Shown here piece by piece: positions 1-64,000 of a stretch of 64,000 nucleotides of DNA. Position numbers and translations under genes: made by a program. How positions within the stretch are numbered: the first letter of the stretch is position 1; the number at the start of each line of letters is the position of its first letter. Origin of the DNA: a virus; IMG/VR virus record IMGVR_UViG_3300043436_002834, positions 20,843 to 84,842 of that record; one strand, 5' to 3'. The notes beneath the pieces were generated by a model that did not search any database, was not told where the DNA came from, and saw nothing but the letters and a program-made list of their open reading frames with translations.

Positions 1-521
1 AAGGTGTTACATTTAGTAATTATGGATTTAATGTAAAAATTTCAGATTGTGTTGTTCATGGAAATGGGTACAATCAAACTTTTAATAATATTCCTTATAG
101 TCCAGATTTATTAAACCGAATTACTTTTTTAAATTGTTTATCTGATACAGAATCAGGTCCTTCTTTTTGTTGTTATACTAATGCACCAAATACAGGAAAT
201 ACTTGGAGTTATGGTAATTATATAAATTGTACAAGTTTAATTGGGTTTCCTTTTAACGGATATGCACAAAATAACGGACCTTATCTGCAACCATATCATA
301 TAGGATCATACATTAATTGTTTTGCAGGCAAAAATGACAATAATCAAGACTCATTTAAAAATATTATTTATTTAAATGAATGCAGCATGACTAATTGCAC
401 AGGCTACATTAATGGATCAGGTACAACATTTTTAAAACCTGCTAATTATTCTGCTAACGGTCATATTATAAATGGTTCTACTATAACAATTACAGGTGAT
501 GTACAAATTGTAAATTATTAA
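1..521 (+). CDS. Tail spike/fibre protein, C-terminal fragment
   Basis: An open frame enters from the left edge (first whole codon at base 3) and ends at TAA 519-521, giving the last 172 residues of a longer protein. The fragment is rich in Asn, Gly, Thr and Tyr, with short alternating polar and hydrophobic strands such as YINCTS, YINCFAG and MTNCTGYING spaced 20-40 residues apart. That pattern suits a parallel beta-helix or similar elongated receptor-binding fold. The next genes include a repeat-rich fibre, so a tail spike or fibre that touches the host surface is the natural reading. No catalytic motif is visible here, and the N-terminal virion anchor lies outside the window. Family is inferred from composition and context only. 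Confidence 0.6.
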   Translation, partial: GVTFSNYGFNVKISDCVVHGNGYNQTFNNIPYSPDLLNRITFLNCLSDTESGPSFCCYTNAPNTGNTWSYGNYINCTSLIGFPFNGYAQNNGPYLQPYHIGSYINCFAGKNDNNQDSFKNIIYLNECSMTNCTGYINGSGTTFLKPANYSANGHIINGSTITITGDVQIVNY

Positions 522-533
522 TAAATTAAGAAC

Positions 534-866
534 ATGAAAACATATAATTGGAATACAAAATGGGTTATTAAAGTACCTGTACAAATTACAAGTTTAGAAC
601 AAGCTGTACTTTCTTCTAAAGTTAAAGAAAATGAAGAAGAAAGAAAAAGTGTAGGTGATTCTATAATGGCAAGATCTGAGATTGAGATGACAGCAGCAGA
701 AAGAACTAAATTAGAATCTTTTTTGTTAAAAAAATTAGAACTTAAAAGTAAAACAGGTCTTGAATTTATAAGTTGTTACTTTCAAGCAGATATTGATGAA
801 GATATTATTTTTGGACATGTTATGTTCCGTAAAAATGATAAAACTGAAATTAAAAATTTTAATTAA
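534..866 (+). CDS. Hypothetical protein (110 aa)
   Basis: I do not recognise this protein. It is a 110-residue soluble protein with an aromatic start (TYNWNTKWVIKVPVQ), a long charged helical middle (about residues 30-75, rich in Glu, Lys and Arg) and a strand-rich C-terminus. The start ATG follows the preceding stop by 12 bases in an A-rich stretch, and the next fibre gene begins 6 bases after its stop, so the three genes are probably co-transcribed. A position between two fibre-like genes suggests a fibre accessory or chaperone role, but nothing in the sequence proves it. Confidence 0.7.
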   Translation: MKTYNWNTKWVIKVPVQITSLEQAVLSSKVKENEEERKSVGDSIMARSEIEMTAAERTKLESFLLKKLELKSKTGLEFISCYFQADIDEDIIFGHVMFRKNDKTEIKNFN

Positions 867-872
867 TCACTC

Positions 873-2141
873 ATGGCATCAAATATAGATATTACCGGTC
901 AGTATACTATTAATGGAGTACCTATTGGCGGAGGAGGCGGAGGAGGTCTTCCTCCTTATTTAGAAACTGATGATACTACATTATCTGTTTGGAATAATGG
1001 TACAGGTAATATTAATACCAATACTGTATTTGGTGAATCTGTATTATCTTTTAATACAACAGGATCTCAAAATGGAGGATTTGGTTTCTCTGCTTTAAAT
1101 TCCAATACTACAGGTTTTTCAAATATAGCCTTTGGACAACTTGCTCTATCATCTAATACAGTAGGATATGCCAATGTTGGCATTGGAGATATGTCTTTAT
1201 TGGCAAATCAAATAGGTAATAATAATATTGCTATTGGAGCCGCAGCATTACAAAATTCTAGTAATCAAAACGACAATATTGCCATAGGTACTGCAAGTTT
1301 AGCTTCATCTAATACGTCAACTAATTTAGCTGTCGGCAATTATGCATTGCAAAATAGTCAAGCAATTAGAAATTTGGCTATTGGTTACTATGCACTTAAT
1401 AATCATCGTTTTGGTCCTGATAATCTAGCTATCGGTGCATATGCATTATTAAATAATTACGATGGTCAAGAGAATATAGCTATTGGAACTTCTTCTTTAG
1501 TTGGTAATACTTCAGGAGATTATAATATAGCTATTGGATTTAATGCTATGAGTAATTCTAATGATTCTCAATATAATATTGCTATAGGTAGTTTAGCATT
1601 ATCTCAAGGTGTTACTTTAGGTACTGATAATATTGCAATTGGATACCAGGCTTTGTATGTTGGAGCAAATAATTCGTATAATAATATTGCCATTGGTAGA
1701 AAAGCATTGCAAGCTGCAAATACATCATCTAATATTGCAATCGGATTGCAAGCTTTAGAAAAAGCAACTACAGGCGATTCAAATTTAGCTATGGGTACAC
1801 TCACAGCACAGAATCTTACAACGGGTGCAGCTAATGTAAATCTTGGCGCTTCTGCTAGTCCTGCTTTAACTACAGGATCTTGGAATGTAGCAGTAGGTGT
1901 TGCAGGTATGGGTACAAATGCAACAGGATCAAGCAACGTAGCAATAGGTGCATCGACAAGTATTCCTAATTATAGTAGTTGTATTGTAATTGGTAGAGGT
2001 GCAACTGCAACGGCTAACAACCAATTTGTTGTTGGGTCTGCTACATATACTTCAGGCGCAGTAACAACAGAGACTGTAGCTAGTACAAGAACATGGTCTG
2101 TTGTAATCAACGGTGTAGCAAGAAAAATTTTATTAGCATAA
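873..2141 (+). CDS. Repeat-rich tail fibre with YadA-head-like repeats
   Basis: The 422-residue protein opens with a short segment and a glycine run (residues 19-25). About 17 copies of an N-[IVL]-A-[IVF]-G core then follow at roughly 20-25 residue spacing (SNIAFG, NNIAIG, DNIAIG, ENIAIG, SNVAIG and so on), each usually followed by a small-residue AL or SL. This resembles the left-handed beta-roll repeats of YadA-type trimeric adhesin heads (SVAIG type). The last 40 residues, ending in TWSVVINGVARKILLA, look like a strand-rich tip or trimer-closing segment. The likely role is a trimeric host-binding fibre. The repeats keep the amino acid core while codons vary. Exact virion location is inferred. 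Confidence 0.75.
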   Translation: MASNIDITGQYTINGVPIGGGGGGGLPPYLETDDTTLSVWNNGTGNINTNTVFGESVLSFNTTGSQNGGFGFSALNSNTTGFSNIAFGQLALSSNTVGYANVGIGDMSLLANQIGNNNIAIGAAALQNSSNQNDNIAIGTASLASSNTSTNLAVGNYALQNSQAIRNLAIGYYALNNHRFGPDNLAIGAYALLNNYDGQENIAIGTSSLVGNTSGDYNIAIGFNAMSNSNDSQYNIAIGSLALSQGVTLGTDNIAIGYQALYVGANNSYNNIAIGRKALQAANTSSNIAIGLQALEKATTGDSNLAMGTLTAQNLTTGAANVNLGASASPALTTGSWNVAVGVAGMGTNATGSSNVAIGASTSIPNYSSCIVIGRGATATANNQFVVGSATYTSGAVTTETVASTRTWSVVINGVARKILLA

Positions 2142-2159
2142 TAATTAATATATTTGAAC

Positions 2160-2372
2160 ATGGAATATACACAAGAAGAAGTTACAAAATCAATTAATGC
2201 TGCATATGATAGCGTGCATTTAATTAATGAACTTAAAGCTAAAGAAACACTTACTGAATTAGAAGTGGCTATTTTAGACAGAAATGAAAGACATATTAGA
2301 ATTATGTTAGAAAAAGAGTGGTTTGTTGAAGGACTAACTGCTGAACAAAAAACTGAATTAGAAGCAATATGA
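2160..2372 (+). CDS. Hypothetical small protein (70 aa)
   Basis: A small acidic, helical protein starting MEYTQEEV. The frame can be extended to a TTG at 2154, but the ATG at 2160 is the more likely start. It sits 18 bases after the fibre gene and its stop overlaps the ATG of the next gene (ATGA), implying translational coupling. The sequence is dominated by Glu, Leu and Lys and predicts two or three helices. No family is recognised. The position directly after the fibre suggests a fibre-assembly or tail accessory protein, without direct support. Confidence 0.65.
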   Translation: MEYTQEEVTKSINAAYDSVHLINELKAKETLTELEVAILDRNERHIRIMLEKEWFVEGLTAEQKTELEAI

Positions 2373-2527
2373 ATCCAGAACAAGCACTTACAATTTTAAA
2401 ACAAGCTATAGATAAAGGATTTACGGCTGGTTTATATTCAATGCAGGATGCTGCTGTAATTTTACAAGCATTGACTACATTAAATTCTTCTGCTGCGCCA
2501 GAAACAAATTCAAATCAAAAAAGTTAA
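2369..2527 (+). CDS. Small hypothetical protein (52 aa)
   Basis: A short ORF whose ATG overlaps the stop of the preceding gene by four bases (ATGA) and which ends at TAA 2525-2527. The 52-residue product begins MNPEQALTILKQAIDKG, continues with a second hydrophobic helix (MQDAAVILQAL) and ends in a polar Ser/Asn tail. Two amphipathic helices separated by a Gly-containing turn suggest a small helical-hairpin protein. The overlap with the upstream frame supports it being real. Function unknown. Confidence 0.6.
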   Translation: MNPEQALTILKQAIDKGFTAGLYSMQDAAVILQALTTLNSSAAPETNSNQKS

Positions 2528-2566
2528 ATTATCTTTTAAAGATAATTTTGCTTCTTATATATTTTT

Positions 2567-2577
2567 TTTGTATATTA
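2567..2577 (+). promoter_or_regulatory. Candidate promoter motif TTTGTATATTA
   Basis: A T-run followed by G and then TATATTATAG lies 15 bases before the ATG at 2592. The same TTTG plus TATATT core recurs in other intergenic gaps (near 13682, 20117, 23317 and 36269), which argues for a shared regulatory signal ahead of the membrane-protein cassette. It does not match the Bacteroidota -7 box exactly. Confidence 0.35.
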
Positions 2578-2591
2578 TAGATATAAGATCT

Positions 2592-3086
2592 ATGATTAAA
2601 AAAGAAAATATATCAATAATCTTGACCCTTTGTTTAGGGGTAATGTGCTTTATCTTAATTCTAAGAGAGCCAAAACAGGTTTACCCTGTATCTACTCAAA
2701 AGACAATTGAAAAACGCATAGAAGGCAAAGAAACTATTATTAAAGAAAAAGGTAAGGTTATTGACAACAGTAACCTTATCATTTCTGAACTTAACAATGG
2801 TCTTTTTGATTTACAGTCACAATTAGATGCTGTAAAAAATGCAAAAGATACTTTTAACATAGTACAAATCCAAGATACTATGATCCATGTGTTATATCGC
2901 AGGGATAAAGAAAAAGATGTGATTATAGCCGCGCAGGATACAATTATTCAAGCTCAGCGCTATATTATCAATTCAAAAGACACCATCATTGCTTCTAAAG
3001 AACTAGACCTTAAAAAAATTAAGCGACAAAGAAATTTGTCCTTATTGCTCAATGGAATATTAACTGCAGGATTGATTATAAAATGA
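2592..3086 (+). CDS. Membrane-anchored coiled-coil protein, spanin-like
   Basis: The product is 164 residues from the ATG at 2592; a TTG at 2568 would lengthen it but lies inside the promoter-like motif. Residues about 7-24 (ISIILTLCLGVMCFILIL) form one membrane segment. A long charged coiled-coil-like stretch follows (about 30-145), containing repeated KDTII/QDTII motifs, and a hydrophobic C-terminus closes the protein. Single N-terminal anchors with periplasmic coiled coils are typical of inner-membrane spanins (Rz-like). It is the first gene of a lysis-type cassette. The final hydrophobic segment is unusual for Rz and leaves a structural or signalling membrane protein possible. Confidence 0.6.
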   Translation: MIKKENISIILTLCLGVMCFILILREPKQVYPVSTQKTIEKRIEGKETIIKEKGKVIDNSNLIISELNNGLFDLQSQLDAVKNAKDTFNIVQIQDTMIHVLYRRDKEKDVIIAAQDTIIQAQRYIINSKDTIIASKELDLKKIKRQRNLSLLLNGILTAGLIIK

Positions 3087-3346
3087 TGGAAATTACACAA
3101 CTCATACAATGGGGTCTTATAGCTGTAACAGGAGTTATTGGCTACTTTCTAAGAATGATTCACACAGATGTTAGAAACAACACTGAAAGCCTTGGAAAAC
3201 TAAAAGGAAAAATTGAATTAGTGGAACAAGAATCTCGACTCAAGTACCAGGCTATTCAAGAACAAACACAGTTAGAGATTAAAAATCTTGCTAGAACTGT
3301 AGGAGAACTATCAGATGCAGTTAAACAATTAATTTTACATAAATAA
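3083..3346 (+). CDS. Small membrane protein with coiled coil, holin/spanin-type
   Basis: An 87-residue protein whose ATG overlaps the previous stop and whose own stop overlaps the next ATG. Residues about 5-24 (TQLIQWGLIAVTGVIGYFLR) form one membrane helix, followed by a charged coiled coil to the end. This N-in single-span layout with a helical tail is seen in class III holins and in phage membrane-associated lysis proteins. It sits in a row of five overlapping membrane-protein genes just upstream of an endolysin. Which member is the actual holin cannot be decided from sequence. Confidence 0.55.
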   Translation: MMEITQLIQWGLIAVTGVIGYFLRMIHTDVRNNTESLGKLKGKIELVEQESRLKYQAIQEQTQLEIKNLARTVGELSDAVKQLILHK

Positions 3347-3537
3347 TGGATACAGTATCAACAGCACCGGACTTTGGAGTATTTGCTCAATTAGGCGATT
3401 ATGGTCCGCTAGGATTAGCCGTATTAGCTCTTGGCTATGTTGCTTGGTTATTTATTAAGAGATATCTTGATGATAACAAAAGAATGAAAGAGGAGCTTGA
3501 TGAAAAAAAAACAACAAAAAGAAAACCTAAGAAATAA
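3346..3537 (+). CDS. Single-span membrane protein, holin candidate, paralogue 1
   Basis: A 63-residue protein with one membrane helix (about residues 20-38, LGLAVLALGYVAWLFI) after a short FGVFAQLGDYG lead, ending in a strongly basic tail (KKTTKRKPKK). The helix and its lead closely match the next gene, which shares the core [LF]AVLALGY, so the two are tandem paralogues. Short single-span proteins with basic tails beside an endolysin are commonly holin or antiholin. Its start overlaps the upstream stop by one base and its stop overlaps the next start. Confidence 0.6.
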   Translation: MDTVSTAPDFGVFAQLGDYGPLGLAVLALGYVAWLFIKRYLDDNKRMKEELDEKKTTKRKPKK

Positions 3538-3779
3538 TGTCATTTGGTCCCTTTGAAGTATTAACGCAGTATGGGGTATTAGGCTTTGCTGTCTTAGCAC
3601 TGGGTTACTTATGCTGGATGTTTTTAAATAAACTACTCAAAAGTGAGGAAGAATTAAAAGCAAAAGTTGAAGAACTAGAAGGTGATTATAGAGATGACCT
3701 AGAAAAAAAGCTTGAAGAAAGCACTGAAAGTTCTAAAAGTTTAAAAGAAACTATACTATTGCTTTTTGGTAAAAAATGA
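3537..3779 (+). CDS. Single-span membrane protein, holin candidate, paralogue 2
   Basis: An 80-residue protein with one membrane helix (about residues 13-31, LGFAVLALGYLCWMFL) followed by an acidic, coiled-coil-like tail of about 45 residues. It is a tandem copy of the preceding 63-residue gene in the membrane part, but its tail is acidic to mixed where the other is basic. Holin/antiholin pairs often differ mainly in charge outside the membrane, so a paired action is possible. Overlaps with both neighbours show tight coupling. Confidence 0.6.
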   Translation: MSFGPFEVLTQYGVLGFAVLALGYLCWMFLNKLLKSEEELKAKVEELEGDYRDDLEKKLEESTESSKSLKETILLLFGKK

Positions 3780-4156
3780 AAACTAGACTATTTCTGATAG
3801 CGGGTGGTTTTATTCTACTTGTAGTATTGCAGATATTCTCAAGTGGGCACGGACATGTTGTAGTTGTAAAAGATAATGTAAAACTTACAGGAGAAAATAA
3901 ACAACTTTCAGTTGCCAATACTAAATTAACTAAGAGTGTAGGTAAATTAAAAGCTGCAAATAAAGAGTTGGTGGAAGATAAAGCCAGTTTAGAAGAAATG
4001 GTTTCTGAAGTAATAGGAGATCTAGATTCAACCCGCAGTGTAGTTAAAGATATTAAAAAGGAGTTAGCAAATGAAAAGGATATTGTTCGTAGGCAGTCTA
4101 CTGGTAAGCAGTTTGAGTTCCAGCCAATCACGCTACCCACTGCAGACGGTAATTGA
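3776..4156 (+). CDS. Inner-membrane spanin-like protein (i-spanin type)
   Basis: A 126-residue protein with an N-terminal membrane anchor (about residues 4-21, LFLIAGGFILLVVLQIF) and a long periplasmic-type coiled coil (about 30-105) rich in Lys, Glu, Asn and Leu. This is the classic Rz (i-spanin) architecture: inner-membrane anchor plus a rod reaching toward the outer membrane. The next gene starts inside it in another frame, at 4071, an arrangement reminiscent of Rz/Rz1. It sits directly upstream of the two-span holin candidate and endolysin. Assignment is by architecture, since spanins diverge too much for sequence recognition. Confidence 0.6.
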   Translation: MKTRLFLIAGGFILLVVLQIFSSGHGHVVVVKDNVKLTGENKQLSVANTKLTKSVGKLKAANKELVEDKASLEEMVSEVIGDLDSTRSVVKDIKKELANEKDIVRRQSTGKQFEFQPITLPTADGN

Positions 4157-4622
4157 AGGTGACTCAGTAGTTATACTTACAAAGGGACAGGCTGATACAA
4201 TTAATGATATTTTTGAAAGCCAAAAAAAGAAACTAGCTGATACTAAAACACAATTGTTCTTAAAGGATTCTTTGTTAAAAGCTAAAGACTCTTTATTAAG
4301 AATTATTTATAGCAGAACATCAGATTATGAACAGTTAAAATCTGATTACCTGTCAGCAATGTTTTTTCTTGATTATGTTGAAACTTGGATATATGACAGA
4401 GCAGTAGAAGGAGCTTGGATATACTATTCATATGACAGCAACTGGATTGAAGCTATGGATCTATCAGAATACAAAGTAAGAAAGAATGATCAAACCGGAG
4501 ACATATTCTTTTATAGAGCAGAAAATTGTCCTCCGGAAGACAAAAAGAAAAATGACTATCCAAAAAGAGGATGGGAAAAAGAAGTAGTATTACCAAACAG
4601 ACCTAAAATAAATAAGTTATGA
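4071..4622 (+). CDS. Secreted protein overlapping the spanin-like gene
   Basis: A 183-residue protein that begins within the preceding gene in a different frame, overlapping by 86 bases. It starts with a good signal peptide (MKRILFVGSLLVSSLSSSQS), then a helical segment with KDSLLKAKDSLL repeats and a Trp/Tyr-rich C-terminal half (VETWIYDRAV, GAWIYYSYDSNW). The nested start recalls Rz1 o-spanins, but there is no lipobox Cys near the cleavage site. If it is the outer-membrane partner it must attach in another way. It could instead be a periplasmic accessory lysis factor. Downstream spacing to the holin-like gene is a four-base overlap. Confidence 0.6.
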   Translation: MKRILFVGSLLVSSLSSSQSRYPLQTVIEGDSVVILTKGQADTINDIFESQKKKLADTKTQLFLKDSLLKAKDSLLRIIYSRTSDYEQLKSDYLSAMFFLDYVETWIYDRAVEGAWIYYSYDSNWIEAMDLSEYKVRKNDQTGDIFFYRAENCPPEDKKKNDYPKRGWEKEVVLPNRPKINKL

Positions 4623-4888
4623 AAAAGTTTTTTAGAGAGTTAATCTCAGACGACAACAACATTAATGAGCAAGCCTTTGTAGGGGTTGTATCATTTTTTG
4701 CTATGGTATTTGTATTATTGACAGATGTAATTACAGGAATCATTGGTAACGAACTAATCATTAAAGAATTTATCTTTGATGGATTTATGTTACTAACTTT
4801 AGGAGCATTTGGAATTACCACTGCAGGAAGAATTTTAAAGCTTAAAGAAAAAGCTAAAAAAGATGAAGAAGTAAACATTGAAGAATAA
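4619..4888 (+). CDS. Two-span holin-like membrane protein
   Basis: An 89-residue protein with two hydrophobic helices (about residues 20-41, GVVSFFAMVFVLLTDVITGI, and about 52-70, FIFDGFMLLTLGAFGITTA), a short charged N-terminus and a charged acidic/basic C-terminal tail. Size, two spans and tail match phage holins, and the endolysin gene follows 15 bases later. The start overlaps the upstream stop (ATGA). Among the five membrane proteins of this cassette it is the strongest holin candidate, which would form the inner-membrane lesions that let the endolysin out. Confidence 0.65.
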   Translation: MKKFFRELISDDNNINEQAFVGVVSFFAMVFVLLTDVITGIIGNELIIKEFIFDGFMLLTLGAFGITTAGRILKLKEKAKKDEEVNIEE

Positions 4889-4903
4889 TTAAAATAAATA
4901 ACA

Positions 4904-5368
4904 ATGCAATTAAGTAAAAACCTATCACTTGCAGAAGTAACAAGAAGTGAAACTGCTAAACGTAGAGGAGTAAGCAACATGCCAACAGAAGCGCATATTG
5001 CAAACTTTAAATTATTAGCTGAGAAAGTGTTTCAGCCAATCCGTGAACACTTTGGTGTTCCAATTCATATTTCATCTGGATACCGCTCTGCAGCGTTAAA
5101 TAAGGCTATTGGCGGAGCAGCCTCCAGTCAACATTGCACAGGAGAAGCGATTGATATTGATATGGATGGTACATCAATTACCAATGCGCAAATCTTTAAC
5201 TACATTAAAGATAATTTAGAGTTTGATCAACTTATTTGGGAGTTTGGTACAGACAAAAATCCTGATTGGGTACATGTATCTTATGAGTCAACTGGTAAAC
5301 AACGCAAGCAAATGCTTAAAGCTGTTAAAACATCAACAGGTACAAAATACTTAGTTTACAATGGCTAG
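4904..5368 (+). CDS. Endolysin, M15-type zinc peptidase
   Basis: A 154-residue protein made of a single peptidase M15-like domain. The family signature is clear: SGYRS at 58-62, then H77-x-x-G-x-A-x-D84, then WVH124, giving His77, Asp84 and His124 as zinc ligands, with Glu113 (IWEFG) the likely catalytic acid. M15A enzymes cut peptide bonds of peptidoglycan (L-Ala-D-Glu or D-Ala-D-Ala type), so the protein would degrade the host wall at lysis. There is no signal peptide, consistent with release by a holin. It follows the holin-like gene by 15 bases and overlaps the next small basic gene by eight bases. Confidence 0.88.
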   Translation: MQLSKNLSLAEVTRSETAKRRGVSNMPTEAHIANFKLLAEKVFQPIREHFGVPIHISSGYRSAALNKAIGGAASSQHCTGEAIDIDMDGTSITNAQIFNYIKDNLEFDQLIWEFGTDKNPDWVHVSYESTGKQRKQMLKAVKTSTGTKYLVYNG

Positions 5369-5654
5369 AAATTCATTAGCTGGAAAATCTACTGGCACAA
5401 GTAAATCTGCCAAGTATTTTGCTACTCATCCGGAAGCACGCAAGAAGAAGAATGCATATAATAAAGAATATCATTCTAGTCCTTCGCGTGTTAACTATAG
5501 AGAAGAGTTGAATGCAGCTAATAGAAAGTCAGGTACTTATGGTAACAAAGATGGTAAAGATAAATCTCATACTAAATCTGGAAAACTAGTAAGTGAAAAA
5601 GCTTCTACAAACCGTGCTAGAAATGGTAGAGGCGGTAAACCTAAAAGAAAATAA
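5361..5654 (+). CDS. Small basic conserved phage protein
   Basis: A 97-residue, strongly basic protein (Lys, Arg, Asn and Ser rich) with the pattern KSAKYFATHPEARKKKNAYN, then NREL-like and NAANRKSGTYGN segments, and a C-terminal TKSGKL...STNRARNGRGG tail. As I recall, this pattern (S-A-x-Y, HPEARKKK, NRxSGTYGN, SHTKSGKL) recurs in small proteins of many large phages. It overlaps the endolysin gene by eight bases and is followed directly by a terminator, so it ends the lysis operon. The charge suggests nucleic-acid contact, possibly as a virion or packaged-DNA protein. Function is not established. Confidence 0.7.
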   Translation: MARNSLAGKSTGTSKSAKYFATHPEARKKKNAYNKEYHSSPSRVNYREELNAANRKSGTYGNKDGKDKSHTKSGKLVSEKASTNRARNGRGGKPKRK

Positions 5655-5684
5655 CACACCCTTTTGAATTTTATTTCATTAGCT

Positions 5685-5710
5685 AAGGCCCTCACATAGA
5701 GGGCTTTTTT
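5685..5710 (+). terminator. Rho-independent terminator after lysis operon
   Basis: GCCCTC (5688-5693), a five-base loop ACATA and GAGGGC (5699-5704) form a perfect six-pair GC-rich stem. Flanking A/T pairs extend it, and a run of six T follows. It closes the operon ending with the small basic gene. Confidence 0.87.
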
Positions 5711-5714
5711 ATTT

Positions 5715-5741
5715 AAACATTTATTAGTTAAACATTTATTA
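5715..5741 (+). repeat. Tandem direct repeat upstream of promoter
   Basis: AAACATTTATTA occurs twice (5715-5726 and 5730-5741) at a 15-base period. It lies between the terminator and the -7-like box. Such short direct repeats just upstream of a promoter can bind an activator or repressor. An 18-of-19 match to TAGTTAAACAT-TATTATT also occurs at 13649-13667, ahead of the scaffold gene. Confidence 0.6.
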
Positions 5742-5742
5742 T

Positions 5743-5750
5743 TATATTTG
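5743..5750 (+). promoter_or_regulatory. Candidate Bacteroidota-type -7 box
   Basis: TATATTTG matches the Bacteroidota primary-sigma -7 consensus TAnnTTTG and lies 22 bases before the ATG at 5772, right after a terminator. No clear -33 TTTG is visible at the usual spacing. The place, between operons, supports a promoter for the packaging genes downstream. Confidence 0.5.
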
Positions 5751-5771
5751 ACACAATAAATATTTAAAATT

Positions 5772-6020
5772 ATGTCAGAACAAACCAACCAAGAAACAGA
5801 CAGAGAATACACTGAAGCTGAGTTAAATGCAATGCGTGAAAAAACCATCAAGTATTATGCTCAGCAAAAAAAAGTATTGACTAGTCAATGTGAAGTAGAA
5901 GAATTAAAAGCAAGAATTAAGAAAGCACAATTTGAAGCATTTGATTATACAGTTCGCATGATGCAGATCAATCAAGCTATAAAAGAAGCAGAAGATGAAG
6001 TAGAACAAAAATCTGAATAA
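5772..6020 (+). CDS. Hypothetical coiled-coil protein (82 aa)
   Basis: An 82-residue acidic, almost wholly helical protein (many Glu, Gln, Lys and Ala; heptad-like spacing from about residue 15 to the end). It is the first gene after the terminator/promoter at 5.7 kb and lies two bases before the HTH-like gene. I recall no defined family. Its lead position in the packaging operon suggests a small assembly or regulatory partner. Confidence 0.65.
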   Translation: MSEQTNQETDREYTEAELNAMREKTIKYYAQQKKVLTSQCEVEELKARIKKAQFEAFDYTVRMMQINQAIKEAEDEVEQKSE

Positions 6021-6022
6021 TT

Positions 6023-6388
6023 ATGGCCAAGGCATTAGTAGTAAATAAGCAAGTGCCTTTATCTTTAAAAGAAGTAATTAAGTTTCAAATAAACATGTAT
6101 TGCTTTATTAATAAGATAAGGCTTAGTCCTGCGCAGTTAGACTGTTTATCATTGCTAGGACTTTATGGTGACATCAATATGTCTGATTTTTGTGCGGAAG
6201 TAGTATCTGAAGAAATTTTTGGAAATGTACAGACTACTAGAAACTTTATAACCAAATGTGTTAAAGAAGATTTAGTTACGCGCAGTGGATTAGGTAATAA
6301 AATTGTATCCATAAATAAGAAATTAGAGTTATTAACAGAAGGCACAATTTTACTTAACTTAAAAGTGTATCACGTTGAGACCAACTAA
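6023..6388 (+). CDS. Probable winged-helix/HTH-like protein
   Basis: A 121-residue protein with a basic N-terminus, a hydrophobic helix (about 18-33) and a helical core that reads like a helix-turn-helix or winged-helix unit: SPAQLDCLSLLGLYGD, then NVQTTRNFITKCVKEDLVTRSGLGNK, then strand pairs. The central part (TTRNFITKCVKEDLV) looks like a recognition helix followed by a wing. It could regulate transcription or take part in packaging-site recognition near the terminase genes. The downstream IHF-like gene starts inside its 3' end (14-base overlap). HTH assignment is by pattern only. Confidence 0.5.
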   Translation: MAKALVVNKQVPLSLKEVIKFQINMYCFINKIRLSPAQLDCLSLLGLYGDINMSDFCAEVVSEEIFGNVQTTRNFITKCVKEDLVTRSGLGNKIVSINKKLELLTEGTILLNLKVYHVETN

Positions 6389-6740
6389 AGCAAAAGAGTT
6401 AATTAAAAAAACTGCAGAAGAACTTAACTTAAATGAAGAACTAGTTAAGGATGTTGTAGATTTTTATTATTCAGTTGTTGTAAAGAAAATTGAAAACTTA
6501 GAAACAACTACAATATTCTTACATGGTTTAGGGACTTTAAGACTAAGCAGAAAAAAATTAGATTTTCAAATTAGAAATCTTAAAAAACTGCTAGATAGTA
6601 ACTCTCAAGAAGACTTTAAGAAAGTGGTTAAGTATAACCTTTCTAAAGCTATGCTTGATAGCAAAGAAAAGGCATTAGAAATGTGTAATGATTATTATAA
6701 GGAATTATATGAAAAGCGTTATAAAGATTTGGAAAAATAA
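6375..6740 (+). CDS. IHF/HU-like DNA-bending protein
   Basis: A 121-residue protein starting, apparently, at TTG 6375; no in-frame ATG or GTG fits better. The N-terminal helices (KELIKKTAEELNLNEELVKDVV) and the strand following them (TTTIFLHGLGTLRLSRKK) fit the HU/IHF fold, where the G-x-L/F-G-T-L/F-x-x-x segment begins the DNA-contacting sheet. The C-terminal 45 residues are a charged helical extension beyond the usual 90-100 residues. IHF-like subunits are a conserved gene of crAss-like phages. A role in DNA bending for packaging, replication or transcription is likely. It overlaps the genes on both sides. Confidence 0.75.
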   Translation: MRPTKAKELIKKTAEELNLNEELVKDVVDFYYSVVVKKIENLETTTIFLHGLGTLRLSRKKLDFQIRNLKKLLDSNSQEDFKKVVKYNLSKAMLDSKEKALEMCNDYYKELYEKRYKDLEK

Positions 6741-7029
6741 AAATCAAATTTTAGAAGGCATTAAAAACAATATTTTTAAATCTGAAGATGTAGAAATAAT
6801 TGCTAATGAAAGATGGGTTATTTGTGAGGGTTGTCCTTTATTAGATAAAAAAGGTTCCAAGTGTTTAGTTCCAGGCACCGGTCCATGCTGTGGATCATGT
6901 GGTTGTAGCATGGGTCTTAAATTAAGATCTCTTGGATCAGAATGTCCAGAAGGCAAATGGGATGCTGTATTAACACATGAAGAAAATTATTTATTGCAAC
7001 AAAACTTAAAAAAAGAAGACAATGCCTGA
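6709..7029 (+). CDS. Cys-rich zinc-binding-type small protein
   Basis: The product is 106 residues from ATG 6709; a longer start at 6688 is possible but increases the overlap with the IHF-like gene. Eight Cys are clustered at 39, 42, 52, 60, 61, 64, 66 and 79 in the pattern CxxC...C...CCxxCxC...CP, which looks like one or two zinc sites. The N-terminus is helical (IKNNIFKSEDVEIIANERW). Similar small Cys-rich proteins (R..xCxxC...C..GTxPCCGxCGC) are, as I recall, common beside packaging genes of large Bacteroidota phages. Function is unknown; protein or nucleic-acid contact is likely. The stop overlaps the next ATG. Confidence 0.7.
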   Translation: MKSVIKIWKNKNQILEGIKNNIFKSEDVEIIANERWVICEGCPLLDKKGSKCLVPGTGPCCGSCGCSMGLKLRSLGSECPEGKWDAVLTHEENYLLQQNLKKEDNA

Positions 7030-7303
7030 TATTAATTCAATACCAAGTGTAGATTCAATGATATGGGGCGGAACATCTACTCATAACGGAAATGGTCTTT
7101 TTGCACATAGTGGCGGCAGTACAACTATTCATAGTCTTAATAATCACTTAGAAGAAATTGAAATAATTGCTGATTTATTAGCTGCAGGTATAATTACATC
7201 TGATTCATATTTTAAATTAAAAACTTTACTTCGCTCAACAGATTTGGAAGTAAGACAACTTGGACTAAAATTTATATCAGAAAAATCTAAATTAGAAATA
7301 TGA
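7022..7303 (+). CDS. Hypothetical protein (93 aa)
   Basis: A 93-residue protein with a Gly/Ser/His-rich N-terminal half (about residues 15-40) and a helical C-terminal half (LEEIEIIADLLAAGIITSDS and following). The first part looks flexible, the second like a helical hairpin. It overlaps its neighbours by 8 and 4 bases and is therefore part of the same tightly coupled packaging operon. No family recognised. It could be an adaptor of the nuclease or terminase that follow. Confidence 0.65.
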   Translation: MPDINSIPSVDSMIWGGTSTHNGNGLFAHSGGSTTIHSLNNHLEEIEIIADLLAAGIITSDSYFKLKTLLRSTDLEVRQLGLKFISEKSKLEI

Positions 7304-8139
7304 GTTTAAAGTTTTATTCAGAAGAACACAAGTATGTAAGTGATGATGATTCAGAAAAAATTGACTGGATCAGTGTTACAAGATTGATACATGCTTTTAA
7401 AGAACCTTTCAATACTCAGGTAATGGCTGAGGCTTGTTCTAAAGGAAAGAATCCCAAGTACAATAAAATGACTCCTCAAGAGATTATTGATTTGTGGGAA
7501 AAAGAGAATAAGCGAGCAGTTGCTGTTGGGTCATGGTATCATGATCAAAGAGAAAGAGATTTGCTTTCATGTAATACCATTACCCGCCAAGGAAGAGAAC
7601 TTGAAATTATTAATCCTCTTATGGATGGTAATATTAAGTTGGCCCCATCTCAACAACTTGTAGAGGGTATTTATCCTGAACATCTTGTTTATCTTAAATC
7701 TGCAGGTGTTTGTGGACAATCAGATAGAGTAGAAGTAGTTTTTGATCTTGTTGATGTATTTGATTACAAAACCAACAAAGAAATTAAAATGGAAGGGTTT
7801 AAGGGAAAAGGCGGTAAAACAAAAAAAATGTTGCCTCCTTTGTCTCATTTAGATGATTGCAATTATAATGATTATGCATTGCAGTTAAGTACTTACATGT
7901 ATATTATTTTAAAACATAATCATCATTTAAAACCAGGTAAAATTCAATTAGATCATGTTGAATTTGAAGTTGAAAAATTAGATGAAAATGGATATCCAAT
8001 AGTATCAACTGATGCTATGGGTGATCCACTAGTAAAAAAAGTAACACCTTATGAATTGCCATATTTAAAAAAGGAAGTTATTGCAATGTTTAAGTTTTTA
8101 CAAGAGAATAGAGATAAAGTTTTAAATCATGGCCATTAA
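7300..8139 (+). CDS. PD-(D/E)XK nuclease, RecB/Cas4-like
   Basis: A 279-residue protein with the marks of a PD-(D/E)XK exonuclease. There is an early H81/E85 helix (WYHDQRE), an acidic residue in GQSDRVE (D142), the catalytic D155-Y-K157 (FDYKTNK) and a downstream Q195-x-x-x-Y199 (ALQLSTY), which is the QxxxY motif of the RecB/Cas4/lambda-exo-like branch. The active site would bind Mg2+ and cut DNA. Nucleases of this type lie next to the terminase in crAss-like phages, suggesting action in genome processing, recombination or end trimming before packaging. The start overlaps the upstream stop, and its stop lies 11 bases inside the next gene. Confidence 0.82.
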   Translation: MSLKFYSEEHKYVSDDDSEKIDWISVTRLIHAFKEPFNTQVMAEACSKGKNPKYNKMTPQEIIDLWEKENKRAVAVGSWYHDQRERDLLSCNTITRQGRELEIINPLMDGNIKLAPSQQLVEGIYPEHLVYLKSAGVCGQSDRVEVVFDLVDVFDYKTNKEIKMEGFKGKGGKTKKMLPPLSHLDDCNYNDYALQLSTYMYIILKHNHHLKPGKIQLDHVEFEVEKLDENGYPIVSTDAMGDPLVKKVTPYELPYLKKEVIAMFKFLQENRDKVLNHGH

Positions 8140-8641
8140 GTTATTTGACATACAGGGAGGTAAGGTTGTTCCTACAGAACATTGCCATACACTACCCTTT
8201 TTAAAAAGAATCATGAACGAGTATGAGGATAACCACTTGGCTATCTTGGCATACCTGTTTTACATGTCTTGCCGCAGTTCTGAGAACCCTTATTTTAATA
8301 GACCGCAAGATGAAGTAGAGGAAGAGATTCTACGGGATCTAGAAGCAAACTTTGATCCGGAAGACAGATATATCAGAATGGCTCTGGACCGATGTAAAGA
8401 TATGTATGAAACACCTACCGTTAGAGCATATAATGGTATTGCAAACATGTTAGAGAAATTAGCATTGTATATGGAGACGCAAACAATTACTGATGGTAGA
8501 GATGGTAACATTACTGCTATTGTAAGTGCTGCCAAAAACTTTGATGCAATTAGAAAATCATTTAAAGGTGTTGCTAAAGATCTTGAAGAAGAACAATCAT
8601 CAAGAGCAAGAGGTGGACAAAAACTAAGCTACGATGATTAG
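8129..8641 (+). CDS. terS: Probable small terminase subunit
   Basis: A 170-residue, largely helical protein lying immediately upstream of the large terminase and overlapping it by eight bases. The middle carries acidic helices (DEVEEEILRDLEANF) and the C-terminal third is a helical segment followed by a basic, flexible end (SSRARGGQKLSYDD). Size, helical content and position fit a TerS, which recognises the packaging site and feeds DNA to TerL. No convincing HTH could be picked out by eye, so the assignment is mainly positional. Confidence 0.5.
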   Translation: MAIKLFDIQGGKVVPTEHCHTLPFLKRIMNEYEDNHLAILAYLFYMSCRSSENPYFNRPQDEVEEEILRDLEANFDPEDRYIRMALDRCKDMYETPTVRAYNGIANMLEKLALYMETQTITDGRDGNITAIVSAAKNFDAIRKSFKGVAKDLEEEQSSRARGGQKLSYDD

Positions 8642-10859
8642 AGATGACTTGGGAGAGGTTTATGAAGATATTCCTCTCTGGCATAATGGTGTATGGACTA
8701 CGCATAATTTTTCTAGCCGTGAAGAAATGGCAGATGAATTAGAAACTAATTATTTCAAAGAACCTGGAGAATACCAATTTGATGAAATAATCAAAGAGTT
8801 TCAAAGAGAAGGTATCAAGTTTAAAAAACATGGTTACTTCTGTGATGCTCCTGATGGCACCAAAGATTTTATTGATTATTGGAATCATGAAAAACTAAAA
8901 TCTAGAAAAGGTGTATTATTTTGGAAAGATGACCGCAAGTTTTATTTACCAAGAGACTACTATTTTTGGATTAACTTTTTACCTATTATTGATAAGATCA
9001 AAAGAAAAACTGATTTACCTGATATTCATGATGCACAGTATCACATGTCATTATATGAATGGATTGGTGAGTTAAAATATAGGCATGGGGTTGTACTCAA
9101 AAAGCGCCAGTTTGGATCTTCTTTTTACCATGCAGCCAAGCTTATAAATATTCTTTGGTTTGAATATTCACCTGTACTTAAAATTGGTTCTTCTCTTAGC
9201 GCTTATGTTACAGGGGTAAATGGTACTTGGAAAATGTTACAAGAATATCGCATTTTTTTAAATACTCATACAGCTTGGTATAGACCAATGAACCCAGGAG
9301 GAGTTGGAGAATGGCAACAGAAAATTGAATATGTAGAAGGTGGGAGAAAGACTGAAAAAGGTAGAAAAGGAGTATTGCAAGCCTTATCTTTTGAACAATC
9401 AGATACTGCCGGTGTAGGGGGTTTATGTACCTTATTCTTTTATGAAGAAGCAGGTATTGCTAAAAGTATGGATAAAACATATGAGTTCATGCTTCCTGCA
9501 TTACAAGCCGGTGAAATTACAACTGGTTATTTTATTGCTTCAGGAACCGTAGGTGATTTGAAACAATGTGAGCCATTGCGTAAATACATGTATAAAGCCC
9601 AAGGTAACGGATTTTATGAAGTACCCAACAAATGGGCTGATGCAAAAGGAACAGTTCTTAATACAGGTTTGTTTATTCCTGAACAGTGGTCAATGCCTCC
9701 ATATATTGATGAGTTTGGTAATTCAAAAGTAGATGAGGCTTTAGAAGCGCTAGTTGAATTAAAGAAACAGTGGAAGAAAGATTTGGATCCGGAAACATAT
9801 CAAATTAGATGTTCTCAGCGACCAACAAATATGGAAGAAGCCTTTGCCTTTAGAGGTGAAAGCATTTTCCCATTAGAACTTGTAAAATCACATAAGCGGG
9901 ATATTGAAGAAGGAGATTATCCATACCGATGCATTAACCTTGCTTATGATAACAAGGGTGACATTATTGCTAGTCCAACAACCAAGAAACCAATTCTAAC
10001 CTTTCCTATAGAAAAGAATGCCGAAGATAAATCAGGTGCTATTCAAGTATGGGAGGAACCAGATGAAGAAAAGGAATTTTGCACAACTTACTATGCTTCT
10101 GTTGACCCCGTGTCTGAAGGTAAAACAGTAACTTCAGACTCATTATGTTCTATCCATGTTTATAAGAATCCAGTTCATATACAAAGAGTAATGACCAATG
10201 GAGAAGTAGAAACATTTATAGAAGGAGATAAAATTGTATGTGCTTGGACAGGGCGATATGATGATATCAATAAAACTCATGAAAGATTAGAACTAATTAT
10301 TGAATGGTATCAGGCTTGGACTGTAGTAGAGAACAACGTGCCTTTATTTATTCAGTACATGCAGTTTAAAAGAAAACAAAAGTATTTGGTACCATCATCT
10401 CAAATTGTATTTTCAAAAGAGATACAAATGTCCAAAACACAATTTCAGCAATATGGTTGGCGAAATGTTTCTACAATATTTAAAACTGTAATGCTCAGTT
10501 ATTTAATTGAGTACCTTAGAGAAGAATTAGATGTAGAAACTGATGACTCTGGAAAGATATATAAAAAGCATTATGGTATATCTAGAATACCGGATTACAT
10601 GTCTATGGTTGAGATGGAACACTATCAGCCTGGAGTCAACGTGGATAGATTAATTTCATTAGCAGCCTTAATTACTTTTGTAAAAATACAGGAAGCAAGT
10701 AGAGGATTAAAGAAAAGAGTTGAGTATGATAATGAAGAACATTTGGAAAAGTCAGAAAATTTGTATAAATTAAATAAGAGTCTCTTTAGGCATATTGGAT
10801 CAAGCAGTGAATCTTTATCAATGAAGAAGCCGCGCAATCCATTTAAAAATATTAGATAA
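8634..10859 (+). CDS. terL: Terminase large subunit
   Basis: A 741-residue protein with the two-domain terminase plan. The ATPase domain has a Walker A-like segment at 156-163 (KKRQFGSS, a divergent form seen in this phage group) and a Walker B with catalytic acids at 264-272 (LCTLFFYEE). The C-terminal nuclease domain begins near residue 485 with a strand ending in D491 (YYASVDP), the usual first metal ligand of the RNase H-like fold; other acidic residues follow (about 550 and 690). It would power DNA packaging and cut concatemers. TerL is flanked by the putative TerS (8-base overlap) and the portal (one-base overlap). Confidence 0.9.
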   Translation: MIRDDLGEVYEDIPLWHNGVWTTHNFSSREEMADELETNYFKEPGEYQFDEIIKEFQREGIKFKKHGYFCDAPDGTKDFIDYWNHEKLKSRKGVLFWKDDRKFYLPRDYYFWINFLPIIDKIKRKTDLPDIHDAQYHMSLYEWIGELKYRHGVVLKKRQFGSSFYHAAKLINILWFEYSPVLKIGSSLSAYVTGVNGTWKMLQEYRIFLNTHTAWYRPMNPGGVGEWQQKIEYVEGGRKTEKGRKGVLQALSFEQSDTAGVGGLCTLFFYEEAGIAKSMDKTYEFMLPALQAGEITTGYFIASGTVGDLKQCEPLRKYMYKAQGNGFYEVPNKWADAKGTVLNTGLFIPEQWSMPPYIDEFGNSKVDEALEALVELKKQWKKDLDPETYQIRCSQRPTNMEEAFAFRGESIFPLELVKSHKRDIEEGDYPYRCINLAYDNKGDIIASPTTKKPILTFPIEKNAEDKSGAIQVWEEPDEEKEFCTTYYASVDPVSEGKTVTSDSLCSIHVYKNPVHIQRVMTNGEVETFIEGDKIVCAWTGRYDDINKTHERLELIIEWYQAWTVVENNVPLFIQYMQFKRKQKYLVPSSQIVFSKEIQMSKTQFQQYGWRNVSTIFKTVMLSYLIEYLREELDVETDDSGKIYKKHYGISRIPDYMSMVEMEHYQPGVNVDRLISLAALITFVKIQEASRGLKKRVEYDNEEHLEKSENLYKLNKSLFRHIGSSSESLSMKKPRNPFKNIR

Positions 10860-13594
10860 TGGAAATTTTAAATGCAATAGATTTAAAAAAGGGTAAAAGA
10901 ACCAAAAAAAATAGATTTGGTGTTTTTACTCAACCAATTCAATTTGTTCCTTCTGATGAAAAAGATGATGAGTGGTCAAAGTGGAATATAGATTGGCTAG
11001 AATGGCAAGGGATTAAACAAATTCAAGCTAAGGCAAGACGCATAATGAAGAATTATAAACTTGCTAAAGGAACAATTGATAAGACAGATTACCTGCCAGA
11101 TGTTGAGAATGAAATGACTGAAATGGTTGAGGTTTTAACCGAAGGTCAAAATGAAGCTTTGGAATTAAAGTTCTATCCTATTATTCCAAATGTTATTAAC
11201 ACAATGGTTTCTGAATTTGCTAAAAGAAATACTAAGATTGACTACCGTGCAATTGATGAGTATTCTTACAATGAGATCATGGAAAAAAAGACTGAGGAAA
11301 TAAGCAAAGTGCTTGTTGAATATGCTCAGCAAAAGTTAGTAGCTAAGATGGTAGAAATGGGAATGGATCCTAATTCTGAAGAAGCTCAACAACAACTTGA
11401 TCCAGAAGCATTAAAAAAATTACCAGAGATTGAAGATTTCTATTCTAAGAAATATCAAACTATGGCTGAAAGATGGGCAGTTAAACAACATGCAATTGAT
11501 GTTAACCGCTTTAGAATGGATGAAATGGAAGAACTTGCTTTCAGAGATTCATTAATTACTGATAGTGAGTTTTGGCATTTTAAAATGCTTGAAGATGATT
11601 ATAACATTGAGTTATTAAATCCAGCATTATCATTTTATCATAAATCTCCTAATGTTCATTATATTTCACAAGGTAACTGGGCAGGATGGATAGACATGCT
11701 TACTATTTCAGATGTAGTAGATAAGTATGGCTACTTGATGACTGCAGAACAGTTAGAAACATTAGAATTATTACATCCGGCTAGATCAGCAAGATATATG
11801 ATTGATGGTATTCCTAATGATGGATCACTATACAACTCAGATGATTCTTATGAATCTAATCGTAGATCAGGTGTTGATATGCGCAGGCATCTCTCTTTCC
11901 TAGAGAATGCTCATGACCCCCATGATGTTGTATCTTATATTGTTGGACAGAGTGAACATGCAGGTAACTTACACACTGTGGAATTACTGCGTGTTTCTAC
12001 TGTATATTGGAAGACACAACGCAGAGTTGGCCAATTGACTAAGATTGATGAAGATGGAGCAGTTATTACTGAGATAGTAGATGAAAACTATGTGGTAACT
12101 ACTAAACCTATTTACAACAAAGTATTTCAGAAAAAAGAAGCTGCTGATAATTTAATCTTTGGCGATCACATAGATTGGTTTTGGATTAATCAAGTATGGG
12201 GTGGTGTAAAAATTGGAAATAACAGAACAATCTTTAATACTGAAACTGATACTGACTTTGATCCAATCTATGTTGGTATTGACAGACAGAAACCAGGACC
12301 GCTTAAATTCCAATTCCGTGGTGATAAAACTATGTATGGTGCCAAACTACCAATTGAAGGAAAAGTATTCTCTGATAGAAATACTAAATCAACTTCTTTG
12401 GTGGATTTAATGAAACCTGCACAAATTGGATATAACATCTGTAATAATCAAATTGCAGATATTCTTGTTGATGAATTAGGTTCTGTAATTGTATTAGATC
12501 AAAATGCAATTCCTAAACATTCAATGGGTGAAGATTGGGGTAAAAACAATTTGGCTAAAGCATATGTAGCAATGAAAGACTTTTCAATGTTACCTTTAGA
12601 TCCAAGTATTGCCAATACTGAAAATGCTACTAACTTTCAGCATTATCAAGTATTAAACCTTGAGCAATCAAACCGATTGATGTCTAGAATTCAATTGGCT
12701 AATTACTTTAAACAGCAAGCCATGGAAGTTGTGGGATTAAATCCACAACGAATGGGTCAGCAATTGGGTCAAACAAATACAGCTACTGGTGTAGAACAAG
12801 CAGTATCTGGTTCTTATGCACAAACAGAAACTTATTTTATTCAACACAGTGATCATTTAATGCCTCGTGTGCATCAAATGCGTACTGACTTAGCCCAATA
12901 CTACCATTCTAATAAATCATCTGTTAGATTGCAAGGAATGATCTCTCCAGATGAGAGAACAAACTTTGAAATTAATGGAACAGATTTATTGCTTGTAGAT
13001 TTAAATGTATTTTGCCAAACAAATGCAACTAATAGAAATATGCTTGAACAACTTAAACAAGTGTTCATGAGTAATAATACTACAGGTGCATCAATCTATG
13101 ACTTAGGTAAAGCAATACAAGCTGACTCAATTGGATCACTTAATGGTATTCTTAAAGACATTGAGCAAAAAACTGAAGAGAGACGCAAAGAAGAAATGCA
13201 GCATCAAGAACAAATGCAGCAAGAGGAAATCAAAGCTAAACAAGCAGAAAAACAAATGGTGTTTGACCATGAATCTCGCGAGAAAGAAAAAGACCGCAGA
13301 TCTAGATTGCTTGAAGCTGAGATTAAAGCTGCCGGTTATGGTGCTATGCAGGATGTTAACAAAAATGAGCAATCCGATTTCCAAGATGTTCTCAAAGATG
13401 TTAAGCAGTCTGAGCAATATGCTGAAACCATGAACTTTAACAGAGAAAAAGAGTCTGCAAAAAACAACTTGCATCAACAGAAACTTGACTTAGAGAAACA
13501 AAAATTGATGAATGAGTCTCAAAATAAGCAAATTGAGTTTGCTATTGCTAGAGAAAACAAGAACCGTTTTGATCAGAAAAAACCTAATAAGTAG
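10859..13594 (+). CDS. Portal protein
   Basis: A 911-residue protein directly after TerL, as in nearly all tailed phages. The first 700 residues mix helices and strands as expected for the clip, wing and stem regions. Segments such as FYPIIPNVINTMVSEFAKRNTK and the Asn/Gln/Thr-rich TNTATGVEQAVSGSYAQTE resemble other crAss-like portals. The last 150 residues (about 757-911) form a very charged Gln/Lys/Glu coiled coil, probably a C-terminal barrel or internal extension into the capsid. It would form the dodecameric DNA gate. Its TAG stop is followed by a 129-base gap with promoter-like signals before the scaffold gene. Confidence 0.88.
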   Translation: MEILNAIDLKKGKRTKKNRFGVFTQPIQFVPSDEKDDEWSKWNIDWLEWQGIKQIQAKARRIMKNYKLAKGTIDKTDYLPDVENEMTEMVEVLTEGQNEALELKFYPIIPNVINTMVSEFAKRNTKIDYRAIDEYSYNEIMEKKTEEISKVLVEYAQQKLVAKMVEMGMDPNSEEAQQQLDPEALKKLPEIEDFYSKKYQTMAERWAVKQHAIDVNRFRMDEMEELAFRDSLITDSEFWHFKMLEDDYNIELLNPALSFYHKSPNVHYISQGNWAGWIDMLTISDVVDKYGYLMTAEQLETLELLHPARSARYMIDGIPNDGSLYNSDDSYESNRRSGVDMRRHLSFLENAHDPHDVVSYIVGQSEHAGNLHTVELLRVSTVYWKTQRRVGQLTKIDEDGAVITEIVDENYVVTTKPIYNKVFQKKEAADNLIFGDHIDWFWINQVWGGVKIGNNRTIFNTETDTDFDPIYVGIDRQKPGPLKFQFRGDKTMYGAKLPIEGKVFSDRNTKSTSLVDLMKPAQIGYNICNNQIADILVDELGSVIVLDQNAIPKHSMGEDWGKNNLAKAYVAMKDFSMLPLDPSIANTENATNFQHYQVLNLEQSNRLMSRIQLANYFKQQAMEVVGLNPQRMGQQLGQTNTATGVEQAVSGSYAQTETYFIQHSDHLMPRVHQMRTDLAQYYHSNKSSVRLQGMISPDERTNFEINGTDLLLVDLNVFCQTNATNRNMLEQLKQVFMSNNTTGASIYDLGKAIQADSIGSLNGILKDIEQKTEERRKEEMQHQEQMQQEEIKAKQAEKQMVFDHESREKEKDRRSRLLEAEIKAAGYGAMQDVNKNEQSDFQDVLKDVKQSEQYAETMNFNREKESAKNNLHQQKLDLEKQKLMNESQNKQIEFAIARENKNRFDQKKPNK

Positions 13595-13648
13595 AAAATT
13601 TATCAATTATAACTATAGTATTGCAAAAACTTTTTTGTGCACCAAAAA

Positions 13649-13723
13649 TAGTTAAACATATATTATTTACAATTGAATAAATTTGCTTATATTATATCAT
13701 AGTCAGTAATTAAACCAACAAAA
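13649..13723 (+). promoter_or_regulatory. Candidate promoter and leader of scaffold/MCP operon
   Basis: The 129-base gap after the portal holds TAAATTTG (13678-13685, a TAnnTTTG match), then TTATATTATAT and a leader with GTCAGT (13702-13707) and TAAACCAACAAAA directly before the ATG. The same GTCAGT and AAACCAACAAAAA elements occur in the leader of the gene at 17062. An upstream block at 13649-13667 matches the repeat region at 5725. No terminator is seen between portal and scaffold. Confidence 0.5.
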
Positions 13724-15004
13724 ATGACAGAAGAAGAAAAAGCAGCTCAAGCAGCTGCACAAGTCTCTAGCGCAGCGGTGCAAGAGATTGAGTTTGACAA
13801 CATTGATGATTTGTTAGGAATCCCTTCCGCAAGTTCTGTTATAGCTCCTGCGGATACTAAACCATCAGTATTGAAATCAAACAAAGTTGACATATCGTTC
13901 TTAGATGAGATTAGTGATGATGATACTGAATCTATTCAAGACCCTGATGTAGCAAAAGCTGTAGTATCTTCAATTGTTGATGCGCCACTTTTAAATACAG
14001 ATGAAGAAGAAGATGATGATCAAGCGCAAGTCAACAAAGGAGGAAGACCTAAATTAGTTAAAGATGCAATGGTGGAAGCCGCAACTAGACTAATTGATAA
14101 AGGAATTCTACAACCTTTTGATGATGGAAAAGCATTAGCTGATTATACAGTTGATGATTTTGAAGAACTCATTCAGGCAAACATTGACTCACAAACAAGT
14201 GAAGTTGCACAAAATGCACCAGTTCAGTTGTTTCAACAGTTACCTGAAGAAGTTCAAGCGGTTGTTCATTATGCTTTAAATGGAGGTCAAGATATTAAAT
14301 CGGTATTTAATCAATTGGCTAAAGCACAAGAAACCTTTGACTTAGATGTAAAAAAGGAAGAAGATCAAGAAGTAATTGCTAGACAATACTTAAATCTTAC
14401 CGGATTTGGATCTGTAGAAGAAATTGAGGATGAGATTAATGTTCTTAAAGATAGAGGGGACTTAGCTAAATATGCTGAAAGATACAAACCGAAGTTAGAT
14501 TCACGCCAGGCTGAAGTAATTGAAAAAAGATTACAAGATCAGCAAAGTGCACAGGCGCGCAAGGTTGAGATGGAAAAGAAATACCATGATGTTGTTTATT
14601 CAACATTAAATGCTAAAAACTTAAATGGTATTCCATTAAATAATAAAGTTCAAACAATGCTTTATTATGGCTTAACAGATGCAACTAAGTATCAAGACTC
14701 AAAAGGAAATCCTACAAATGCATTAGGATATCTACTTGAGCAACATCAATTTGGTCCAAAAGCTAATCCATCTTTAGTTGCTGAAGCACTTTGGTTGTTA
14801 GCTGATCCGGTTGAATACCGCAATTCAGTAAAACAATTAGGTGCAAACACAGCTAATGCAAATACTGTTCGCCAATTAAGAACTGAAGAAGCTTCAAGAA
14901 ATGCTTCATCAACTGGAATTGGAGAGCAGGCATCAAATGCTGGAAGAGTTACTGCTAAAAGAGAGCCCGTTAAAAGGCAAGGCAGATCACTTTTTTCCAG
15001 ATAA
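13724..15004 (+). CDS. Scaffold-like internal head protein
   Basis: A 426-residue acidic protein just upstream of the major capsid gene. The N-terminal third (about 1-115) is disordered and rich in Asp, Ser and Ala (DDLLGIPSASS, SDDDTESIQ, EEEDDDQAQ). A helical middle follows (about 150-270), and the C-terminus ends in a basic flexible tail (AKREPVKRQGRSLFSR). This profile, with charged helices and a basic C-terminal tail, is what scaffolding proteins show. In crAss-like phages a protein at this locus stays with the capsid as a core or cargo component. It probably guides MCP assembly. A leader with its own promoter-like motif precedes it. Confidence 0.65.
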   Translation: MTEEEKAAQAAAQVSSAAVQEIEFDNIDDLLGIPSASSVIAPADTKPSVLKSNKVDISFLDEISDDDTESIQDPDVAKAVVSSIVDAPLLNTDEEEDDDQAQVNKGGRPKLVKDAMVEAATRLIDKGILQPFDDGKALADYTVDDFEELIQANIDSQTSEVAQNAPVQLFQQLPEEVQAVVHYALNGGQDIKSVFNQLAKAQETFDLDVKKEEDQEVIARQYLNLTGFGSVEEIEDEINVLKDRGDLAKYAERYKPKLDSRQAEVIEKRLQDQQSAQARKVEMEKKYHDVVYSTLNAKNLNGIPLNNKVQTMLYYGLTDATKYQDSKGNPTNALGYLLEQHQFGPKANPSLVAEALWLLADPVEYRNSVKQLGANTANANTVRQLRTEEASRNASSTGIGEQASNAGRVTAKREPVKRQGRSLFSR

Positions 15005-15036
15005 TTAAATAGTAAACAATTAAATAATAAATAAAA

Positions 15037-16653
15037 ATGAGTACACCAGTTCTAAATAATGGTATGTTCCTCCGGGACAACTATTACACAGCAAGCTCTC
15101 ATGTGGATTCTTACCACTTGATGAATTTGATGAAGGATGCACAACCAGATGACTTAGGTCCAATTGAACTTTGGGCGCAAGTTAAAAAGTTGGAAATGCC
15201 TTTGTATCAAATGTCATCTTTCAATGGTAAGAATGTTATTGAGGTAAACCACCCTCGTGGTGAATACAAGTGGTCAACACCTGTATCAGAAGAACTTCCT
15301 TTCATCATGGAAGATCTTGATCCATCAAATACAGCAAAAGGTATTGATGGTACACCGTTCAAAATCAAATTGAACAAGCGCGTATTTGGACATGGTGATA
15401 TCATCACTTATGACAAATTCAATGGTAAAGAACTTTACATTACTGACGAGGATATCCTTGACATGGGTGATGGCTTTATCTATACTGTTCAGATGCCAAA
15501 CAATGATTCATCTGCAACATTTGACAACCGTTTCTTGACTAACAACACTTATTTCTTCCGTGTAGGTTCTGCACGCGGTGAATATGGTGAGCGTTACTCT
15601 GATATCTCTATGACTCACACAAGCCGTGAGTTCTACAACTATGTTGGTAATGCTGATGCTCACGTTCACTACACAATCTCTTCTAAAGTTAAATTGATGG
15701 AGAAAGGTGGTATGCAAGCTGATGGTTCTGTACCAGTTGTTGAGATTTGGAAAAACTTTGATACAACCATGGATCCATCTATCAATACTTTAGAAGGTAT
15801 GGTTGCAGCAAAAGGTCAAGGTTATGTGAAAAAAGCAATGGACAATGGTAACCTTGTTCGCTCTTTCATCACTAAACTTGAAGCAGCTCACCTTTCTAAA
15901 ATTGCTTATGACATTGAAACTTACCTTATGTGGGGTAAAGGTGGTCGCATTAAGCAAGATGGTCCAGATGATCTTCGTTTGTCAGTTGGTTTGTGGAAAC
16001 AATTAGACTTGTCTTACAAGCATGTTTACAACAAATCTGACTTCCGTCTTGATATCTTCCGCTCTGAGATTTTCAACTTCTACAATGGTAAAGTTGACTT
16101 CCAAGGTCCAGATCCAAAACGTGAGTTGATTGTTCAAACCGGTATGGGTGGTATGCGCATGATCAATGAGGCAATTAAGCGTGAAGCATTTGCATCAGGT
16201 CTTGTATTGAATGCTAAAGAATTGGATGCTGTTAAAGGTTCAGGAATGGACTTGTCTTATGGCTTCTCTTTCACAAGCTACACTATTCCATTCTTGGCTA
16301 ATGTGAAGTTTGTATTGAACCCAGCATTTGATAACCTTCAAAACAATGAGATTGAAAACCCAATCATTGATGGTTTCCGTTTGTCTTCTTACTCATTTAT
16401 CATCTTTGATATTACTGAGAACGGTCAAGACAATATCAAATTGTTGAAGTGTGCTTGGAACAAAGACCTTGTATGGCGCTATGTAAATGGTACTATGGAC
16501 TATATGGGTCGTACACAAGGTTTTGCATCTTCAGGTAACTTTAATGGATACCAAATCTACATGACTCAGGCAATGCCTGCAATCAAAGTAGAAGATCCAA
16601 CTAAAGTGTTGAAAATTGTGATGCGTAACCCAATCACAGGAGGATCACTATAA
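15037..16653 (+). CDS. Major capsid protein
   Basis: A 538-residue protein in the standard position after the scaffold and before a strong terminator. Its sequence, with MNLMKDAQPDDLGPIELW, the long N-terminal arm, SREFYNYVGNADAHVHY and the strand-rich C-terminus ending in VLKIVMRNPITGG, resembles the crAss-like HK97-fold capsid proteins of about 490-550 residues. Codons here favour C-ending and CGT forms (gac, aac, ttc, cgt) far more than most of the window, a typical sign of very high expression. The 5' leader is short and A-rich (AATAATAAATAAAA). Confidence 0.9.
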   Translation: MSTPVLNNGMFLRDNYYTASSHVDSYHLMNLMKDAQPDDLGPIELWAQVKKLEMPLYQMSSFNGKNVIEVNHPRGEYKWSTPVSEELPFIMEDLDPSNTAKGIDGTPFKIKLNKRVFGHGDIITYDKFNGKELYITDEDILDMGDGFIYTVQMPNNDSSATFDNRFLTNNTYFFRVGSARGEYGERYSDISMTHTSREFYNYVGNADAHVHYTISSKVKLMEKGGMQADGSVPVVEIWKNFDTTMDPSINTLEGMVAAKGQGYVKKAMDNGNLVRSFITKLEAAHLSKIAYDIETYLMWGKGGRIKQDGPDDLRLSVGLWKQLDLSYKHVYNKSDFRLDIFRSEIFNFYNGKVDFQGPDPKRELIVQTGMGGMRMINEAIKREAFASGLVLNAKELDAVKGSGMDLSYGFSFTSYTIPFLANVKFVLNPAFDNLQNNEIENPIIDGFRLSSYSFIIFDITENGQDNIKLLKCAWNKDLVWRYVNGTMDYMGRTQGFASSGNFNGYQIYMTQAMPAIKVEDPTKVLKIVMRNPITGGSL

Positions 16654-16670
16654 TCCTACTACTAATACTA

Positions 16671-16711
16671 AAAAGGGAGGTGGATGCCAAGCAACTTCCT
16701 CCCTTTTTTTT
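16671..16711 (+). terminator. Rho-independent terminator after major capsid gene
   Basis: AAAAGGGAGG (16671-16680) and CCTCCCTTTT (16698-16707) form a perfect ten-pair stem with a 17-base loop, followed by T residues to 16711. It lies 17 bases after the MCP stop and would limit read-through from the abundant MCP message into downstream genes. Confidence 0.92.
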
Positions 16712-16724
16712 AAATTAAAAAGTC

Positions 16725-16985
16725 ATGGCAGAAATTAAAGTAAGTGTATCAAGTCCAGATCCTGTTTTAGCACGAACACCATATACTGAAGCAGCACCTG
16801 CAAGAATTGCTCATGTAAACGAGGCAATGAGATTATTAAAAGAAGAAATTGCTGCAGTAGGTACACTACCTGCATATACTGCAATTTCTGGTCAGTCTTC
16901 TGTTGCTGGATTGCAAGCTGCAACCAATGCAAAACTATTAGAAATTACTAATAAACTTAATGCTCTAATTACAGCATTATCCTAG
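16725..16985 (+). CDS. Small head-associated hypothetical protein (86 aa)
   Basis: An 86-residue helical protein between two strong terminators. The first 25 residues are extended (SVSSPDPVLARTPYTEAAP), followed by a helix (AHVNEAMRLLKEEIAAV) and a second helical stretch (GLQAATNAKLLEITNKLNAL). It could be a capsid decoration or small head-completion protein, given its place right after the MCP gene. Terminators on both sides imply a separately controlled small transcript. No family recognised. Confidence 0.65.
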   Translation: MAEIKVSVSSPDPVLARTPYTEAAPARIAHVNEAMRLLKEEIAAVGTLPAYTAISGQSSVAGLQAATNAKLLEITNKLNALITALS

Positions 16986-16995
16986 AAAGGTAAAT

Positions 16996-17025
16996 AGAGG
17001 CGGATTCAGTGTTCTGCCTCTTTTT
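16996..17025 (+). terminator. Rho-independent terminator after 86-aa gene
   Basis: AGAGGC (16996-17001) pairs with GCCTCT (17016-17021). The stem is extended inward by GGA/TCT pairs (one G-U) and capped by an eight-base loop. A T-run (17021-17025) follows. It overlaps the start of the next promoter-like sequence. Confidence 0.85.
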
Positions 17026-17027
17026 AT

Positions 17028-17061
17028 TATATTTGTCAGTCATAAAATAAACCAACAAAAA
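17028..17061 (+). promoter_or_regulatory. Candidate -7 box and shared leader
   Basis: TATATTTG (17028-17035) matches the Bacteroidota -7 box TAnnTTTG. It is followed at once by GTCAGT and an A-rich leader ending AAACCAACAAAAA before the ATG. The GTCAGT and AAACCAACAAAAA elements also occur in the leader of the scaffold gene (13702-13723), so these two head genes seem to share 5' signals. Confidence 0.5.
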
Positions 17062-18054
17062 ATGAGTACAAAATTTGAAACAATCGGTAAGGTTACAGTC
17101 AAACCTTACACTGATCCTAATCAGGAAAACATGGGACTAGAAAAGTATAATTATGTGGTATTTCCAAATACTTTTCAAGTAGAAAGTTTAGCTGCTGTAG
17201 AACAAAATGGTAAGACCCGCTATTTAACTGGCCTTAATGAGTTTGCTCCAGAAGTTAAACAAATTAAAGACCCAGAAAAAAGAAAAGCGGTTATTAAAGA
17301 TATCCGTGAAACTGTAGCTACTTTAGAAAGAGAAAGAGCATTTAATCATTTAGATCCTGAAGACAAAGAGTTTTGGTCTAAAGTAGAAATGTTTAAGCCA
17401 GACAATTCAGAAATTTGGGGCAAGGTTAGTATTAAGTTAGGCAACGATGATGTTGTCCTTGATCCTAAAGAAAATCTTGATCACCTTATCTTAGTTAAAG
17501 CAATTGAAAACGGAGGATTTTCATTAGTGGCTTCTAACTTTGAAGAGGCAAAAAGAACTAAAGCTAAATGGTACCTAGATAGACAAATTGATTCTGTTGC
17601 TTCTAGTGTTAGCATTACTAAGCTTAAAAATAAAGCAGGAGCTATTTTGGAAGAGTTATCAGAAGAGCAACCAAGAAAACTATTCTACATTGCTAAAAAC
17701 ATTGATGGAAATAGTCCACAATACTCAAACAAAACTATGCCTGGTATTATCTATAGTAATTTAGATAAATACATCAATGGTAAAGCATATGACAATAACT
17801 TAAAGCGTTGTGCTACTACATTTATTGAGCATGCAGAAATGAGTGTTGAGGATCTTAAAATTAAAGCAATTATTAAAGATGCTAGTTTCTATAAGTATAT
17901 CATTGTTAAGTCTGATGGTATGCTTTATGAGCAAACACAAAATGTAATGCTTGGTAGAAATGTTTCTGATGTTTTAGAGTATTTAAAGAATCCAACCAAT
18001 GAAGATATGTTAGATCTTTTAATGGCTAAGGTTGAAGATATTTGGAGTAAATAA
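17062..18054 (+). CDS. Conserved structural protein (330 aa), head-associated
   Basis: A 330-residue protein with mixed strands and helices, for example KYNYVVFPNTFQVESLAAVE, a helical block at about 75-120 (KDPEKRKAVIKDIRETV) and later helices (YLDRQIDSVASSV, EHAEMSVEDLKIKAIIKD). It is transcribed from its own promoter-like leader behind the MCP terminators. A 330-residue conserved protein at this place in crAss-like genomes is, as I recall, a structural or capsid-associated protein. I cannot assign a specific role. It starts a row that continues with five tiny basic genes and a ring protein. Confidence 0.65.
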   Translation: MSTKFETIGKVTVKPYTDPNQENMGLEKYNYVVFPNTFQVESLAAVEQNGKTRYLTGLNEFAPEVKQIKDPEKRKAVIKDIRETVATLERERAFNHLDPEDKEFWSKVEMFKPDNSEIWGKVSIKLGNDDVVLDPKENLDHLILVKAIENGGFSLVASNFEEAKRTKAKWYLDRQIDSVASSVSITKLKNKAGAILEELSEEQPRKLFYIAKNIDGNSPQYSNKTMPGIIYSNLDKYINGKAYDNNLKRCATTFIEHAEMSVEDLKIKAIIKDASFYKYIIVKSDGMLYEQTQNVMLGRNVSDVLEYLKNPTNEDMLDLLMAKVEDIWSK

Positions 18055-18068
18055 TTAAAATCTAGGAT

Positions 18069-18179
18069 ATGAAAACTACAATGAAAAAAGCAGCAACAAA
18101 ACCAGTTATGAAAAATGGTGGCAAAGTAGCTGTACCTAAAAAAGCTATGGGTGGCAAAATGGGTAAGAAATCTTGCTAA
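18069..18179 (+). CDS. Tiny Lys-rich protein (36 aa)
   Basis: A 36-residue ORF, MKTTMKKAATKPVMKNGGK onward, with about one third Lys, three Met-Lys pairs and two GG-containing motifs (KNGGKV, AMGGKMGK), ending in SC. It begins 14 bases after the 330-residue gene, and its stop overlaps the ATG of the next basic gene (TAATG). Its charge and place in a run of similar mini-proteins suggest DNA binding or counter-charge inside the capsid. It is short, but the overlapping start/stop chain supports it. Confidence 0.55.
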   Translation: MKTTMKKAATKPVMKNGGKVAVPKKAMGGKMGKKSC

Positions 18180-18328
18180 TGGTTAAGAAAGGGCTTTACG
18201 CAAACATCCATGCTAAAAGAGAGCGCATTAAAAATGGTTCCGGGGAAACAATGAAAAAACCCGGAACCAAAGGTGCGCCTACTAAAAAGGATTTTGTTAA
18301 TTCTGCAAAGACAGCAAAAAAGAAATAA
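18179..18328 (+). CDS. Tiny basic protein with KKGLYANIHAKR motif
   Basis: A 49-residue, strongly basic protein: MVKKGLYANIHAKRERIKNG, then a GSGET segment, MKKPGTKGAPT and a Lys-rich end. The pattern LYANIHAKRxRIxxGSGE followed by KPGxKGAPT is, as I recall, very common in small proteins of large phages and some other viruses (resembling the DUF5872 type), although its function is unknown. The ATG overlaps the previous stop. It may be a packaged DNA-binding peptide. Confidence 0.7.
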   Translation: MVKKGLYANIHAKRERIKNGSGETMKKPGTKGAPTKKDFVNSAKTAKKK

Positions 18329-18329
18329 A

Positions 18330-18458
18330 ATGGCTAAAACTACAACTAGTAAAACCACAAAAAAATCAGATTGCGCAGTTAAGATTAAAAAATCTTTTCA
18401 AGCAGGATTAAATATAGGCCGTAATATGAAAAAGCCTGGTACTAAAAAGAAGAACTAA
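18330..18458 (+). CDS. Tiny basic protein (42 aa)
   Basis: A 42-residue protein from ATG 18330: MAKTTTSKTTKKSDCAVKIK and onward to NMKKPGTKKKN. A longer frame exists upstream, but its N-terminus lies inside the preceding gene in another frame and is unlikely. Lys makes up about a third of the residues. The C-terminal KKPGTKKK echoes the KKPGTKGAP of the preceding mini-protein, hinting at shared ancestry or function. Its stop overlaps the next ATG by one base. Confidence 0.6.
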   Translation: MAKTTTSKTTKKSDCAVKIKKSFQAGLNIGRNMKKPGTKKKN

Positions 18459-18748
18459 TGGCAAAGACACCTGCTTGGACTCGCAAGGAAGGCAAAAATC
18501 CAAATGGAGGATTAAATGCTAAAGGTAGAGCTTCTGCTAAAGCGCAAGGTTCTAATTTAAAAGCTCCTGTAAAATCAGGAACTAATCCACGAAGAGTGAG
18601 TTTTGCTGCTAGATTTGGAGGAATGGCTGGACCAGAAAAGAAACCTAATGGTGAACCTACAAGATTAAAGTTAGCTTTAAAAGCTTGGGGCTTTGGTAGT
18701 AAAGAAGCGGCCAGAAAATTTGCAAATACACACAAAAAGAAAAGGTAA
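18458..18748 (+). CDS. Conserved basic phage protein (DUF6321-like)
   Basis: A 96-residue basic protein starting AKTPAWTRKEGKNPNGGLNA, followed by KGRASAKAQG, LKAPVKSG, SFAARFGGM and a Lys-rich end. The string PAWTRKEGKNPxGGLNAKGR is a strong family signature; I associate it with DUF6321-type small virion or DNA-associated phage proteins. Function is unknown; high charge (Lys, Arg) with Gly and Pro suggests an extended nucleic-acid binding chain. It is coupled to both neighbours by one-base stop/start overlaps. Confidence 0.75.
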   Translation: MAKTPAWTRKEGKNPNGGLNAKGRASAKAQGSNLKAPVKSGTNPRRVSFAARFGGMAGPEKKPNGEPTRLKLALKAWGFGSKEAARKFANTHKKKR

Positions 18749-18915
18749 TGGCAACTGTTAAAAAAGGTATGGGTTTTAAAGCAGCACAAAAAGGTATTGC
18801 TAAAAAACAAGGTTTATCAATGAAAGCTGCAGGAGCCATACTTGCATCTGCTGCTAGAAAAGCTTCGCCTGCAGCAAAGCGCAAAAACCCAAATCTCAAA
18901 AAAGTTAAAGGGTAA
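18748..18915 (+). CDS. Tiny basic Ala/Lys-rich protein (55 aa)
   Basis: A 55-residue ORF whose ATG overlaps the previous stop (TAATG) and whose stop overlaps the next ATG in the same way. The sequence alternates Lys with Ala, Gly and Ser (KKGMGFKAAQKGIAKKQGLS, then AAGAILASAARKA and KRKNPNLKKVKG), similar to histone-tail-like or DNA-condensing peptides. It ends the row of five basic mini-genes and precedes a head-tail connector gene. No family assignment. Confidence 0.6.
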   Translation: MATVKKGMGFKAAQKGIAKKQGLSMKAAGAILASAARKASPAAKRKNPNLKKVKG

Positions 18916-19616
18916 TGACAAATGAAACTATTCAAATAAAGGTTAAGGAGCGTATTAATAAGCTTGCTAGTAATGATTATGATAACATCATGCCTTGGCA
19001 AATTATTGAAGCTTTTAACAAAGGGATGACTGCTTGGTGCAGAAGAAACCTTATGGGTACAAACATGACCAAAACTGGTGATGAGGCAAGTAAAAGAAGA
19101 ATAGATGACCTTCAGATTTTGCTTACTGAAAAACCTTTAGCTATGGTTAAAAAAGATTTGTATTATCAATCCCCCAGTTTACCTACTAACTATTTTGAAT
19201 GGAAGAGACTTTCTGCTAAAGCTAAAAAAGATTGCTGCGATGACAGAAGAATGGTAGTCTATTTAGCAGAGGAAGCCAATGTAGATGAGTTGTTAAGAGA
19301 TCATAATAAGAAACCAAGTTTTGAATGGGCAGAAACATTTTCTACTATTCTTGGAAATAAGATTAAGGTTTATACTAATAATGATTTTGAAATTGAATCT
19401 GCAGTATTGACATATTACAGACAACCCCGCAGAATTCAAATTCAAGGTGTATCTGATCCTTATACAGGACAAGTATCTACAAGTAATGTAGAATGCGAAT
19501 TTAAAGATGACTTAGTGGAAGTTTTTATTGATGAGTGTGTCAAAATACTTGCAGGTGATCTTGAAGATGTTACAGCAAATCAAATTGCAGATAATTCTGT
19601 AGAAACAAATAACTAA
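18915..19616 (+). CDS. Head-tail connector (ring) protein
   Basis: A 233-residue protein with helices in the first 60 residues (IQIKVKERINKLASNDYDN, PWQIIEAFNKGM) and a strand-rich C-terminal half. The stretch LPTNYFEWKRLSAKAKKDCC, then RRMVVYLAEEANVDELLRD, KPSFEWAETF and VLTYYRQPRRIQ is, as I recall, a well conserved signature in crAss-like phages of a ring/adaptor protein below the portal. Its role is to extend the portal channel and seat the next tail component. It follows the basic mini-genes with a one-base overlap. Confidence 0.7.
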   Translation: MTNETIQIKVKERINKLASNDYDNIMPWQIIEAFNKGMTAWCRRNLMGTNMTKTGDEASKRRIDDLQILLTEKPLAMVKKDLYYQSPSLPTNYFEWKRLSAKAKKDCCDDRRMVVYLAEEANVDELLRDHNKKPSFEWAETFSTILGNKIKVYTNNDFEIESAVLTYYRQPRRIQIQGVSDPYTGQVSTSNVECEFKDDLVEVFIDECVKILAGDLEDVTANQIADNSVETNN

Positions 19617-19623
19617 TAATAAA

Positions 19624-20082
19624 ATGAACACTCCACAAAGAGGTCTATTAAAAAGACCAACGACCCAAGCTCCCGCTGCACCATATAAACAAGGTAACAG
19701 TAGTTGTGAAGAACAAACAACAATGTTAATTTGTGAAATGATGAATGCTGCATCTGCTTTTCATAAACTTCATTTAAAATTAACAGGTGTAGGTTCTTAT
19801 GCAGCACACAAAGCACTTAACGAGTTGTATGATGCTTTGCCTGGACATGCAGATAGTCTTGCAGAAGGTTATCAAGGTGCTGCAGAAACAATACTAAACT
19901 ATGTTGAATGTGCACCAAGAATATTAAATACTGTTGATGATGGCATAGCATATATTAGAGAAATGTATGACATGATTTGTGCGTTGCAAGAAGTTATGTG
20001 TTACTCAGAAATTTCTAATGAATTAGATAATGCAAAGAGTATATTATCTTCTACAAAATACAAACTTTTGTTTTTAAAATAA
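19624..20082 (+). CDS. Dps/ferritin-like helical protein
   Basis: A 152-residue protein with a flexible N-terminus (about 1-30, Pro/Gln/Ala-rich) and then a four-helix pattern. The second helix reads AFHKLHLKLTG, followed by AHKALNELYDALPGHADSLAE, which strongly resembles Dps proteins (HxxHxxVTGxxFxxLHxLxExxY...HxDxxAE). His and acidic residues in positions suited to a diiron site are partly kept. Dps-like proteins bind DNA or oxidise iron; phage members may be in the virion. It sits between a ring protein and the insulated 524-residue gene. I relate it to DUF5856 from memory only. Confidence 0.65.
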   Translation: MNTPQRGLLKRPTTQAPAAPYKQGNSSCEEQTTMLICEMMNAASAFHKLHLKLTGVGSYAAHKALNELYDALPGHADSLAEGYQGAAETILNYVECAPRILNTVDDGIAYIREMYDMICALQEVMCYSEISNELDNAKSILSSTKYKLLFLK

Positions 20083-20107
20083 AAAAGCGCTGGCAAATTT
20101 GCTTTTT
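20082..20107 (+). terminator. Possible terminator after Dps-like gene
   Basis: AAAAAGC (20082-20088) and GCTTTTT (20101-20107) can form a seven-pair stem around a 12-base loop, and the right arm ends with five T. The stem is AT-rich and begins at the stop codon, so termination may be partial. Confidence 0.4.
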
Positions 20108-20116
20108 CAAAAATAA

Positions 20117-20129
20117 TTTGCTATATTGA
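20117..20129 (+). promoter_or_regulatory. Candidate promoter of 524-aa virion gene
   Basis: TTTGCTATATTGA lies 32 bases before the ATG at 20161. It matches the recurrent TTTG plus TATATT motif found in other gaps, and is followed by an A-rich leader (AATTAAAAAAAAGAAAA). No -33 element at proper spacing could be fixed. Confidence 0.35.
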
Positions 20130-20160
20130 ATATGTTGTTTATTAATTAAAAAAAAGAAAA

Positions 20161-21735
20161 ATGAGTTATTTTAATCACGCGTACCGCAAATCATTTGTAG
20201 GTACAAAAGCTACCCAATCTGGGTCAGGTACAGCTAAAGCGGTGAATAATGGATTCTTGCTTGATGCAGGTGTTCCTACTTCTGCTCTTGCTGATACAGC
20301 AGCACCATACTCTTTAGGAGTTGGTACTTACGGATTCTTTAATCCAAACACTTATCTATCTGTAAACAATGCTTCTGCTGAAGTAATTGCCGGAAAACCT
20401 TTGGTTTTTGCTGCTGCGTCATTGTTTCAAAATGATAAGATTGGTCCATTCCACGGTGGATATAAAGAGTCTAACAAATCTAAGATGATCAATCCGCGAT
20501 TTGTTCACAAATTTTCTAAAATGACAGGTGCTGGTTCAGAGCAATCAATCTGGCACTTAGGTAATACTAACTGGAATGCTAATTCAATTGCTACTTTAGG
20601 TGCAATTACAGCAGGTACTGGTTATACTAACGGTACTTATACTAATATTGCTTTAGTAGGTGGTTCAGGTGTTGGTGCATTTGCTACAGTAGTTGTAGCT
20701 GGTGGTATTGTAACAGGTATTACTATTACACAACCTGGTCAAGGTTATGCTGCTGGTGATGTTCTTACTTTGCCTGCAACAGTTCCTTACACTGCAGGTA
20801 CAGAGGCATCTGTATTAGTTGCTACTATTAAGTATACAAAAGGTGCAAAATGTGATTTTGAATTCTTTTGTGGTGAAAACTATAATCTTCGTTTGGACTT
20901 GTGGGGTTCACCAGTACTTCGTTACTTAAACCATGACTTGTACAAAACTCTTTCTGTTAACACAGCTTGTTGTCCTGCAGGTTCAATTGCTCCTACAAAT
21001 GTAGATTCTACATTGGTAATGATTGACTGGGCTAACCAAATTGTTAATGATGTATGGTTGCAGTATTTTATTCGCCCAATTGTCTATACACAAACAGGTG
21101 TTCCATTGTTTGCTACTGCTGCTGAAGCTGTTGCTGCTGGTTTCCCTGCAGGTAATGTATGGTCAACATATGTAAGCCCAGGTCATATTGCAGGTGCAAC
21201 TGCTGGTATCCGTTTTATTGGTGCTTATGTTGAAACTAAATTTGGTAACTGTTCATTCCAAAACTCTGATTTCTTTGAGAAAGAAGTAGTTCAAATGAAT
21301 GTATCATTAACAGATTTGACTGGTGATCCATGTGAGTTTTCTGCTCTTTGTGCTAACAAAGAATATGCAGGATTTACAGGTCAAGGATTTGGTGAAACTG
21401 TATTGCGTGATGTAATTCTTGATGAGTCTTACTTGCAAAATCACTTCTCTAATGATGTCCGCATTCGCGAGATTACTCAAGGAGATCAGTATTTTTCTGC
21501 AATCAACCGTAATGCATTATATACTCGCTATGTAATCCAACACAGTGTTCCACGTTATAACAACCCTTCAGGTGTTTATGACGATGATCAATATGCATTG
21601 AACATTTATGTTCCTGCTGCTACAGCAACTGCATTTGAAACATTCATGGCAACATGGTTAGGTGCAGCCGCAGTAGGTGGTGTAGTAACACTACAAACTT
21701 ACGGTCACACTGCTTACACACCAGCAGTACTTTAA
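20161..21735 (+). CDS. Abundant virion protein (524 aa), role unassigned
   Basis: A 524-residue protein starting MSYFNHAYRKSFVGTKAT. It is framed by terminators on both sides and uses C-ending and CGT codons much as the MCP gene does, both pointing to a separate, strongly expressed message. The middle (about 144-226) contains a Gly/Thr/Val-rich block, AGTGYTNGTYTN...GVGAFATVVVAGG...PGQGYAAGDVLTL, like the small beta-domain (often seen in tail fibres) inserted into many phage virion proteins. The rest is strand-rich with several Trp and Tyr. A head fibre, decoration or tail-spike-like protein is possible. Not a sheath: nothing else indicates a contractile tail. Confidence 0.6.
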   Translation: MSYFNHAYRKSFVGTKATQSGSGTAKAVNNGFLLDAGVPTSALADTAAPYSLGVGTYGFFNPNTYLSVNNASAEVIAGKPLVFAAASLFQNDKIGPFHGGYKESNKSKMINPRFVHKFSKMTGAGSEQSIWHLGNTNWNANSIATLGAITAGTGYTNGTYTNIALVGGSGVGAFATVVVAGGIVTGITITQPGQGYAAGDVLTLPATVPYTAGTEASVLVATIKYTKGAKCDFEFFCGENYNLRLDLWGSPVLRYLNHDLYKTLSVNTACCPAGSIAPTNVDSTLVMIDWANQIVNDVWLQYFIRPIVYTQTGVPLFATAAEAVAAGFPAGNVWSTYVSPGHIAGATAGIRFIGAYVETKFGNCSFQNSDFFEKEVVQMNVSLTDLTGDPCEFSALCANKEYAGFTGQGFGETVLRDVILDESYLQNHFSNDVRIREITQGDQYFSAINRNALYTRYVIQHSVPRYNNPSGVYDDDQYALNIYVPAATATAFETFMATWLGAAAVGGVVTLQTYGHTAYTPAVL

Positions 21736-21755
21736 GATTGTAACAATATCTTCCT

Positions 21756-21797
21756 AAAATGGAGAATGGAGGCTTTCTCTATTCTCCATTTTTTTTA
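21756..21797 (+). terminator. Rho-independent terminator after 524-aa gene
   Basis: AAAATGGAGAAT (21756-21767) and ATTCTCCATTTT (21781-21792) form a perfect 12-pair stem, with further pairs closing a small loop. T residues run from 21789 to 21796. It lies 20 bases after the stop and is among the strongest terminators of the window. Confidence 0.92.
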
Positions 21798-21807
21798 AAT
21801 AGAAATT

Positions 21808-22368
21808 ATGGCAACAAATTCATTAAGTTTAAACATTCCTAATATTATGACAGATTGTATTCTTCGCATTGAAGATACAAGTGTATATGAGCCTTTGTTG
21901 CCATATATTTGTCCAACTGTCCAAGTATTAGTTCCAGGCTACCGAGATTGTGTAACCTTTAATGACACAACTGTTCCTACAGTTGATAAAGGTTTTATAT
22001 TCAATTTAACAGCCTGCGACCTAAAAGTACAAAGTGCTCATTGTGGAACTGAATTTGATGCATTGCCTGATGGCATATATGTGATTAAATATTCTATCTC
22101 TCCTAATGACAGAATGTATGTAGAATATAATCATCTGCGAGTTACAGCTTTAAGAGCGAAACTTAAAGAACAATGGTGTAATTTGAAACTAAGTGCTTGC
22201 GAACCAATACCTGAAACCAAAGAGAAATTTTTATCTTTGATGGAGATTACTGGTTATATAGATGCTGCTCAAGCTAAAGCAGAATACTGTTTAGATCATG
22301 AGCAAGCAATGGTTCTATATAACTATGCTAAAAAATTATTAGACGGTTATTGTTGTAAATTATATTAA
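21808..22368 (+). CDS. Cys-rich virion-type protein (186 aa)
   Basis: A 186-residue protein with a strand-rich first part (about 1-105, SLNIPNIMTDCILRIEDTSVY and VIKYSISPNDRMYVEYN) and a helical last part (about 106-186). Cys residues are frequent and include the C-terminal CC (YCCKLY). It begins ten bases after the strong terminator and leads a block of Cys-rich genes. I read it as a head-fibre or tail accessory protein, but no family can be named. Its high Cys content sets it apart from the packaging proteins. Confidence 0.6.
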   Translation: MATNSLSLNIPNIMTDCILRIEDTSVYEPLLPYICPTVQVLVPGYRDCVTFNDTTVPTVDKGFIFNLTACDLKVQSAHCGTEFDALPDGIYVIKYSISPNDRMYVEYNHLRVTALRAKLKEQWCNLKLSACEPIPETKEKFLSLMEITGYIDAAQAKAEYCLDHEQAMVLYNYAKKLLDGYCCKLY

Positions 22369-22369
22369 T

Positions 22370-22510
22370 ATGGCGAAGAGTTGTCCAAATTGTGGAATCT
22401 GCACATGCACAGGAACTTATTTAGTAAATGCCACAAATGGCAAACCATGCTGCACAGCATGTGTTAATGTGGTCAATCAGCAAATTGCTGAAGGCCAAAA
22501 TGTAAAATAA
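22370..22510 (+). CDS. Tiny Cys-cluster protein (46 aa)
   Basis: A 46-residue ORF starting one base after the preceding stop and ending just before the next gene. It begins MAKSCPNCGICTCTG and later has KPCCTACVNV, giving CxxCxxCxC and CCxxC clusters (seven Cys). This could hold one zinc ion or form disulfides. The N-terminal Cys pattern resembles those at the starts of the collagen-like proteins downstream, so it may be part of the same Cys-linked structure. Coding is supported by tight spacing. Confidence 0.65.
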   Translation: MAKSCPNCGICTCTGTYLVNATNGKPCCTACVNVVNQQIAEGQNVK

Positions 22511-22513
22511 CTA

Positions 22514-23296
22514 ATGGCTACAATTATACCAGAAGAAAGATATCAGCTTATCTGTTGTTCTACAGGAACTCCGTTAATGATTAATTCATTACCGGCTGTT
22601 TTTGTTTTTAATGGAATTACAAGCAATGATAATCATCCAGATGATTATTTAGAAGTAGTAATAACTGCAATTAAAGATATCAATGCTAATGTAGTCACTG
22701 GTTGTTATAGATTAGTTGAAGCAGATTGCGAACAGGAATGGGAAGAATTGCTTTGGCAAGACTTTTTTGTGCAAACAGAATGTGTAAATACATGTCAAGA
22801 GTGTTTACCTAAACCTGCACCTGTTGTTCCAATTACTAATCACAAAGTTATTTATGCGGATTATAAAGTTAATAATGCTGATCCGTATAAAGCAGAAAAA
22901 ATCTTTTGCGCTTTTGGTGATGTTAATTATCAAAAGGTTTTATCATTAAGATATGGCATTCAATTCTGTTGTCCTACAGATCTAATGCAATCTACTATAG
23001 AGCATGAAATACTAAAGATGGATATAACTACTGACCCGGATGCTTGTAAGTGTATTACACCGCCTCCAGGGACTTGTAAGAAGTACACAGTAACTATACC
23101 AAGTTCAGTTGAAGGTTACTTATACTTTAAAGACTGCGATAATGTTAGCAGAACAGTTCAGTTTTATTCTTCTTCATCTGCACATGATGTTTATGTGTGT
23201 GGTATAACAGGACAAACAAATCAAGATATTTATATCTTGGCTAATAATCATGCAGTAATGCAAGTTCAGTTTTCTGAAGGAGTTGACTGCAATTGA
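22514..23296 (+). CDS. Cys-rich structural-type protein (260 aa)
   Basis: A 260-residue protein with 16 Cys. The N-terminal domain (about 1-90) is strand-rich and ends with a Cys group TECVNTCQECLPKP. A second part (about 95-170) has FCC, and a CKC-P-P-P linker (about 175-190) leads to a C-terminal beta-sandwich-like domain (KKYTVTIPSSVEGYLYFKDC). It lies between the tiny Cys-cluster gene and the coiled-coil Cys gene. An adhesin-like or fibre-base role is likely; no family is recognised. Confidence 0.6.
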   Translation: MATIIPEERYQLICCSTGTPLMINSLPAVFVFNGITSNDNHPDDYLEVVITAIKDINANVVTGCYRLVEADCEQEWEELLWQDFFVQTECVNTCQECLPKPAPVVPITNHKVIYADYKVNNADPYKAEKIFCAFGDVNYQKVLSLRYGIQFCCPTDLMQSTIEHEILKMDITTDPDACKCITPPPGTCKKYTVTIPSSVEGYLYFKDCDNVSRTVQFYSSSSAHDVYVCGITGQTNQDIYILANNHAVMQVQFSEGVDCN

Positions 23297-23316
23297 TTAG
23301 GATAATTAATTTAAAT

Positions 23317-23327
23317 TTTGTATATTA
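23317..23327 (+). promoter_or_regulatory. Candidate promoter motif TTTGTATATTA
   Basis: TTTGTATATTA ends only six bases before the ATG at 23334. If TTTG (preceded by AAAT) is the end of a -7 box, with TTG at 23293-23295 as the -33, the message would start almost at the ATG. The motif is repeated in other gaps, such as 2567 and 36269. Confidence 0.35.
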
Positions 23328-23333
23328 TTAGCT

Positions 23334-23846
23334 ATGGGAAAGCCAACAAATACTAAAAGAGCCGGATGTGCTGTAACAACAAGTAATTGTGTTGTTTGGC
23401 AAGGACCTGATTTATGTTGCATTGATTTGTGTCATGGTGATACAATTAGCGATGTAATAAATGAAATTGCAAAAAAGATTTGTAAGATCTTTGAAATGTT
23501 AAATGTTCAAAGTTATGATCTATCAGAACTTATTACAACTGAATGTCCTCCTGCAAACTTTGTAGAATTAATTCAATTATTAATTGATCAAGTTGCAGCA
23601 ATTAAAAATAATCCTGCATCTGGTGTTGCCGGTGCAAGTGGATGTCCAGATTGTGAAATTGCTACTGCTGCTTGTTTTCATGAAAGATACGGAACTGTAT
23701 TGCAATTAACAGATTATGTTACTGCAATTGGAACTACTTTATGTGAACAGCAAGTAGTAATTCAAACACAAAATAATGCTATTGCTCAATTGACTATTCA
23801 GTTAGCAAACATGCAAACTCAGTTGAACTTATTAATTGGAGGATAA
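23334..23846 (+). CDS. Cys-rich protein with C-terminal coiled coil (170 aa)
   Basis: A 170-residue protein with 11 Cys, among them NCVVWQGPDLCCIDLCHGD near the N-terminus and SGCPDCEIATAAC in the middle. The last 45 residues (VVIQTQNNAIAQLTIQLANM and onward) form a clean coiled coil with hydrophobic heptads, suited to trimerisation. The layout of a Cys-rich head followed by a trimer stalk fits a fibre component. Its stop overlaps the next gene's ATG. No family name can be given. Confidence 0.6.
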   Translation: MGKPTNTKRAGCAVTTSNCVVWQGPDLCCIDLCHGDTISDVINEIAKKICKIFEMLNVQSYDLSELITTECPPANFVELIQLLIDQVAAIKNNPASGVAGASGCPDCEIATAACFHERYGTVLQLTDYVTAIGTTLCEQQVVIQTQNNAIAQLTIQLANMQTQLNLLIGG

Positions 23847-24586
23847 TGAAAAGAAAATGCACCCCAATAAATAATGCAATAACAATTAAAACTCCGGTTA
23901 CTTGTCCTGCACCAATTGCTCCTATAGTTGATGGTTGTGTAGATCCATTTACATATACTTGGAACATGGCGGTTAATCAAGCATTACTTGATAGCACATT
24001 TTCTGTAGGAGAATATTTTGATAGGATATTAGATAAAGGTTTAATGGCATCAAGTGCAACAAATGTATGTTGCCCTGATTGCATTGAAAATCCAATTTAT
24101 GTTTTAGCAAGTGTTGAATCATTTTTAAAATTAGCTGATTTTATGGGTTGGCTAAATGATGATACAAATCAACCATGTTGTACAAATATTCAAGCAAGTA
24201 TAGAAACTTATTTAAAATACAATGATGCTTGGCAAGTTGATCAACCAGAATGCTGTAAAACTGATTTTGAATCATGTTTAAATCAATTTTCAACTATTGT
24301 TAATTTAGATAGAATGATTGATAAAGGGATTGTGGAAGCAAATGGTTTTGATGGAAATACTTTGCTTTGCAAAATTTATGAATTGTTTGTTAATACTCCG
24401 GAAGATTTACTGCAAGGTGCAACATTATCAGATATATTTGATAGAATTTTAGATAAAGGTTTTGTTGCTTACTGTTGTGACTGTAATGTAATTATTGGTT
24501 CAATTGAAACATTTTTAAAATGGTGGGACGCCACAGGCGGATGTGGAACAGTGGCATTGCCAGCACCAGCACCAGCACTAGGATAA
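23846..24586 (+). CDS. Cys-rich repeat protein, paralogue A (246 aa)
   Basis: A 246-residue protein with 16 Cys in recurring double-Cys motifs (CCPDC, QPCCTN, PECCKTDF, YCCDC). Two segments repeat within the protein: FDRILDKG occurs at about residues 54-61 and again near 206-213 (DIFDRILDKGFVA), and S-x-E-[ST]-[FY]-L-K occurs three times (VESFLKL, IETYLKY, IETFLKW). The next gene is a diverged copy with the same order of motifs. Repeated helical units, each with a Cys pair, could be linked by disulfides or bind metal. It is part of the virion-type Cys-rich block; function unknown. Confidence 0.65.
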   Translation: MKRKCTPINNAITIKTPVTCPAPIAPIVDGCVDPFTYTWNMAVNQALLDSTFSVGEYFDRILDKGLMASSATNVCCPDCIENPIYVLASVESFLKLADFMGWLNDDTNQPCCTNIQASIETYLKYNDAWQVDQPECCKTDFESCLNQFSTIVNLDRMIDKGIVEANGFDGNTLLCKIYELFVNTPEDLLQGATLSDIFDRILDKGFVAYCCDCNVIIGSIETFLKWWDATGGCGTVALPAPAPALG

Positions 24587-24597
24587 ATTAAAAGAAG

Positions 24598-25263
24598 ATG
24601 AGTTGTAAAAAATGTAAAACAAGTAAATGCTCATGTGAAACTACAATTTGCACAAATCCTTTGATTTATGCAATGAAAAGTGTTTTTTCATTAGTTGATG
24701 GTAATGCAAATTTACCTACTGTACTTTCTGATGTTTTAACTGGAGGAATATCTATTTCAAATAACAAAAATCTTTGTTGTCCAGATTGCAAGAATGGAAT
24801 TTACTTTTTAGGAGGTGCAGAAAATTTTATAAATTTATACAATACTACAACAACAAGAATATGTTGTTTAGAACACGCATCCGCTGTAGAAACTTGGTTA
24901 ACGGTAATAGAAGCAACAGGAAATAAATACGGATGTTGCAATACTGATTTTAATGAAGCATTTCAACAATGGTTTGATGCATCAAGTTCGTCAAGTGCTA
25001 ACTTTTACTTAGATGATTTAGTAGAATTAGGTATTCTTGAATCTTCCTCATTTAATGGGTACAGCGGGCTAGGTATTTTATTTAACTATCTTCAGCTGAA
25101 CCATCCGGAACTAACTCCTGAAAATTATTTAAACATTTTAAGCGTTATTGTAAATTTAGGACTTGTTATTCAATGTAACGGTTGTGAAATTGTAATAGCT
25201 TCTGTAGACACATATTTAACATGGGTTGAAGCTATTGGTGGCGGAGGCGGAGTACCTGCATAA
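24598..25263 (+). CDS. Cys-rich repeat protein, paralogue B (221 aa)
   Basis: A 221-residue protein with 14 Cys. The N-terminus, MSCKKCKTSKCSCETTIC, is a tight CxxC cluster. The body follows paralogue A: CCPDC with a following AENFINLY, CCLEHASAVETWL, CCNTDFNEAF, then VELGILESSSFNG, and finally CNGCEIVIASVDTYLTW. The shared order of motifs shows duplication, while low identity elsewhere shows age. It ends in a GGGGG run before the collagen-like genes. Likely another component of the same surface or fibre structure. Confidence 0.65.
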   Translation: MSCKKCKTSKCSCETTICTNPLIYAMKSVFSLVDGNANLPTVLSDVLTGGISISNNKNLCCPDCKNGIYFLGGAENFINLYNTTTTRICCLEHASAVETWLTVIEATGNKYGCCNTDFNEAFQQWFDASSSSSANFYLDDLVELGILESSSFNGYSGLGILFNYLQLNHPELTPENYLNILSVIVNLGLVIQCNGCEIVIASVDTYLTWVEAIGGGGGVPA

Positions 25264-25287
25264 TTATAAAATTAAAAATTACTAGAA

Positions 25288-26322
25288 ATGGGATGTTCAT
25301 CTTGTCAACAAAATAATCATGTAGTACCAAGTACACATGTACACAATCCAACTGCACAAACTCATTGTGAATGTGCTTGTGGTTGTGAGGAACCGGTGTG
25401 TCCTACACCTCAGCCTTGTACTGAGATTACAGATAGCAAATGTATCATTTATACTGATGCTCCTATTAAGTGTGGAAATAACGTTGTTGTAACCACTAAT
25501 GCTAGTGTTTCTACAGCTCTAAACCAAATTACAAACTTTTTTTGTGGTTTAGCAGGCTTAGTAACAACAGCGGATATACTTTGCGGGGACACTGTAATTG
25601 TACCTGCAGGAAGTTCAATTCAGGCAGCTTTTGAATTAACAGTACAATTTATTTGTAGTATTCAATTAACCCCGGGTCCACAAGGTCCTGCTGGCGCTCA
25701 AGGTCCCGTAGGAGCAACTGGTGCAACTGGTGCTACTGGACAGCAAGGTCCAATTGGTTTAACTGGCGCAACAGGTCCACAAGGCCCGATAGGATTAACA
25801 GGACCCGCTGGAGCAGCAGGTTTATATTCACAAACTAGAAGTTCTACTCCTGTGACTAATGCAACAGGAATGGCTTCATTAATTGGTCTTGGTTCAGGAA
25901 CATTAAGTGTACCAGCAAATGCTTTTCAAGTAGGTGATTCTTTTAAAGCTACATTACATGGACAAGTTACATGTGCAAATAACCAACAATTAAGGGTTGT
26001 AATTTTTTCTAATGGTAATATATTAGCCACTACACCTTTGATTGTATTGCCGCAAATTACAGGAAAACACTGGACATTAGAAATTGATTTTGTTATTCGC
26101 GCAATTGGCGGTCCGGCAACTGCAGTTATTATGACAGGAGGTAATTTCATTTACAATAAAGATTCTAATAATGTCTATGAGGGTGTTGGTTTTAGATTTG
26201 AACAAGCTACTTTATTTGATACAACTGTATTAAACACATTGACTATTGAAGCTGAATGGGGAACGGTTAATGCAGCGAATTCTATCTACAGCGAAATTTT
26301 CAATTTATTTAAAACATTCTAA
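25288..26322 (+). CDS. Collagen-like fibre protein 1 (344 aa)
   Basis: A 344-residue protein in three parts. The N-terminal half (about 1-128) is Cys-rich ([29 protein letters not shown]) and contains two similar strand/helix units ([16 protein letters not shown] and [17 protein letters not shown]). The middle (about 131-180) has 16 uninterrupted Gly-X-Y triplets ([19 protein letters not shown] type). The C-terminal 165 residues are strand-rich with no Cys, probably a trimeric globular tip. Collagen triplets in phage fibres form triple helices. The Cys head could lock three chains or bind metal. It would act as a virion fibre. Confidence 0.8.
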
Positions 26323-26324
26323 GC

Positions 26325-26822
26325 ATGTGTGTAAATTGCGGAAATAATCATTGTGCTGGAAATTGCCAAGTACTTCCTAAAGGTTTAAGAGGACCTAGAG
26401 GATACAAAGGCGATAAAGGAGATAAAGGAGATCAGGGTCCTATTGGATTAACTGGTCCGCAAGGCCCTGCCGGAAATCCTGGCACTAACGGTGCTTCTGG
26501 TCTTCCTGGCGGTGTTGGACCTCAAGGTCCTATTGGACCCATTGGACCACAAGGGTTACCTGGACTTCCTGGAGCAAATGGGATTAACGGTACTAATGGT
26601 TTAGATGGAGCTCCGGGTCCTGCCGGCAATGCAGGTCCACAAGGAGATCAAGGTTATTCAGGTAGAGGTGTAGCTGTATTTACACAAGCTAGTCAACCTA
26701 CCGCAGCTGACTTTAATACGTCTTATGGTTCTGTAGATGGATTTGGTGTTAATTATGTACCAGGTTCGGGAAACAATGCTATCCGTCCAGGAGATATCTG
26801 GATTCAATCTTGTACACCTTAA
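26325..26822 (+). CDS. Collagen-like fibre protein 2 (165 aa)
   Basis: A 165-residue protein consisting of a Cys-cluster start (MCVNCGNNHCAGNCQ), then 31 uninterrupted Gly-X-Y triplets (about residues 20-113, from GLRGPRGYKGDKGDKGDQG to GDQGYSG), then a short C-terminal cap ending in DIWIQSCTP. It is the longest collagen run in the window. The four Cys in the first 15 residues resemble the N-termini of the neighbouring collagen genes, as if a shared anchor. It starts two bases after the first collagen gene's stop and is followed directly by the vWA-type gene. Confidence 0.82.
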   Translation: MCVNCGNNHCAGNCQVLPKGLRGPRGYKGDKGDKGDQGPIGLTGPQGPAGNPGTNGASGLPGGVGPQGPIGPIGPQGLPGLPGANGINGTNGLDGAPGPAGNAGPQGDQGYSGRGVAVFTQASQPTAADFNTSYGSVDGFGVNYVPGSGNNAIRPGDIWIQSCTP

Positions 26823-26823
26823 T

Positions 26824-28542
26824 ATGAGCGGATTTAAAATTTTTGATGGTACAAACTGGGTTGATCCTTGTAATTGCAATATTAGCATCTTAGATGTTGA
26901 TGGTGTAACTTATAAGTTAATTAATCCGCATAACTGTATTGTTAGTTATTTTGACGGAACTAATTGGTGTCCGATAACTTGCCCTTGTGAATGTCCTTCT
27001 GGATATACATTTAATGCAAGCACCAATTCATGTGAAGCTGTAGAAATAAGTCCTGCAACACCATCAGGCGGAACAACTGCTCCTGTAGTTGCAGGTAATA
27101 CAAATACAGGTTATTCTGAATTTGGAGCCAGGCTTTATGAAAACATTACAGGTTCTGTATATCCTCTTAATGGTTGGCAAAATACAACAATTTGCACTAC
27201 CTGTTCTACAGGTTACCAAGTTCTTGAAAACGCAGGTACTGGATCTGCATTAGCCATTCAGCAACTTTCTGCAGTAGATAGCGATATCTTTAATTCACAA
27301 GGAACTACAACTTTAGGAAGACTTAATAATACAGGTCTGTGGGCTACAGGATTTCCTAATAATCAATGGTTAAATGTAGAATTTTGCATAAACATTGCAG
27401 AAACTAAAACATATATATTTGCATTAGCTGGCGATAACCAAGTTAAAGCTGATATTACATCAACTACTTTTAATGGAGGTGGAACATTTAACTTAGTAAA
27501 TTTATGGGCATCAGACAGTCCAACAGGATTGCCTGCAAGTATAACAACTATGCCACATAAGTTATGGCACATGTTTCCTATTACATTGCCTGCGGGATCT
27601 CATACATTAAAATTATCAGGATATAACTTTGCTGCAGATAAAGCATTTGGTGCAGAAATATATGATATTTCTGAATTAGACATGACTGGTTTGATGACAT
27701 CATCTACAGCAACAGTTGGTGATCTACAACCTTATATTTTATTTTCAACAGAAAGTTTAATTACAAGTCCTCCTTTGCTTATTCCGATGCCGGGACAAAC
27801 AATTACATGGTCTTGTCCTTCAGGTAGCACATACAGTCTTTGTTATGGTGCACCATCTTGCATTACGGTTGATTCTATTCCATGTGGTAATCAACAACCT
27901 TTAACTATCAATACCGAAGTTAATATTTGGTTTGATAATTCAGGATCAATGAATACTACAAGATTGGGTCTTGAATTAATGCAAGCACAAGAACTTAAAA
28001 CTGCGTTGCTTCCTATTTTTAATTATGATGAAACCTTGTACAATAAAAGAGTAAAACTCTTTGATATGAATGGTTCATCATGGAATTATAATCAGAGATT
28101 TATTAAATGTTTGGCAGAAGAAAGAAATTTTCAAAGAACTCCAGACACAGATGTAAATCAAGTAATCAATCTTGTTTTTACAGATAGATCCGTTATCTAT
28201 GGTTATGGTTCTACTGAAGAATTTGATAACACTGCTAGAGAAGAGCAATATGACTTAGATGTAGATGATTTAAGAAATGTTATGGCTACTGCAGGTTATG
28301 ATATTAAAGGAACCGTGTTTAGAATAAATAGTGATCAAAATAGTTATGTTGGGTTTAGAACATTAGTTCAATCTACTTTTGTAAACAATCAAGCATATAC
28401 TAAACCTTATAATTTAAATGATTTTTATTCATTAAACTTTAACTGTAATTTAGATACTATGGCTGCAGATAAATCATCCTATTATAAGGATCAGGTTGTT
28501 GCTGCATTAAGAGCTTTAGATATTGTTGTGCCAGTTGTATAA
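26824..28542 (+). CDS. vWA-domain virion protein with adhesion-type modules
   Basis: A 572-residue protein from ATG 26824, one base after the preceding stop; a longer frame into the collagen gene is rejected. The N-terminal part (1-75) has FDGTNW repeats (8-13 and 43-48) and Cys clusters (CNC, CPCECPSGY). A Ser/Thr/Gly-rich linker leads to a carbohydrate-binding-like beta domain (about 100-300). The last 210 residues form a von Willebrand A-type domain: strand then D371-N-S-G-S375 (MIDAS DxSxS), helix, a second metal-loop candidate at T453-D454, then NVMATAGYDIKGTVFRI. Such domains bind a metal and a protein ligand. The gene lies between collagen-like genes, hinting at an attachment structure. 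MIDAS reading is direct; role is inferred. Confidence 0.72.
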   Translation: MSGFKIFDGTNWVDPCNCNISILDVDGVTYKLINPHNCIVSYFDGTNWCPITCPCECPSGYTFNASTNSCEAVEISPATPSGGTTAPVVAGNTNTGYSEFGARLYENITGSVYPLNGWQNTTICTTCSTGYQVLENAGTGSALAIQQLSAVDSDIFNSQGTTTLGRLNNTGLWATGFPNNQWLNVEFCINIAETKTYIFALAGDNQVKADITSTTFNGGGTFNLVNLWASDSPTGLPASITTMPHKLWHMFPITLPAGSHTLKLSGYNFAADKAFGAEIYDISELDMTGLMTSSTATVGDLQPYILFSTESLITSPPLLIPMPGQTITWSCPSGSTYSLCYGAPSCITVDSIPCGNQQPLTINTEVNIWFDNSGSMNTTRLGLELMQAQELKTALLPIFNYDETLYNKRVKLFDMNGSSWNYNQRFIKCLAEERNFQRTPDTDVNQVINLVFTDRSVIYGYGSTEEFDNTAREEQYDLDVDDLRNVMATAGYDIKGTVFRINSDQNSYVGFRTLVQSTFVNNQAYTKPYNLNDFYSLNFNCNLDTMAADKSSYYKDQVVAALRALDIVVPVV

Positions 28543-28552
28543 AAAATAAGAT

Positions 28553-29053
28553 ATGAGTTGTAGTTGTAAAGGCGCATGTGAATGCAGTAGTCATGAAGTT
28601 AAACTAAGAGGTCCTCGTGGATTTAAAGGAGACAAAGGGGAACCTGGTGTAGCCGGTCCTCAAGGAATTCAAGGTCTTGTAGGTCCCGTTGGACCCCAAG
28701 GACCTGTTGGTCCTCAAGGGCCTTCAGGAATGACAACTAACCAACTTGCTGTAAAAATTACACATGTTGGCGGACAACTGAAAGCTAATGTATATGGAGG
28801 AATTGGTACCGTTACTTATGCATGGGAAATGGCTGATGTATTGGTAATGAATAATGCATATCATTACTTTCAGTTTAATACTCCAATAAATATACAAACA
28901 GTTGGCGTTTCTTTAACTAACTTTACACCTGCGTTTAATGGTTGTAATGCAACTAACAATGCGCAAATAGGAATGGCCAAGGTAACAGTAACAGATGCAA
29001 CCGGCAGAAAAGCTATTGATACATTCTTACTTTTGAATGTGAATTGTGCTTAA
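28553..29053 (+). CDS. Collagen-like fibre protein 3 (166 aa)
   Basis: A 166-residue protein with a Cys-rich beginning ([16 protein letters not shown]), 13 Gly-X-Y triplets (about residues 21-59, [19 protein letters not shown] and on to GPQGPSG) and a strand-rich C-terminal 105 residues ([20 protein letters not shown]), which may be a small immunoglobulin-like or jelly-roll tip. The N-terminal Cys pattern CxCxxxCxC is close to the other collagen genes and to the tiny 46-residue protein. It ends the block, with a terminator about 50 bases after its stop. Confidence 0.8.
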
Positions 29054-29101
29054 TGCGAAAAAAATGTCACAGAAGGTTGGTTTATGTGGCTGACTAGGAT
29101 G

Positions 29102-29130
29102 AACCCCGGATAATACCGGGGTTTGTTTTA
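29102..29130 (+). terminator. Terminator after collagen/vWA block
   Basis: AACCCCGG (29102-29109), a six-base loop and CCGGGGTT (29116-29123) form a perfect eight-pair stem. It is followed by TTGTTTTA, an interrupted T-tract that makes termination plausible but not ideal. The hairpin overlaps the candidate -33 of the next promoter. Confidence 0.75.
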
Positions 29131-29150
29131 TCAATTAATTTGTATTTTTG
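29122..29150 (+). promoter_or_regulatory. Candidate Bacteroidota promoter of tail operon
   Basis: TTTG (29122-29125) followed after 17 bases by TATTTTTG (29143-29150, TAnnTTTG) reproduces the Bacteroidota -33/-7 pair best of all sites in the window. The ATG at 29171 lies about 20 bases downstream. A further TATATTA (29163-29169) sits just before the start codon. Confidence 0.5.
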
Positions 29151-29170
29151 ATTTATAATTAGTATATTAT

Positions 29171-29662
29171 ATGAAGGTTGATTTAAATAAACCAAGGGTT
29201 ACAGAGAAAAAAGGAAAAGTAATTAACTACAAGGAAGTTAGAGATTTTAACAAGCTGTATCCTGAACATAATTTAAAGCAATCAGATATTATTAAAATCA
29301 TGCGTGCATTTAATACTAATCTGGCTGATGAAACAATGAACAATATTTATGGAGTTGTACTTCCAGAAAATATTGGAGCCATATTTATTAATAATGCAGG
29401 CAAAGCAAAAGGTAAATCAATTGACTATGCCAAATCAAAAGCGGCAGAAAAAATTGTTTACCATAAAAATTGGCATACGGATAACAATTTGATGAGGATT
29501 GTTTATATAAATAGAACAAGAAGGACATTAGTAAAAAATGCCAGCTTGTTTACATTTAACCCTCTTCAGCAATTTAAAAGAAGAGCCAGCGCATATTTTA
29601 AAAAACATTGGTCTAGATGTTTAACCACAACATATAAACCAACAGTTGACATAAAACTATAA
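29171..29662 (+). CDS. Hypothetical basic tail-operon protein (163 aa)
   Basis: A 163-residue, strongly basic protein (many Lys, Arg and Asn). The N-terminal half is helical (SDIIKIMRAFNTNLADETMN), and the C-terminal part contains Lys/Arg-rich segments (INRTRRTLVKNASL, FKRRASAYFKKHWSR). It is the first gene after the promoter at 29.1 kb and precedes connector genes by two bases. No family is recognised; DNA or RNA contact, or packing against the genome near the portal, is possible from charge alone. Confidence 0.6.
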   Translation: MKVDLNKPRVTEKKGKVINYKEVRDFNKLYPEHNLKQSDIIKIMRAFNTNLADETMNNIYGVVLPENIGAIFINNAGKAKGKSIDYAKSKAAEKIVYHKNWHTDNNLMRIVYINRTRRTLVKNASLFTFNPLQQFKRRASAYFKKHWSRCLTTTYKPTVDIKL

Positions 29663-29664
29663 AA

Positions 29665-30336
29665 ATGGTTACAATTAGAGAAAGTATTTCTAGAATAAGA
29701 AATGTATTCAAATTAGTTAATGAAGATGCTTTTTTAACCGATAGGTTCATTTATAGTCTTTTAATCAAACATGCTAAAACATTAATCAGAAGACAAGATG
29801 TAGAAAACAAGTTGATGCAATATGACAGTTTGTTTGAAACATTACCTTTTGTTGAACTGATTGAAGTAGATAAAATTGAAGCTGACTGCGCTAGAATTAA
29901 AACTGGCTGCAAGATAATGCGAACTAAAAAAAAGCTTCCTAAACTAATGACAGGCAGCAATGGACCAATTCTAAGAACAGTTGCTCCTATAGATGGAAGT
30001 GATGTATTCCAACAATGTTTAGCTGCCGTATATGTAGCTATGTCTCAATCTACAAATTTTAAATACAATAAGTGTCATTACTTCTGGTATAAAAACGGGT
30101 ATTTGTATTTTCCAGATATTGTATGGGATGCAGTATCGGTAGAAGGAATGTTTGAAGAACCTGTAGATGATTTTTGTAATGAGAATGATTCTGAATGCAC
30201 ATTAGCTCAAGATAGAGATTTAACAATTCCTGATTATCTATTTACTGAAATTGAACAATTAACTCAACAAGAGTTAATGACATTAGGTAAAATTCCATCT
30301 GATACTGGAGATAATTCACAAAACATATTGAGATAA
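29665..30336 (+). CDS. Head-tail connector (ring) protein 2
   Basis: A 223-residue protein beginning MVTIRESISRIRNVFKLVNE, with a helical first third, a short strand segment (FVELIEVDKIEADCARIKTG), a basic loop and a mixed C-terminal region with YFWYKNGYLYFPDIVWDAVSVEG. I recall very similar strings (ADAFLTDRFIYSL, RRQDxENKLM, LPFVELIEVDKxEA) in a conserved structural protein of crAss-like phages, one of the ring proteins between portal and tail hub. It sits between the basic 163-residue gene and the 324-residue connector, one base from the latter. Confidence 0.7.
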   Translation: MVTIRESISRIRNVFKLVNEDAFLTDRFIYSLLIKHAKTLIRRQDVENKLMQYDSLFETLPFVELIEVDKIEADCARIKTGCKIMRTKKKLPKLMTGSNGPILRTVAPIDGSDVFQQCLAAVYVAMSQSTNFKYNKCHYFWYKNGYLYFPDIVWDAVSVEGMFEEPVDDFCNENDSECTLAQDRDLTIPDYLFTEIEQLTQQELMTLGKIPSDTGDNSQNILR

Positions 30337-30337
30337 G

Positions 30338-31312
30338 ATGCAAAATACATTTTTGAATTATAGAACTTATGATCAGTTATTGGCGGAGATCCAATCTGAT
30401 TTTAAAAAATACTATCTTGAAGATTTTATTAATCCTCAAGAGTTTATTAAAGTAGCTAAGCGTTGCAACTATGAATTAGGTCTTAGAATATTTAAGACTA
30501 AAGAAATTGTTCTTGATATAGAAAAGGGTAGAGCTAAACTGCCTAATAACTTTCAAGTATTAAACTTTGCTTTTATTCTTGCTGATCATTATACAGTTGA
30601 ACCATTAATATCAGGAACTCATGTTGAAAATGTAAACTTAGGTCCTGTATACAATCCTGGTAACTGGAATGATGTAGATCTTTGTTCTCCTGCTACTGTT
30701 CCTCATCAACCTGAAAACAAACCGTGTAATGTACCTCATCCACATTCTTGTGGTAGTTGTGGTTCTAAGTTTGAATCATGTACATGCAAACCCGTTGGCG
30801 ATGTTAAACTAGATTGCAAAGGAAACTTTATGGTGCTTACACAACACTTTAAGTATCATACAAGAAGATGGAAGACTATGCATTCTTTAAGAATAATTAA
30901 TAGTCCTGATGTAGTTGATGCTGATTGTCCAAACAAAACTTGGCAGTCTGCAAATACAGCTTATATTAAAAATGGTTTTATCTATCCATCATTTAAAACA
31001 GGTAAACTATACATCAACTATCAATCAATGATGGAAGATGAAGATGGCAACATCTTAGTTCCCGATCATGATATGCTAAATGAGTTCTACGAATATGCTA
31101 TTAAGCAAAGAGTTCTAGAAAACATGATTATGAATGGAGAAGCTGTTAATGGTAATCAAATTCAAATTATTGAACAACGCCTTAGAGCTGCTAGAAACAA
31201 TGCATTTAGTTTGGTAAATACTCCAAACTTTAGTGAATTAAGAAGAATTTGGGAAGTTAACCGTAAAGCTCAATACCACAACTTCTACAATATGTTCTTA
31301 TCTTATAGATAA
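30338..31312 (+). CDS. Tail tubular / connector protein (324 aa)
   Basis: A 324-residue protein starting MQNTFLNYRTYDQLLAEIQS. The first helices (YDQLLAEIQSDFKKYYLEDF and INPQEFIKVAKRCNYELGL), then strand-rich NNFQVLNFAFILADHYTVE, and a late helical part (YEYAIKQRVLENMIMNGE) are arranged like tail tubular (P22 gp4 / T7 gp11-like) proteins that line the tail channel. The middle has a Cys/His group (HPHSCGSCGSKFESCTCK) that looks like a zinc ribbon insert. It is five bases upstream of the tail hub gene. Assigned by order and pattern in the crAss-like tail module. Confidence 0.65.
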   Translation: MQNTFLNYRTYDQLLAEIQSDFKKYYLEDFINPQEFIKVAKRCNYELGLRIFKTKEIVLDIEKGRAKLPNNFQVLNFAFILADHYTVEPLISGTHVENVNLGPVYNPGNWNDVDLCSPATVPHQPENKPCNVPHPHSCGSCGSKFESCTCKPVGDVKLDCKGNFMVLTQHFKYHTRRWKTMHSLRIINSPDVVDADCPNKTWQSANTAYIKNGFIYPSFKTGKLYINYQSMMEDEDGNILVPDHDMLNEFYEYAIKQRVLENMIMNGEAVNGNQIQIIEQRLRAARNNAFSLVNTPNFSELRRIWEVNRKAQYHNFYNMFLSYR

Positions 31313-31317
31313 TAGTT

Positions 31318-34300
31318 ATGGCAAAGAAATCACCAGCAGGAGGCAATACATTTAAGTCTCGTGGAACTTTTGATAAGTCACTTGTAACTGATACAAGTGA
31401 TTTTCATTTACCGGAGAATTCATGGACATATGCAAGAAATGCTATTAACAATACAAGAAAAGGAGATTTAGGTAAACTTAGTACTGAGCCGGCTAATGCT
31501 TTATGTACTTTTGCACCCTACACAATTATTGGAGCAATTCATATTGAACAAGATCAATGGTTGTTGTTTTCTACTAATAATACAGATTCTGAAATTGGTA
31601 TTTTTAAAGAAGGTAGTTGCTCCTACAGCACAGTTGTAAATGATCCTTGTCTTAATTTTAATACAGATAATCTTATTAAGGGGATTATAAGACCAACATT
31701 TAATTGTTCTTTTAATGCTTACTGGGATGACGGCAGAAATGTTTCAAGAGTACTGGATATTAAAAATGTTCCATGGAAACAAGTATGTACAACCACAAAT
31801 GGCTGCACTACATGCGTTGACACAACAGATCTTGATTGTGATAAGATAAGACTTGAGTCTTTCATAGAAACACCTTGTATTCAAATAAAAAAAGGTAAAG
31901 GTATTGGTAGCATACTTAATGGCACTTACCAAGCGCAGATTGCTTATTTAGTAGATCAGCAACGAGTAACTGACTACTTTATCCCTTCTAATGCATTAAC
32001 TTTATTTGATCATACAAATGTTAATAGCTCAATAGAATTAAATCTTAGCAACCTAGATACAAACTTTGAAGATTATGAGTTGGTATTGATATCTACAATT
32101 AATGAAAAGACTGTAGCTAGAAAGATGGGTATTTATAGTACCCGTCAAACTCAAATATCTTTTGATTACATTGATATTACTTTACCGGTAGTTCCTTTAG
32201 CAGATCTTACTATTATTACTCCGGTTCCAGATAAATCAGAAGCCATGTTTACTGTAGGAAGCTATGCATTGCGTGTAGGTCCTACAACTAAATTTGACTT
32301 TAATTACCAACCACTTGCTAATCAGATTTCAACTCTTTGGCAGTGTGTAGAATACAAAAAAGAGTATTATAAAAATGGGGGAACTAACATTGGATATATG
32401 CGAGATGAGGTCTACTCATTTTTTATCCGATGGGTGTATAACACTGGAGACAAATCTAAAAGTTACCACATTCCAGGAAGAGCAGCTGAACAATTTTATT
32501 TGACAAATGATGCGGGAGCTAATGCAGGTTTAATATCTGAAACAGCAATTTGTCCTGCAACAGTCAATGACATAGAAAGTCCTGACTATACTCCTAAAGT
32601 ATTTGAAGTTTACAATACAGCTACTATATCATCTACACCAAATACAGTATTGGCTGATGGCGGGGTTTTAGTGGCAGAAGGTAAAATGGGTTATTGGGAA
32701 TCTGTTGAGAACTATGATGACAATAATCCTATTGTTTGGAACTCAAATGTACCTGGTCATCCAGAATGGAATCTTTGCGGGCAGCCTATTAGACATCATA
32801 AATTTCCAGAGAATACTATTATTTCCGGGGGAGCCATAGATACTATTACCAATCACTATGTTGATGGTGGTGAAAAAATTAGAATCATGGGTGTTGCTTT
32901 TGATAATATTCAGCCTCCTGTAGATAATAATGGCAACCCAATTACTAATATTGTTGGGTATGAAATTCTAAGAGGAAATAGAACAGGTACTAAAAGTGTA
33001 TTGTATAAAGGTATTATCAATAACATGTTTGAATATAATGCTCCTGATTTAATTACAGGCAAAACAGCATTGTATGCTAACTATCCATTTAATGATTTAA
33101 GACCGGATCCATTTATTTCTTCTAATGCTTTACCGACTAGTTATGAACCACTTCAAGGTGGTTTAATTAACTATACACCTAATGCAGATTATAGCAAGAA
33201 ACATTTTACATTTCATTCACCAGATACAATGTTTGCAAGACCATTTTTGGTTGATGATGAAGTAAAAGTATATGGTACCTCTTATGGCACATCTAATGGT
33301 TATTATATTGAACCTGATAATCATCCAAGACATAAATTTATAACTGATATTTCTTTTGCTACATCAATTATTGTGGGTGTAGGATTTGCCATTTCTAAAA
33401 TGGTAGGTAGTAGAGATACTAAGTATGTAGGTTATCAAATAGACAGCGATCAAATATTTGCAGGAACATCTACATCACCGGGTAACGTAGTGCCTGCTGG
33501 TGCGGCTTTAACTGCAGCACAAGCTACCGCTCTAAACACATTAGGTATTCAAGGAATGACAGATGCATTTACCGGTCAGAATACCGGTTTAGCTTCTGCT
33601 ACAAGCGGTGCACAAAATGGCGCCATAGCTGCTTCTAAAGTTGCTGCGTCAATTCCTGCAACAGGTATAACATCAGGTTATGTTGAGATCTCACTTAAAG
33701 ATCAAGATGCAACACCAGGTATTTTAAAGACGGCCTTGTTGGCTTTAGGAAACCCTATGTTCCAATCATATTTAGCTGATGGTACAGATACAACTATTAA
33801 GTTAATTCAATCATTAGGATCTTGGAGACAGTATGCTGTGCAGTATCAGTCACTCTGTAGATATGAAAATTTTGCGGGTCCTGCAGCTAAAAATAGAAGA
33901 AGAAGAGTTAATGATGCAAGGTATTTAAATCCAGGTGTACAAGATTACTCAACTAACTTTATAGTAAATCACATTAACAGGAATGAAACTGTAATGTTTG
34001 ATACTACTGTAGATATTGAGAATGTACCTTCTGCTTATGCTGATGTATCCCGTCCTCCGCGTATTTCTCAATTACCAGGAGGAGCTGAGTTTAATACAAT
34101 TAACAGAAGAGCATCTTCTCACTATGTAGCTTTAAAAACAAGATTGCGTAACCAATATGGTCAATTGCAATCTATCAGACAAGTGATGGTTTCTTCTTGT
34201 GTGACTCCAATAACATACACTAAGTCACCTACTTTATTTGGAGGAGACATTTATATTGGAAAGTATTCAGAAAAAAACACTTTATACTATTTCCAACAGT

Positions 34301-36237
34301 GGTTAAATGGACAACCAGATGGTGCTGTATTTAATTACAATAAACAAAAGATGTTTGAGTGGACTGCATTTTGGATGGATACTGATCCATTTGATTTGGC
34401 TGAGTTTATTCAAAGTATTCCTACAGCTCTACAGAATGCTATTACAGGAGGTACAGTAAACTCATTCTTGGCATCATTGGTTACACCAAGCGATAAACAC
34501 TGCTTAGATAGATTAAATCCGCACAACGGACAAGCAAATGGTATATTCTTGTTAAAGAGAGCCTTTATGTATTTGTTTAATTCTGGCGTAAGAGATTTCT
34601 ATGTAGAGTCAGAGTTTAATATTGATATGCGCGATTGGCAAGATAATGTAGCAAAAAAACATTATCCAATTCTTGCAGATCTTAAAACAATGTTTGGAAT
34701 GGATTTAATTAAAGCTGATAACTATTATCAAATAGATAGAAGCTTATCTCATTCATTTATGGCAAGTCAAAAAATACCTTGGGGTATAATGCAAGAAAGA
34801 GATTATGATCCACAATTATCTGAAACTTGTTATACTAAGTTTCCTCGCAGATTACTATACTCATTACCTCAAGTTGCCGCTCAGCAAAATGTATCACTAC
34901 TTAAAAAAGATAATTGGAGAGTATTCTTACCAAATAACTTTGCTGATTATGAAAGTGCAATTACAGCTATAAAACCAATTGATAAAACAGGAGCTCTTAT
35001 TTTGTTTGAAAATCAAGCTCCTGGTTTTTTACCAGGTGTTGATGAACTACAAACTCAAGGTGGTGCCGCTGTTACTATTGGTGATGGTAAATTATTTGCA
35101 AGAAAACTTCAACAGTTATCTAACTCTGAAACATCTTATGAGTATGCTTCATGCCAAAGCAGATTGTCTGTATTAAATACCCCGGCAGGTGTCTTTTGGA
35201 TGAATCTTAATCAGGGTAAGATATTTAATTATGCAGGCGGTCTCAAAGAGATTTCACTTAAAGGAAACCGCTTTTGGTTAAACAACTATTTACCATACAA
35301 ATTACTTGAAGATTTTCCTACCTATTCGGTATTAGATAATCCTGTAGCTGGTATTGGTTGTCAGACAATTTATGATAATGAGTACAGTTTAGTTTATTTC
35401 TGTAAGAAGGATTATAAGCTAAAGAAAAATCTTCCTGTTACAGTAGAATATATTGGCGGATCTAAGTTTTTAATTAATGGCATATTTGTAGCTCAAACAG
35501 GAGATCCATTATACTTTGATGATTGCTCTTGGACATTAAGTTATGATCCTAAGATTGAAGAGTTTGTTTCATTCCATGACTGGCATCCAGATTTATCTTT
35601 AGGAGCAAAGAATACTTTCTTGACAACTAAGGATAATAGCATTTGGAATCATAACAATATCTGCAGCAAGTATTGTAATTACTATGGTAAGGATTATCCT
35701 TTTGAGGTTGAATTCCAATTAGATAATAAGTTTTCTGTAGCTACAATGCGCAATGTTGAATACTACATTGAATCATATATTTACAATCCAGAAAACTGCT
35801 ATGACCGTTTTCATGTATTAGATTATGGATTTGATGAAGCAATTGTATATAACTCAGAGCAAGTATCCGGTCTTTTAAAACTTCACTTGAGTCCTAAGAA
35901 TGATATTCCTTTGTTACTTACATTCCCTAAGATTCAGACTAATTACATTGATATTCTCTTTTCTAAAGAAGAGCAGCAATACAGATTTAATCAGTTCTGG
36001 GATGTTACAAACGACAGAGGTGAATATTCAAATGCGCAAGAAACTATATGGCAAACCGAAGATAATGGCTACATTAGAAACCTGAATCCAAATAACTTAA
36101 ACTATAATAAGCAGGAGTTTCAAAGAAAAAAATTCCGCCATTATAATAACCGAGTTATTTTAAGAAGAAGCAAAAATACTAATGTAGAAATCTTGGTAAG
36201 TTTAGCTGCAAGTAACCAGCAACTATCTCACCGATAA
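31318..36237 (+). CDS. Tail hub / stabilisation (muzzle-type) protein
   Basis: A very long, strand-rich protein of 1639 residues. The N-terminus has FDKSLVTDTSDFHLPENSWTY followed closely by ARNAINNTRKGDLGKLSTEP, a pattern I recognise from the conserved crAss-like tail stabilisation protein (P22 gp10-related), which forms the large hub or muzzle at the tip. The region near residues 15-110 looks like the beta-propeller-like start of that family. Several Gly/Tyr/Trp-rich strands follow, and a helical part lies near 820-960. The C-terminus is basic and Asn/Arg-rich (NRVILRRSKNTN). It would cap the tail and carry fibres. It is the last gene of the connector operon. Confidence 0.75.
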   Translation: MAKKSPAGGNTFKSRGTFDKSLVTDTSDFHLPENSWTYARNAINNTRKGDLGKLSTEPANALCTFAPYTIIGAIHIEQDQWLLFSTNNTDSEIGIFKEGSCSYSTVVNDPCLNFNTDNLIKGIIRPTFNCSFNAYWDDGRNVSRVLDIKNVPWKQVCTTTNGCTTCVDTTDLDCDKIRLESFIETPCIQIKKGKGIGSILNGTYQAQIAYLVDQQRVTDYFIPSNALTLFDHTNVNSSIELNLSNLDTNFEDYELVLISTINEKTVARKMGIYSTRQTQISFDYIDITLPVVPLADLTIITPVPDKSEAMFTVGSYALRVGPTTKFDFNYQPLANQISTLWQCVEYKKEYYKNGGTNIGYMRDEVYSFFIRWVYNTGDKSKSYHIPGRAAEQFYLTNDAGANAGLISETAICPATVNDIESPDYTPKVFEVYNTATISSTPNTVLADGGVLVAEGKMGYWESVENYDDNNPIVWNSNVPGHPEWNLCGQPIRHHKFPENTIISGGAIDTITNHYVDGGEKIRIMGVAFDNIQPPVDNNGNPITNIVGYEILRGNRTGTKSVLYKGIINNMFEYNAPDLITGKTALYANYPFNDLRPDPFISSNALPTSYEPLQGGLINYTPNADYSKKHFTFHSPDTMFARPFLVDDEVKVYGTSYGTSNGYYIEPDNHPRHKFITDISFATSIIVGVGFAISKMVGSRDTKYVGYQIDSDQIFAGTSTSPGNVVPAGAALTAAQATALNTLGIQGMTDAFTGQNTGLASATSGAQNGAIAASKVAASIPATGITSGYVEISLKDQDATPGILKTALLALGNPMFQSYLADGTDTTIKLIQSLGSWRQYAVQYQSLCRYENFAGPAAKNRRRRVNDARYLNPGVQDYSTNFIVNHINRNETVMFDTTVDIENVPSAYADVSRPPRISQLPGGAEFNTINRRASSHYVALKTRLRNQYGQLQSIRQVMVSSCVTPITYTKSPTLFGGDIYIGKYSEKNTLYYFQQWLNGQPDGAVFNYNKQKMFEWTAFWMDTDPFDLAEFIQSIPTALQNAITGGTVNSFLASLVTPSDKHCLDRLNPHNGQANGIFLLKRAFMYLFNSGVRDFYVESEFNIDMRDWQDNVAKKHYPILADLKTMFGMDLIKADNYYQIDRSLSHSFMASQKIPWGIMQERDYDPQLSETCYTKFPRRLLYSLPQVAAQQNVSLLKKDNWRVFLPNNFADYESAITAIKPIDKTGALILFENQAPGFLPGVDELQTQGGAAVTIGDGKLFARKLQQLSNSETSYEYASCQSRLSVLNTPAGVFWMNLNQGKIFNYAGGLKEISLKGNRFWLNNYLPYKLLEDFPTYSVLDNPVAGIGCQTIYDNEYSLVYFCKKDYKLKKNLPVTVEYIGGSKFLINGIFVAQTGDPLYFDDCSWTLSYDPKIEEFVSFHDWHPDLSLGAKNTFLTTKDNSIWNHNNICSKYCNYYGKDYPFEVEFQLDNKFSVATMRNVEYYIESYIYNPENCYDRFHVLDYGFDEAIVYNSEQVSGLLKLHLSPKNDIPLLLTFPKIQTNYIDILFSKEEQQYRFNQFWDVTNDRGEYSNAQETIWQTEDNGYIRNLNPNNLNYNKQEFQRKKFRHYNNRVILRRSKNTNVEILVSLAASNQQLSHR

Positions 36238-36268
36238 ACATTTAATAGTTAAGATAAATAAATTTTTT

Positions 36269-36279
36269 TTTGTATATTA
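36269..36279 (+). promoter_or_regulatory. Candidate promoter motif TTTGTATATTA
   Basis: A run of T followed by TTTGTATATTACAAG lies 22 bases before the ATG at 36299. It is nearly identical to the element at 2567, including the T-run ahead, and could start the internal-protein operon. The flanking 61-base gap holds nothing else recognisable. Confidence 0.4.
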
Positions 36280-36298
36280 CAAGTATAACCAATATAAA

Positions 36299-39200
36299 AT
36301 GGAGAATCCGCAAGCACAAATGCCACAAGGGCAACCAGGTCCAGCTCAACAAGGAGGGGATGATCAAATGCAGCAAATTATGCAATATGTACAGCAATCT
36401 GTACAGCAAGGTGCACAACCTGTTGATGTTGCAATACAATTAATTCAACAAGGAGCACAGCCTGAAATGATCATGCAAGTGTTTGTTCAAATGGGTATGC
36501 CGGAAGATCAAGCGCGTGAGGCTATAGAAACTGCAATGGAAGGTGGGCAACCTATGCCTGCTACAGGAGAAGGTGATCAATTAGAAGATGCTAGTAATCC
36601 GGATGCAGAAATGGCTGAAGAAGGTGATATGCCTGTAGATCAACCAGGTGATTTGGCTCAACAAATGGCATTTGGAGGTTCTCCCAGACGCGCACTTAAA
36701 AAGTATGCAAATGGTGCTGCAGTAGATCCTAATCAAGAATTGCAATCAGTAATGCAGCAGGTTCAAGAAATGATGGATGGTGGTGCTGATGCTAGACAAG
36801 TAATGCAACAAATTCAAGCGGCTGCACAACAAGGACAAATCAGCCCTGAAGTTGCTACATCTGTAATGGAGCAATTACAAGGAATGCAACAAGCAGAAAA
36901 CCCACAAGGTTCTGATGCGGCAATGATGGCTCAATCACAAGATCCTCAACAAATGGATCCTAACATGGCTGTACCAGATTCTCCAATGATGAAGTTTGGT
37001 GGGAATCTTAAAAAGCTTATGTCTAAAGCTTATGGAGGTAACATGACTCCACCAAGCATTGACTCTAAAACATATGCTCAAGATAGAGCTGCTATGTTTG
37101 TAGGAGCTGTAAAGAACAATGCATTTAAATCAACTTTAGATGATGAGTTTCCTAGTCTTGTTGGAAATAAAATGGCTTACGGTGGAGATATTCCTAAAGC
37201 TGTAGATGGCTTTGATGTAACTAAATATAAAACAGCGGATGAAGCTGAATTAGCAGCTTACCGTTATAGAAATACATTAGCTCCGGAAGAACAAGCTAAG
37301 TTTGATGTAGGAGCTACATTAAAGAATTGGAAACAACCAGAGCCTACTTATGAAGCAGGTAAAAATTATCAATATGATCCTGCTACTAAAAGTTGGAAAG
37401 CAGCAGAAACACCCGCTGCTAATACAGTTCAAGCTAACAGCCAATTAAATCCTGTAGGTTATCCTAATCCTAATATGGGATTGTATGGTAATTTGTATGC
37501 AGGTGCATCACCGTTTGCAAGATTACTTGCTAATAGCGGTAATTACAATTTAGATCCAAGAATTACTGGAGCTAATCTACCTGGAGGAATGAGCGCTCAA
37601 CAGTTTTTAGGAGCTGCTGGCCCTAATGGTTTAGTACCGGGTATGTCAGGAACAATTGGTGATCAAACTTGGAGAATCGGTGAAGCAGAAAAATTCAAAG
37701 AAGGCAGTATTTGGAAAGGCAACCGTAGAAAAGGTGTGCGCTATCAAATTGATTGGGGTTCACAAGCGGCAATGAATCCTAATGCACCACAACCTGCAAT
37801 GGGACCGCAAAATCAACCAGTAGTTGGTCCACAAAATCAACCAGCGCCTGCACCTGCCGCAGCACCTACTGCTCCAGTTGTACCTTCTGTTCCAACAGCA
37901 CCTGTTTCTCCTGCAGCAGCAACTCCTGCAGTTTCTTCAACAACTTCGGTTCCTGCTGCGGCACCTCCAACTAATCCATATTTTCCTGGAGAAAATCCGG
38001 CAGATGATGCAGGCTGGGGTTTACCAAGCAATGTACAACCTAATAACTATTTTGCTGGAGAAAATCCATCTGATGATTCTGGGTGGGGTTTACCAAAAGA
38101 TCCTAATGCACCGGTTACACAAAGTGTTAATCCATCTATGGTTAATTCAAATCCTGCTCCTGATAACCCAATGAATGTTAATTCTCAGTTTGCTCAAAAT
38201 TATATTAATTCGGCATATGGGGATATACGTTCTGATTTAACAGGAACAGATCAACAGGCTTTAGACCAATTAATTACTAATGGTGCAAATCAGAATCAAA
38301 TTGATGAAAGTGTAACAGCCATTTTAAATAACCGTAACTTAAATCTTTCTCAAGCCAATCAAAATGCTATGCAGCCGCCTGTTGAAGAATTTCCATCTTT
38401 AGCAACAGCTCCAACTGCAGTTAATACAGCAGATCAAACATTAGTTAATCCTGCAACTACAGATGTAATTAATCCATCTAGTGAAGTAAATCCTGTAGAT
38501 CAAAATGTTCAGCCTCAAGCTGTTTTGCCACAAGCTACTCAGTTAGCTGCTGCACCAGCATCTCCTAGGATTACTGTACCTCCAGTTAAACCAAAACCGG
38601 TAAGTCAAAATCCCCCAGTTACTCCGCCTACTACTCCTAAAAAAGGAAATAATCCTTGGGATCAAGATAAATCAAGCAACTGGTATGTTCCTAAAAATGA
38701 TGACGCTGGTTTTGCTGAATTTAAAAAAACTAATCCTAAAATTCCAAATCCTAATGCTCCTCGTTGGGGTAAAGGTGGAACTGAGGAACAATTAAAAGCG
38801 GCACATTTACAAGCTATTAAAAATGCTCAAACCCGAATGGCCACATTTAATAGTCAACAACAAAAGCAACAACAAGCTAATCGTAACTCAAATGCTAATT
38901 TAAATAGCTATGGTTATGGTGGAGGAGTTGATCCAGCTGCTTTAGAAAATGCAGTTGCATTAATTAATCGTGCATTTGGGGGTATGATTCCAAGAGCTGA
39001 CAATGGATTAAATCTTGGTACCCAGGATACAGACACCAATAATATTCCAGATTATTTGCAGTTTAATACTTGGCAAGAGGCTAATCCTGACAAAGGATCT
39101 ATAGAAGCATCTAATGCCCAAAAATTAAATATTGACTGGAATGCTGCAGGTGACATGTATATGAGTGGTGCGGGTAGACTTACTAACTTTATGAATAAAG

Positions 39201-39484
39201 CTAGAGCAAATGATCCAAATAGGACTAATGCTAAGTATTCTGCATTGAACACTGCTTCTAATACTTATGATCAAATGAAGCAAGGTCTTTATGATCAAGC
39301 TGGTAATTTTATTCCTAATGATATTGGAAACCAAGTTTTAAATCCTACTAATACTTACTATAGTAATCAAAGACCTATTTTTGCATACGGTGGTAAAGTG
39401 TATGAAATTGGTGGCGATGTTGAGTTGGATGACAATGAAATGCAAGAACTTGCTGCCGCAGGATTTAAATTTTCAAGAATTTAA
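36299..39484 (+). CDS. Gln/Asn/Pro-rich internal virion protein (1061 aa)
   Basis: A 1061-residue low-complexity protein. The first 230 residues are Gln/Met/Pro-rich with helical QQIMQYVQQSVQQGAQP repeats, the middle (about 480-800) is Pro/Ala/Asn-rich and contains a duplicated NPYFPGENPADDAGWGLP / NNYFAGENPSDDSGWGLP unit, and the C-terminus is helical. A short motif with GG between an aromatic and a basic or polar segment is repeated (AFGGSPRR, KFGGNLKK, AYGGNMTPP, AYGGDIPK, AFGGMIPR, AYGGKVYE). The protein is probably packed in the head or tail. It resembles no enzyme. It is the first member of a six-gene giant-protein operon. Confidence 0.65.
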   Translation: MENPQAQMPQGQPGPAQQGGDDQMQQIMQYVQQSVQQGAQPVDVAIQLIQQGAQPEMIMQVFVQMGMPEDQAREAIETAMEGGQPMPATGEGDQLEDASNPDAEMAEEGDMPVDQPGDLAQQMAFGGSPRRALKKYANGAAVDPNQELQSVMQQVQEMMDGGADARQVMQQIQAAAQQGQISPEVATSVMEQLQGMQQAENPQGSDAAMMAQSQDPQQMDPNMAVPDSPMMKFGGNLKKLMSKAYGGNMTPPSIDSKTYAQDRAAMFVGAVKNNAFKSTLDDEFPSLVGNKMAYGGDIPKAVDGFDVTKYKTADEAELAAYRYRNTLAPEEQAKFDVGATLKNWKQPEPTYEAGKNYQYDPATKSWKAAETPAANTVQANSQLNPVGYPNPNMGLYGNLYAGASPFARLLANSGNYNLDPRITGANLPGGMSAQQFLGAAGPNGLVPGMSGTIGDQTWRIGEAEKFKEGSIWKGNRRKGVRYQIDWGSQAAMNPNAPQPAMGPQNQPVVGPQNQPAPAPAAAPTAPVVPSVPTAPVSPAAATPAVSSTTSVPAAAPPTNPYFPGENPADDAGWGLPSNVQPNNYFAGENPSDDSGWGLPKDPNAPVTQSVNPSMVNSNPAPDNPMNVNSQFAQNYINSAYGDIRSDLTGTDQQALDQLITNGANQNQIDESVTAILNNRNLNLSQANQNAMQPPVEEFPSLATAPTAVNTADQTLVNPATTDVINPSSEVNPVDQNVQPQAVLPQATQLAAAPASPRITVPPVKPKPVSQNPPVTPPTTPKKGNNPWDQDKSSNWYVPKNDDAGFAEFKKTNPKIPNPNAPRWGKGGTEEQLKAAHLQAIKNAQTRMATFNSQQQKQQQANRNSNANLNSYGYGGGVDPAALENAVALINRAFGGMIPRADNGLNLGTQDTDTNNIPDYLQFNTWQEANPDKGSIEASNAQKLNIDWNAAGDMYMSGAGRLTNFMNKARANDPNRTNAKYSALNTASNTYDQMKQGLYDQAGNFIPNDIGNQVLNPTNTYYSNQRPIFAYGGKVYEIGGDVELDDNEMQELAAAGFKFSRI

Positions 39485-39486
39485 TT

Positions 39487-41814
39487 ATGGCTAGATATAC
39501 AATAACAGGATTCCCGGAGCAAGCCGTTCCTAAAGTTACTACATCTAAAACACTAGGTGCAGTAAATAGAAAGGTAGCTAATGTAGAAGCTGAGAAGGGA
39601 GAGACCGTAGTAACAAACATGAGTAGAGGATTGAACAACATCTTTGAAATGTATGGTATTGGGGGGAAGAAACACAGTCAAGGGGGAACACCTTTGGCAT
39701 TGCCAACTGATGAAGGAAAGGATACTGACGGCACATCTTTTATCTTTAGTGATAACAAAAGGATGATAGTAAAAGACCCTGCAATTTTGGAATACTTTGG
39801 GGTTGACCCAAAGAAGCCAAAAACATTTGCGGGTATTTCTAAATCATGGTTGGATGCTATTAATAAGTCTAAGGAAATTATAATTAGCGACACTGCAGAT
39901 AAAGTTGCCAAAAAATCTGCTGAGATGAGTATGGACAATGCTGCATTTAAGATTGCAGCTTTGAAGTTATTGCAAGAATCTAGAAAAGGATTTAAAGAAG
40001 GAATTCCTAACGGGTTATCTCCATTCTTTGACAAACTCAAGATTGATCCAAATGAGATGTTTGCAATGAATCAACAAGAAGCCGACAACACTAACCAAGC
40101 TGTAGCTATGGCTATGGGTGGTGCAGCAAGAGAATTTGCATCTATGCAAGGGGATTATCCTTTCCCTTCTCTCTCTATGGGTGGAGAGTTACCTAGGTAT
40201 GATAAAGCAGGAGCTGTAACACCAGAAAATAATGCTGCAAAAACACCTCCTGCTGAAGGTACAACACCACCGGCAGAAGGTCCACAGCTTACTTGGGGTA
40301 CAGCAGATCCAAAATCTAAAAAGCAGTATGATTATATTATTAATGTACTATCTAAGAATGATAAATTCAAAGAAGCATTATATAAAGAATATCAGAACGC
40401 GGCTAATCAAAAAGAAAACTGGGGTAGAGGTTACAATGCTCAATTTGATAAAGATCCTAAGAATAAAGAAAAGGTAGTTAGAAAATCACCTGAAGAAGTA
40501 TTCCAAGATTATCTTGAATTCCAAAAAAGAAACTTAATGTTTAAGTCTCATGGATTAAATGTAGCAGGTACTGCACAAAATCCAGAAAGAGATAAAAACG
40601 GTAATCTAACTGTATCTAATAAAGATATTAAAGCTTGGGGTGAACAATATGGAGTTCCGCTTCCTAATATGGATAAAGCAACACAAGAACAGCTTTCGTT
40701 TATTGCATTTGAGAACTTGTCTAAAAACAGAGATGTTTATGATCAAGAATTAAAAGATGTAATGAAACCATTTGGTACTAACCCTGTTGGTATGGCTGAT
40801 GAAGTAGTTGCTGGATCAGGAGGTAAAAAAGGAGTTATTTCTAAAGCCGATGGTGCATATACAAATACTACAGCAGGAGAGATATCTTATTTTACAGAAC
40901 CAGAGCCAACTGAACCATGTCCACCATGTCCTGATGGAACAGTAAGAGAAAGATTAGCAAGTGGTGTATGTCCGCCTTGTGAGCCTCCTCAAGAAGTTCC
41001 TGGTCAGCAAAAACCGCCAGCATACAAAGGTTTGGCTCAAACAACACCTCTTGTTAATCCTTATGGCTTTAGAAGAGAAGATATTGCTGCTTTAAACAGA
41101 GCAACTCAAGCTAGATTTGAGATTCCTGAATTACATCCTTGGGCTAAGTCTGCAGAAGCTGTTATGCCGGATCGCGCATACTATTCTCCAGAAAGAACAA
41201 TTGCAGCTAAGAATGAGCAATTAAATCAAATGATGCAAGGAGTAAGTGCATTTGGTTCAGCTCAAGGCGCTGGTGCCACTGCTATGGCTTTAAGTGGTCA
41301 AGCTTATGGTGATGTAGCAAATGCTATTAGTGATTATGCTGATAAAAATGTTGGAGTCTTTAATGCTGGAGAAAACTACAATACTCAAATTGCTAATGCA
41401 GTAAATGAAAAGAATGCGCAGTTAGCTACAAACATGTATGACAAAGAAAATATCTTAAAGCAAAGTTTAGCTAATTCAATTAGTGCTGCTAAAGATAAGA
41501 TTGTACAATTGTCTAACCAAGCATTTACTAATGCATCAAACATTTATAATTTAAATACCACTAATGAGAACTTCAAGAAGGATCCATTTACCGGACTTAT
41601 TTATAAAATGAATGACAAGGCAATTACACCAAATACAGCAACAACTAAAGATTTTGGTGAAGAGTTTAATGAGTTTGCTAAATCAGTTCCTACAGTTAAT
41701 CCTGATTTACAAATGAAAGCATTCTTGGCATATAAATCTGGTAAGTATCAAATTGAACCGGATGATAATGTGACTAAAGCAGGTGAGCTGGACAACACCA
41801 ATGTTCGGTCTTAA
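39487..41814 (+). CDS. Internal virion protein (775 aa), conserved N-terminus
   Basis: A 775-residue protein. The N-terminal 90 residues include EAEKGETVVTNMSRG, KKHSQGGTPLALPTDEGKD and FIFSDNKRMIVKD, a pattern (GETV, HxQGGTPLxLP, IFSD) I know from a conserved virion-associated protein of crAss-like and other Bacteroidota phages. Two GG-centred motifs (MAMGGAAREFAS, LSMGGELPRYD) recall the preceding gene. A Pro-rich section with CPPCPDG and CPPCEPP lies near residues 480-510, and the last 250 residues are helical and Gln/Asn-rich. Likely ejected or structural internal protein. Separated from the next gene by a 47-base gap. Confidence 0.7.
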   Translation: MARYTITGFPEQAVPKVTTSKTLGAVNRKVANVEAEKGETVVTNMSRGLNNIFEMYGIGGKKHSQGGTPLALPTDEGKDTDGTSFIFSDNKRMIVKDPAILEYFGVDPKKPKTFAGISKSWLDAINKSKEIIISDTADKVAKKSAEMSMDNAAFKIAALKLLQESRKGFKEGIPNGLSPFFDKLKIDPNEMFAMNQQEADNTNQAVAMAMGGAAREFASMQGDYPFPSLSMGGELPRYDKAGAVTPENNAAKTPPAEGTTPPAEGPQLTWGTADPKSKKQYDYIINVLSKNDKFKEALYKEYQNAANQKENWGRGYNAQFDKDPKNKEKVVRKSPEEVFQDYLEFQKRNLMFKSHGLNVAGTAQNPERDKNGNLTVSNKDIKAWGEQYGVPLPNMDKATQEQLSFIAFENLSKNRDVYDQELKDVMKPFGTNPVGMADEVVAGSGGKKGVISKADGAYTNTTAGEISYFTEPEPTEPCPPCPDGTVRERLASGVCPPCEPPQEVPGQQKPPAYKGLAQTTPLVNPYGFRREDIAALNRATQARFEIPELHPWAKSAEAVMPDRAYYSPERTIAAKNEQLNQMMQGVSAFGSAQGAGATAMALSGQAYGDVANAISDYADKNVGVFNAGENYNTQIANAVNEKNAQLATNMYDKENILKQSLANSISAAKDKIVQLSNQAFTNASNIYNLNTTNENFKKDPFTGLIYKMNDKAITPNTATTKDFGEEFNEFAKSVPTVNPDLQMKAFLAYKSGKYQIEPDDNVTKAGELDNTNVRS

Positions 41815-41861
41815 CTAATTTTTGTTTATCATATATTTAATACATTTACAAATAAAAAAGA

Positions 41862-43685
41862 ATGGCAACTTATATACAAGGTCAAGCGGATTATATCTCA
41901 CAGATTCAGCCTACTGAACCTAATTTAGCATTTGATGCGCAAATCCTTCAGACTAAGCAAGCCAAATATGATGCTAATCACAAAAAAGTAAGTGATCTAT
42001 ATGGCTCATTGCTTAATGCATCTATGACTCGTTCAGATAATATTCAAGCTAGAGATGAATTCTTTAAGATTATCAATGATGATATTAAAAGAATGGGGGG
42101 TTTGGATTTTTCTTTAGATCAAAATGTACAAGCCGCAGCTAGTGTATTTCAATCTATTTATACAAACAATAACATTGTTAAGGATATGGTATGGACCAAA
42201 AACTTTAACAATGAAGTAAATAGAATGGAAGCCTTTAAAAATTGTACTGATGAAGAAAAATGCGGAGGTACATATTGGGAAGAAGGTGAAAGATACATGC
42301 AGTATAAAAGACAAGAGTTTAAAAATGCTACATCTAATGAAGCACTTGGTATGGGAGATGTTAAATATGTTCCCTACAAAAGTGTTATGAAACAAGCTAT
42401 AAAGCTTGCTAAAGATGCTGGATTAAATGTAACTCTTGATAAAATTTCTGGAGATTATAAAGTAACTACTAAAAATGGCGAGTTAATTAAATCACCATTG
42501 ACTACTTTGTTTTCTGAAACTATTGGTAAAGATCCGGCTTATGCGGAAATGTTTAGAGCAAAAGCTTATGTTCAAAGAAATGACTGGGCTCAGTCAAAAG
42601 TAAACATGGGTGAATATGGAGATTTAAAATCAGCTCAATTGGGTTATTTACAAAATGTAGATAAGCAAAACAAAGCAAAGATTGATCAGGCTGCTGCGGA
42701 TTTAAGTATTGATGTAGGTCACTTAGATCAAAAAGTAAAAGACATGGAGCTTGCTTATCAACGTGGTGAGTTTCAACAAGGTAGCGATAAGTTTAATGAG
42801 TATGCTCAACTAGTACAATTGCAACAAAGTGCTAAACAGGCTCAATCATTTACATCTCAGGTTCAAGCCATTTCTGAAATGAAAAATAATAAAGCTGCTA
42901 TTGAAACTATGTCTGACAACATAGACAATCAGAATGCTTATACATTTTTTAATGAGGAACTTTCTAAAGCTGTAAACACACTTGCCTATAAAGATGCAGA
43001 GCAAACTTTAGAAGCAGATAAGTTTGCAGAAATGAAGTACGCAAACAAATATAAAATGTCTGAGATGGCTTTGCAACATCAATATGACATGGCAGAAGAA
43101 CAGCAGTCATTTCAAAATAAACTGGATCTAGAGGCTTATAAGAAAAAGATTGGTCACAGTTCTTATTCAGATAAAGGATCTGGTACAGGATCTATTACTG
43201 CTTCTGATAATTACATTCAAAAAAAGAATGAAGCTGAAACATATGGAAACTCTCTTGATGAAATGAAAAGAGTAGAAATGAAAAATATGTTTGGTGGGGA
43301 AATTCCAAAAGCTAGTGAGGTAGAGACTTGGAAAAATTCTACTGATGATACTAAAAAATCTAAGTATAAACAATATCAAAAAGCAGCAGCTGCAGCAGAA
43401 GCCAAGTATTTAAAATTACAGCGAGATGCTAATGAAGCAGCAGTTAAATTTGGAAAAATTCCTAAATACCGAAATATATTAACAGTTACCGATATTGAAA
43501 CATTTGGAAAAGAATATGATTTTGATTATGTAACAGCATGGCGACAAAATTCAGTTAATTATTTAGGGGAATATTATCCAAAAATGACAACTACTGACTT
43601 TGATGCTGCGGTAAATTCAGCAGATAAAACTAAACCGTTATATCCGCAGATAGAAAATTATATGAAAAATAAATTTAAAAAATAA
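41862..43685 (+). CDS. Internal virion protein, helical (607 aa)
   Basis: A 607-residue protein, mostly alpha-helical, with heptad-like stretches near 270-330 and 380-430 (LQHQYDMAEEQQSFQNKLDL), a Ser/Gly linker (about 430-450) and helical ends. It contains a Lys-rich C-terminal part. The gene starts after a short gap with a TTTG/TATATTT sequence at 41821-41838 and lies three bases before the next gene. Long coiled-coil proteins in this place are probably internal head or ejected proteins. No catalytic motif seen. Confidence 0.6.
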   Translation: MATYIQGQADYISQIQPTEPNLAFDAQILQTKQAKYDANHKKVSDLYGSLLNASMTRSDNIQARDEFFKIINDDIKRMGGLDFSLDQNVQAAASVFQSIYTNNNIVKDMVWTKNFNNEVNRMEAFKNCTDEEKCGGTYWEEGERYMQYKRQEFKNATSNEALGMGDVKYVPYKSVMKQAIKLAKDAGLNVTLDKISGDYKVTTKNGELIKSPLTTLFSETIGKDPAYAEMFRAKAYVQRNDWAQSKVNMGEYGDLKSAQLGYLQNVDKQNKAKIDQAAADLSIDVGHLDQKVKDMELAYQRGEFQQGSDKFNEYAQLVQLQQSAKQAQSFTSQVQAISEMKNNKAAIETMSDNIDNQNAYTFFNEELSKAVNTLAYKDAEQTLEADKFAEMKYANKYKMSEMALQHQYDMAEEQQSFQNKLDLEAYKKKIGHSSYSDKGSGTGSITASDNYIQKKNEAETYGNSLDEMKRVEMKNMFGGEIPKASEVETWKNSTDDTKKSKYKQYQKAAAAAEAKYLKLQRDANEAAVKFGKIPKYRNILTVTDIETFGKEYDFDYVTAWRQNSVNYLGEYYPKMTTTDFDAAVNSADKTKPLYPQIENYMKNKFKK

Positions 43686-43688
43686 ATT

Positions 43689-45950
43689 ATGCCACTAACA
43701 TTTGGAGGTGATACTGAAGCATTTAACAAAGCTCTTTCTAAATCTAACGTTAAAGTAGATACAGGTGCAAATTATAAACCTGAAACTAAAGATGTTAAAA
43801 AAGTTAGCACTTGGGATTCCAAATTTCAACCATTAGTTGAAGAAATGGGCATGCAAGATATGATTAACTACAAGGATTCTAAACATATTATGCGTGCTGT
43901 TAATGGCAGATATGATAATGTAATGTCTCAACTTAAAACTGAAGATCCTGCTTTATATAATAAGTTTAAACAGTTTAAAAATAGTTCTTGGGACTTTGCT
44001 AAAGAATTAGAGGTTATTAGAGAAGGTGGTGATAGTGCTAAGATTAATGAGTATTATAAAAAAGCTACAGTAATGTTTACTGAAATTGCAAATAGTTTGG
44101 ATTATACCAAAAATAAAAAATTTGCAATGGATGAAAATGCTCGTGTTTTAACAAGAGAGCAGTATGATAAATATAGTCAAGAAGTTCAAGTTGGTAATAA
44201 ATCATCTACTAATGCAAGAGTTGTATTAGATAGAGGAGAATTAAAAGCTGACTATGAAACATGGAATACATCAGCTGAATACGCTAAACTTAAAAATGTT
44301 AGTGACTACTGGATGAACTCTATTAAAAAGAAAGCGCAGCCAATTGTTTCATCTTGGGTGGCTACATCTTTAAAACACTTAGATGTTGAAGATACTTCTA
44401 AAGCTGATTTCAACAGAGAGAGTTTTGATATGAATGTTGACTTACTTAAACATGTTTCTAAGTATGGTACTATAGCTGATTCCGGGTTATCTAAAAAAGA
44501 TAAGGATCTCGCCATGTCTATTAGAAAAGAAATGTGGGGCAAGGACTATGGTGATATCTTAAAAGTTCTTAAAAACCGATCTGAGGATATTCAAGGAATG
44601 TCTACTCGATTAGGTTACCATGGTAGTATTAAGCTTCTTAATACGCATAAAGATACTGTTGGTAAAAAACTAGAATATTATCCGCAAACAAGTACTAAAA
44701 CTAGAAATGATTTTGCCGACAGGGATATGCTTGACATTGAAAAAATGACCAAGCATTATAAAGAATTTAAAGAAGTTGACGGCAAGCTTAGAAATTTATC
44801 TTTAGATAGTTCTAAAAATAATTATGAGTCAATTAGAGATGGTTTAGGTTTAGATTTAAATAGATCTCAATTTAATATGGCTATGGATGCTTTAGTAGAT
44901 GATAATGGAAACATTATGTCTTATAAAAAGTGGAAAGATTCTTTGCGCAATATTCCAGATCCTTCAGGAAGAGGCTTTATTAAAGGCGGAGCTACTGGTA
45001 ATATTGGACAAGATGTTAAAAATGCCAAACCTGCATCTTTATTAGGTAAAATTTGGGAGCAAAATAAAACAACATCTGTTTCATGGGAGGGAGGAATTAA
45101 TAGTCTACCTTGGGGACAAACTTCTAAAGAAGATAAAGAAGATGATCTTATTGCAATTTACAATGGATTAAAAGGAGGTTATAAAAAAGAGTTTTCTAAA
45201 ATTAAAGCAAATCAAGTTTATGATTCTTCTTTATTGGCTGCTGGTTTTGGTAATGTAAGAAATCAATCTTTGCAATTTAAAGGCGTTGATCTAAACTTAG
45301 ATAAAAACTATCAGCTTAAAAATTCATCTGGTAAAAAACAAGAAAATGTAAACAAGTTAATTGGTTTAATGAAAGATGACCGAGGTGAGTTTACAACTGA
45401 GAATATTACTCTTTTTGGTAATGATAGAGTAAATGCAGGTTTGAATGCAATACAAAAAGATGAACTAGCAGATCAAAGAGAAAATAATGCCAAGGTAGCC
45501 AAAGACTTTTTTAAAGGCGACATGTCAAATGTAACTGTAGAGTTTTTTAGAAATACTAACGTACCTGGACAAGCGGCATATTCTTTTTACAACACTAAGA
45601 CTAAAAAGTCTATGGTCATGTATGCTCCAAAAAATATGCTTGGCAAAAATGAAGGTATTGGTGAGGACATGTATGTTCATACTGCTAGAGATCCTCAAGA
45701 GTTTACTTTTAATGCTAAAGGTTATCAAGATATGAAAGTTATTACGGTTAAAAATAAACCTGCGTATAAAAGCGCCAGGCTTTCATTTGACCAAAATAAA
45801 AATGCTTATATTGGTAGTATGTGGTATTATGATAAACAAGGTAATATTCAACAATACCAACATGTAATACCAATGGGTCAAGCTATAACTTTAAAAGGAG
45901 CTACCGATAATTTTAATAAGTTTTTAATGGATTACAGTAAAGAATTGTAA
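43689..45950 (+). CDS. Internal virion protein (753 aa)
   Basis: A 753-residue protein. The first half is helical and basic (KYKPETKDVKK-like and TSLKHLDVEDTSKADF segments), while the last third has more strands (VTVEFFRNTNVPGQAAYSFY, KSMVMYAPKNML, ARLSFDQNKNAYIGSMWYY) and reads like a small beta domain. It starts three bases after the preceding stop and ends two bases before the 2597-residue gene, so co-translation with the giant proteins is likely. No enzyme motif could be found; an internal or ejected protein is the best guess. Confidence 0.6.
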   Translation: MPLTFGGDTEAFNKALSKSNVKVDTGANYKPETKDVKKVSTWDSKFQPLVEEMGMQDMINYKDSKHIMRAVNGRYDNVMSQLKTEDPALYNKFKQFKNSSWDFAKELEVIREGGDSAKINEYYKKATVMFTEIANSLDYTKNKKFAMDENARVLTREQYDKYSQEVQVGNKSSTNARVVLDRGELKADYETWNTSAEYAKLKNVSDYWMNSIKKKAQPIVSSWVATSLKHLDVEDTSKADFNRESFDMNVDLLKHVSKYGTIADSGLSKKDKDLAMSIRKEMWGKDYGDILKVLKNRSEDIQGMSTRLGYHGSIKLLNTHKDTVGKKLEYYPQTSTKTRNDFADRDMLDIEKMTKHYKEFKEVDGKLRNLSLDSSKNNYESIRDGLGLDLNRSQFNMAMDALVDDNGNIMSYKKWKDSLRNIPDPSGRGFIKGGATGNIGQDVKNAKPASLLGKIWEQNKTTSVSWEGGINSLPWGQTSKEDKEDDLIAIYNGLKGGYKKEFSKIKANQVYDSSLLAAGFGNVRNQSLQFKGVDLNLDKNYQLKNSSGKKQENVNKLIGLMKDDRGEFTTENITLFGNDRVNAGLNAIQKDELADQRENNAKVAKDFFKGDMSNVTVEFFRNTNVPGQAAYSFYNTKTKKSMVMYAPKNMLGKNEGIGEDMYVHTARDPQEFTFNAKGYQDMKVITVKNKPAYKSARLSFDQNKNAYIGSMWYYDKQGNIQQYQHVIPMGQAITLKGATDNFNKFLMDYSKEL

Positions 45951-45952
45951 GC

Positions 45953-48900
45953 ATGTCAGAAATTAAAAAACCAGTAGAAATTGAAGATAAATTACAATCA
46001 ATTTCTAATAAAGTTAATGCAGAAACATTACCAAAAATTACCAATGCTTATAATGCAGGTAGAGCTCAGGACTTTTCTGCAAAGCAAGCTAATCTTGCTA
46101 AGTACGCGTCATATGGTTCTCAAACATTTGGTAAGCTAGGATTTGATCCATATAAATCATCTAATACTGCAGGTAAAAGCGGAATGGATGAGTTGTATGA
46201 TACTAAAACAAGCTGGACTTCTGACATTGGTCGTGCATTTACAGGTATGCAAAAACTTGCAGGTATTGGTATACAAGATACTTTTGCCTTAGGTGCTTTT
46301 GCTGATCAAGGAAACTATTTGACTTTTGAAGATACAATGAATAAGTATTCTTCAACTAGAGGTGGTGTAACTGGATTTGTAGCTAACACAATGACATCTG
46401 CAGGATATACAGTTGGTATCATTGCGGGTATTGCTGCTGAAGAAATGGCATTAGCTGGTATTACAGCATTATCTGGAGGTACGGCTGCACCGGGTACAAT
46501 TGCTGCAGGCGGAACATTATTGGCTAGAGGAGTTGGTAAACTTAAAGAAGCCGGAAGTATGCTTAAAGCTGTAAACAAATTGCAAGATTTAAATACAGCT
46601 AAAAGTTTTATGGGTGCCACCGGTAAGTTTGTTGGAGGTAGTTTAAAAAGTTTTGGTAAAGCTTTAAATCCATTAGAAAATACTTATGATTTTTTAAAAA
46701 CAATTGATAAGCTTGAAGACTTTAATGGTTTAAGACAAACAGCAATTGGAGCTGGAGCTATAGTTAGAGATGCTAGAAAGATTACTATGGCGCATAGTGA
46801 ATCAAAACTAGAAGCTGATCTTGCTGCTAAAGAATTTAAGCAACAAATGTTTGATGACTATTATTTAGATAAAGCAAACATTGGTACAACTATACCTGAT
46901 TCATATTTAGATACTATTGAAAATGAGGCGCAAAAGGTTAAAGACCGCGTGTACTCATCTAACTTTGGCTTAATCTATGCAACCAATGCAATTACCTTTG
47001 ATAACATGTTTAAAAACATGAAAGGTACTAACCGTTGGGCAGGTATTGCTAATGATGCATATAGAGTAAGTAGAAAAGAAGGTACAAAAGTAGCAGTTGA
47101 TGCATTAGCTAAAACATTTGGTAATGCCGTAAGAAAAAAGCTAAGCACCATTACATTAAAAAGTGCTATGAATAGCGCTCTTTCTAGTTCAATGGAAGGT
47201 GTACAAGAGCTTGGTCAAGATATGATCTCAGAATCAATGAAATCATATCATGCGCGAAATGTTAAAGGAACTCAAGTCCGTGGAGGTATGTTAGAATATC
47301 TTCACAATGATTTATCTAAAGCGGCTTCTAAACAGTACAGTGAAGAGGGAGCAATTACTTTTCTTTCTGGAGCATTAATGGGTGTATTTGCTTCACCTGC
47401 AGGATTTGCTGTAGGGCAAGTTAATAATTTTGTAGCTGGAGGCGGTGCTCAAAAAACTTATCAAAGAGTATTTGATAACAAAAAATGGCAAGCAGAAAAA
47501 ACATCTTTAGAAATTAAGCGCAAAGAAAAAACTAAAGTATTAACTGAGTTTTTTAATAATAGCAAAAATTTTATTGATGGTTTTTCTAAACCTATATATA
47601 CTCTAAATGAATTGCAGGAAAATATGCTGCAAGCTGCAGAAAATAAAAATAGCATGCAGTTTAAAAATGGTCAACATGATTCATTTGTAACTGGAGTACA
47701 TACTTTATTAGAAGCTGGTTTAGAAAATGAATTTGCGGAACACTTAGAGTACATGGCTAAAAACTTTGGTGCTCAAGAACTAAATGAAGTATTTGGTAGA
47801 ACTGATATAACTGAAGAAACAAAAGCAGAGTATCAGGAAAAATTACAAACGCAGGCCAGTAATGTAAAACAATTGCGTGCTAAGTATAATGAAATTCAAG
47901 AAACTGTAATTAATCCACATAAAATGAAAGGTGTTAAAACCACCGATCCTGATTATTTGGAAAAATTTATTAAGTATACTTCTGTAGAAAATCTTAAAAG
48001 AGAATTACTTTTTTCTGATTCTAAAATAGCAGATCGCGCTAATAGAATTAAAGCTCTTGAAAAAGATATTAATGAAAGCAATCCTTTATCATCTTTAGAA
48101 ATAAATGCTTTACTAAATTCTGATGCTTTACAACAACAGATAGGTTTATTACAAGCTGAAGTAGAAGCAAATAAAACATTAACATTAACTGGAGCGGGTA
48201 AAGAAAGTGCTAATAAAGCTCAAGCTAAATTAGATGCTTTTAAAGCATATCAAGAAAAGTTAAAAGCATTTACAACAGAACAACAAAAAGCTGAGGGTTC
48301 TATTTATGAATCAGATGCTTATGAAGATTTATTTGAGGCTTACAATAACTTAATGCAGACATATGGCAAGAATACATTGTCTAACCAAGATGCACAGTTA
48401 CAAGCTAATAAAAAACAGTTTGATAAAGTATTTGATTACATTTCACTAGGTGAAGAAAATAAAATTTATCAAGAGTTTGTAGATACTTTATTAAATCCTT
48501 CTGGAGCAAGCGCGTATCTTAAAGGGCAAGAAGATTTGCTTAAACGATTAGATGACAATAAAGCAGAGCACATTGAAAATGCATTAAAAGCTTTTGAAGA
48601 AAAATCAACAGCTGATGATATGCTTAATGCTTTATATGCAGAAGGTTTATTTTTTGATCTTAATGAGTTGGATGATTTGATTAAAAACCGAATGATGCCT
48701 TCTCAAATTTATGATATTGCTGACAACAATAAAGAGGCTACTCCAGAACAAGTAAAAATTGCACAACAGATAATTAATAAATTTATTGTCCGTCTAACAG
48801 GTAAATCAATTGTTAATGATAAGACTACTTTAAACAAACAAGGGCGTAAATTAAAATCTGATAAAAGAACTGTAGCAGGTATCTTGCGTCAGTATGGAAT

Positions 48901-51900
48901 CACCCTTAATAAGGAGATCAAACTTTCTTCTAAAGCTGGCCAAAGATTCTTAGACAAGTTAATGGCTAAGGAAAACAAATACCTTACTAGACTTGATAGA
49001 GAAATTCTTGCTAAGCTTGGTGATCAGGATGTAACAATTAAGTTTATTACAGATGGAACTCTTCCAGTACAAATGGATGAAAACGGAGTTCTCTTAATGG
49101 ATTTAAGATTTGCAGGTAGAGATTATACTAATTCAGTCATGTCAATAGAAAACATGATTGTGACTGGTTTAACTCAAAATAAAATTGCTGAGGAATTAAG
49201 AAATAATGATAACCTTTGGTTGGCTGCAAGGAATGCAATGGAACAAGCTAAAAGCGCATTTCAAGCTACTTTCCCGGCACAAAACATTGATGAGGTAGAA
49301 ATCTTTGATGATCCTGTTTTGTTTCTTACAGAAGCAATGAATGACATTCAGTTTCAAAAGTTCCTTGCTCAAATAGAAGACAACATTCAACCTGCATCCA
49401 AATCTTTGTGGAGTACCCTTATGACGGGTATCAAAGAAATTGTAAGTGAAGAGTTTGACAAAAGACTTATTAATCGCGTTATTAATATATCAGCTAAAGC
49501 TTTAGATAGCAAGATTGTAGATAACATTGCTGAAGAAGAAACTGATACTAAAGTAACAGAAGCAGAAAAAACAGAAGCTAGAGCAGAAAAGTTTGATGAA
49601 CTTACTAGTTTAGCCAAAGAACTTGCATTACGCTGGAATGTAAATGTTAAAATTCTTAACTCTCAAAAAGAAGCTGAAGACATTTTAAACAAAATCCAAA
49701 ACCCATTTTTTCAAAAGTTTAATACTATTCTTGGTGATTTATTATATGGACCAACAGGACCGGGTATTATTAATTTAAGAAAAGGTGTTGCTGACGTAGC
49801 TCTTTCTGATTTGTTGAAATCAGTCTATGAAAAATCAGAATCATTATCTGAGTTAATTCAAAATTTAAAAGAACTATCAGTTTATCAAACTAACGGTAAA
49901 GTTGGTGAAATGGTTAACTGGTTAATTGATAATGCAGATAATATTGGTGATGGTATTGAGATTGTAAAAAACATATTCTTTCAAGCAGAAGGTCAAACAA
50001 CTGCAGGATTTTATGATGAGAAAACAAATACCGCATATATAGTTGCAGATGCTGTAAAAGCAAATACTCTATATCATGAAATGTTTTTGCATCCATTTTT
50101 AATTAACTTAGAAAAAACTAATCCCGCTTTTTATAAAAGACTGGTTGATGAAGCTAAGCAAAATGCAGAAGCAGTAGCATATGTTGAAGCCAATTATGGT
50201 CCTGTAGATCAAATTGGTGTCAGACAATATGAACACGAACTTGTTGGTAGAGTCTATGATCAATTTGTCAATAATGAACTTAATCAGGCAGAAAACCAAG
50301 GTTTATTAAAAACACTAGGGCAATTTATTAAGCGCATGTTTGCTAGTGTTGCTGAATACTTTGGCATTGCTAAAACTGACATTAAAAGATTTAATGAAAA
50401 GAAAACAACTATTGCTGATCTTGCTAAAGTATCTGTAAGAGAAAAAAGCAAGGTTGATTTAGGAGCTGTTATTGAAGCAGATAGTGTAATATCTGGTACC
50501 CCTGCAGCTAAACCTAAAACAAAAACAACTACTCGCCAAAGAGTTATTACTAAACAGCAATTAGTAAATACAGGGGGGAATGTTGTTATGCTAGATAACG
50601 CATCTGATAATCCAGAATTATTTGCTGATTTTTTACATCCAGAAATAGTATCAACAGATAGAGTTGCTACAGAAGAATGGACTAATAAAATAGTTAGTTT
50701 AGGTCAAGAATTAGATCAAGCTTCAGATGTTGATATACAATATGGTTCTATTAGAGCACAAGTAGATGGAAGATTAATAATTGATGTTATTGCTAATGTA
50801 AATGGCAAGACTGTTAAATTTTTAATGTATAAATCTACAGGCAAAGGAACTACTCTTAATACAAAAGGTGAGTGGGTTCCTTTATTAGCTATAGGAACAT
50901 TACCTGGTGGAGCAGAATGGTTTGTAAAAAGTTTATATAAAGGAACTGATCCAAAAATTAATAAATATGGCAGCGAAACTTTTTTATCAATTAATAATGA
51001 TTTAAAAGCTAAAGAGTCTGAATTATTTACTGAACCTGAAAATTGGGTTAATCAAGAAGTTGAAGAAACTATTACAGAAGAAGTTGAAGAAGTAGAAGAA
51101 CCGGTAACCAGAGAAGAAAAAGAAGTTCTTAATGATGCTAAAAATATTCAATCTAGAATTGCTACAATTGAAAAAGAACTGGATGTTTTAAATAAACAAC
51201 TGGCTGATAATTCTTTATCTTTTGTACAAAAGCGTTCTACTAGAACTAAAGTTACTCAATTATCTATTGAGCTTAATGAGCTATATGATAAATTAAATGA
51301 TATTCAACCGGAGTTAGATGCTATTAAAGCAGCTGAAGTTGTTGAAGATCTTGATGCAGAATATATCCCTAAGCTTGATTACAATGATAATGAAATCATT
51401 ACCCATCAAACTCCATGGCCATCTGTTCCTAAAGATCTAAGAGAAGCACTTGCTATTGTTTATGGTAAGCCATTAACTAAATTAAACAATGAAGATGTAG
51501 CGGAGATTAGAAAGGAAATGAAATCTAATCCAAAATACATTAAAGTAATTAATGATTTTAGTGAAAACCGATTAAGAGAACAGGATCTGGTCAAAGGTCA
51601 ACAAGAGCTGGCTGAAAATCAAAAAAGAGTTGAAGCCAATAAAGCTGCGAGACAACAGCAAATTGCTGAGCAAAAAGAAGCAGACCGTCAAAGAAAAAAG
51701 CAAAAAGTAAAAATTCAAGCCCCTGTATCAGATGAGAATTTTTTAAAGAACTTACTACCTGATTTTGATTATTCTATTCTTACTGAGAAAGAAATTAAAA
51801 TGCTTGTCAAAAAGTTTAAAGACAATAGCGATATAGTTCCTTTTACTGTTAATGACATCATTAGTTTTGTTGTAAACAAACAAGCTAAAGAGGATGCTAA

Positions 51901-53746
51901 AAAGCAAAGAAAGCAATTACTTGATGATATTGATAAGCAAAGAGCTCAAAGACTTATTGATCAACAAATTGAAAGCAATTTTAATTTATTAGCTACTAGA
52001 AAATTATCTATTAAGCAAGGTAAAAAATTATTGACTTTAAGAATAACACCAGGAATGTTTAGGTTCATAACAACTTATCATCCGGAAATTTTTAAAGAAG
52101 ATAAGTCTAGTTTTATTGAATCTGTATATTTAATTCTTCAGACTCGCAAAAATGAAAAGGCTAAGCTAAAATTAAACCCAATAGAATTTAAACCTAAGGG
52201 TATTAATTTTCAATTAACTGCAATGGTTAATAAGCTAGAAAAAGAAAAGCATTTATATCCGGAGGTTGTTTATCAAATTAACCTGGCCTTATATAAAGCT
52301 GGCAGTAATTTGCGGGTTAGAGCTATAAGAAAAGGTAAGCCTGCTGCATTGTCTACCATGTATACTATTGGTAAAAAATATGCTAATGAAAAAAGATCTG
52401 TACTAAAAGCTAAACCTTCTGTTTATTCAGGTAAAAAAAGAGCAATCCTTGAAGTAAATGAAGGCATGTTGAGTCCTAAGATGATGATGCAAGTTTATCT
52501 TTTACAACAATTTATCTTAGGGGCTAAAATTAGTAAAGAGGCTGTGTTAAATGCATTAGGTTCTAATAATATTACCGAAGCAGATAATTGGGTTGGAATT
52601 ACAGAAGATGAAGCAGATCGTGCTAGAAGAACAGGTGATAGCTCTTCAATTGATTTACTTGCAGATTTCACCAGTGAGCGTGGAGATTTATTTGAAAGAA
52701 CTAATGATGTAGCTGATGCACTTCAAGAGTTTCTTAGAAACTATGATAACATAGCTGATGCTGTTGAAAAAATCTATGATGATATTCAAAAGGCTAAAAA
52801 AACATTTGCTGAAGAATCTTTTGATGATGCAAGTGAAGATGTTCAAAATGAGTTGATGTTCCTACAGGATTTGCAGATTGCAGGAATGACGCGTGATGAA
52901 GCTGTAGATAATTTAAATGTTTTAAAGTATTTAAATACACCGGAAGGTCAAGAGATGCTTGACAAAGAAGCAGCAGCATTGGCAGCATACTATGATTCAG
53001 TTCAAGCAGAAATCATTAATGACACATTTGAAGGTAATCCTGAAGAATTATCTGATGAAGATGGAGAACTATATAATTCTAGTCAAAAAGATTATGATCC
53101 AGAAGATGCTGAAGCTGCCAATGATATGGCAAATCAAGAGGATGAATTTTTTGCAGAGTTTGGTCAAGATCCTAATGCAGATTTCTTTGAAGGAATTGAA
53201 AAGGTAGAGAAAGAAGAAACTCAAATAGACAAGGAATTACAAATCATTTATGACAATGGTCGTCAGGCTTTAAATGGTTTTAAATATATTGGAACATTAC
53301 AAGATGCTTTAAACCAATCTAAAAGAGGAGATTTAAATTTTGCAATAGCTGTTTATAAATATAAACCAAGTGCTGCATCTAAAATCTTAGAAGCTCAATT
53401 TAGAACTGGTGTATTTACAGATAAAAATATTGTTGTAAATGGTAAAGCTTATCGTGTTGCAGGTTATCAGCAGAACATGATATATCTACAAGACTTAGTT
53501 TCACTTGATCAAATAAAAATTGGTCTAGATGACTTGATGAATAGTGTTACAGAAGTACTTGAGCCAGGGTCTAAATTTAATGCAACAAACATAGATTCAG
53601 TTGTAAATGTCGCAGAATTTGATTATATTAAAGGGGCATATGATGAAATTTTAAATAACTTTACCTCTTTCATGGGAGAGGCAAATGCGTTGTCTGAAGA
53701 AGATCTCATGGCAGATTTAAACAAGGAAATAACAAAATGTAAATAG
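45953..53746 (+). CDS. Giant internal virion protein with zincin-like motif (2597 aa)
   Basis: A 2597-residue protein. The N-terminus has LAKYASYGSQTFGKLGF and a hydrophobic Gly/Ala-rich section (about 138-190) that could insert in a membrane, as in channel-forming ejection proteins. Long coiled coils cover about 500-900. In the middle, at 1375-1380, lies HEMFLHPF, where histidines flank an acidic residue as in zinc peptidases, but with one extra residue compared with HExxH; a possible third ligand is in YEHELVGR about 60 residues on. The C-terminal part is acidic and helical. It is one base upstream of the virion RNA polymerase gene and ends with TAG. Likely ejected with the DNA, possibly carrying proteolytic ability. 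Confidence 0.7.
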   Translation: MSEIKKPVEIEDKLQSISNKVNAETLPKITNAYNAGRAQDFSAKQANLAKYASYGSQTFGKLGFDPYKSSNTAGKSGMDELYDTKTSWTSDIGRAFTGMQKLAGIGIQDTFALGAFADQGNYLTFEDTMNKYSSTRGGVTGFVANTMTSAGYTVGIIAGIAAEEMALAGITALSGGTAAPGTIAAGGTLLARGVGKLKEAGSMLKAVNKLQDLNTAKSFMGATGKFVGGSLKSFGKALNPLENTYDFLKTIDKLEDFNGLRQTAIGAGAIVRDARKITMAHSESKLEADLAAKEFKQQMFDDYYLDKANIGTTIPDSYLDTIENEAQKVKDRVYSSNFGLIYATNAITFDNMFKNMKGTNRWAGIANDAYRVSRKEGTKVAVDALAKTFGNAVRKKLSTITLKSAMNSALSSSMEGVQELGQDMISESMKSYHARNVKGTQVRGGMLEYLHNDLSKAASKQYSEEGAITFLSGALMGVFASPAGFAVGQVNNFVAGGGAQKTYQRVFDNKKWQAEKTSLEIKRKEKTKVLTEFFNNSKNFIDGFSKPIYTLNELQENMLQAAENKNSMQFKNGQHDSFVTGVHTLLEAGLENEFAEHLEYMAKNFGAQELNEVFGRTDITEETKAEYQEKLQTQASNVKQLRAKYNEIQETVINPHKMKGVKTTDPDYLEKFIKYTSVENLKRELLFSDSKIADRANRIKALEKDINESNPLSSLEINALLNSDALQQQIGLLQAEVEANKTLTLTGAGKESANKAQAKLDAFKAYQEKLKAFTTEQQKAEGSIYESDAYEDLFEAYNNLMQTYGKNTLSNQDAQLQANKKQFDKVFDYISLGEENKIYQEFVDTLLNPSGASAYLKGQEDLLKRLDDNKAEHIENALKAFEEKSTADDMLNALYAEGLFFDLNELDDLIKNRMMPSQIYDIADNNKEATPEQVKIAQQIINKFIVRLTGKSIVNDKTTLNKQGRKLKSDKRTVAGILRQYGITLNKEIKLSSKAGQRFLDKLMAKENKYLTRLDREILAKLGDQDVTIKFITDGTLPVQMDENGVLLMDLRFAGRDYTNSVMSIENMIVTGLTQNKIAEELRNNDNLWLAARNAMEQAKSAFQATFPAQNIDEVEIFDDPVLFLTEAMNDIQFQKFLAQIEDNIQPASKSLWSTLMTGIKEIVSEEFDKRLINRVINISAKALDSKIVDNIAEEETDTKVTEAEKTEARAEKFDELTSLAKELALRWNVNVKILNSQKEAEDILNKIQNPFFQKFNTILGDLLYGPTGPGIINLRKGVADVALSDLLKSVYEKSESLSELIQNLKELSVYQTNGKVGEMVNWLIDNADNIGDGIEIVKNIFFQAEGQTTAGFYDEKTNTAYIVADAVKANTLYHEMFLHPFLINLEKTNPAFYKRLVDEAKQNAEAVAYVEANYGPVDQIGVRQYEHELVGRVYDQFVNNELNQAENQGLLKTLGQFIKRMFASVAEYFGIAKTDIKRFNEKKTTIADLAKVSVREKSKVDLGAVIEADSVISGTPAAKPKTKTTTRQRVITKQQLVNTGGNVVMLDNASDNPELFADFLHPEIVSTDRVATEEWTNKIVSLGQELDQASDVDIQYGSIRAQVDGRLIIDVIANVNGKTVKFLMYKSTGKGTTLNTKGEWVPLLAIGTLPGGAEWFVKSLYKGTDPKINKYGSETFLSINNDLKAKESELFTEPENWVNQEVEETITEEVEEVEEPVTREEKEVLNDAKNIQSRIATIEKELDVLNKQLADNSLSFVQKRSTRTKVTQLSIELNELYDKLNDIQPELDAIKAAEVVEDLDAEYIPKLDYNDNEIITHQTPWPSVPKDLREALAIVYGKPLTKLNNEDVAEIRKEMKSNPKYIKVINDFSENRLREQDLVKGQQELAENQKRVEANKAARQQQIAEQKEADRQRKKQKVKIQAPVSDENFLKNLLPDFDYSILTEKEIKMLVKKFKDNSDIVPFTVNDIISFVVNKQAKEDAKKQRKQLLDDIDKQRAQRLIDQQIESNFNLLATRKLSIKQGKKLLTLRITPGMFRFITTYHPEIFKEDKSSFIESVYLILQTRKNEKAKLKLNPIEFKPKGINFQLTAMVNKLEKEKHLYPEVVYQINLALYKAGSNLRVRAIRKGKPAALSTMYTIGKKYANEKRSVLKAKPSVYSGKKRAILEVNEGMLSPKMMMQVYLLQQFILGAKISKEAVLNALGSNNITEADNWVGITEDEADRARRTGDSSSIDLLADFTSERGDLFERTNDVADALQEFLRNYDNIADAVEKIYDDIQKAKKTFAEESFDDASEDVQNELMFLQDLQIAGMTRDEAVDNLNVLKYLNTPEGQEMLDKEAAALAAYYDSVQAEIINDTFEGNPEELSDEDGELYNSSQKDYDPEDAEAANDMANQEDEFFAEFGQDPNADFFEGIEKVEKEETQIDKELQIIYDNGRQALNGFKYIGTLQDALNQSKRGDLNFAIAVYKYKPSAASKILEAQFRTGVFTDKNIVVNGKAYRVAGYQQNMIYLQDLVSLDQIKIGLDDLMNSVTEVLEPGSKFNATNIDSVVNVAEFDYIKGAYDEILNNFTSFMGEANALSEEDLMADLNKEITKCK

Positions 53747-53747
53747 G

Positions 53748-56700
53748 ATGAATATTTGTATTACACCAAACTCAATAAAGTTATTTGGATCATATATAAG
53801 CAGAAAATTACCAGAATATTTATCACAAGAAAAATCAGCTGAAGCATTATTGACAGATTTGTTCAATGATGCTTTAACTGTTTTTAGTGATAATGGTTTA
53901 AGCAATGACCGAAATAAAGAATTAGTCCTACAACATTTGAGCATTGTTCCTCAAATTGTTTTAAAGTATATTGCGGATAATCCAAAGATGGGTACTCCTG
54001 CATCTTTTGAAAAGTTTAAAGAATTATCTCAAGATGTAGTAACCGCAACTGAAGATACATCTAAGGATACCTTTCAGGCTTTAATAGATCGCTTTGGAGA
54101 CATTATTGGTAACACATCTATACAAGTAGAAGAGGGCAATCCATTAGATCGCTTTGAGGCAGTTTCTTTTGAGTTAATGAAAACCAGTAACCAAGAAGCT
54201 ATTTACAATCCACTATTGGGTTACTCAGAAAATATAACAGATCCTAAAAAGGTATTTGAATTTACAGTTGCTAGAAATGTTATTAAAAATGACAACAAAC
54301 TAAATCTTAGTTTTAGATTAACAACTTTGGGTGAGGTTATTAACAATTCAAAAGTTGTTAATACTACAGGAAGTGAAGATCCCAACTTGCCAATTTTGTT
54401 ATTAGTAGATTCTAAAAATGAAATTGCTTCTTTTGATGAAGCTGGTAATTTGGTTACAGATGGTAAAATTCCAGTGTATACCATTAAAACAGATAAGGTT
54501 TCTTTAGACTACCAAGTCAAAATGCTTACTGTACAAGAAATGGCTTATGACTCTAGCCTTTCTCAAAAAGAAGCAGCTGTAAAAGCACAGCAACAAGTAG
54601 ATCAATTTTTAGCATATATCAATGAGTCTCTTGCCAAAGTTAAAGCGGGTGATCAAGTTTATATGCGTATTGATTTAGATAAAAGTAATTTAGGCTTTAT
54701 TGCTCAGGATAGAAATAAAACAACAAATCTAACTGATATTACTAATATCAATGATGGAGCAACTGTTTTAGAACAAGGAGGAACTAACCTTCAATTTTAC
54801 CCAGTTATTGCTGTAGCCAATACTAACAAGACATTTAGAGTTTATGAAAAACCTTTGTCTTCATTAACCGATGAAGAATTTGAAACACTTCATTACTTAA
54901 TTTCACAAGATGAACTTAAAATTAAAGGTTATACCGCGGCTAATGCAAATGCATCAGGTGTGCGAGAAGCCTTTATGAATTTTTATATTGATAGTTATAA
55001 CAAGGGTCAATATAAAGACAGAAGCTTTTACTATTATGTTGAAGAATCAGTTGATGAAAAAGGTAAAAAAACAAAGACAAGAATGGTTAGATTGGGTAAC
55101 AATGAACCTATTCTTGCATCTACATTAACTTTAGCTCAACTTAAAGAATTTGCTAATCTTAGATTTTCCAAACCGGTTTCTGCTAAGGATTTAAATGCAA
55201 ATGCAACTAAACCTAAAGCTTCTATAAATGATGTTACCAATTTAGGTGAATACTTTTATGGTGAAGACGGTCAAGTATATGAAATGGTTGGACCAAGAAG
55301 ATCTTTTACAAACAAAAAAGATGCTTCAATGGATACTGTTATTTATAAAGTACCTGCAAGAATTGAAGATGGTCAACTTATTACAGGCGCTAGAACTACT
55401 ATTGGTGATCATGTTATCCAAGTAGGATATACAAACCTTGTTCCTACAGCTGAAGGCAAATTACAAGGGTTTGGTTCTTATTTAGGTTTTGCTCCAAGTG
55501 TGGTGGCATCTAATATAAAACCTAAGAGAGATATTAAATGGCGTAGTGTATCTGAAAGAAACCTGGCCACAGTGGCTTCAGATAAACAAAATGAAGCAGC
55601 ATTAGAATGGTGGAATAAAAGTCCACTAAGCAAGGTTATTACATTAAATAACATGCAAAATAAAGCAGCTGAGTTTGGACCAAACTTTGTTGCTAACTTT
55701 ATTGGTAATGCTATTAATCTTTATCAGGGATCTTCATCCAGTGATGTTTATCATGAGGCATTCCATGCTTTCTATGATGGTATTTTAACTCCTTCAGAGC
55801 GCAAAGAAATTTATGATACTTTAAGAGCAACTCCTGGTTATTTTACTACAGTAGTAAATGGTCAATCTAAATTGCTTTCTTATTCAGATGCTACTGATTT
55901 AGAACTAGAAGAATTTTTAGCTGAAGGTTTTAGAGAGTACGCGTTGTCTAATGGCAAGAAAACTAAATTTAGTGACAATAAGATTAAAGCATTCTTTCAA
56001 AAATTACTTAATCTTTTAAAGTCTGTATTTGGTAACATGACATATGCAGAGGCTAAAGCATTTAACAAAACAAATGCGATGGTTGATGTAATCTTTTCTG
56101 ATTTGTTTAAAGGAAACTTTACATCAGATATGTTTGTAGCATCTAATGAAGAAGCCAAATGGCGTTCATCAGAAGTAGAAACAACATCTGGTGATACTTT
56201 TACTTTAGAAGAAATGTATGATGCCATGACAAGTATGAAATCTGTATTTTCAGATTTTATTACTCAGGGTCTAAACTTTTCTCAAAACCAAAAGGATCAA
56301 GAACAAGCAGTTAGTTTGTTATTTGAAATGGCAGATTATGCTGAGTCATCTGATGAATATAAACAATTAGCAAATGATTTAAAACTACTTGATGAAAAAG
56401 GTAGTTCAGTTAGAACAGGTCAAGGTGTGTTTAACATTGCCGCTAATCCGCGCTTATTAAGTTTAGCTGTTGATTATGTCAAAGCTAGATTTGAACAAAG
56501 GCTCAATGATGTAAACAATAAACTTGAGTCTATTTCTAAAATTGAAGATAAAAATGCACAACAAAGAAGTGAAAGCACTGCGTTGGTATTTCAAAAACAA
56601 CTTTTAGAAAAAATACTAAACCCTGAAAATTTTGGCAAGCTATCTGATTTAAACAAAACAGCTAGATTAAAAGGTGAAGAGCAGATACCAAAATCTTTAA

Positions 56701-59700
56701 TTGAAAACTTCTTAAAAAATTACAGCGACTTGGTTTTGAAAAAAACTGAGTATGAAGATTTTTATGATGTCAAAGCAACTGAAGAAGAAAACTATGTTCC
56801 TTTGTGGGACCGCTCCGGCAATGAGCAATTATTTGATGAATTAATTGATGGGCAAACATTAAGCATTCTTGGTTCTATTCAGCAATATACTGAACAAGGA
56901 AAAGGTGTGCCACAACTAAATGGATTAGGCTTTAAGAAAATTATGCCTACCAAAAATGCAATTGCTAAAGTAGCAAAACTTTTACGCAATACCCCAGATG
57001 CAATGGACATGAGTGCTAAACTCAAGGATGCTGCAAAAACCGATAAAGAAATTGATCAATTACTAAGAAGATTAGGTGATATTTCACAACTGGATTTTAC
57101 TGATAATATTACTGTTGCTGAACATAGACAATGGACCGGATTCTGGGAATCATTTAATAAAGCAGATGTTTTACTCCGTGAATTTATTTTAGAAAAAGAA
57201 ATAGATGAAACTGATCCGGATAATCCTGTTGTTACTTTAATATCTAAATCAGGTAAGTCTTCTTCTATGAGTTTGCAAGTTACCCGCAAGTGGGCAGCTA
57301 ATTTCAAATTCTTGTTGACGGAAAGCCCTTATGCTGATGAGTTAGGTGGTGTGCCTGTATTTAATTTGGAAAATCTTTATCTTGATTTTAACAGAGCTGA
57401 CTCATTAACTTATGCCAAAATACAAGGACCTGGGCCAAATAATATTACTTCTAAAAATGATCCTAAAAAATCTAAAAATGCGGAGTATACTTTATTTGCT
57501 AAAGTAGAAGCTATTGCTAAACCATTTGAGTTTTTAAAAGCTCTTGGTATAGATATGGTAGAAGATGAGGATGTTAGAAAAATTTTATTTAGAGGTGATT
57601 CTGAATTAGGTATAAGTGCTGCCATTACTGAGTATATTAATAATTCCATCAAAAATAGAATGACCAAAGCTGTTTGGGATTCTGAACTTGAAAGATGGGT
57701 AGTAGATACCAATGGTAAGTTTATTGGCAACTTAGATCAGTTATTTAGAAAATTCAACTACTTTGATGAAAACAATAAAGTTGTAGAACAACAAGATCTT
57801 TCTGGCTTCTTAACTCAATTAAGAGAACTGCAATATATTTATTCTAATGACTATACCAACTTCTCTAGCTTTAATGCTAATGGTGATTTGGTTAGTGAGA
57901 AATCATTAAACTCAAGTCTTTTAGTAACTGTATCAGAAATAAATAAGGCAGCAACACTTGAAGATTTCCTAAAGATTAAAGGTATGGAGCATTTAGATCC
58001 ATATACTAATCCGCAGGCGGCATCATCTAAATGGCTCATTGACATGTTCCAATTAGATCCTTCTGTGCATGCGCCTACTAAAAGAGGTAAGAGAGATTAC
58101 GGTATTAAAATTTCAGTAGAGGCTTTATCGGGATCCAAGCTTATTCAAAAATATAAAGGTATCTCAGAAAAAGAAGATGACACAACTGGTGAAATCTATG
58201 ATGAGCCTATTAGCTGGGAAACTGACCGTGGTATTGAGTCCATGGGTTCAGATATTAAAACTAAATTCATTAGTGATTTCCATTTAACTTTAGAAGGCAA
58301 GCAGGAGATCATGCGATCTGAAGCTAAATCTACTTCATTAACGGTGTTTGCTCCATCAAGAAAAGGATCAGAAACTAGAAAAGGTTCTAACTTACTAGTG
58401 GATAAAGGTGAGGTTCAATCAATTTTTTCTGAAGGATATAAAGGTAAAATTCTTTACAATGAATTTAAAAATCACATAGCTGCAGAAATTATCCGCATTC
58501 AAAAAATCCGTAAGATTAAAGAAATGTTGTTGTCTGGAGAAATCAATCCTTCAGAAATTGCAATTGATGTTAAACAACTTAATCGCGGAGAAGATTGGTT
58601 TGTATTTGATAAAATATTTAATCCTGAGTTAAAAAGTAAACTTGAATCTATTTCATTAGATGGTATTCTAGGAGATAAAGGATTTACTATTGATGCTTTA
58701 TCAACTCCATTAAAAACTGAAATTGAAAATGCTCTTGTAGAGTACTTTAGAAATGAAGCTGCTTTACTGATGAATGAGTTTGCTAATAAGATTGTTATTT
58801 CTGATAACCTTTACAAAGATTACACTAATCAAGATGAATCAATTGAATCAGTAAATGATAAGTTATTTAGAACTTTTGTAATTAATAACTTTATTCAAAA
58901 CCTTAATTACGGTTCATTATTTATTGGTGATTCTTCTGTCTTTAATGTAGAAGGTGAAGATTTTCATAAACGTATTGCTGGATTAATTTCTACTGGTAAA
59001 ATATTTAGACATGATGATGCATGGTTAAAGTTTTTAAACTCTGAAAAATTTAATGCAAAAGGATTTGCTAAAAAGCATAATACAGAAAAGGGAATTACTG
59101 CTGATTACTCATATTCAGGATATTTAAATACAGCTATTATCAAAGAAGCTAAATCTAATTCAGTATATGCGGATCATTATCGCAAAATGCTAGGCTTAGA
59201 TAGCAATAAATATGAAACTGAAGGTGGGGCAATTGAAGAAGCGGATGCTCAAGGTTGGGTTTCATTTGATACTTATCGCTTATTAAATATTTCAATTAAT
59301 GAGTGGTCTGATGCACAAGAAAATTTGTATCAAAAAATGCTATCTGGTGAAAAAATCTTGAAAAAAGATTTAGTTACTACATTCCCTGCTAGAAAGTTTC
59401 AATACTATGGCCAGGTAAATAATCCACAAACACAAGAACTATTGGGTACATTAGGTTTGTCATTAAACAACATGGCATTTCATAAGTACTCTTTAGTACC
59501 ATTAGTTCCTCAATTAATTGAAGGCACTCACTTGCAAACTTTGCATGAAAAAATGATGGAGCAAGGTATTGATTATGTTACAATGCAAACCGGTTCTAAA
59601 CTTTCAACTCTTTCTAAAGTAAAAGTGAACAAAGACACTAAGACTTTTGAAGCTGATGTTGATAATTTCTATGATGCAAAAACTAGAACAGTAACTGAAG

Positions 59701-62700
59701 ATCCGGACTTTAAGTTTACGCCTAATGTTATTCACATTAAGTTTTTAAAGAGTCAGATCTTTTTAGATGAAGGCTTTAAAGGACACATATCTTTACCTAC
59801 ACAGCTTCGTAAGATTGCTACCATTGGTATTATGGATGGCGGTGTACCTACAGATTTTGTTTATACTGGCAAGAAAAATATTAAAGAAGCATGGGAAGCC
59901 CTATCTCCAAAACAAAAGTTAGAGAAATCAGCTAAATGGAGATGGTTGCAAAACTTTAATAACACTCTTGATAAAATGCAAGAGGTATTAAAGAATCAAC
60001 TATTAGAAGACATAGAGTTAAAAGAAACTATAGTTGATGGCAAAGTTGTTGGATATAGCGGGGATTCATCTAAACTAAAACAGTATCTCCAAGACAAGTT
60101 AAGAAACAAAGAAATCCTACCTTCTGAAATTGAATTTATTGCCAAACCAGATGGTACTCTTATTGATGACTTATCGCTTTCTATGATTAGTGAAAAGTTA
60201 GAAGAGTTGCTTGTTGCTTTAGTAGATAAAACTTTAAGAAGGATATCTGTTAATGGAGAAGCTTTAGTGCAGGTTTCCGGTACCATGTATGAAACATCTC
60301 TTAAAAAAGCTACTAGAGAAGAAGGTTTAAAGTATGGCTCCAACGGTCTCAAGTTTTATTATTTAAAAGATGAGAATGGTAATGAAGCAGTAAGTCCGGA
60401 TGGTCAAAAGTATGTACAAGCTATGGAAGTTAAAGTAGCTTTACAAGGTGACTTTAAGAAACTTTTTTATACTACACATCCTGATGGTAATTCAGTAGCG
60501 GTTTACTTTAAAACTGAAGAAGGTAAAAATGAATTAGATTATGATGCATCACTTAAAAGGTTAAATGAAGCCATTAAGGACACAAAATGGTTAGATCAAT
60601 ATTCTGATTACATTTCTATTCCAGGAGTTCGTATTCCTACACAGGGACCAAATGCATTAACCAGTGCAACAATTGCTGAATTTTTACCTGAATGGGCAGG
60701 ACCTATTATTGTTTTGCCTACAGAGATTACTTCACAAACCGGATCTGACTTTGACATTGATAAGTTATTTAACATGTTTAAAAATCTTATCAACTTAAAT
60801 GGTAAGGTTGAACAAGTTGTTTATGATCCATCTGTAACTGAATCTTATGATGAACTGCGTGCTCAGATTATTCCTATAGATGAAAAGATTAAAGCCACAA
60901 GCGAAAAGCTTAGCCAAGCTTGGGCTGTGTATACAGATTACTTAGAGAATAAAACTCAGGTCAATGCAGATATTGAAAGTTCTTTTGAAGCTATTGCGGT
61001 TATTCAAGATGAAATTGATCAGAAGTACAGTCAGAAAAAAGAGGTAGCTGAAAATAAGGCGTATCCAAAAGAATTACAAAGATCTGTTCATGCAGAGCTT
61101 CAATCTGAAATTGATGCTTTAAATTCCTCTATTAATTATTTGCGTTCTGACATTCAGAATAAATTAACTGCATTTTTTGACAAAGAGATTCTTAATAAGG
61201 AGGATCGCAAACAAGCTGTTGGGCAAAAGTATGAAGAGTACATGGCAGATATTTCAGCAATAGAAGCTGAATTAAACCAATACAATGAAGAAAAAGCATC
61301 AGTTGAAAGAAAGATAGCAGGTAAAGGTGTAAAGGGTCTAGAAAACAAATTATTTGATTTGTTATCAGAAAGAGTTTTAATGCCGGATAATCTATTGTTA
61401 TTGGTTACACCTAACACAACAGATAGTGTAGAACCTTTAGCAAGAGCTGCAGGTAAACAAATTAAAAAGTCATATAACAAATTAAGCAATAAGAAAAATT
61501 CATCTTCTGCTTCAGATAAAATTGCTAAGACTTCTATTTTTGAATATCGCTATAACTTGTTAAAGCACCAAGAAAACTCTGTTGGTAAAGATTCATTAGG
61601 TATTGCTGCTATTTCATCTACTTTTTATGCAATATTTACAACCTTTGGTGCCACTTTGCAAGCTACCTCAGCTGAAGACCAAGCCAAGTTTGAAAACGCT
61701 CTTAAAGTTCTTCAAAATGAGTCATTAGTAAACAGTCCCGCATATCTCCGTGCTCTTAAAACTATTGACAACTTTAAGAACAAGAAGCTAAATTTCATTA
61801 CAGATGATGGCAAAATAGGTTATAATCTTAATGAAAAAGATAATGCCGTTGCTTTAGGTATTATGAAAAATGCTGATGGACAACAAGTATCTGATATTAT
61901 TTCTCAACTTATTAATGGTTATGTGGATGTAGCTAAGGATGCTTGGATTTTTGAAGCTCAGGGTACTAAAGAAAATAGCCCTATTCTTTTGTTCATGGTT
62001 ATGGCAGGTATAAGTACATCTTCTGTAATTAATATGGTAAACAATCCATTAGTATTAGAATACAATGAACTTAAAAAAGAAAATGAAGGTGTATTTGCTA
62101 AAGCTAATAAAGTTGCTGAAGGGATTACTGATCCTAACAAAGAAGGTACAGCTTTAGATTTTCTTTATGAAAAATACAAAGGTTTATTTTCATCAAAGAA
62201 TCCAGAAAATAAAACTAAAACTACTCTGTTCAATATAGATAGAATTGCTAATGCAGCTGATCCATTCAGTCCCACAGAACTTGAATCAAGATTAGGTAGT
62301 GAACCAACATTTAGGGATGTTGAAATTCTTTCTCATTATGTGCAGATTGAAAACATGGCTAATGCACTTACTGCATTTACAATGTTATCTAAGTTTGACA
62401 CTAATAAAATCTCTAATATTACCGAGGCTCAAAAAAGGATTGAAGATATTGCTGAGTTTAAACTTACTGCAATAGAAGATAAAATTATTCCGGATTATTG
62501 GTTTGATGCATTACTTGATACACCAATTGGTAAATTCAATAATGATGAGTTTATTGTTAATTTGTTTTCTAAATACTTTAAGATTAAGAATAACAGGGCT
62601 CTTGTCCTTAGATCTTTAGGTATTAAAACTCCAAAAGGATCTGATCCAAGAAAAGTACTTACAGAATTTAAGAATGACTTTATGTGGTTCTTATATCAAA

Positions 62701-64000
62701 ATGCCGCATATAACCGTAAATCTTATACTACATCTCCAAGTAAATATTATGAGGATGGTTCTGCGCTTCCGGGTAAAACTTATATTTTAGAACAAGATGT
62801 AAATTTACCACAAGGAAAAGGCATGGAAGTTAATGAAGAAACAGGTGTGGTAAAATACCATCCTAAAGCCATGATCTTAGATATCAATATGGCAGAGTTT
62901 CTTTATTCATCTAAATTCTTTAATGCAGCTCAACCAAAAGAATGGGTAACTTTTAGACTAGAGTATGACAATTTAAAAGCTGCCTCTGAGGAACTTTCAG
63001 ATAATGAATTTAAAGAAAAGTTCTATCAATTTGATAATCCAAATAATTCTTTCTTGGACTATGGATCTGTCACAGGCCGCAATATTATTTTACAAAGAGC
63101 TGCACTCTACCATACAAATAATGTAAATGCTTTATTTGATTTATCTGTAGGAGTAGGTAACATCTTGCGTAATTTTTCTGCTAAGTATCCAGGGCTTAAT
63201 CAGTATGCTTTTTTCAGAGATGTTAATTATGATTTTAGTGACTCTCTTAAAAAAATGAACATTTACTTTCCACAGATTAAAGATGCTCAGATGGCGGCTG
63301 TGTATAAAGAAAATGTTGAGGAGTTAAAAAATTATCCTGAAAGAGAAGTTGCTGAATTCTTTGGAAAGCTTTCTCACATCGGTATTATGCAAACTGGTAT
63401 GAACCGTACATCTAAATATGATTTTGCTAAAATACTTGATCAAAACTTATTTAATGAAGTTATTGAAAATGAAATAGGCTTACCTTACATTAATGATGTT
63501 CTTCAGGAATTAGAAAAAAGCTTTGCTGTTCGTGAAGGTAAAAAAGATGGACAAATTGTTGATCAGTTTAAAGAGATCTTTGTTGAGAAGATTAAAAACA
63601 ATGGTCTGCGCACTAAGGTCCGTGGTACTAGCTATCTTGTTGATGAGCTACGCTTCTCTAAAGAAAAGTCTTTAAAAGAATCTAAGATTGCTCAAAACAA
63701 GATTACTATTATTCCGGTTAATAAAACAGCAGCAGCCGGTCAAGAACTATTGACAGCGGCTATGTTCTATAATAATCCTAACATTACCCCGCTTGAGTTT
63801 GCTAATTCTATTAGAACTTTGAACTGGTCAATTAAAAATGAAAAATTAGTTGCTCCTGAAGGAAAAAGTCAAAAGGAATTAGATAAAGCTTTATTAGTAT
63901 TAGGTATTGATAACTCTCAAGAGCTACCTTCATTAAAGTATAAATCTAAAAACTTAAAAGAAGGTTTCTTATCTATTGGTGAATCTGAAATTCAAAAAGC
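53748..64000 (+). CDS. Virion RNA polymerase, giant, C-terminus cut by window
   Basis: An open frame runs from ATG 53748 to the end of the window (3417 codons, no stop), so the true protein is longer. Residues 669-673 (HEAFH) form a canonical HExxH zinc-peptidase motif. Residues 2334-2338 are DFDID within TGSDFDIDKL, the three-aspartate metal site known from the crAss-like virion RNA polymerase, preceded by FLPEWAGPIIVLPTEI. A segment about 430 residues earlier, HKYSLVPLVPQLIEG...GIDYVTMQTGSK, resembles the family's beta-like half. The enzyme is expected to be packaged, ejected into the cell and to transcribe early genes. The N-terminal 600 and later regions are unassigned. Gene follows the preceding stop by one base. 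Confidence 0.85.
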   Translation, partial: MNICITPNSIKLFGSYISRKLPEYLSQEKSAEALLTDLFNDALTVFSDNGLSNDRNKELVLQHLSIVPQIVLKYIADNPKMGTPASFEKFKELSQDVVTATEDTSKDTFQALIDRFGDIIGNTSIQVEEGNPLDRFEAVSFELMKTSNQEAIYNPLLGYSENITDPKKVFEFTVARNVIKNDNKLNLSFRLTTLGEVINNSKVVNTTGSEDPNLPILLLVDSKNEIASFDEAGNLVTDGKIPVYTIKTDKVSLDYQVKMLTVQEMAYDSSLSQKEAAVKAQQQVDQFLAYINESLAKVKAGDQVYMRIDLDKSNLGFIAQDRNKTTNLTDITNINDGATVLEQGGTNLQFYPVIAVANTNKTFRVYEKPLSSLTDEEFETLHYLISQDELKIKGYTAANANASGVREAFMNFYIDSYNKGQYKDRSFYYYVEESVDEKGKKTKTRMVRLGNNEPILASTLTLAQLKEFANLRFSKPVSAKDLNANATKPKASINDVTNLGEYFYGEDGQVYEMVGPRRSFTNKKDASMDTVIYKVPARIEDGQLITGARTTIGDHVIQVGYTNLVPTAEGKLQGFGSYLGFAPSVVASNIKPKRDIKWRSVSERNLATVASDKQNEAALEWWNKSPLSKVITLNNMQNKAAEFGPNFVANFIGNAINLYQGSSSSDVYHEAFHAFYDGILTPSERKEIYDTLRATPGYFTTVVNGQSKLLSYSDATDLELEEFLAEGFREYALSNGKKTKFSDNKIKAFFQKLLNLLKSVFGNMTYAEAKAFNKTNAMVDVIFSDLFKGNFTSDMFVASNEEAKWRSSEVETTSGDTFTLEEMYDAMTSMKSVFSDFITQGLNFSQNQKDQEQAVSLLFEMADYAESSDEYKQLANDLKLLDEKGSSVRTGQGVFNIAANPRLLSLAVDYVKARFEQRLNDVNNKLESISKIEDKNAQQRSESTALVFQKQLLEKILNPENFGKLSDLNKTARLKGEEQIPKSLIENFLKNYSDLVLKKTEYEDFYDVKATEEENYVPLWDRSGNEQLFDELIDGQTLSILGSIQQYTEQGKGVPQLNGLGFKKIMPTKNAIAKVAKLLRNTPDAMDMSAKLKDAAKTDKEIDQLLRRLGDISQLDFTDNITVAEHRQWTGFWESFNKADVLLREFILEKEIDETDPDNPVVTLISKSGKSSSMSLQVTRKWAANFKFLLTESPYADELGGVPVFNLENLYLDFNRADSLTYAKIQGPGPNNITSKNDPKKSKNAEYTLFAKVEAIAKPFEFLKALGIDMVEDEDVRKILFRGDSELGISAAITEYINNSIKNRMTKAVWDSELERWVVDTNGKFIGNLDQLFRKFNYFDENNKVVEQQDLSGFLTQLRELQYIYSNDYTNFSSFNANGDLVSEKSLNSSLLVTVSEINKAATLEDFLKIKGMEHLDPYTNPQAASSKWLIDMFQLDPSVHAPTKRGKRDYGIKISVEALSGSKLIQKYKGISEKEDDTTGEIYDEPISWETDRGIESMGSDIKTKFISDFHLTLEGKQEIMRSEAKSTSLTVFAPSRKGSETRKGSNLLVDKGEVQSIFSEGYKGKILYNEFKNHIAAEIIRIQKIRKIKEMLLSGEINPSEIAIDVKQLNRGEDWFVFDKIFNPELKSKLESISLDGILGDKGFTIDALSTPLKTEIENALVEYFRNEAALLMNEFANKIVISDNLYKDYTNQDESIESVNDKLFRTFVINNFIQNLNYGSLFIGDSSVFNVEGEDFHKRIAGLISTGKIFRHDDAWLKFLNSEKFNAKGFAKKHNTEKGITADYSYSGYLNTAIIKEAKSNSVYADHYRKMLGLDSNKYETEGGAIEEADAQGWVSFDTYRLLNISINEWSDAQENLYQKMLSGEKILKKDLVTTFPARKFQYYGQVNNPQTQELLGTLGLSLNNMAFHKYSLVPLVPQLIEGTHLQTLHEKMMEQGIDYVTMQTGSKLSTLSKVKVNKDTKTFEADVDNFYDAKTRTVTEDPDFKFTPNVIHIKFLKSQIFLDEGFKGHISLPTQLRKIATIGIMDGGVPTDFVYTGKKNIKEAWEALSPKQKLEKSAKWRWLQNFNNTLDKMQEVLKNQLLEDIELKETIVDGKVVGYSGDSSKLKQYLQDKLRNKEILPSEIEFIAKPDGTLIDDLSLSMISEKLEELLVALVDKTLRRISVNGEALVQVSGTMYETSLKKATREEGLKYGSNGLKFYYLKDENGNEAVSPDGQKYVQAMEVKVALQGDFKKLFYTTHPDGNSVAVYFKTEEGKNELDYDASLKRLNEAIKDTKWLDQYSDYISIPGVRIPTQGPNALTSATIAEFLPEWAGPIIVLPTEITSQTGSDFDIDKLFNMFKNLINLNGKVEQVVYDPSVTESYDELRAQIIPIDEKIKATSEKLSQAWAVYTDYLENKTQVNADIESSFEAIAVIQDEIDQKYSQKKEVAENKAYPKELQRSVHAELQSEIDALNSSINYLRSDIQNKLTAFFDKEILNKEDRKQAVGQKYEEYMADISAIEAELNQYNEEKASVERKIAGKGVKGLENKLFDLLSERVLMPDNLLLLVTPNTTDSVEPLARAAGKQIKKSYNKLSNKKNSSSASDKIAKTSIFEYRYNLLKHQENSVGKDSLGIAAISSTFYAIFTTFGATLQATSAEDQAKFENALKVLQNESLVNSPAYLRALKTIDNFKNKKLNFITDDGKIGYNLNEKDNAVALGIMKNADGQQVSDIISQLINGYVDVAKDAWIFEAQGTKENSPILLFMVMAGISTSSVINMVNNPLVLEYNELKKENEGVFAKANKVAEGITDPNKEGTALDFLYEKYKGLFSSKNPENKTKTTLFNIDRIANAADPFSPTELESRLGSEPTFRDVEILSHYVQIENMANALTAFTMLSKFDTNKISNITEAQKRIEDIAEFKLTAIEDKIIPDYWFDALLDTPIGKFNNDEFIVNLFSKYFKIKNNRALVLRSLGIKTPKGSDPRKVLTEFKNDFMWFLYQNAAYNRKSYTTSPSKYYEDGSALPGKTYILEQDVNLPQGKGMEVNEETGVVKYHPKAMILDINMAEFLYSSKFFNAAQPKEWVTFRLEYDNLKAASEELSDNEFKEKFYQFDNPNNSFLDYGSVTGRNIILQRAALYHTNNVNALFDLSVGVGNILRNFSAKYPGLNQYAFFRDVNYDFSDSLKKMNIYFPQIKDAQMAAVYKENVEELKNYPEREVAEFFGKLSHIGIMQTGMNRTSKYDFAKILDQNLFNEVIENEIGLPYINDVLQELEKSFAVREGKKDGQIVDQFKEIFVEKIKNNGLRTKVRGTSYLVDELRFSKEKSLKESKIAQNKITIIPVNKTAAAGQELLTAAMFYNNPNITPLEFANSIRTLNWSIKNEKLVAPEGKSQKELDKALLVLGIDNSQELPSLKYKSKNLKEGFLSIGESEIQK

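Follow-up and report, generated by a model that had tools for sequence, protein, structure and literature searches.

In crAss001, ring proteins form the tail barrel, and trimeric fibres are anchored at hubs through their N-termini; the docked fibres in turn carry further fibre proteins (PMC10172136). Collagen-like phage tail fibres (PF01391; PHROG tail fibre families 5073, 6320 and 366) are built on a Gly-X-Y shaft, and vWA or integrin I-type domains (PF00092, PF13519) carry a MIDAS with a DxSxS motif and a distal Asp. Among the tail fibres of eCIS, VWA (eBAP4) and collagen (eBAP3) are assigned to different fibre groups in the accessible part of one account (PMC12923769). Our literature search found no paper on collagen in crAss-like phages or on strand complementation in tail fibres, and no description of the shaft-joint-adhesin arrangement considered here was found in the literature searched.

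The locus under study has the tail backbone of R1, R2 and muzzle in common with crAss001, but its fibre genes lie just upstream of R2. Among 22 proteins of the crAss001 structural region, we detected neither a GDxW or DGTNW joint nor any Gly-X-Y run longer than 4 triplets. Like other collagen-like phage fibres it has a Gly-X-Y shaft, whereas its distal module is a protein of its own with a conserved split joint. The DxSxS motif, the distal Asp and a predicted alpha/beta fold recall the MIDAS domains, although the domain in the window is below Pfam detection and its profile-profile match is confined to the surroundings of DxSxSM. With eCIS, the locus shares a vocabulary of VWA and collagen-shaft domains in phage-tail-derived fibres; a split joint is not described for eCIS fibres in the accessible part of that account (PMC12923769).

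The window, by which we mean the whole stretch of 64,000 nucleotides analysed, spans positions 20843 to 84842 of a virus record of 84.8 kb in IMG/VR. It contains a match to the crassvirus capsid profile PF23898 (E=1e-27), and its portal and terL were matched by PHROGs. The genes for R2, R1 and a muzzle-like protein lie directly downstream of the collagen/adhesin block, the muzzle-like gene (31318-36237) being similar in length to that of crAss001 and in the same gene order. Judged from the capsid, portal, terminase and R1/R2 matches and a weak muzzle match, the window is that of a crAss-like phage. The initial annotation had placed a block of four genes at 25288-29053, and these coordinates are correct. 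The block and the tail genes that follow it comprise these features:

25288-26322, plus strand: colA, with a Cys-rich N-terminal domain, collagen and a variable C-terminal domain (PF01391, E=1e-8)
26325-26822, plus strand: colB, a collagen-like shaft with a Cys-rich N-terminus and a C-terminal joint domain (PF01391, E=6e-16)
26652-26819, plus strand: C-terminal joint domain of the shaft (GYSGRGVAVF...RPGDIWIQSCTP), with GDIWI at 26790-26804 and the tail Cys at 26811-26813
26824-28542, plus strand: adhesin gene, 572 aa, comprising an anchor, a possibly PA14-like middle domain and a vWA-like domain
26824-26973, plus strand: N-terminal anchor (KIFDGTNWVDPCNC), residues 1-50, with Cys16 and Cys18; putative second half of the joint
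27040-27858, plus strand: exchangeable middle domain, residues ~73-345, with a weak PA14 resemblance
27898-28539, plus strand: predicted vWA-like domain, residues ~359-572 (DNSGS, distal Asp454, AlphaFold2 model of the relative L146, Foldseek)
28553-29053, plus strand: colC, with a Cys-rich N-terminus and a variable C-terminal domain (PF01391, E=2e-7)
29665-30336, plus strand: homologue of ring protein R2 of the tail barrel (phmmer to crAss001 gp40, E=1e-10; phrog_9863)
30338-31312, plus strand: homologue of ring protein R1 (phmmer to crAss001 gp43, E=5e-6)
31318-36237, plus strand: muzzle-like protein (weak blastp match to crAss001 gp44, E=0.008; phrog_37948)

PF01391 scored above the Pfam cut-off in all three of colA, colB and colC. 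The three proteins had been credited with 16, 31 and 13 Gly-X-Y triplets; counted by eye, the uninterrupted triplets number 17, 32 and 14. The triplets of colA (~17) lie at about 25672-25821 and the 14 of colC at about 28610-28735. The N-terminal domain of colA is kept in relatives, while its collagen and C-terminus vary or are lost. The collagen stretch of colB (26382-26669) has exactly 32 uninterrupted triplets in 9/9 relatives compared (L005, L007-L014), although the collagen sequence diverges among these nine, and this fixed shaft length may be under selection. The shaft of L146 has a head of the type encoded at 23334-23846, and that of L160 has a colA-type head, which suggests that the N-terminal domains of shafts and fibres are exchanged between genes as interchangeable virion-attachment domains. 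A further collagen-like ORF (364 aa frame) lies upstream of the window in the same genome (contig G000, 13409-13960; L003, L004). Pfam matches to cEGF and Gas_vesicle covered 15-17 residues only and were set aside as chance.

The colB gene lies directly upstream of the adhesin gene and ends with TAA at 26820-26822. The ORF of the vWA protein had been started at 26737, too early and in overlap with the gene before it; the evidence favours the ATG at 26824, right after the colB stop, and the same start position is found in relatives. PA14 matched the middle domain at E=0.023 in 1 of 15 members, and a PDB profile search with this domain gave no usable match. The middle domain also occurs elsewhere, for instance at the C-terminus of muzzle-type proteins (L142, L145).

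The DNSGS sequence (27934-27948, residues 371-375) had been read as a MIDAS metal motif, and its conservation is more than chance: D371, S373, S375 and the distal D454 (28183-28185) are invariant in 22/22 diverse members, down to ~29% identity. At the MIDAS Thr position, most relatives have a candidate Thr and the window protein has Glu432. The vWA fold that the motif implied is predicted as well, since AlphaFold2 (27 rows) returned a high-confidence vWA-type alpha/beta domain of alternating strands and helices for the homologous domain of L146 (pLDDT ~90+). The model of the full window protein (7 rows) was of low confidence (pLDDT 41) and had the same order of strands and helices. Foldseek against the PDB retrieved integrin beta I, CMG2 and the 26S proteasome chain 4cr2_W, together with flavodoxin-type folds, none below E=0.0029; against viral models, it retrieved an entry named VWFA (E 6.7e-6). 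No Pfam, PHROG or PDB sequence profile matched the domain, Pfam vWA being found in none of 21 members, and hhalign to bacterial PF00092 members (probability 6, E 0.006) covered only the DxSxSM region. We term the domain vWA-like because the predicted fold and the motif fit, yet membership by sequence is not established.

The vWA domain was found at 63 IMG/VR loci, and removal of duplicates left 45 viral vWA genes, 12 with the anchor (including that of the window) and 33 without. In this non-redundant set, a collagen gene adjoins 12/12 of the anchor-bearing genes and 0/33 of the anchorless ones, a contrast that is partly phylogenetic because many anchorless genes belong to other phage groups. 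It is the N-terminal anchor of 50 residues (KIFDGTNWVDPC) that collagen linkage tracks, rather than the vWA domain. Linked vWA and collagen genes, which the initial annotation proposed to look for in other phages, are present in every anchor-bearing relative found. L152 and L153 each have the vWA domain at the C-terminal end of a muzzle-type protein and lack collagen in the vicinity. Searches for the vWA domain in 50,697 phage records found none, and a terminase control found 121.

In the reverse test, the 56-residue C-terminal domain of the shaft was used alone as the query and yielded 26 further loci, in which it always stands at the end of its gene. After GD[ILV]WI, no more than 8 residues remain at any of the 26 except L258, where there are 19. 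The next gene starts with the anchor, K-x-F-D-G-x-x-W or a close variant, in 26/26. What follows the anchor differs: vWA in 12/26 and other modules in 14/26; three of the shafts (L251, L255, L262) have no Gly-X-Y run at all. The constant element is the joint between shaft end and anchor start, whatever adhesive module comes after it. Unrelated phage ORFs hold both halves of this joint in one chain, as a GDxWI...YDGTxW motif (for example GDIWIDTSDPDMYGKNIYVFDGTNW), an arrangement to be expected of halves that form two neighbouring strands; the profile link of the shaft tail to this motif spans 16 columns only.

A Cys following GDxWI in the shaft tail is present at 21 of 27 loci compared and absent at 6. 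This Cys and the second Cys of the anchor were both present at the same 21 loci and both absent at the other 6, with 0 mismatches (Fisher 3.4e-6, uncorrected for relatedness). The Cys-less state occurs at no fewer than three places on the R2 tree, one of which (L263) is nested among the close relatives of the window. The match would be preserved under either paired transfer or paired change. Distances of the shaft domain and the anchor remain correlated once the R2 backbone is accounted for (partial r=0.72, 0/5000 permutations), a result to be read with the fact that adjacent genes can co-inherit without touching. AlphaFold2 on L146 read through its stop gave pLDDT ~30-50 over the joint and no confident strand pairing; because this model is uninformative over the joint, docking of the two chains is a step that we infer. 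PDB profile searches with the joint and with the single-chain motif gave no usable match.

Taken as a whole, these data are best explained by a modular tail fibre of two chains whose split connector bears exchangeable heads, a reading we hold to be reasonably probable. In this fibre, the colB product would trimerise into a collagen-like shaft, attached to the virion through its Cys-rich N-terminus. The shaft would end in a strand, GDIWI, and the adhesin would begin with another, KIFDGTNW, so that a small beta unit, which the unrelated phage proteins have as a single chain, would be completed by both chains together. Where each chain has an extra Cys, a disulfide may hold the joint together. 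The joint would carry exchangeable distal modules, here the possibly PA14-like middle domain and the vWA-like MIDAS domain, the latter likely serving as a metal-dependent contact with the host surface. The split joint seems to allow head swapping among related phages. The fusion of vWA or middle domains to the C-terminus of muzzle-type tail proteins and the position of the genes beside R2, R1 and muzzle also speak for the two-chain fibre. More tentative, with chances slightly below even, is the stricter proposal of a plug-and-socket joint, split exactly at the gene boundary and secured by a co-varying inter-chain disulfide lock, that mounts several adhesive heads, vWA-type and others, on the collagen-like shafts of crAss-like phages.

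Just as integrin I-domains bind collagen, the vWA domain might, according to the initial annotation, bind the collagen-like proteins in building the fibre. The vWA-like fold, the MIDAS residues and the physical linkage of the genes in close relatives agree with this, but as a reason for the linkage it fares badly and we regard it as very improbable: collagen is not adjacent to 33/45 non-redundant viral vWA genes, 14/26 shafts pair with partners lacking vWA, three shafts lack collagen and some vWA domains sit on muzzle-type proteins. vWA domains act in assembly machines, and the gene sits among fibre genes, so that the vWA-like protein might instead be an assembly chaperone or enzyme for the collagen-like fibres and not a virion adhesin. 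We judge that role improbable, given that the vWA domain is covalently part of the muzzle-type tail proteins of L152 and L153 and that the anchor protein can be without vWA altogether.

The boundary itself bears on two other accounts. Stop read-through or frameshifting could join shaft and adhesin in a single polypeptide, the joint never being split; the motif is indeed continuous across the gene boundary, and in several relatives a single stop separates two genes in the same frame. Across the relatives, however, the intergenic gap is anywhere between -4 and +13 nt, every frame is represented, the stops vary (TAA, TAG, TGA) and an ATG of its own opens each downstream gene. With the frame not conserved across the gaps, one fused product is unlikely, and we rejected this account as extremely improbable. 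The genes could also be mere neighbours encoding independent fibres or spikes, with the joint and the anchor each binding other virion proteins. The low-confidence joint region of the model, the lack of a structure with docking and the share of the distance correlation that adjacency alone can explain all leave room for this, and we consider it unlikely, though deserving of some weight. Against it stand the pairing of exact ends in 26/26, the Cys co-variation in 27/27, which recurs at several places on the R2 tree, and the existence of a single-chain version of the motif.

If the two-chain fibre is correct, the receptor-binding head could be located as the ORF that opens with a DGTNW anchor after a shaft ending in GDIWI, and a standard split connector would offer a testable mechanism for head swapping and receptor specificity in crAss-like phages.

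Elsewhere in the window, a 17-bp hairpin followed by T-rich sequence (21756-21792) lies in the gap before 21808 and is terminator-like. Cross-comparison with relatives marks 23846-24586 and 24598-25263 as tandem paralogues, Cys-rich with CCPDC motifs and ~30% identical. At 45953-63998, after the muzzle and cargo-position genes, lie two giant ORFs (2597 and >3417 aa), the first without a PHROG match; their position suggests crAss RNA-polymerase proteins.

An integrin-like MIDAS domain placed on a phage tail would predict metal-dependent host binding. The vWA-like domains of the distant relatives L227 and L231, at about residue 840 of 1200-aa proteins, have naturally lost the MIDAS (WYSSLGNM and WYSSFGNM) and provide a natural test of metal dependence. 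The same vWA-like domain is also present in a 1575-aa bacterial protein of a Verrucomicrobia MAG (L177, 5199-9926), the only match in GTDB genomes.

Follow-up and report, generated by a model that had tools for sequence, protein, structure and literature searches.

The last gene of the window (the whole 64,000-nucleotide stretch of viral DNA analyzed here) encodes a giant chain that bears both a HEAFH and a DFDID motif. Is this one protein a virion RNA polymerase with a zinc peptidase fused to it, how widespread is such a fusion, and what might a peptidase do on such a chain? A preliminary description had located HEAFH at residues 669–673 and DFDID at residues 2334–2338 of a single chain, and had called the protein a virion RNA polymerase with a fused zincin domain. 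Both motifs lie exactly there.

A giant chain with two domains

The gene and its parts are as follows.

53748..63998, + strand: giant virion RNA polymerase gene with N-terminal zincin; ATG start, 3417 aa in the window
55548..56267, + strand (residues ~601–840): predicted gluzincin (MPTase-type) domain, from a conservation block, the A3 and A8 alignments, an AlphaFold model and structural matches
55752..55766, + strand (residues 669–673): HEAFH, predicted zinc-binding/catalytic motif; H669, E670 and H673 invariant in 43 sequences
55911..55925, + strand (residues 722–726): EFLAE, predicted third zinc ligand E722 and second-shell E726; E181/E185 of A8, invariant
56268..56420, + strand (residues 841–891): variable linker; homologous chains split into two genes nearby (~776–892)
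56421..62510, + strand (residues 892–2921): polymerase body, homologous to phi14:2 gp66 by profile and PDB matches
58632..61847, + strand (residues 1629–2700): polymerase catalytic core used for fold comparison; two double-psi barrels by homology
60747..60761, + strand (residues 2334–2338): DFDID catalytic aspartates, invariant in 58 sequences

The open reading frame reaches the end of the window without a stop codon. Because the window covers bases 20843–84842 of an 84,842-base IMG/VR record, this end is also the end of the contig, and the gene is cut there. A second locus, L006 (IMGVR_UViG_3300042569_002972), overlaps the polymerase gene over 7640 bases with 9 mismatches (99.9% identity) and a single residue change (T1824A). 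It supplies the 3′ end whose assembly the preliminary description had proposed as a check, completes the chain at 3945 aa, and continues with another giant gene of 2012 aa. The notion that the missing end lay at the other end of the window's contig was discarded, as L006 had supplied it. The 1000 or more residues claimed beyond the catalytic site are indeed present, with 1079 following DFDID in the window and 1607 in the completed chain; complete relatives measure 4113, 4054 and 4189 aa. The chain had also been thought larger than the crAss-like virion polymerase characterized so far. This is correct with respect to phi14:2 gp66 (2180 aa), which has been studied experimentally, but not with respect to public fused chains of 4328–4946 aa. 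According to a review, crAss-like polymerase proteins reach up to ~6000 aa (PMC10136315).

The C-terminal part of the completed chain (residues ~3370–3945; L006 7501–9222) contains a Rossmann-like stretch (VWIFGSTITERAYL...GTASGIDTMA). It resembles DprA/SLOG proteins, and one Suoliviridae homologue is annotated ‘DprA-like’; this stretch had no Pfam match.

Neither motif is a chance occurrence, because both are conserved in every relative found. Within the window chain, HExxH occurs exactly once, as HEAFH (0.016 expected by composition), and DxDxD once, as DFDID (0.9 expected for DxDxD and 0.003 for the exact string DFDID). As a single sequence, the giant protein gave nothing meaningful in Pfam and PHROGs scans and only noise in phmmer against the PDB. 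The crystal structure of phi14:2 gp66 (6VR4) was also missed by a four-sequence polymerase profile, and the match appeared only with a profile of 58 sequences. With this core profile (A7), 6vr4_A is the only significant PDB match (E 6.3e-65), and the DFDID aspartates (D706, D708 and D710 of A7) do not vary. A profile of the fused chains matches gp66 residues 79–1248 and 1315–1777 of 2180 (E 1.9e-33 and 9.8e-39), beginning at window residue 892.

The preliminary description had staked its reading on a polymerase fold in structure prediction. The AlphaFold model of residues 1629–2700 (pLDDT 84.9, pTM 0.83) retrieves 6vr4_A with Foldseek (E 2.9e-23), and in VIA it superposes on 6VR4 with a Z of 20.8 over 666 residues and an rmsd of 3.6. 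The next VIA matches, in the Z 10–16 range, are the two-barrel RNA polymerases QDE-1 (Z 15.8) and RDR2. Profile and predicted fold both match gp66, which identifies the DFDID part as a virion-type RNA polymerase of the crAss-like kind, with double-psi barrels. It is not a T7-like single-subunit polymerase domain of the N4 type.

The genomic setting is that of Crassvirales, with the polymerase gene in a transcription block behind portal, capsid and tail genes. Upstream of it lie TerL, portal, major head and virion structural PHROG matches, and the relatives of the window TerL are Fpv phages and crAss-like phages. A 1639-aa protein (window 31318–36237) has a PHROG virion structural match and stands in the position of the crassvirus muzzle protein.

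Sequence pattern and model make the HEAFH part a separate gluzincin domain whose active-site signature is intact, in agreement with the fused zincin domain first proposed. Residues H669, E670, H673, Y689, E722 and E726 are invariant in 43 nonredundant sequences (A8), many of which share merely 19–30% identity with the window. The common pattern is [D]xYHEA[FW]H...Y...(E)ExLAExFR. By analogy with gluzincins, zinc would be held by H669, H673 and E722, with E670 acting as the base. Conservation in this block is close to that of the polymerase core and among the highest in the chain; on either side lie a poorly conserved N-terminal stretch (321–600) and a gappy linker (841–880).

In the AlphaFold model, which has a pLDDT of about 70–85 in the core and a mean of 58 over the whole piece, the HExxH and ExxAE motifs fall on successive helices (126–139 and 177–193) behind a small sheet. 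The predicted arrangement is that of gluzincins: a zincin fold in which HExxH occupies one helix and the following conserved helix contributes a glutamate. VIA ranks zinc peptidases at the top for this model (Z 5–7), namely M34-type domains, PPEP-3 (Z 6.8), IrrE/PprI (6.9) and ArdC (5.2); nearly all structural neighbors are HExxH...E zinc peptidases. This modeled likeness is one of fold only. Foldseek returned no hit with E below 0.001 for the zincin model, and the fold claim therefore draws mainly on the motif pattern and the VIA ranking. A Pfam scan of 27 zincin members matched no zinc-peptidase family with a meaningful score. Taking all of this together with the polymerase match, we regard the identity of both domains as next to certain.

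Distribution of the fusion and the recurrent gene break

The fusion is standard in a large group of environmental relatives. Zincin and polymerase motifs share one ORF in all IMG/VR relatives whose DNA covers both, and the order zincin, linker, polymerase is fixed in all relatives found. As a guard against bias, a census took loci through the downstream gene rather than through the zincin and required at least 1750 residues before DxDxD; among these nonredundant loci, the zincin is in frame with the polymerase in 15 of 15. A single freak fusion, which we had considered, is rejected by this census. The fused chain is also present, at lengths of 4328–4946 aa, in six Suoliviridae reference genomes (cr4_1, cr1_1, cr10_1, cr50_1, cr113_1 and cr118_1), where the deposited labels read ‘hypothetical protein’, ‘DNA helicase’, ‘exonuclease V’ or ‘DprA-like’.

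Separate forms exist as well. Four phages (crAss001, tikkala, cr128_1 and Dulem virus 41) encode the polymerase in a different gene from the zincin, which sits close to the C-terminus of gp47 or of the corresponding protein; the separate zincin of crAss001 and Dulem 41 has the complete EExMAExFR signature. In ‘Rudgehvirus jaberico’ (NC_091965.1), the gene before the polymerase has HEGIH and the record note ‘ZnMc_tr’. HExxH was not found in phi14:2 gp66 or gp67. Since the zinc peptidase occurs in fused and separate forms across lineages, it is an old component of the crassvirus transcription block. In a midpoint-rooted tree whose root is uncertain, the fused form stands on both sides of the root.

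Where the domains are separate, the gene break of homologues falls just behind the zincin, between window residues 776 and 829–892. The match to crAss001 gp47 ends at window residue 776, and that to gp50 starts at 829. Residues 841–880 have a conservation of 0.23 and 45% gaps.

Several side observations concern the architecture of related chains. One locus (L009) has a P-loop kinase-like domain (AAA_33) inserted at the zincin–polymerase junction, at window residue ~814, and another (L023) has AAA_33 at the C-terminus of the polymerase ORF (E 1.8e-19); DUF7831 lies near the C-terminus in L007, L009 and, weakly, L012. In IMGVR_UViG_3300002835_000050, the ORF starting at base 2 puts two different zincins on one polymerase chain, DVYHEAWH (residue 432) before and LLLHEILH (3060) after the GADFDVD motif (1930). 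In cr108_1 (NC_055878.1, 16401–16692), the polymerase gene is split precisely within the catalytic motif. Its first ORF stops at profile position 2178, which is the first D of DFDID, and the second resumes at 2179 some 290 bases later. This interruption is likely an intron, although the record gives two genes.

Candidate roles of the zincin

The neighboring genes bear on what the domain might act upon, and two further features belong here.

45953..53746, + strand: 2597-aa giant cargo gene lying upstream, with weak similarity to crAss001 gp47
50075..50092, + strand: HEMFLH, an HExxxH variant of a second zincin domain in the upstream protein (A5, hhalign)

A profile of the upstream giant genes matches crAss001 gp47 (E 4e-12), and HExxxH zincins have been described in polyvalent proteins (PMC5512222). 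The downstream giant protein carries HEFSHP. With HEMFLH upstream, HEFSHP downstream and HEAFH between them, a zincin-like domain is therefore found in each of three consecutive cargo genes. A relationship between the zincins of the two flanking proteins is clear from hhalign (99%, E 3.5e-18); a relation of the polymerase zincin to them is doubtful (probability 35%, E 4e-4). In the cyanophage Leptolyngbya phage Lbo-JY46 (PP438436.1, 11954–24860), homologues of both flanking genes adjoin with no polymerase gene between them, and one of them has HELAH and HEFMHP.

Giant RNA polymerases are known cargo of crAss-like phage particles and are injected together with the DNA. That of phi14:2 belongs to the virion, accompanies the DNA into the cell and is responsible for transcribing early genes (PMC7886860); the virion status of phi14:2 gp65–67 is taken from record annotation. 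In crAss001, gp47, gp49 and gp50 were detected in virions by mass spectrometry (PMC10172136). By analogy with these proteins, the window polymerase likely behaves in the same way: the chain would be packed in the head, be ejected through the tail with the DNA, and then transcribe early genes. The preliminary description had suggested that the peptidase could cut the giant chain or its neighbors. With less certainty, the zincin may be an active protease that acts on the delivered cargo, in cis or in trans, either while particles mature or once the cell has been entered. For cleavage in cis, the variable linker behind the zincin (~776–892) would offer the most exposed site; this region coincides with a gene boundary in related phages and with the start of the active phi14:2 polymerase.

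The role that we tentatively favor, and consider quite possible, is that the zincin processes the delivered cargo; for cleavage in cis, the linker is the leading candidate. Several observations point to it. First, the H, E, H, E and E positions are invariant in 43 sequences, and the signature recurs in crAss001, Dulem 41 and Suoliviridae. Second, the zincin is conserved about as well as the polymerase core, the fusion is standard, and a natural gene break lies just behind the zincin. Third, there are precedents: Iyer et al. 2017 reported that N4-type virion polymerases are always fused to MPTase domains, and phage P1 DdrB, which has such a domain, is processed before packaging (PMC5512222). 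Finally, crAss001 particles contain the sibling chains gp47, gp49 and gp50 (PMC10172136). Iyer et al. proposed either that these domains process polypeptides before packaging, in the head or in the host, or that they cleave host proteins (PMC5512222).

Other observations count against cargo processing. The N4 virion polymerase is reported to be packaged unprocessed, its MPTase domain included (PMC5512222), and the zincin model has a mean pLDDT of 58, nothing significant in Foldseek and a Z of about 7. The role is further bounded by the separate forms. Since the catalytic signature is intact in crAss001 gp47 and Dulem 41, off the polymerase chain, freeing the polymerase cannot be the sole task; since phi14:2 gp66 and gp67 are without HExxH, the polymerase of at least one phage can function without the domain. 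A far more specific version of cargo processing, which we consider unlikely, would make the zincin a conserved maturation protease of crassvirus cargo with the linker of the giant chain as its target, and proteolysis during or after ejection would control when the polymerase is released. On this view, the fused genes would be uncut precursors of the two-gene form of crAss001, and the two zincin-bearing neighbor giants would perhaps be cut as well.

The retention of catalytic residues whether the zincin is fused or separate would suit an injected effector that cleaves host proteins, for instance of defense, transcription or the envelope, soon after entry, with the fusion merely ensuring delivery. 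Related domains of injected polyvalent proteins have been proposed as effectors (PMC5512222). Moreover, the cargo block holds several zincin subtypes, and the accessory domains nearby differ (AAA_33 kinase, DUF7831), which is what one would expect of an arsenal delivered to the host. Effectors aimed at the host, however, usually come and go, whereas every relative found has the YHEA[FW]H zincin, and few segments of the chain are as well conserved; in this it differs from the variable accessory domains. We view a host effector as the main rival, possible but somewhat doubtful.

Finally, the fold might be mainly structural, or a determinant of packaging or ejection, with residual or absent catalysis. 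In N4, encapsidation requires the region that includes the MPTase domain, and the chain is reported to enter the particle uncut (PMC5512222). Yet the five catalytic or ligand positions are invariant in 43 divergent sequences, many of them 19–30% identical to the window, and the same signature is found in crAss001, Dulem 41 and Suoliviridae, which makes a mainly structural role improbable.

Significance and comparison with known systems

Crassviruses are the commonest gut viruses, and the present chain bears on how they thread polymerases that weigh several hundred kDa through a narrow tail and have them refold in the host. With a protease at a recurrent break point of the chain, its catalytic residues intact across several families of the order, proteolysis during delivery becomes a concrete, testable idea, to which the zincin-like domains in three consecutive cargo genes add. 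Two unrelated kinds of virion polymerase, the T7-type of N4 and the double-barrel type of crassviruses, are both joined to such proteases.

Parts of this are not new. The polymerase family is already known and its structure solved, and a zincin on a virion polymerase is already known for N4, on an unrelated polymerase family. Whether specialists already recognize a crAss-like virion polymerase with the zinc-peptidase domain of the transcription block is, in our estimation, evenly balanced. NC_091965.1 labels the zincin-bearing gene beside the polymerase ‘ZnMc_tr’, the Suoliviridae genomes with the fused gene are public, and Yutin et al. 2021 display transcription-block domains in their Fig. 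3. The fused genes nevertheless carry the database labels ‘hypothetical protein’, ‘DNA helicase’ or ‘exonuclease V’, and in the texts consulted, figures aside, we found no mention of a zinc peptidase in crAss-like polymerases.

It is useful to compare the window protein with named systems. The N4 virion RNA polymerase (gp50) and other polyvalent MPTase proteins follow the same functional logic, a giant injected polymerase chain with an HExxH...E zincin. However, the N4 polymerase is of the T7 family and not a double-psi-barrel enzyme, and its zincin, of another subtype, is C-terminal to the polymerase; a profile comparison of the window zincin with that of N4 detected no similarity. Flavobacterium phage Fpv20 gp33, a 4419-aa virion protein, has a related polymerase (DYDID) and a zincin, but its zincin is C-terminal, of the LLHEVIH subtype, and weakly similar to that of the N4 virion polymerase. 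As a separate observation, this gene (NC_031912.1, 34468–47727; DYDID at 3240, LLHEVIH at 4197) is an unannotated crAss-like polymerase within a ‘virion structural protein’ of a cultured phage.

Within the crAss-like phages, phi14:2 gp66 (6VR4) has the same double-psi-barrel polymerase, a GSDFDID motif and the same place behind the tail genes. It differs in having 2180 aa without HExxH and in beginning about where the linker of the window protein ends; the zincin of phi14:2, in gp65, is a different subtype (HEIMH). In crAss001 (Steigviridae), the same zincin (C-terminal in gp47) and polymerase (gp50) are present, but as two genes on opposite strands. The Suoliviridae giants have a longer N-terminal part before the zincin (about 1650–2000 aa versus 668 in the window), low identity to the window protein (about 24% in tblastn) and, in some cases, in-frame TAG codons. 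As in the window, however, a HEA[FWY]H...E(E)xxAExFR zincin and a G[SA]DFDxD polymerase are carried in one chain.
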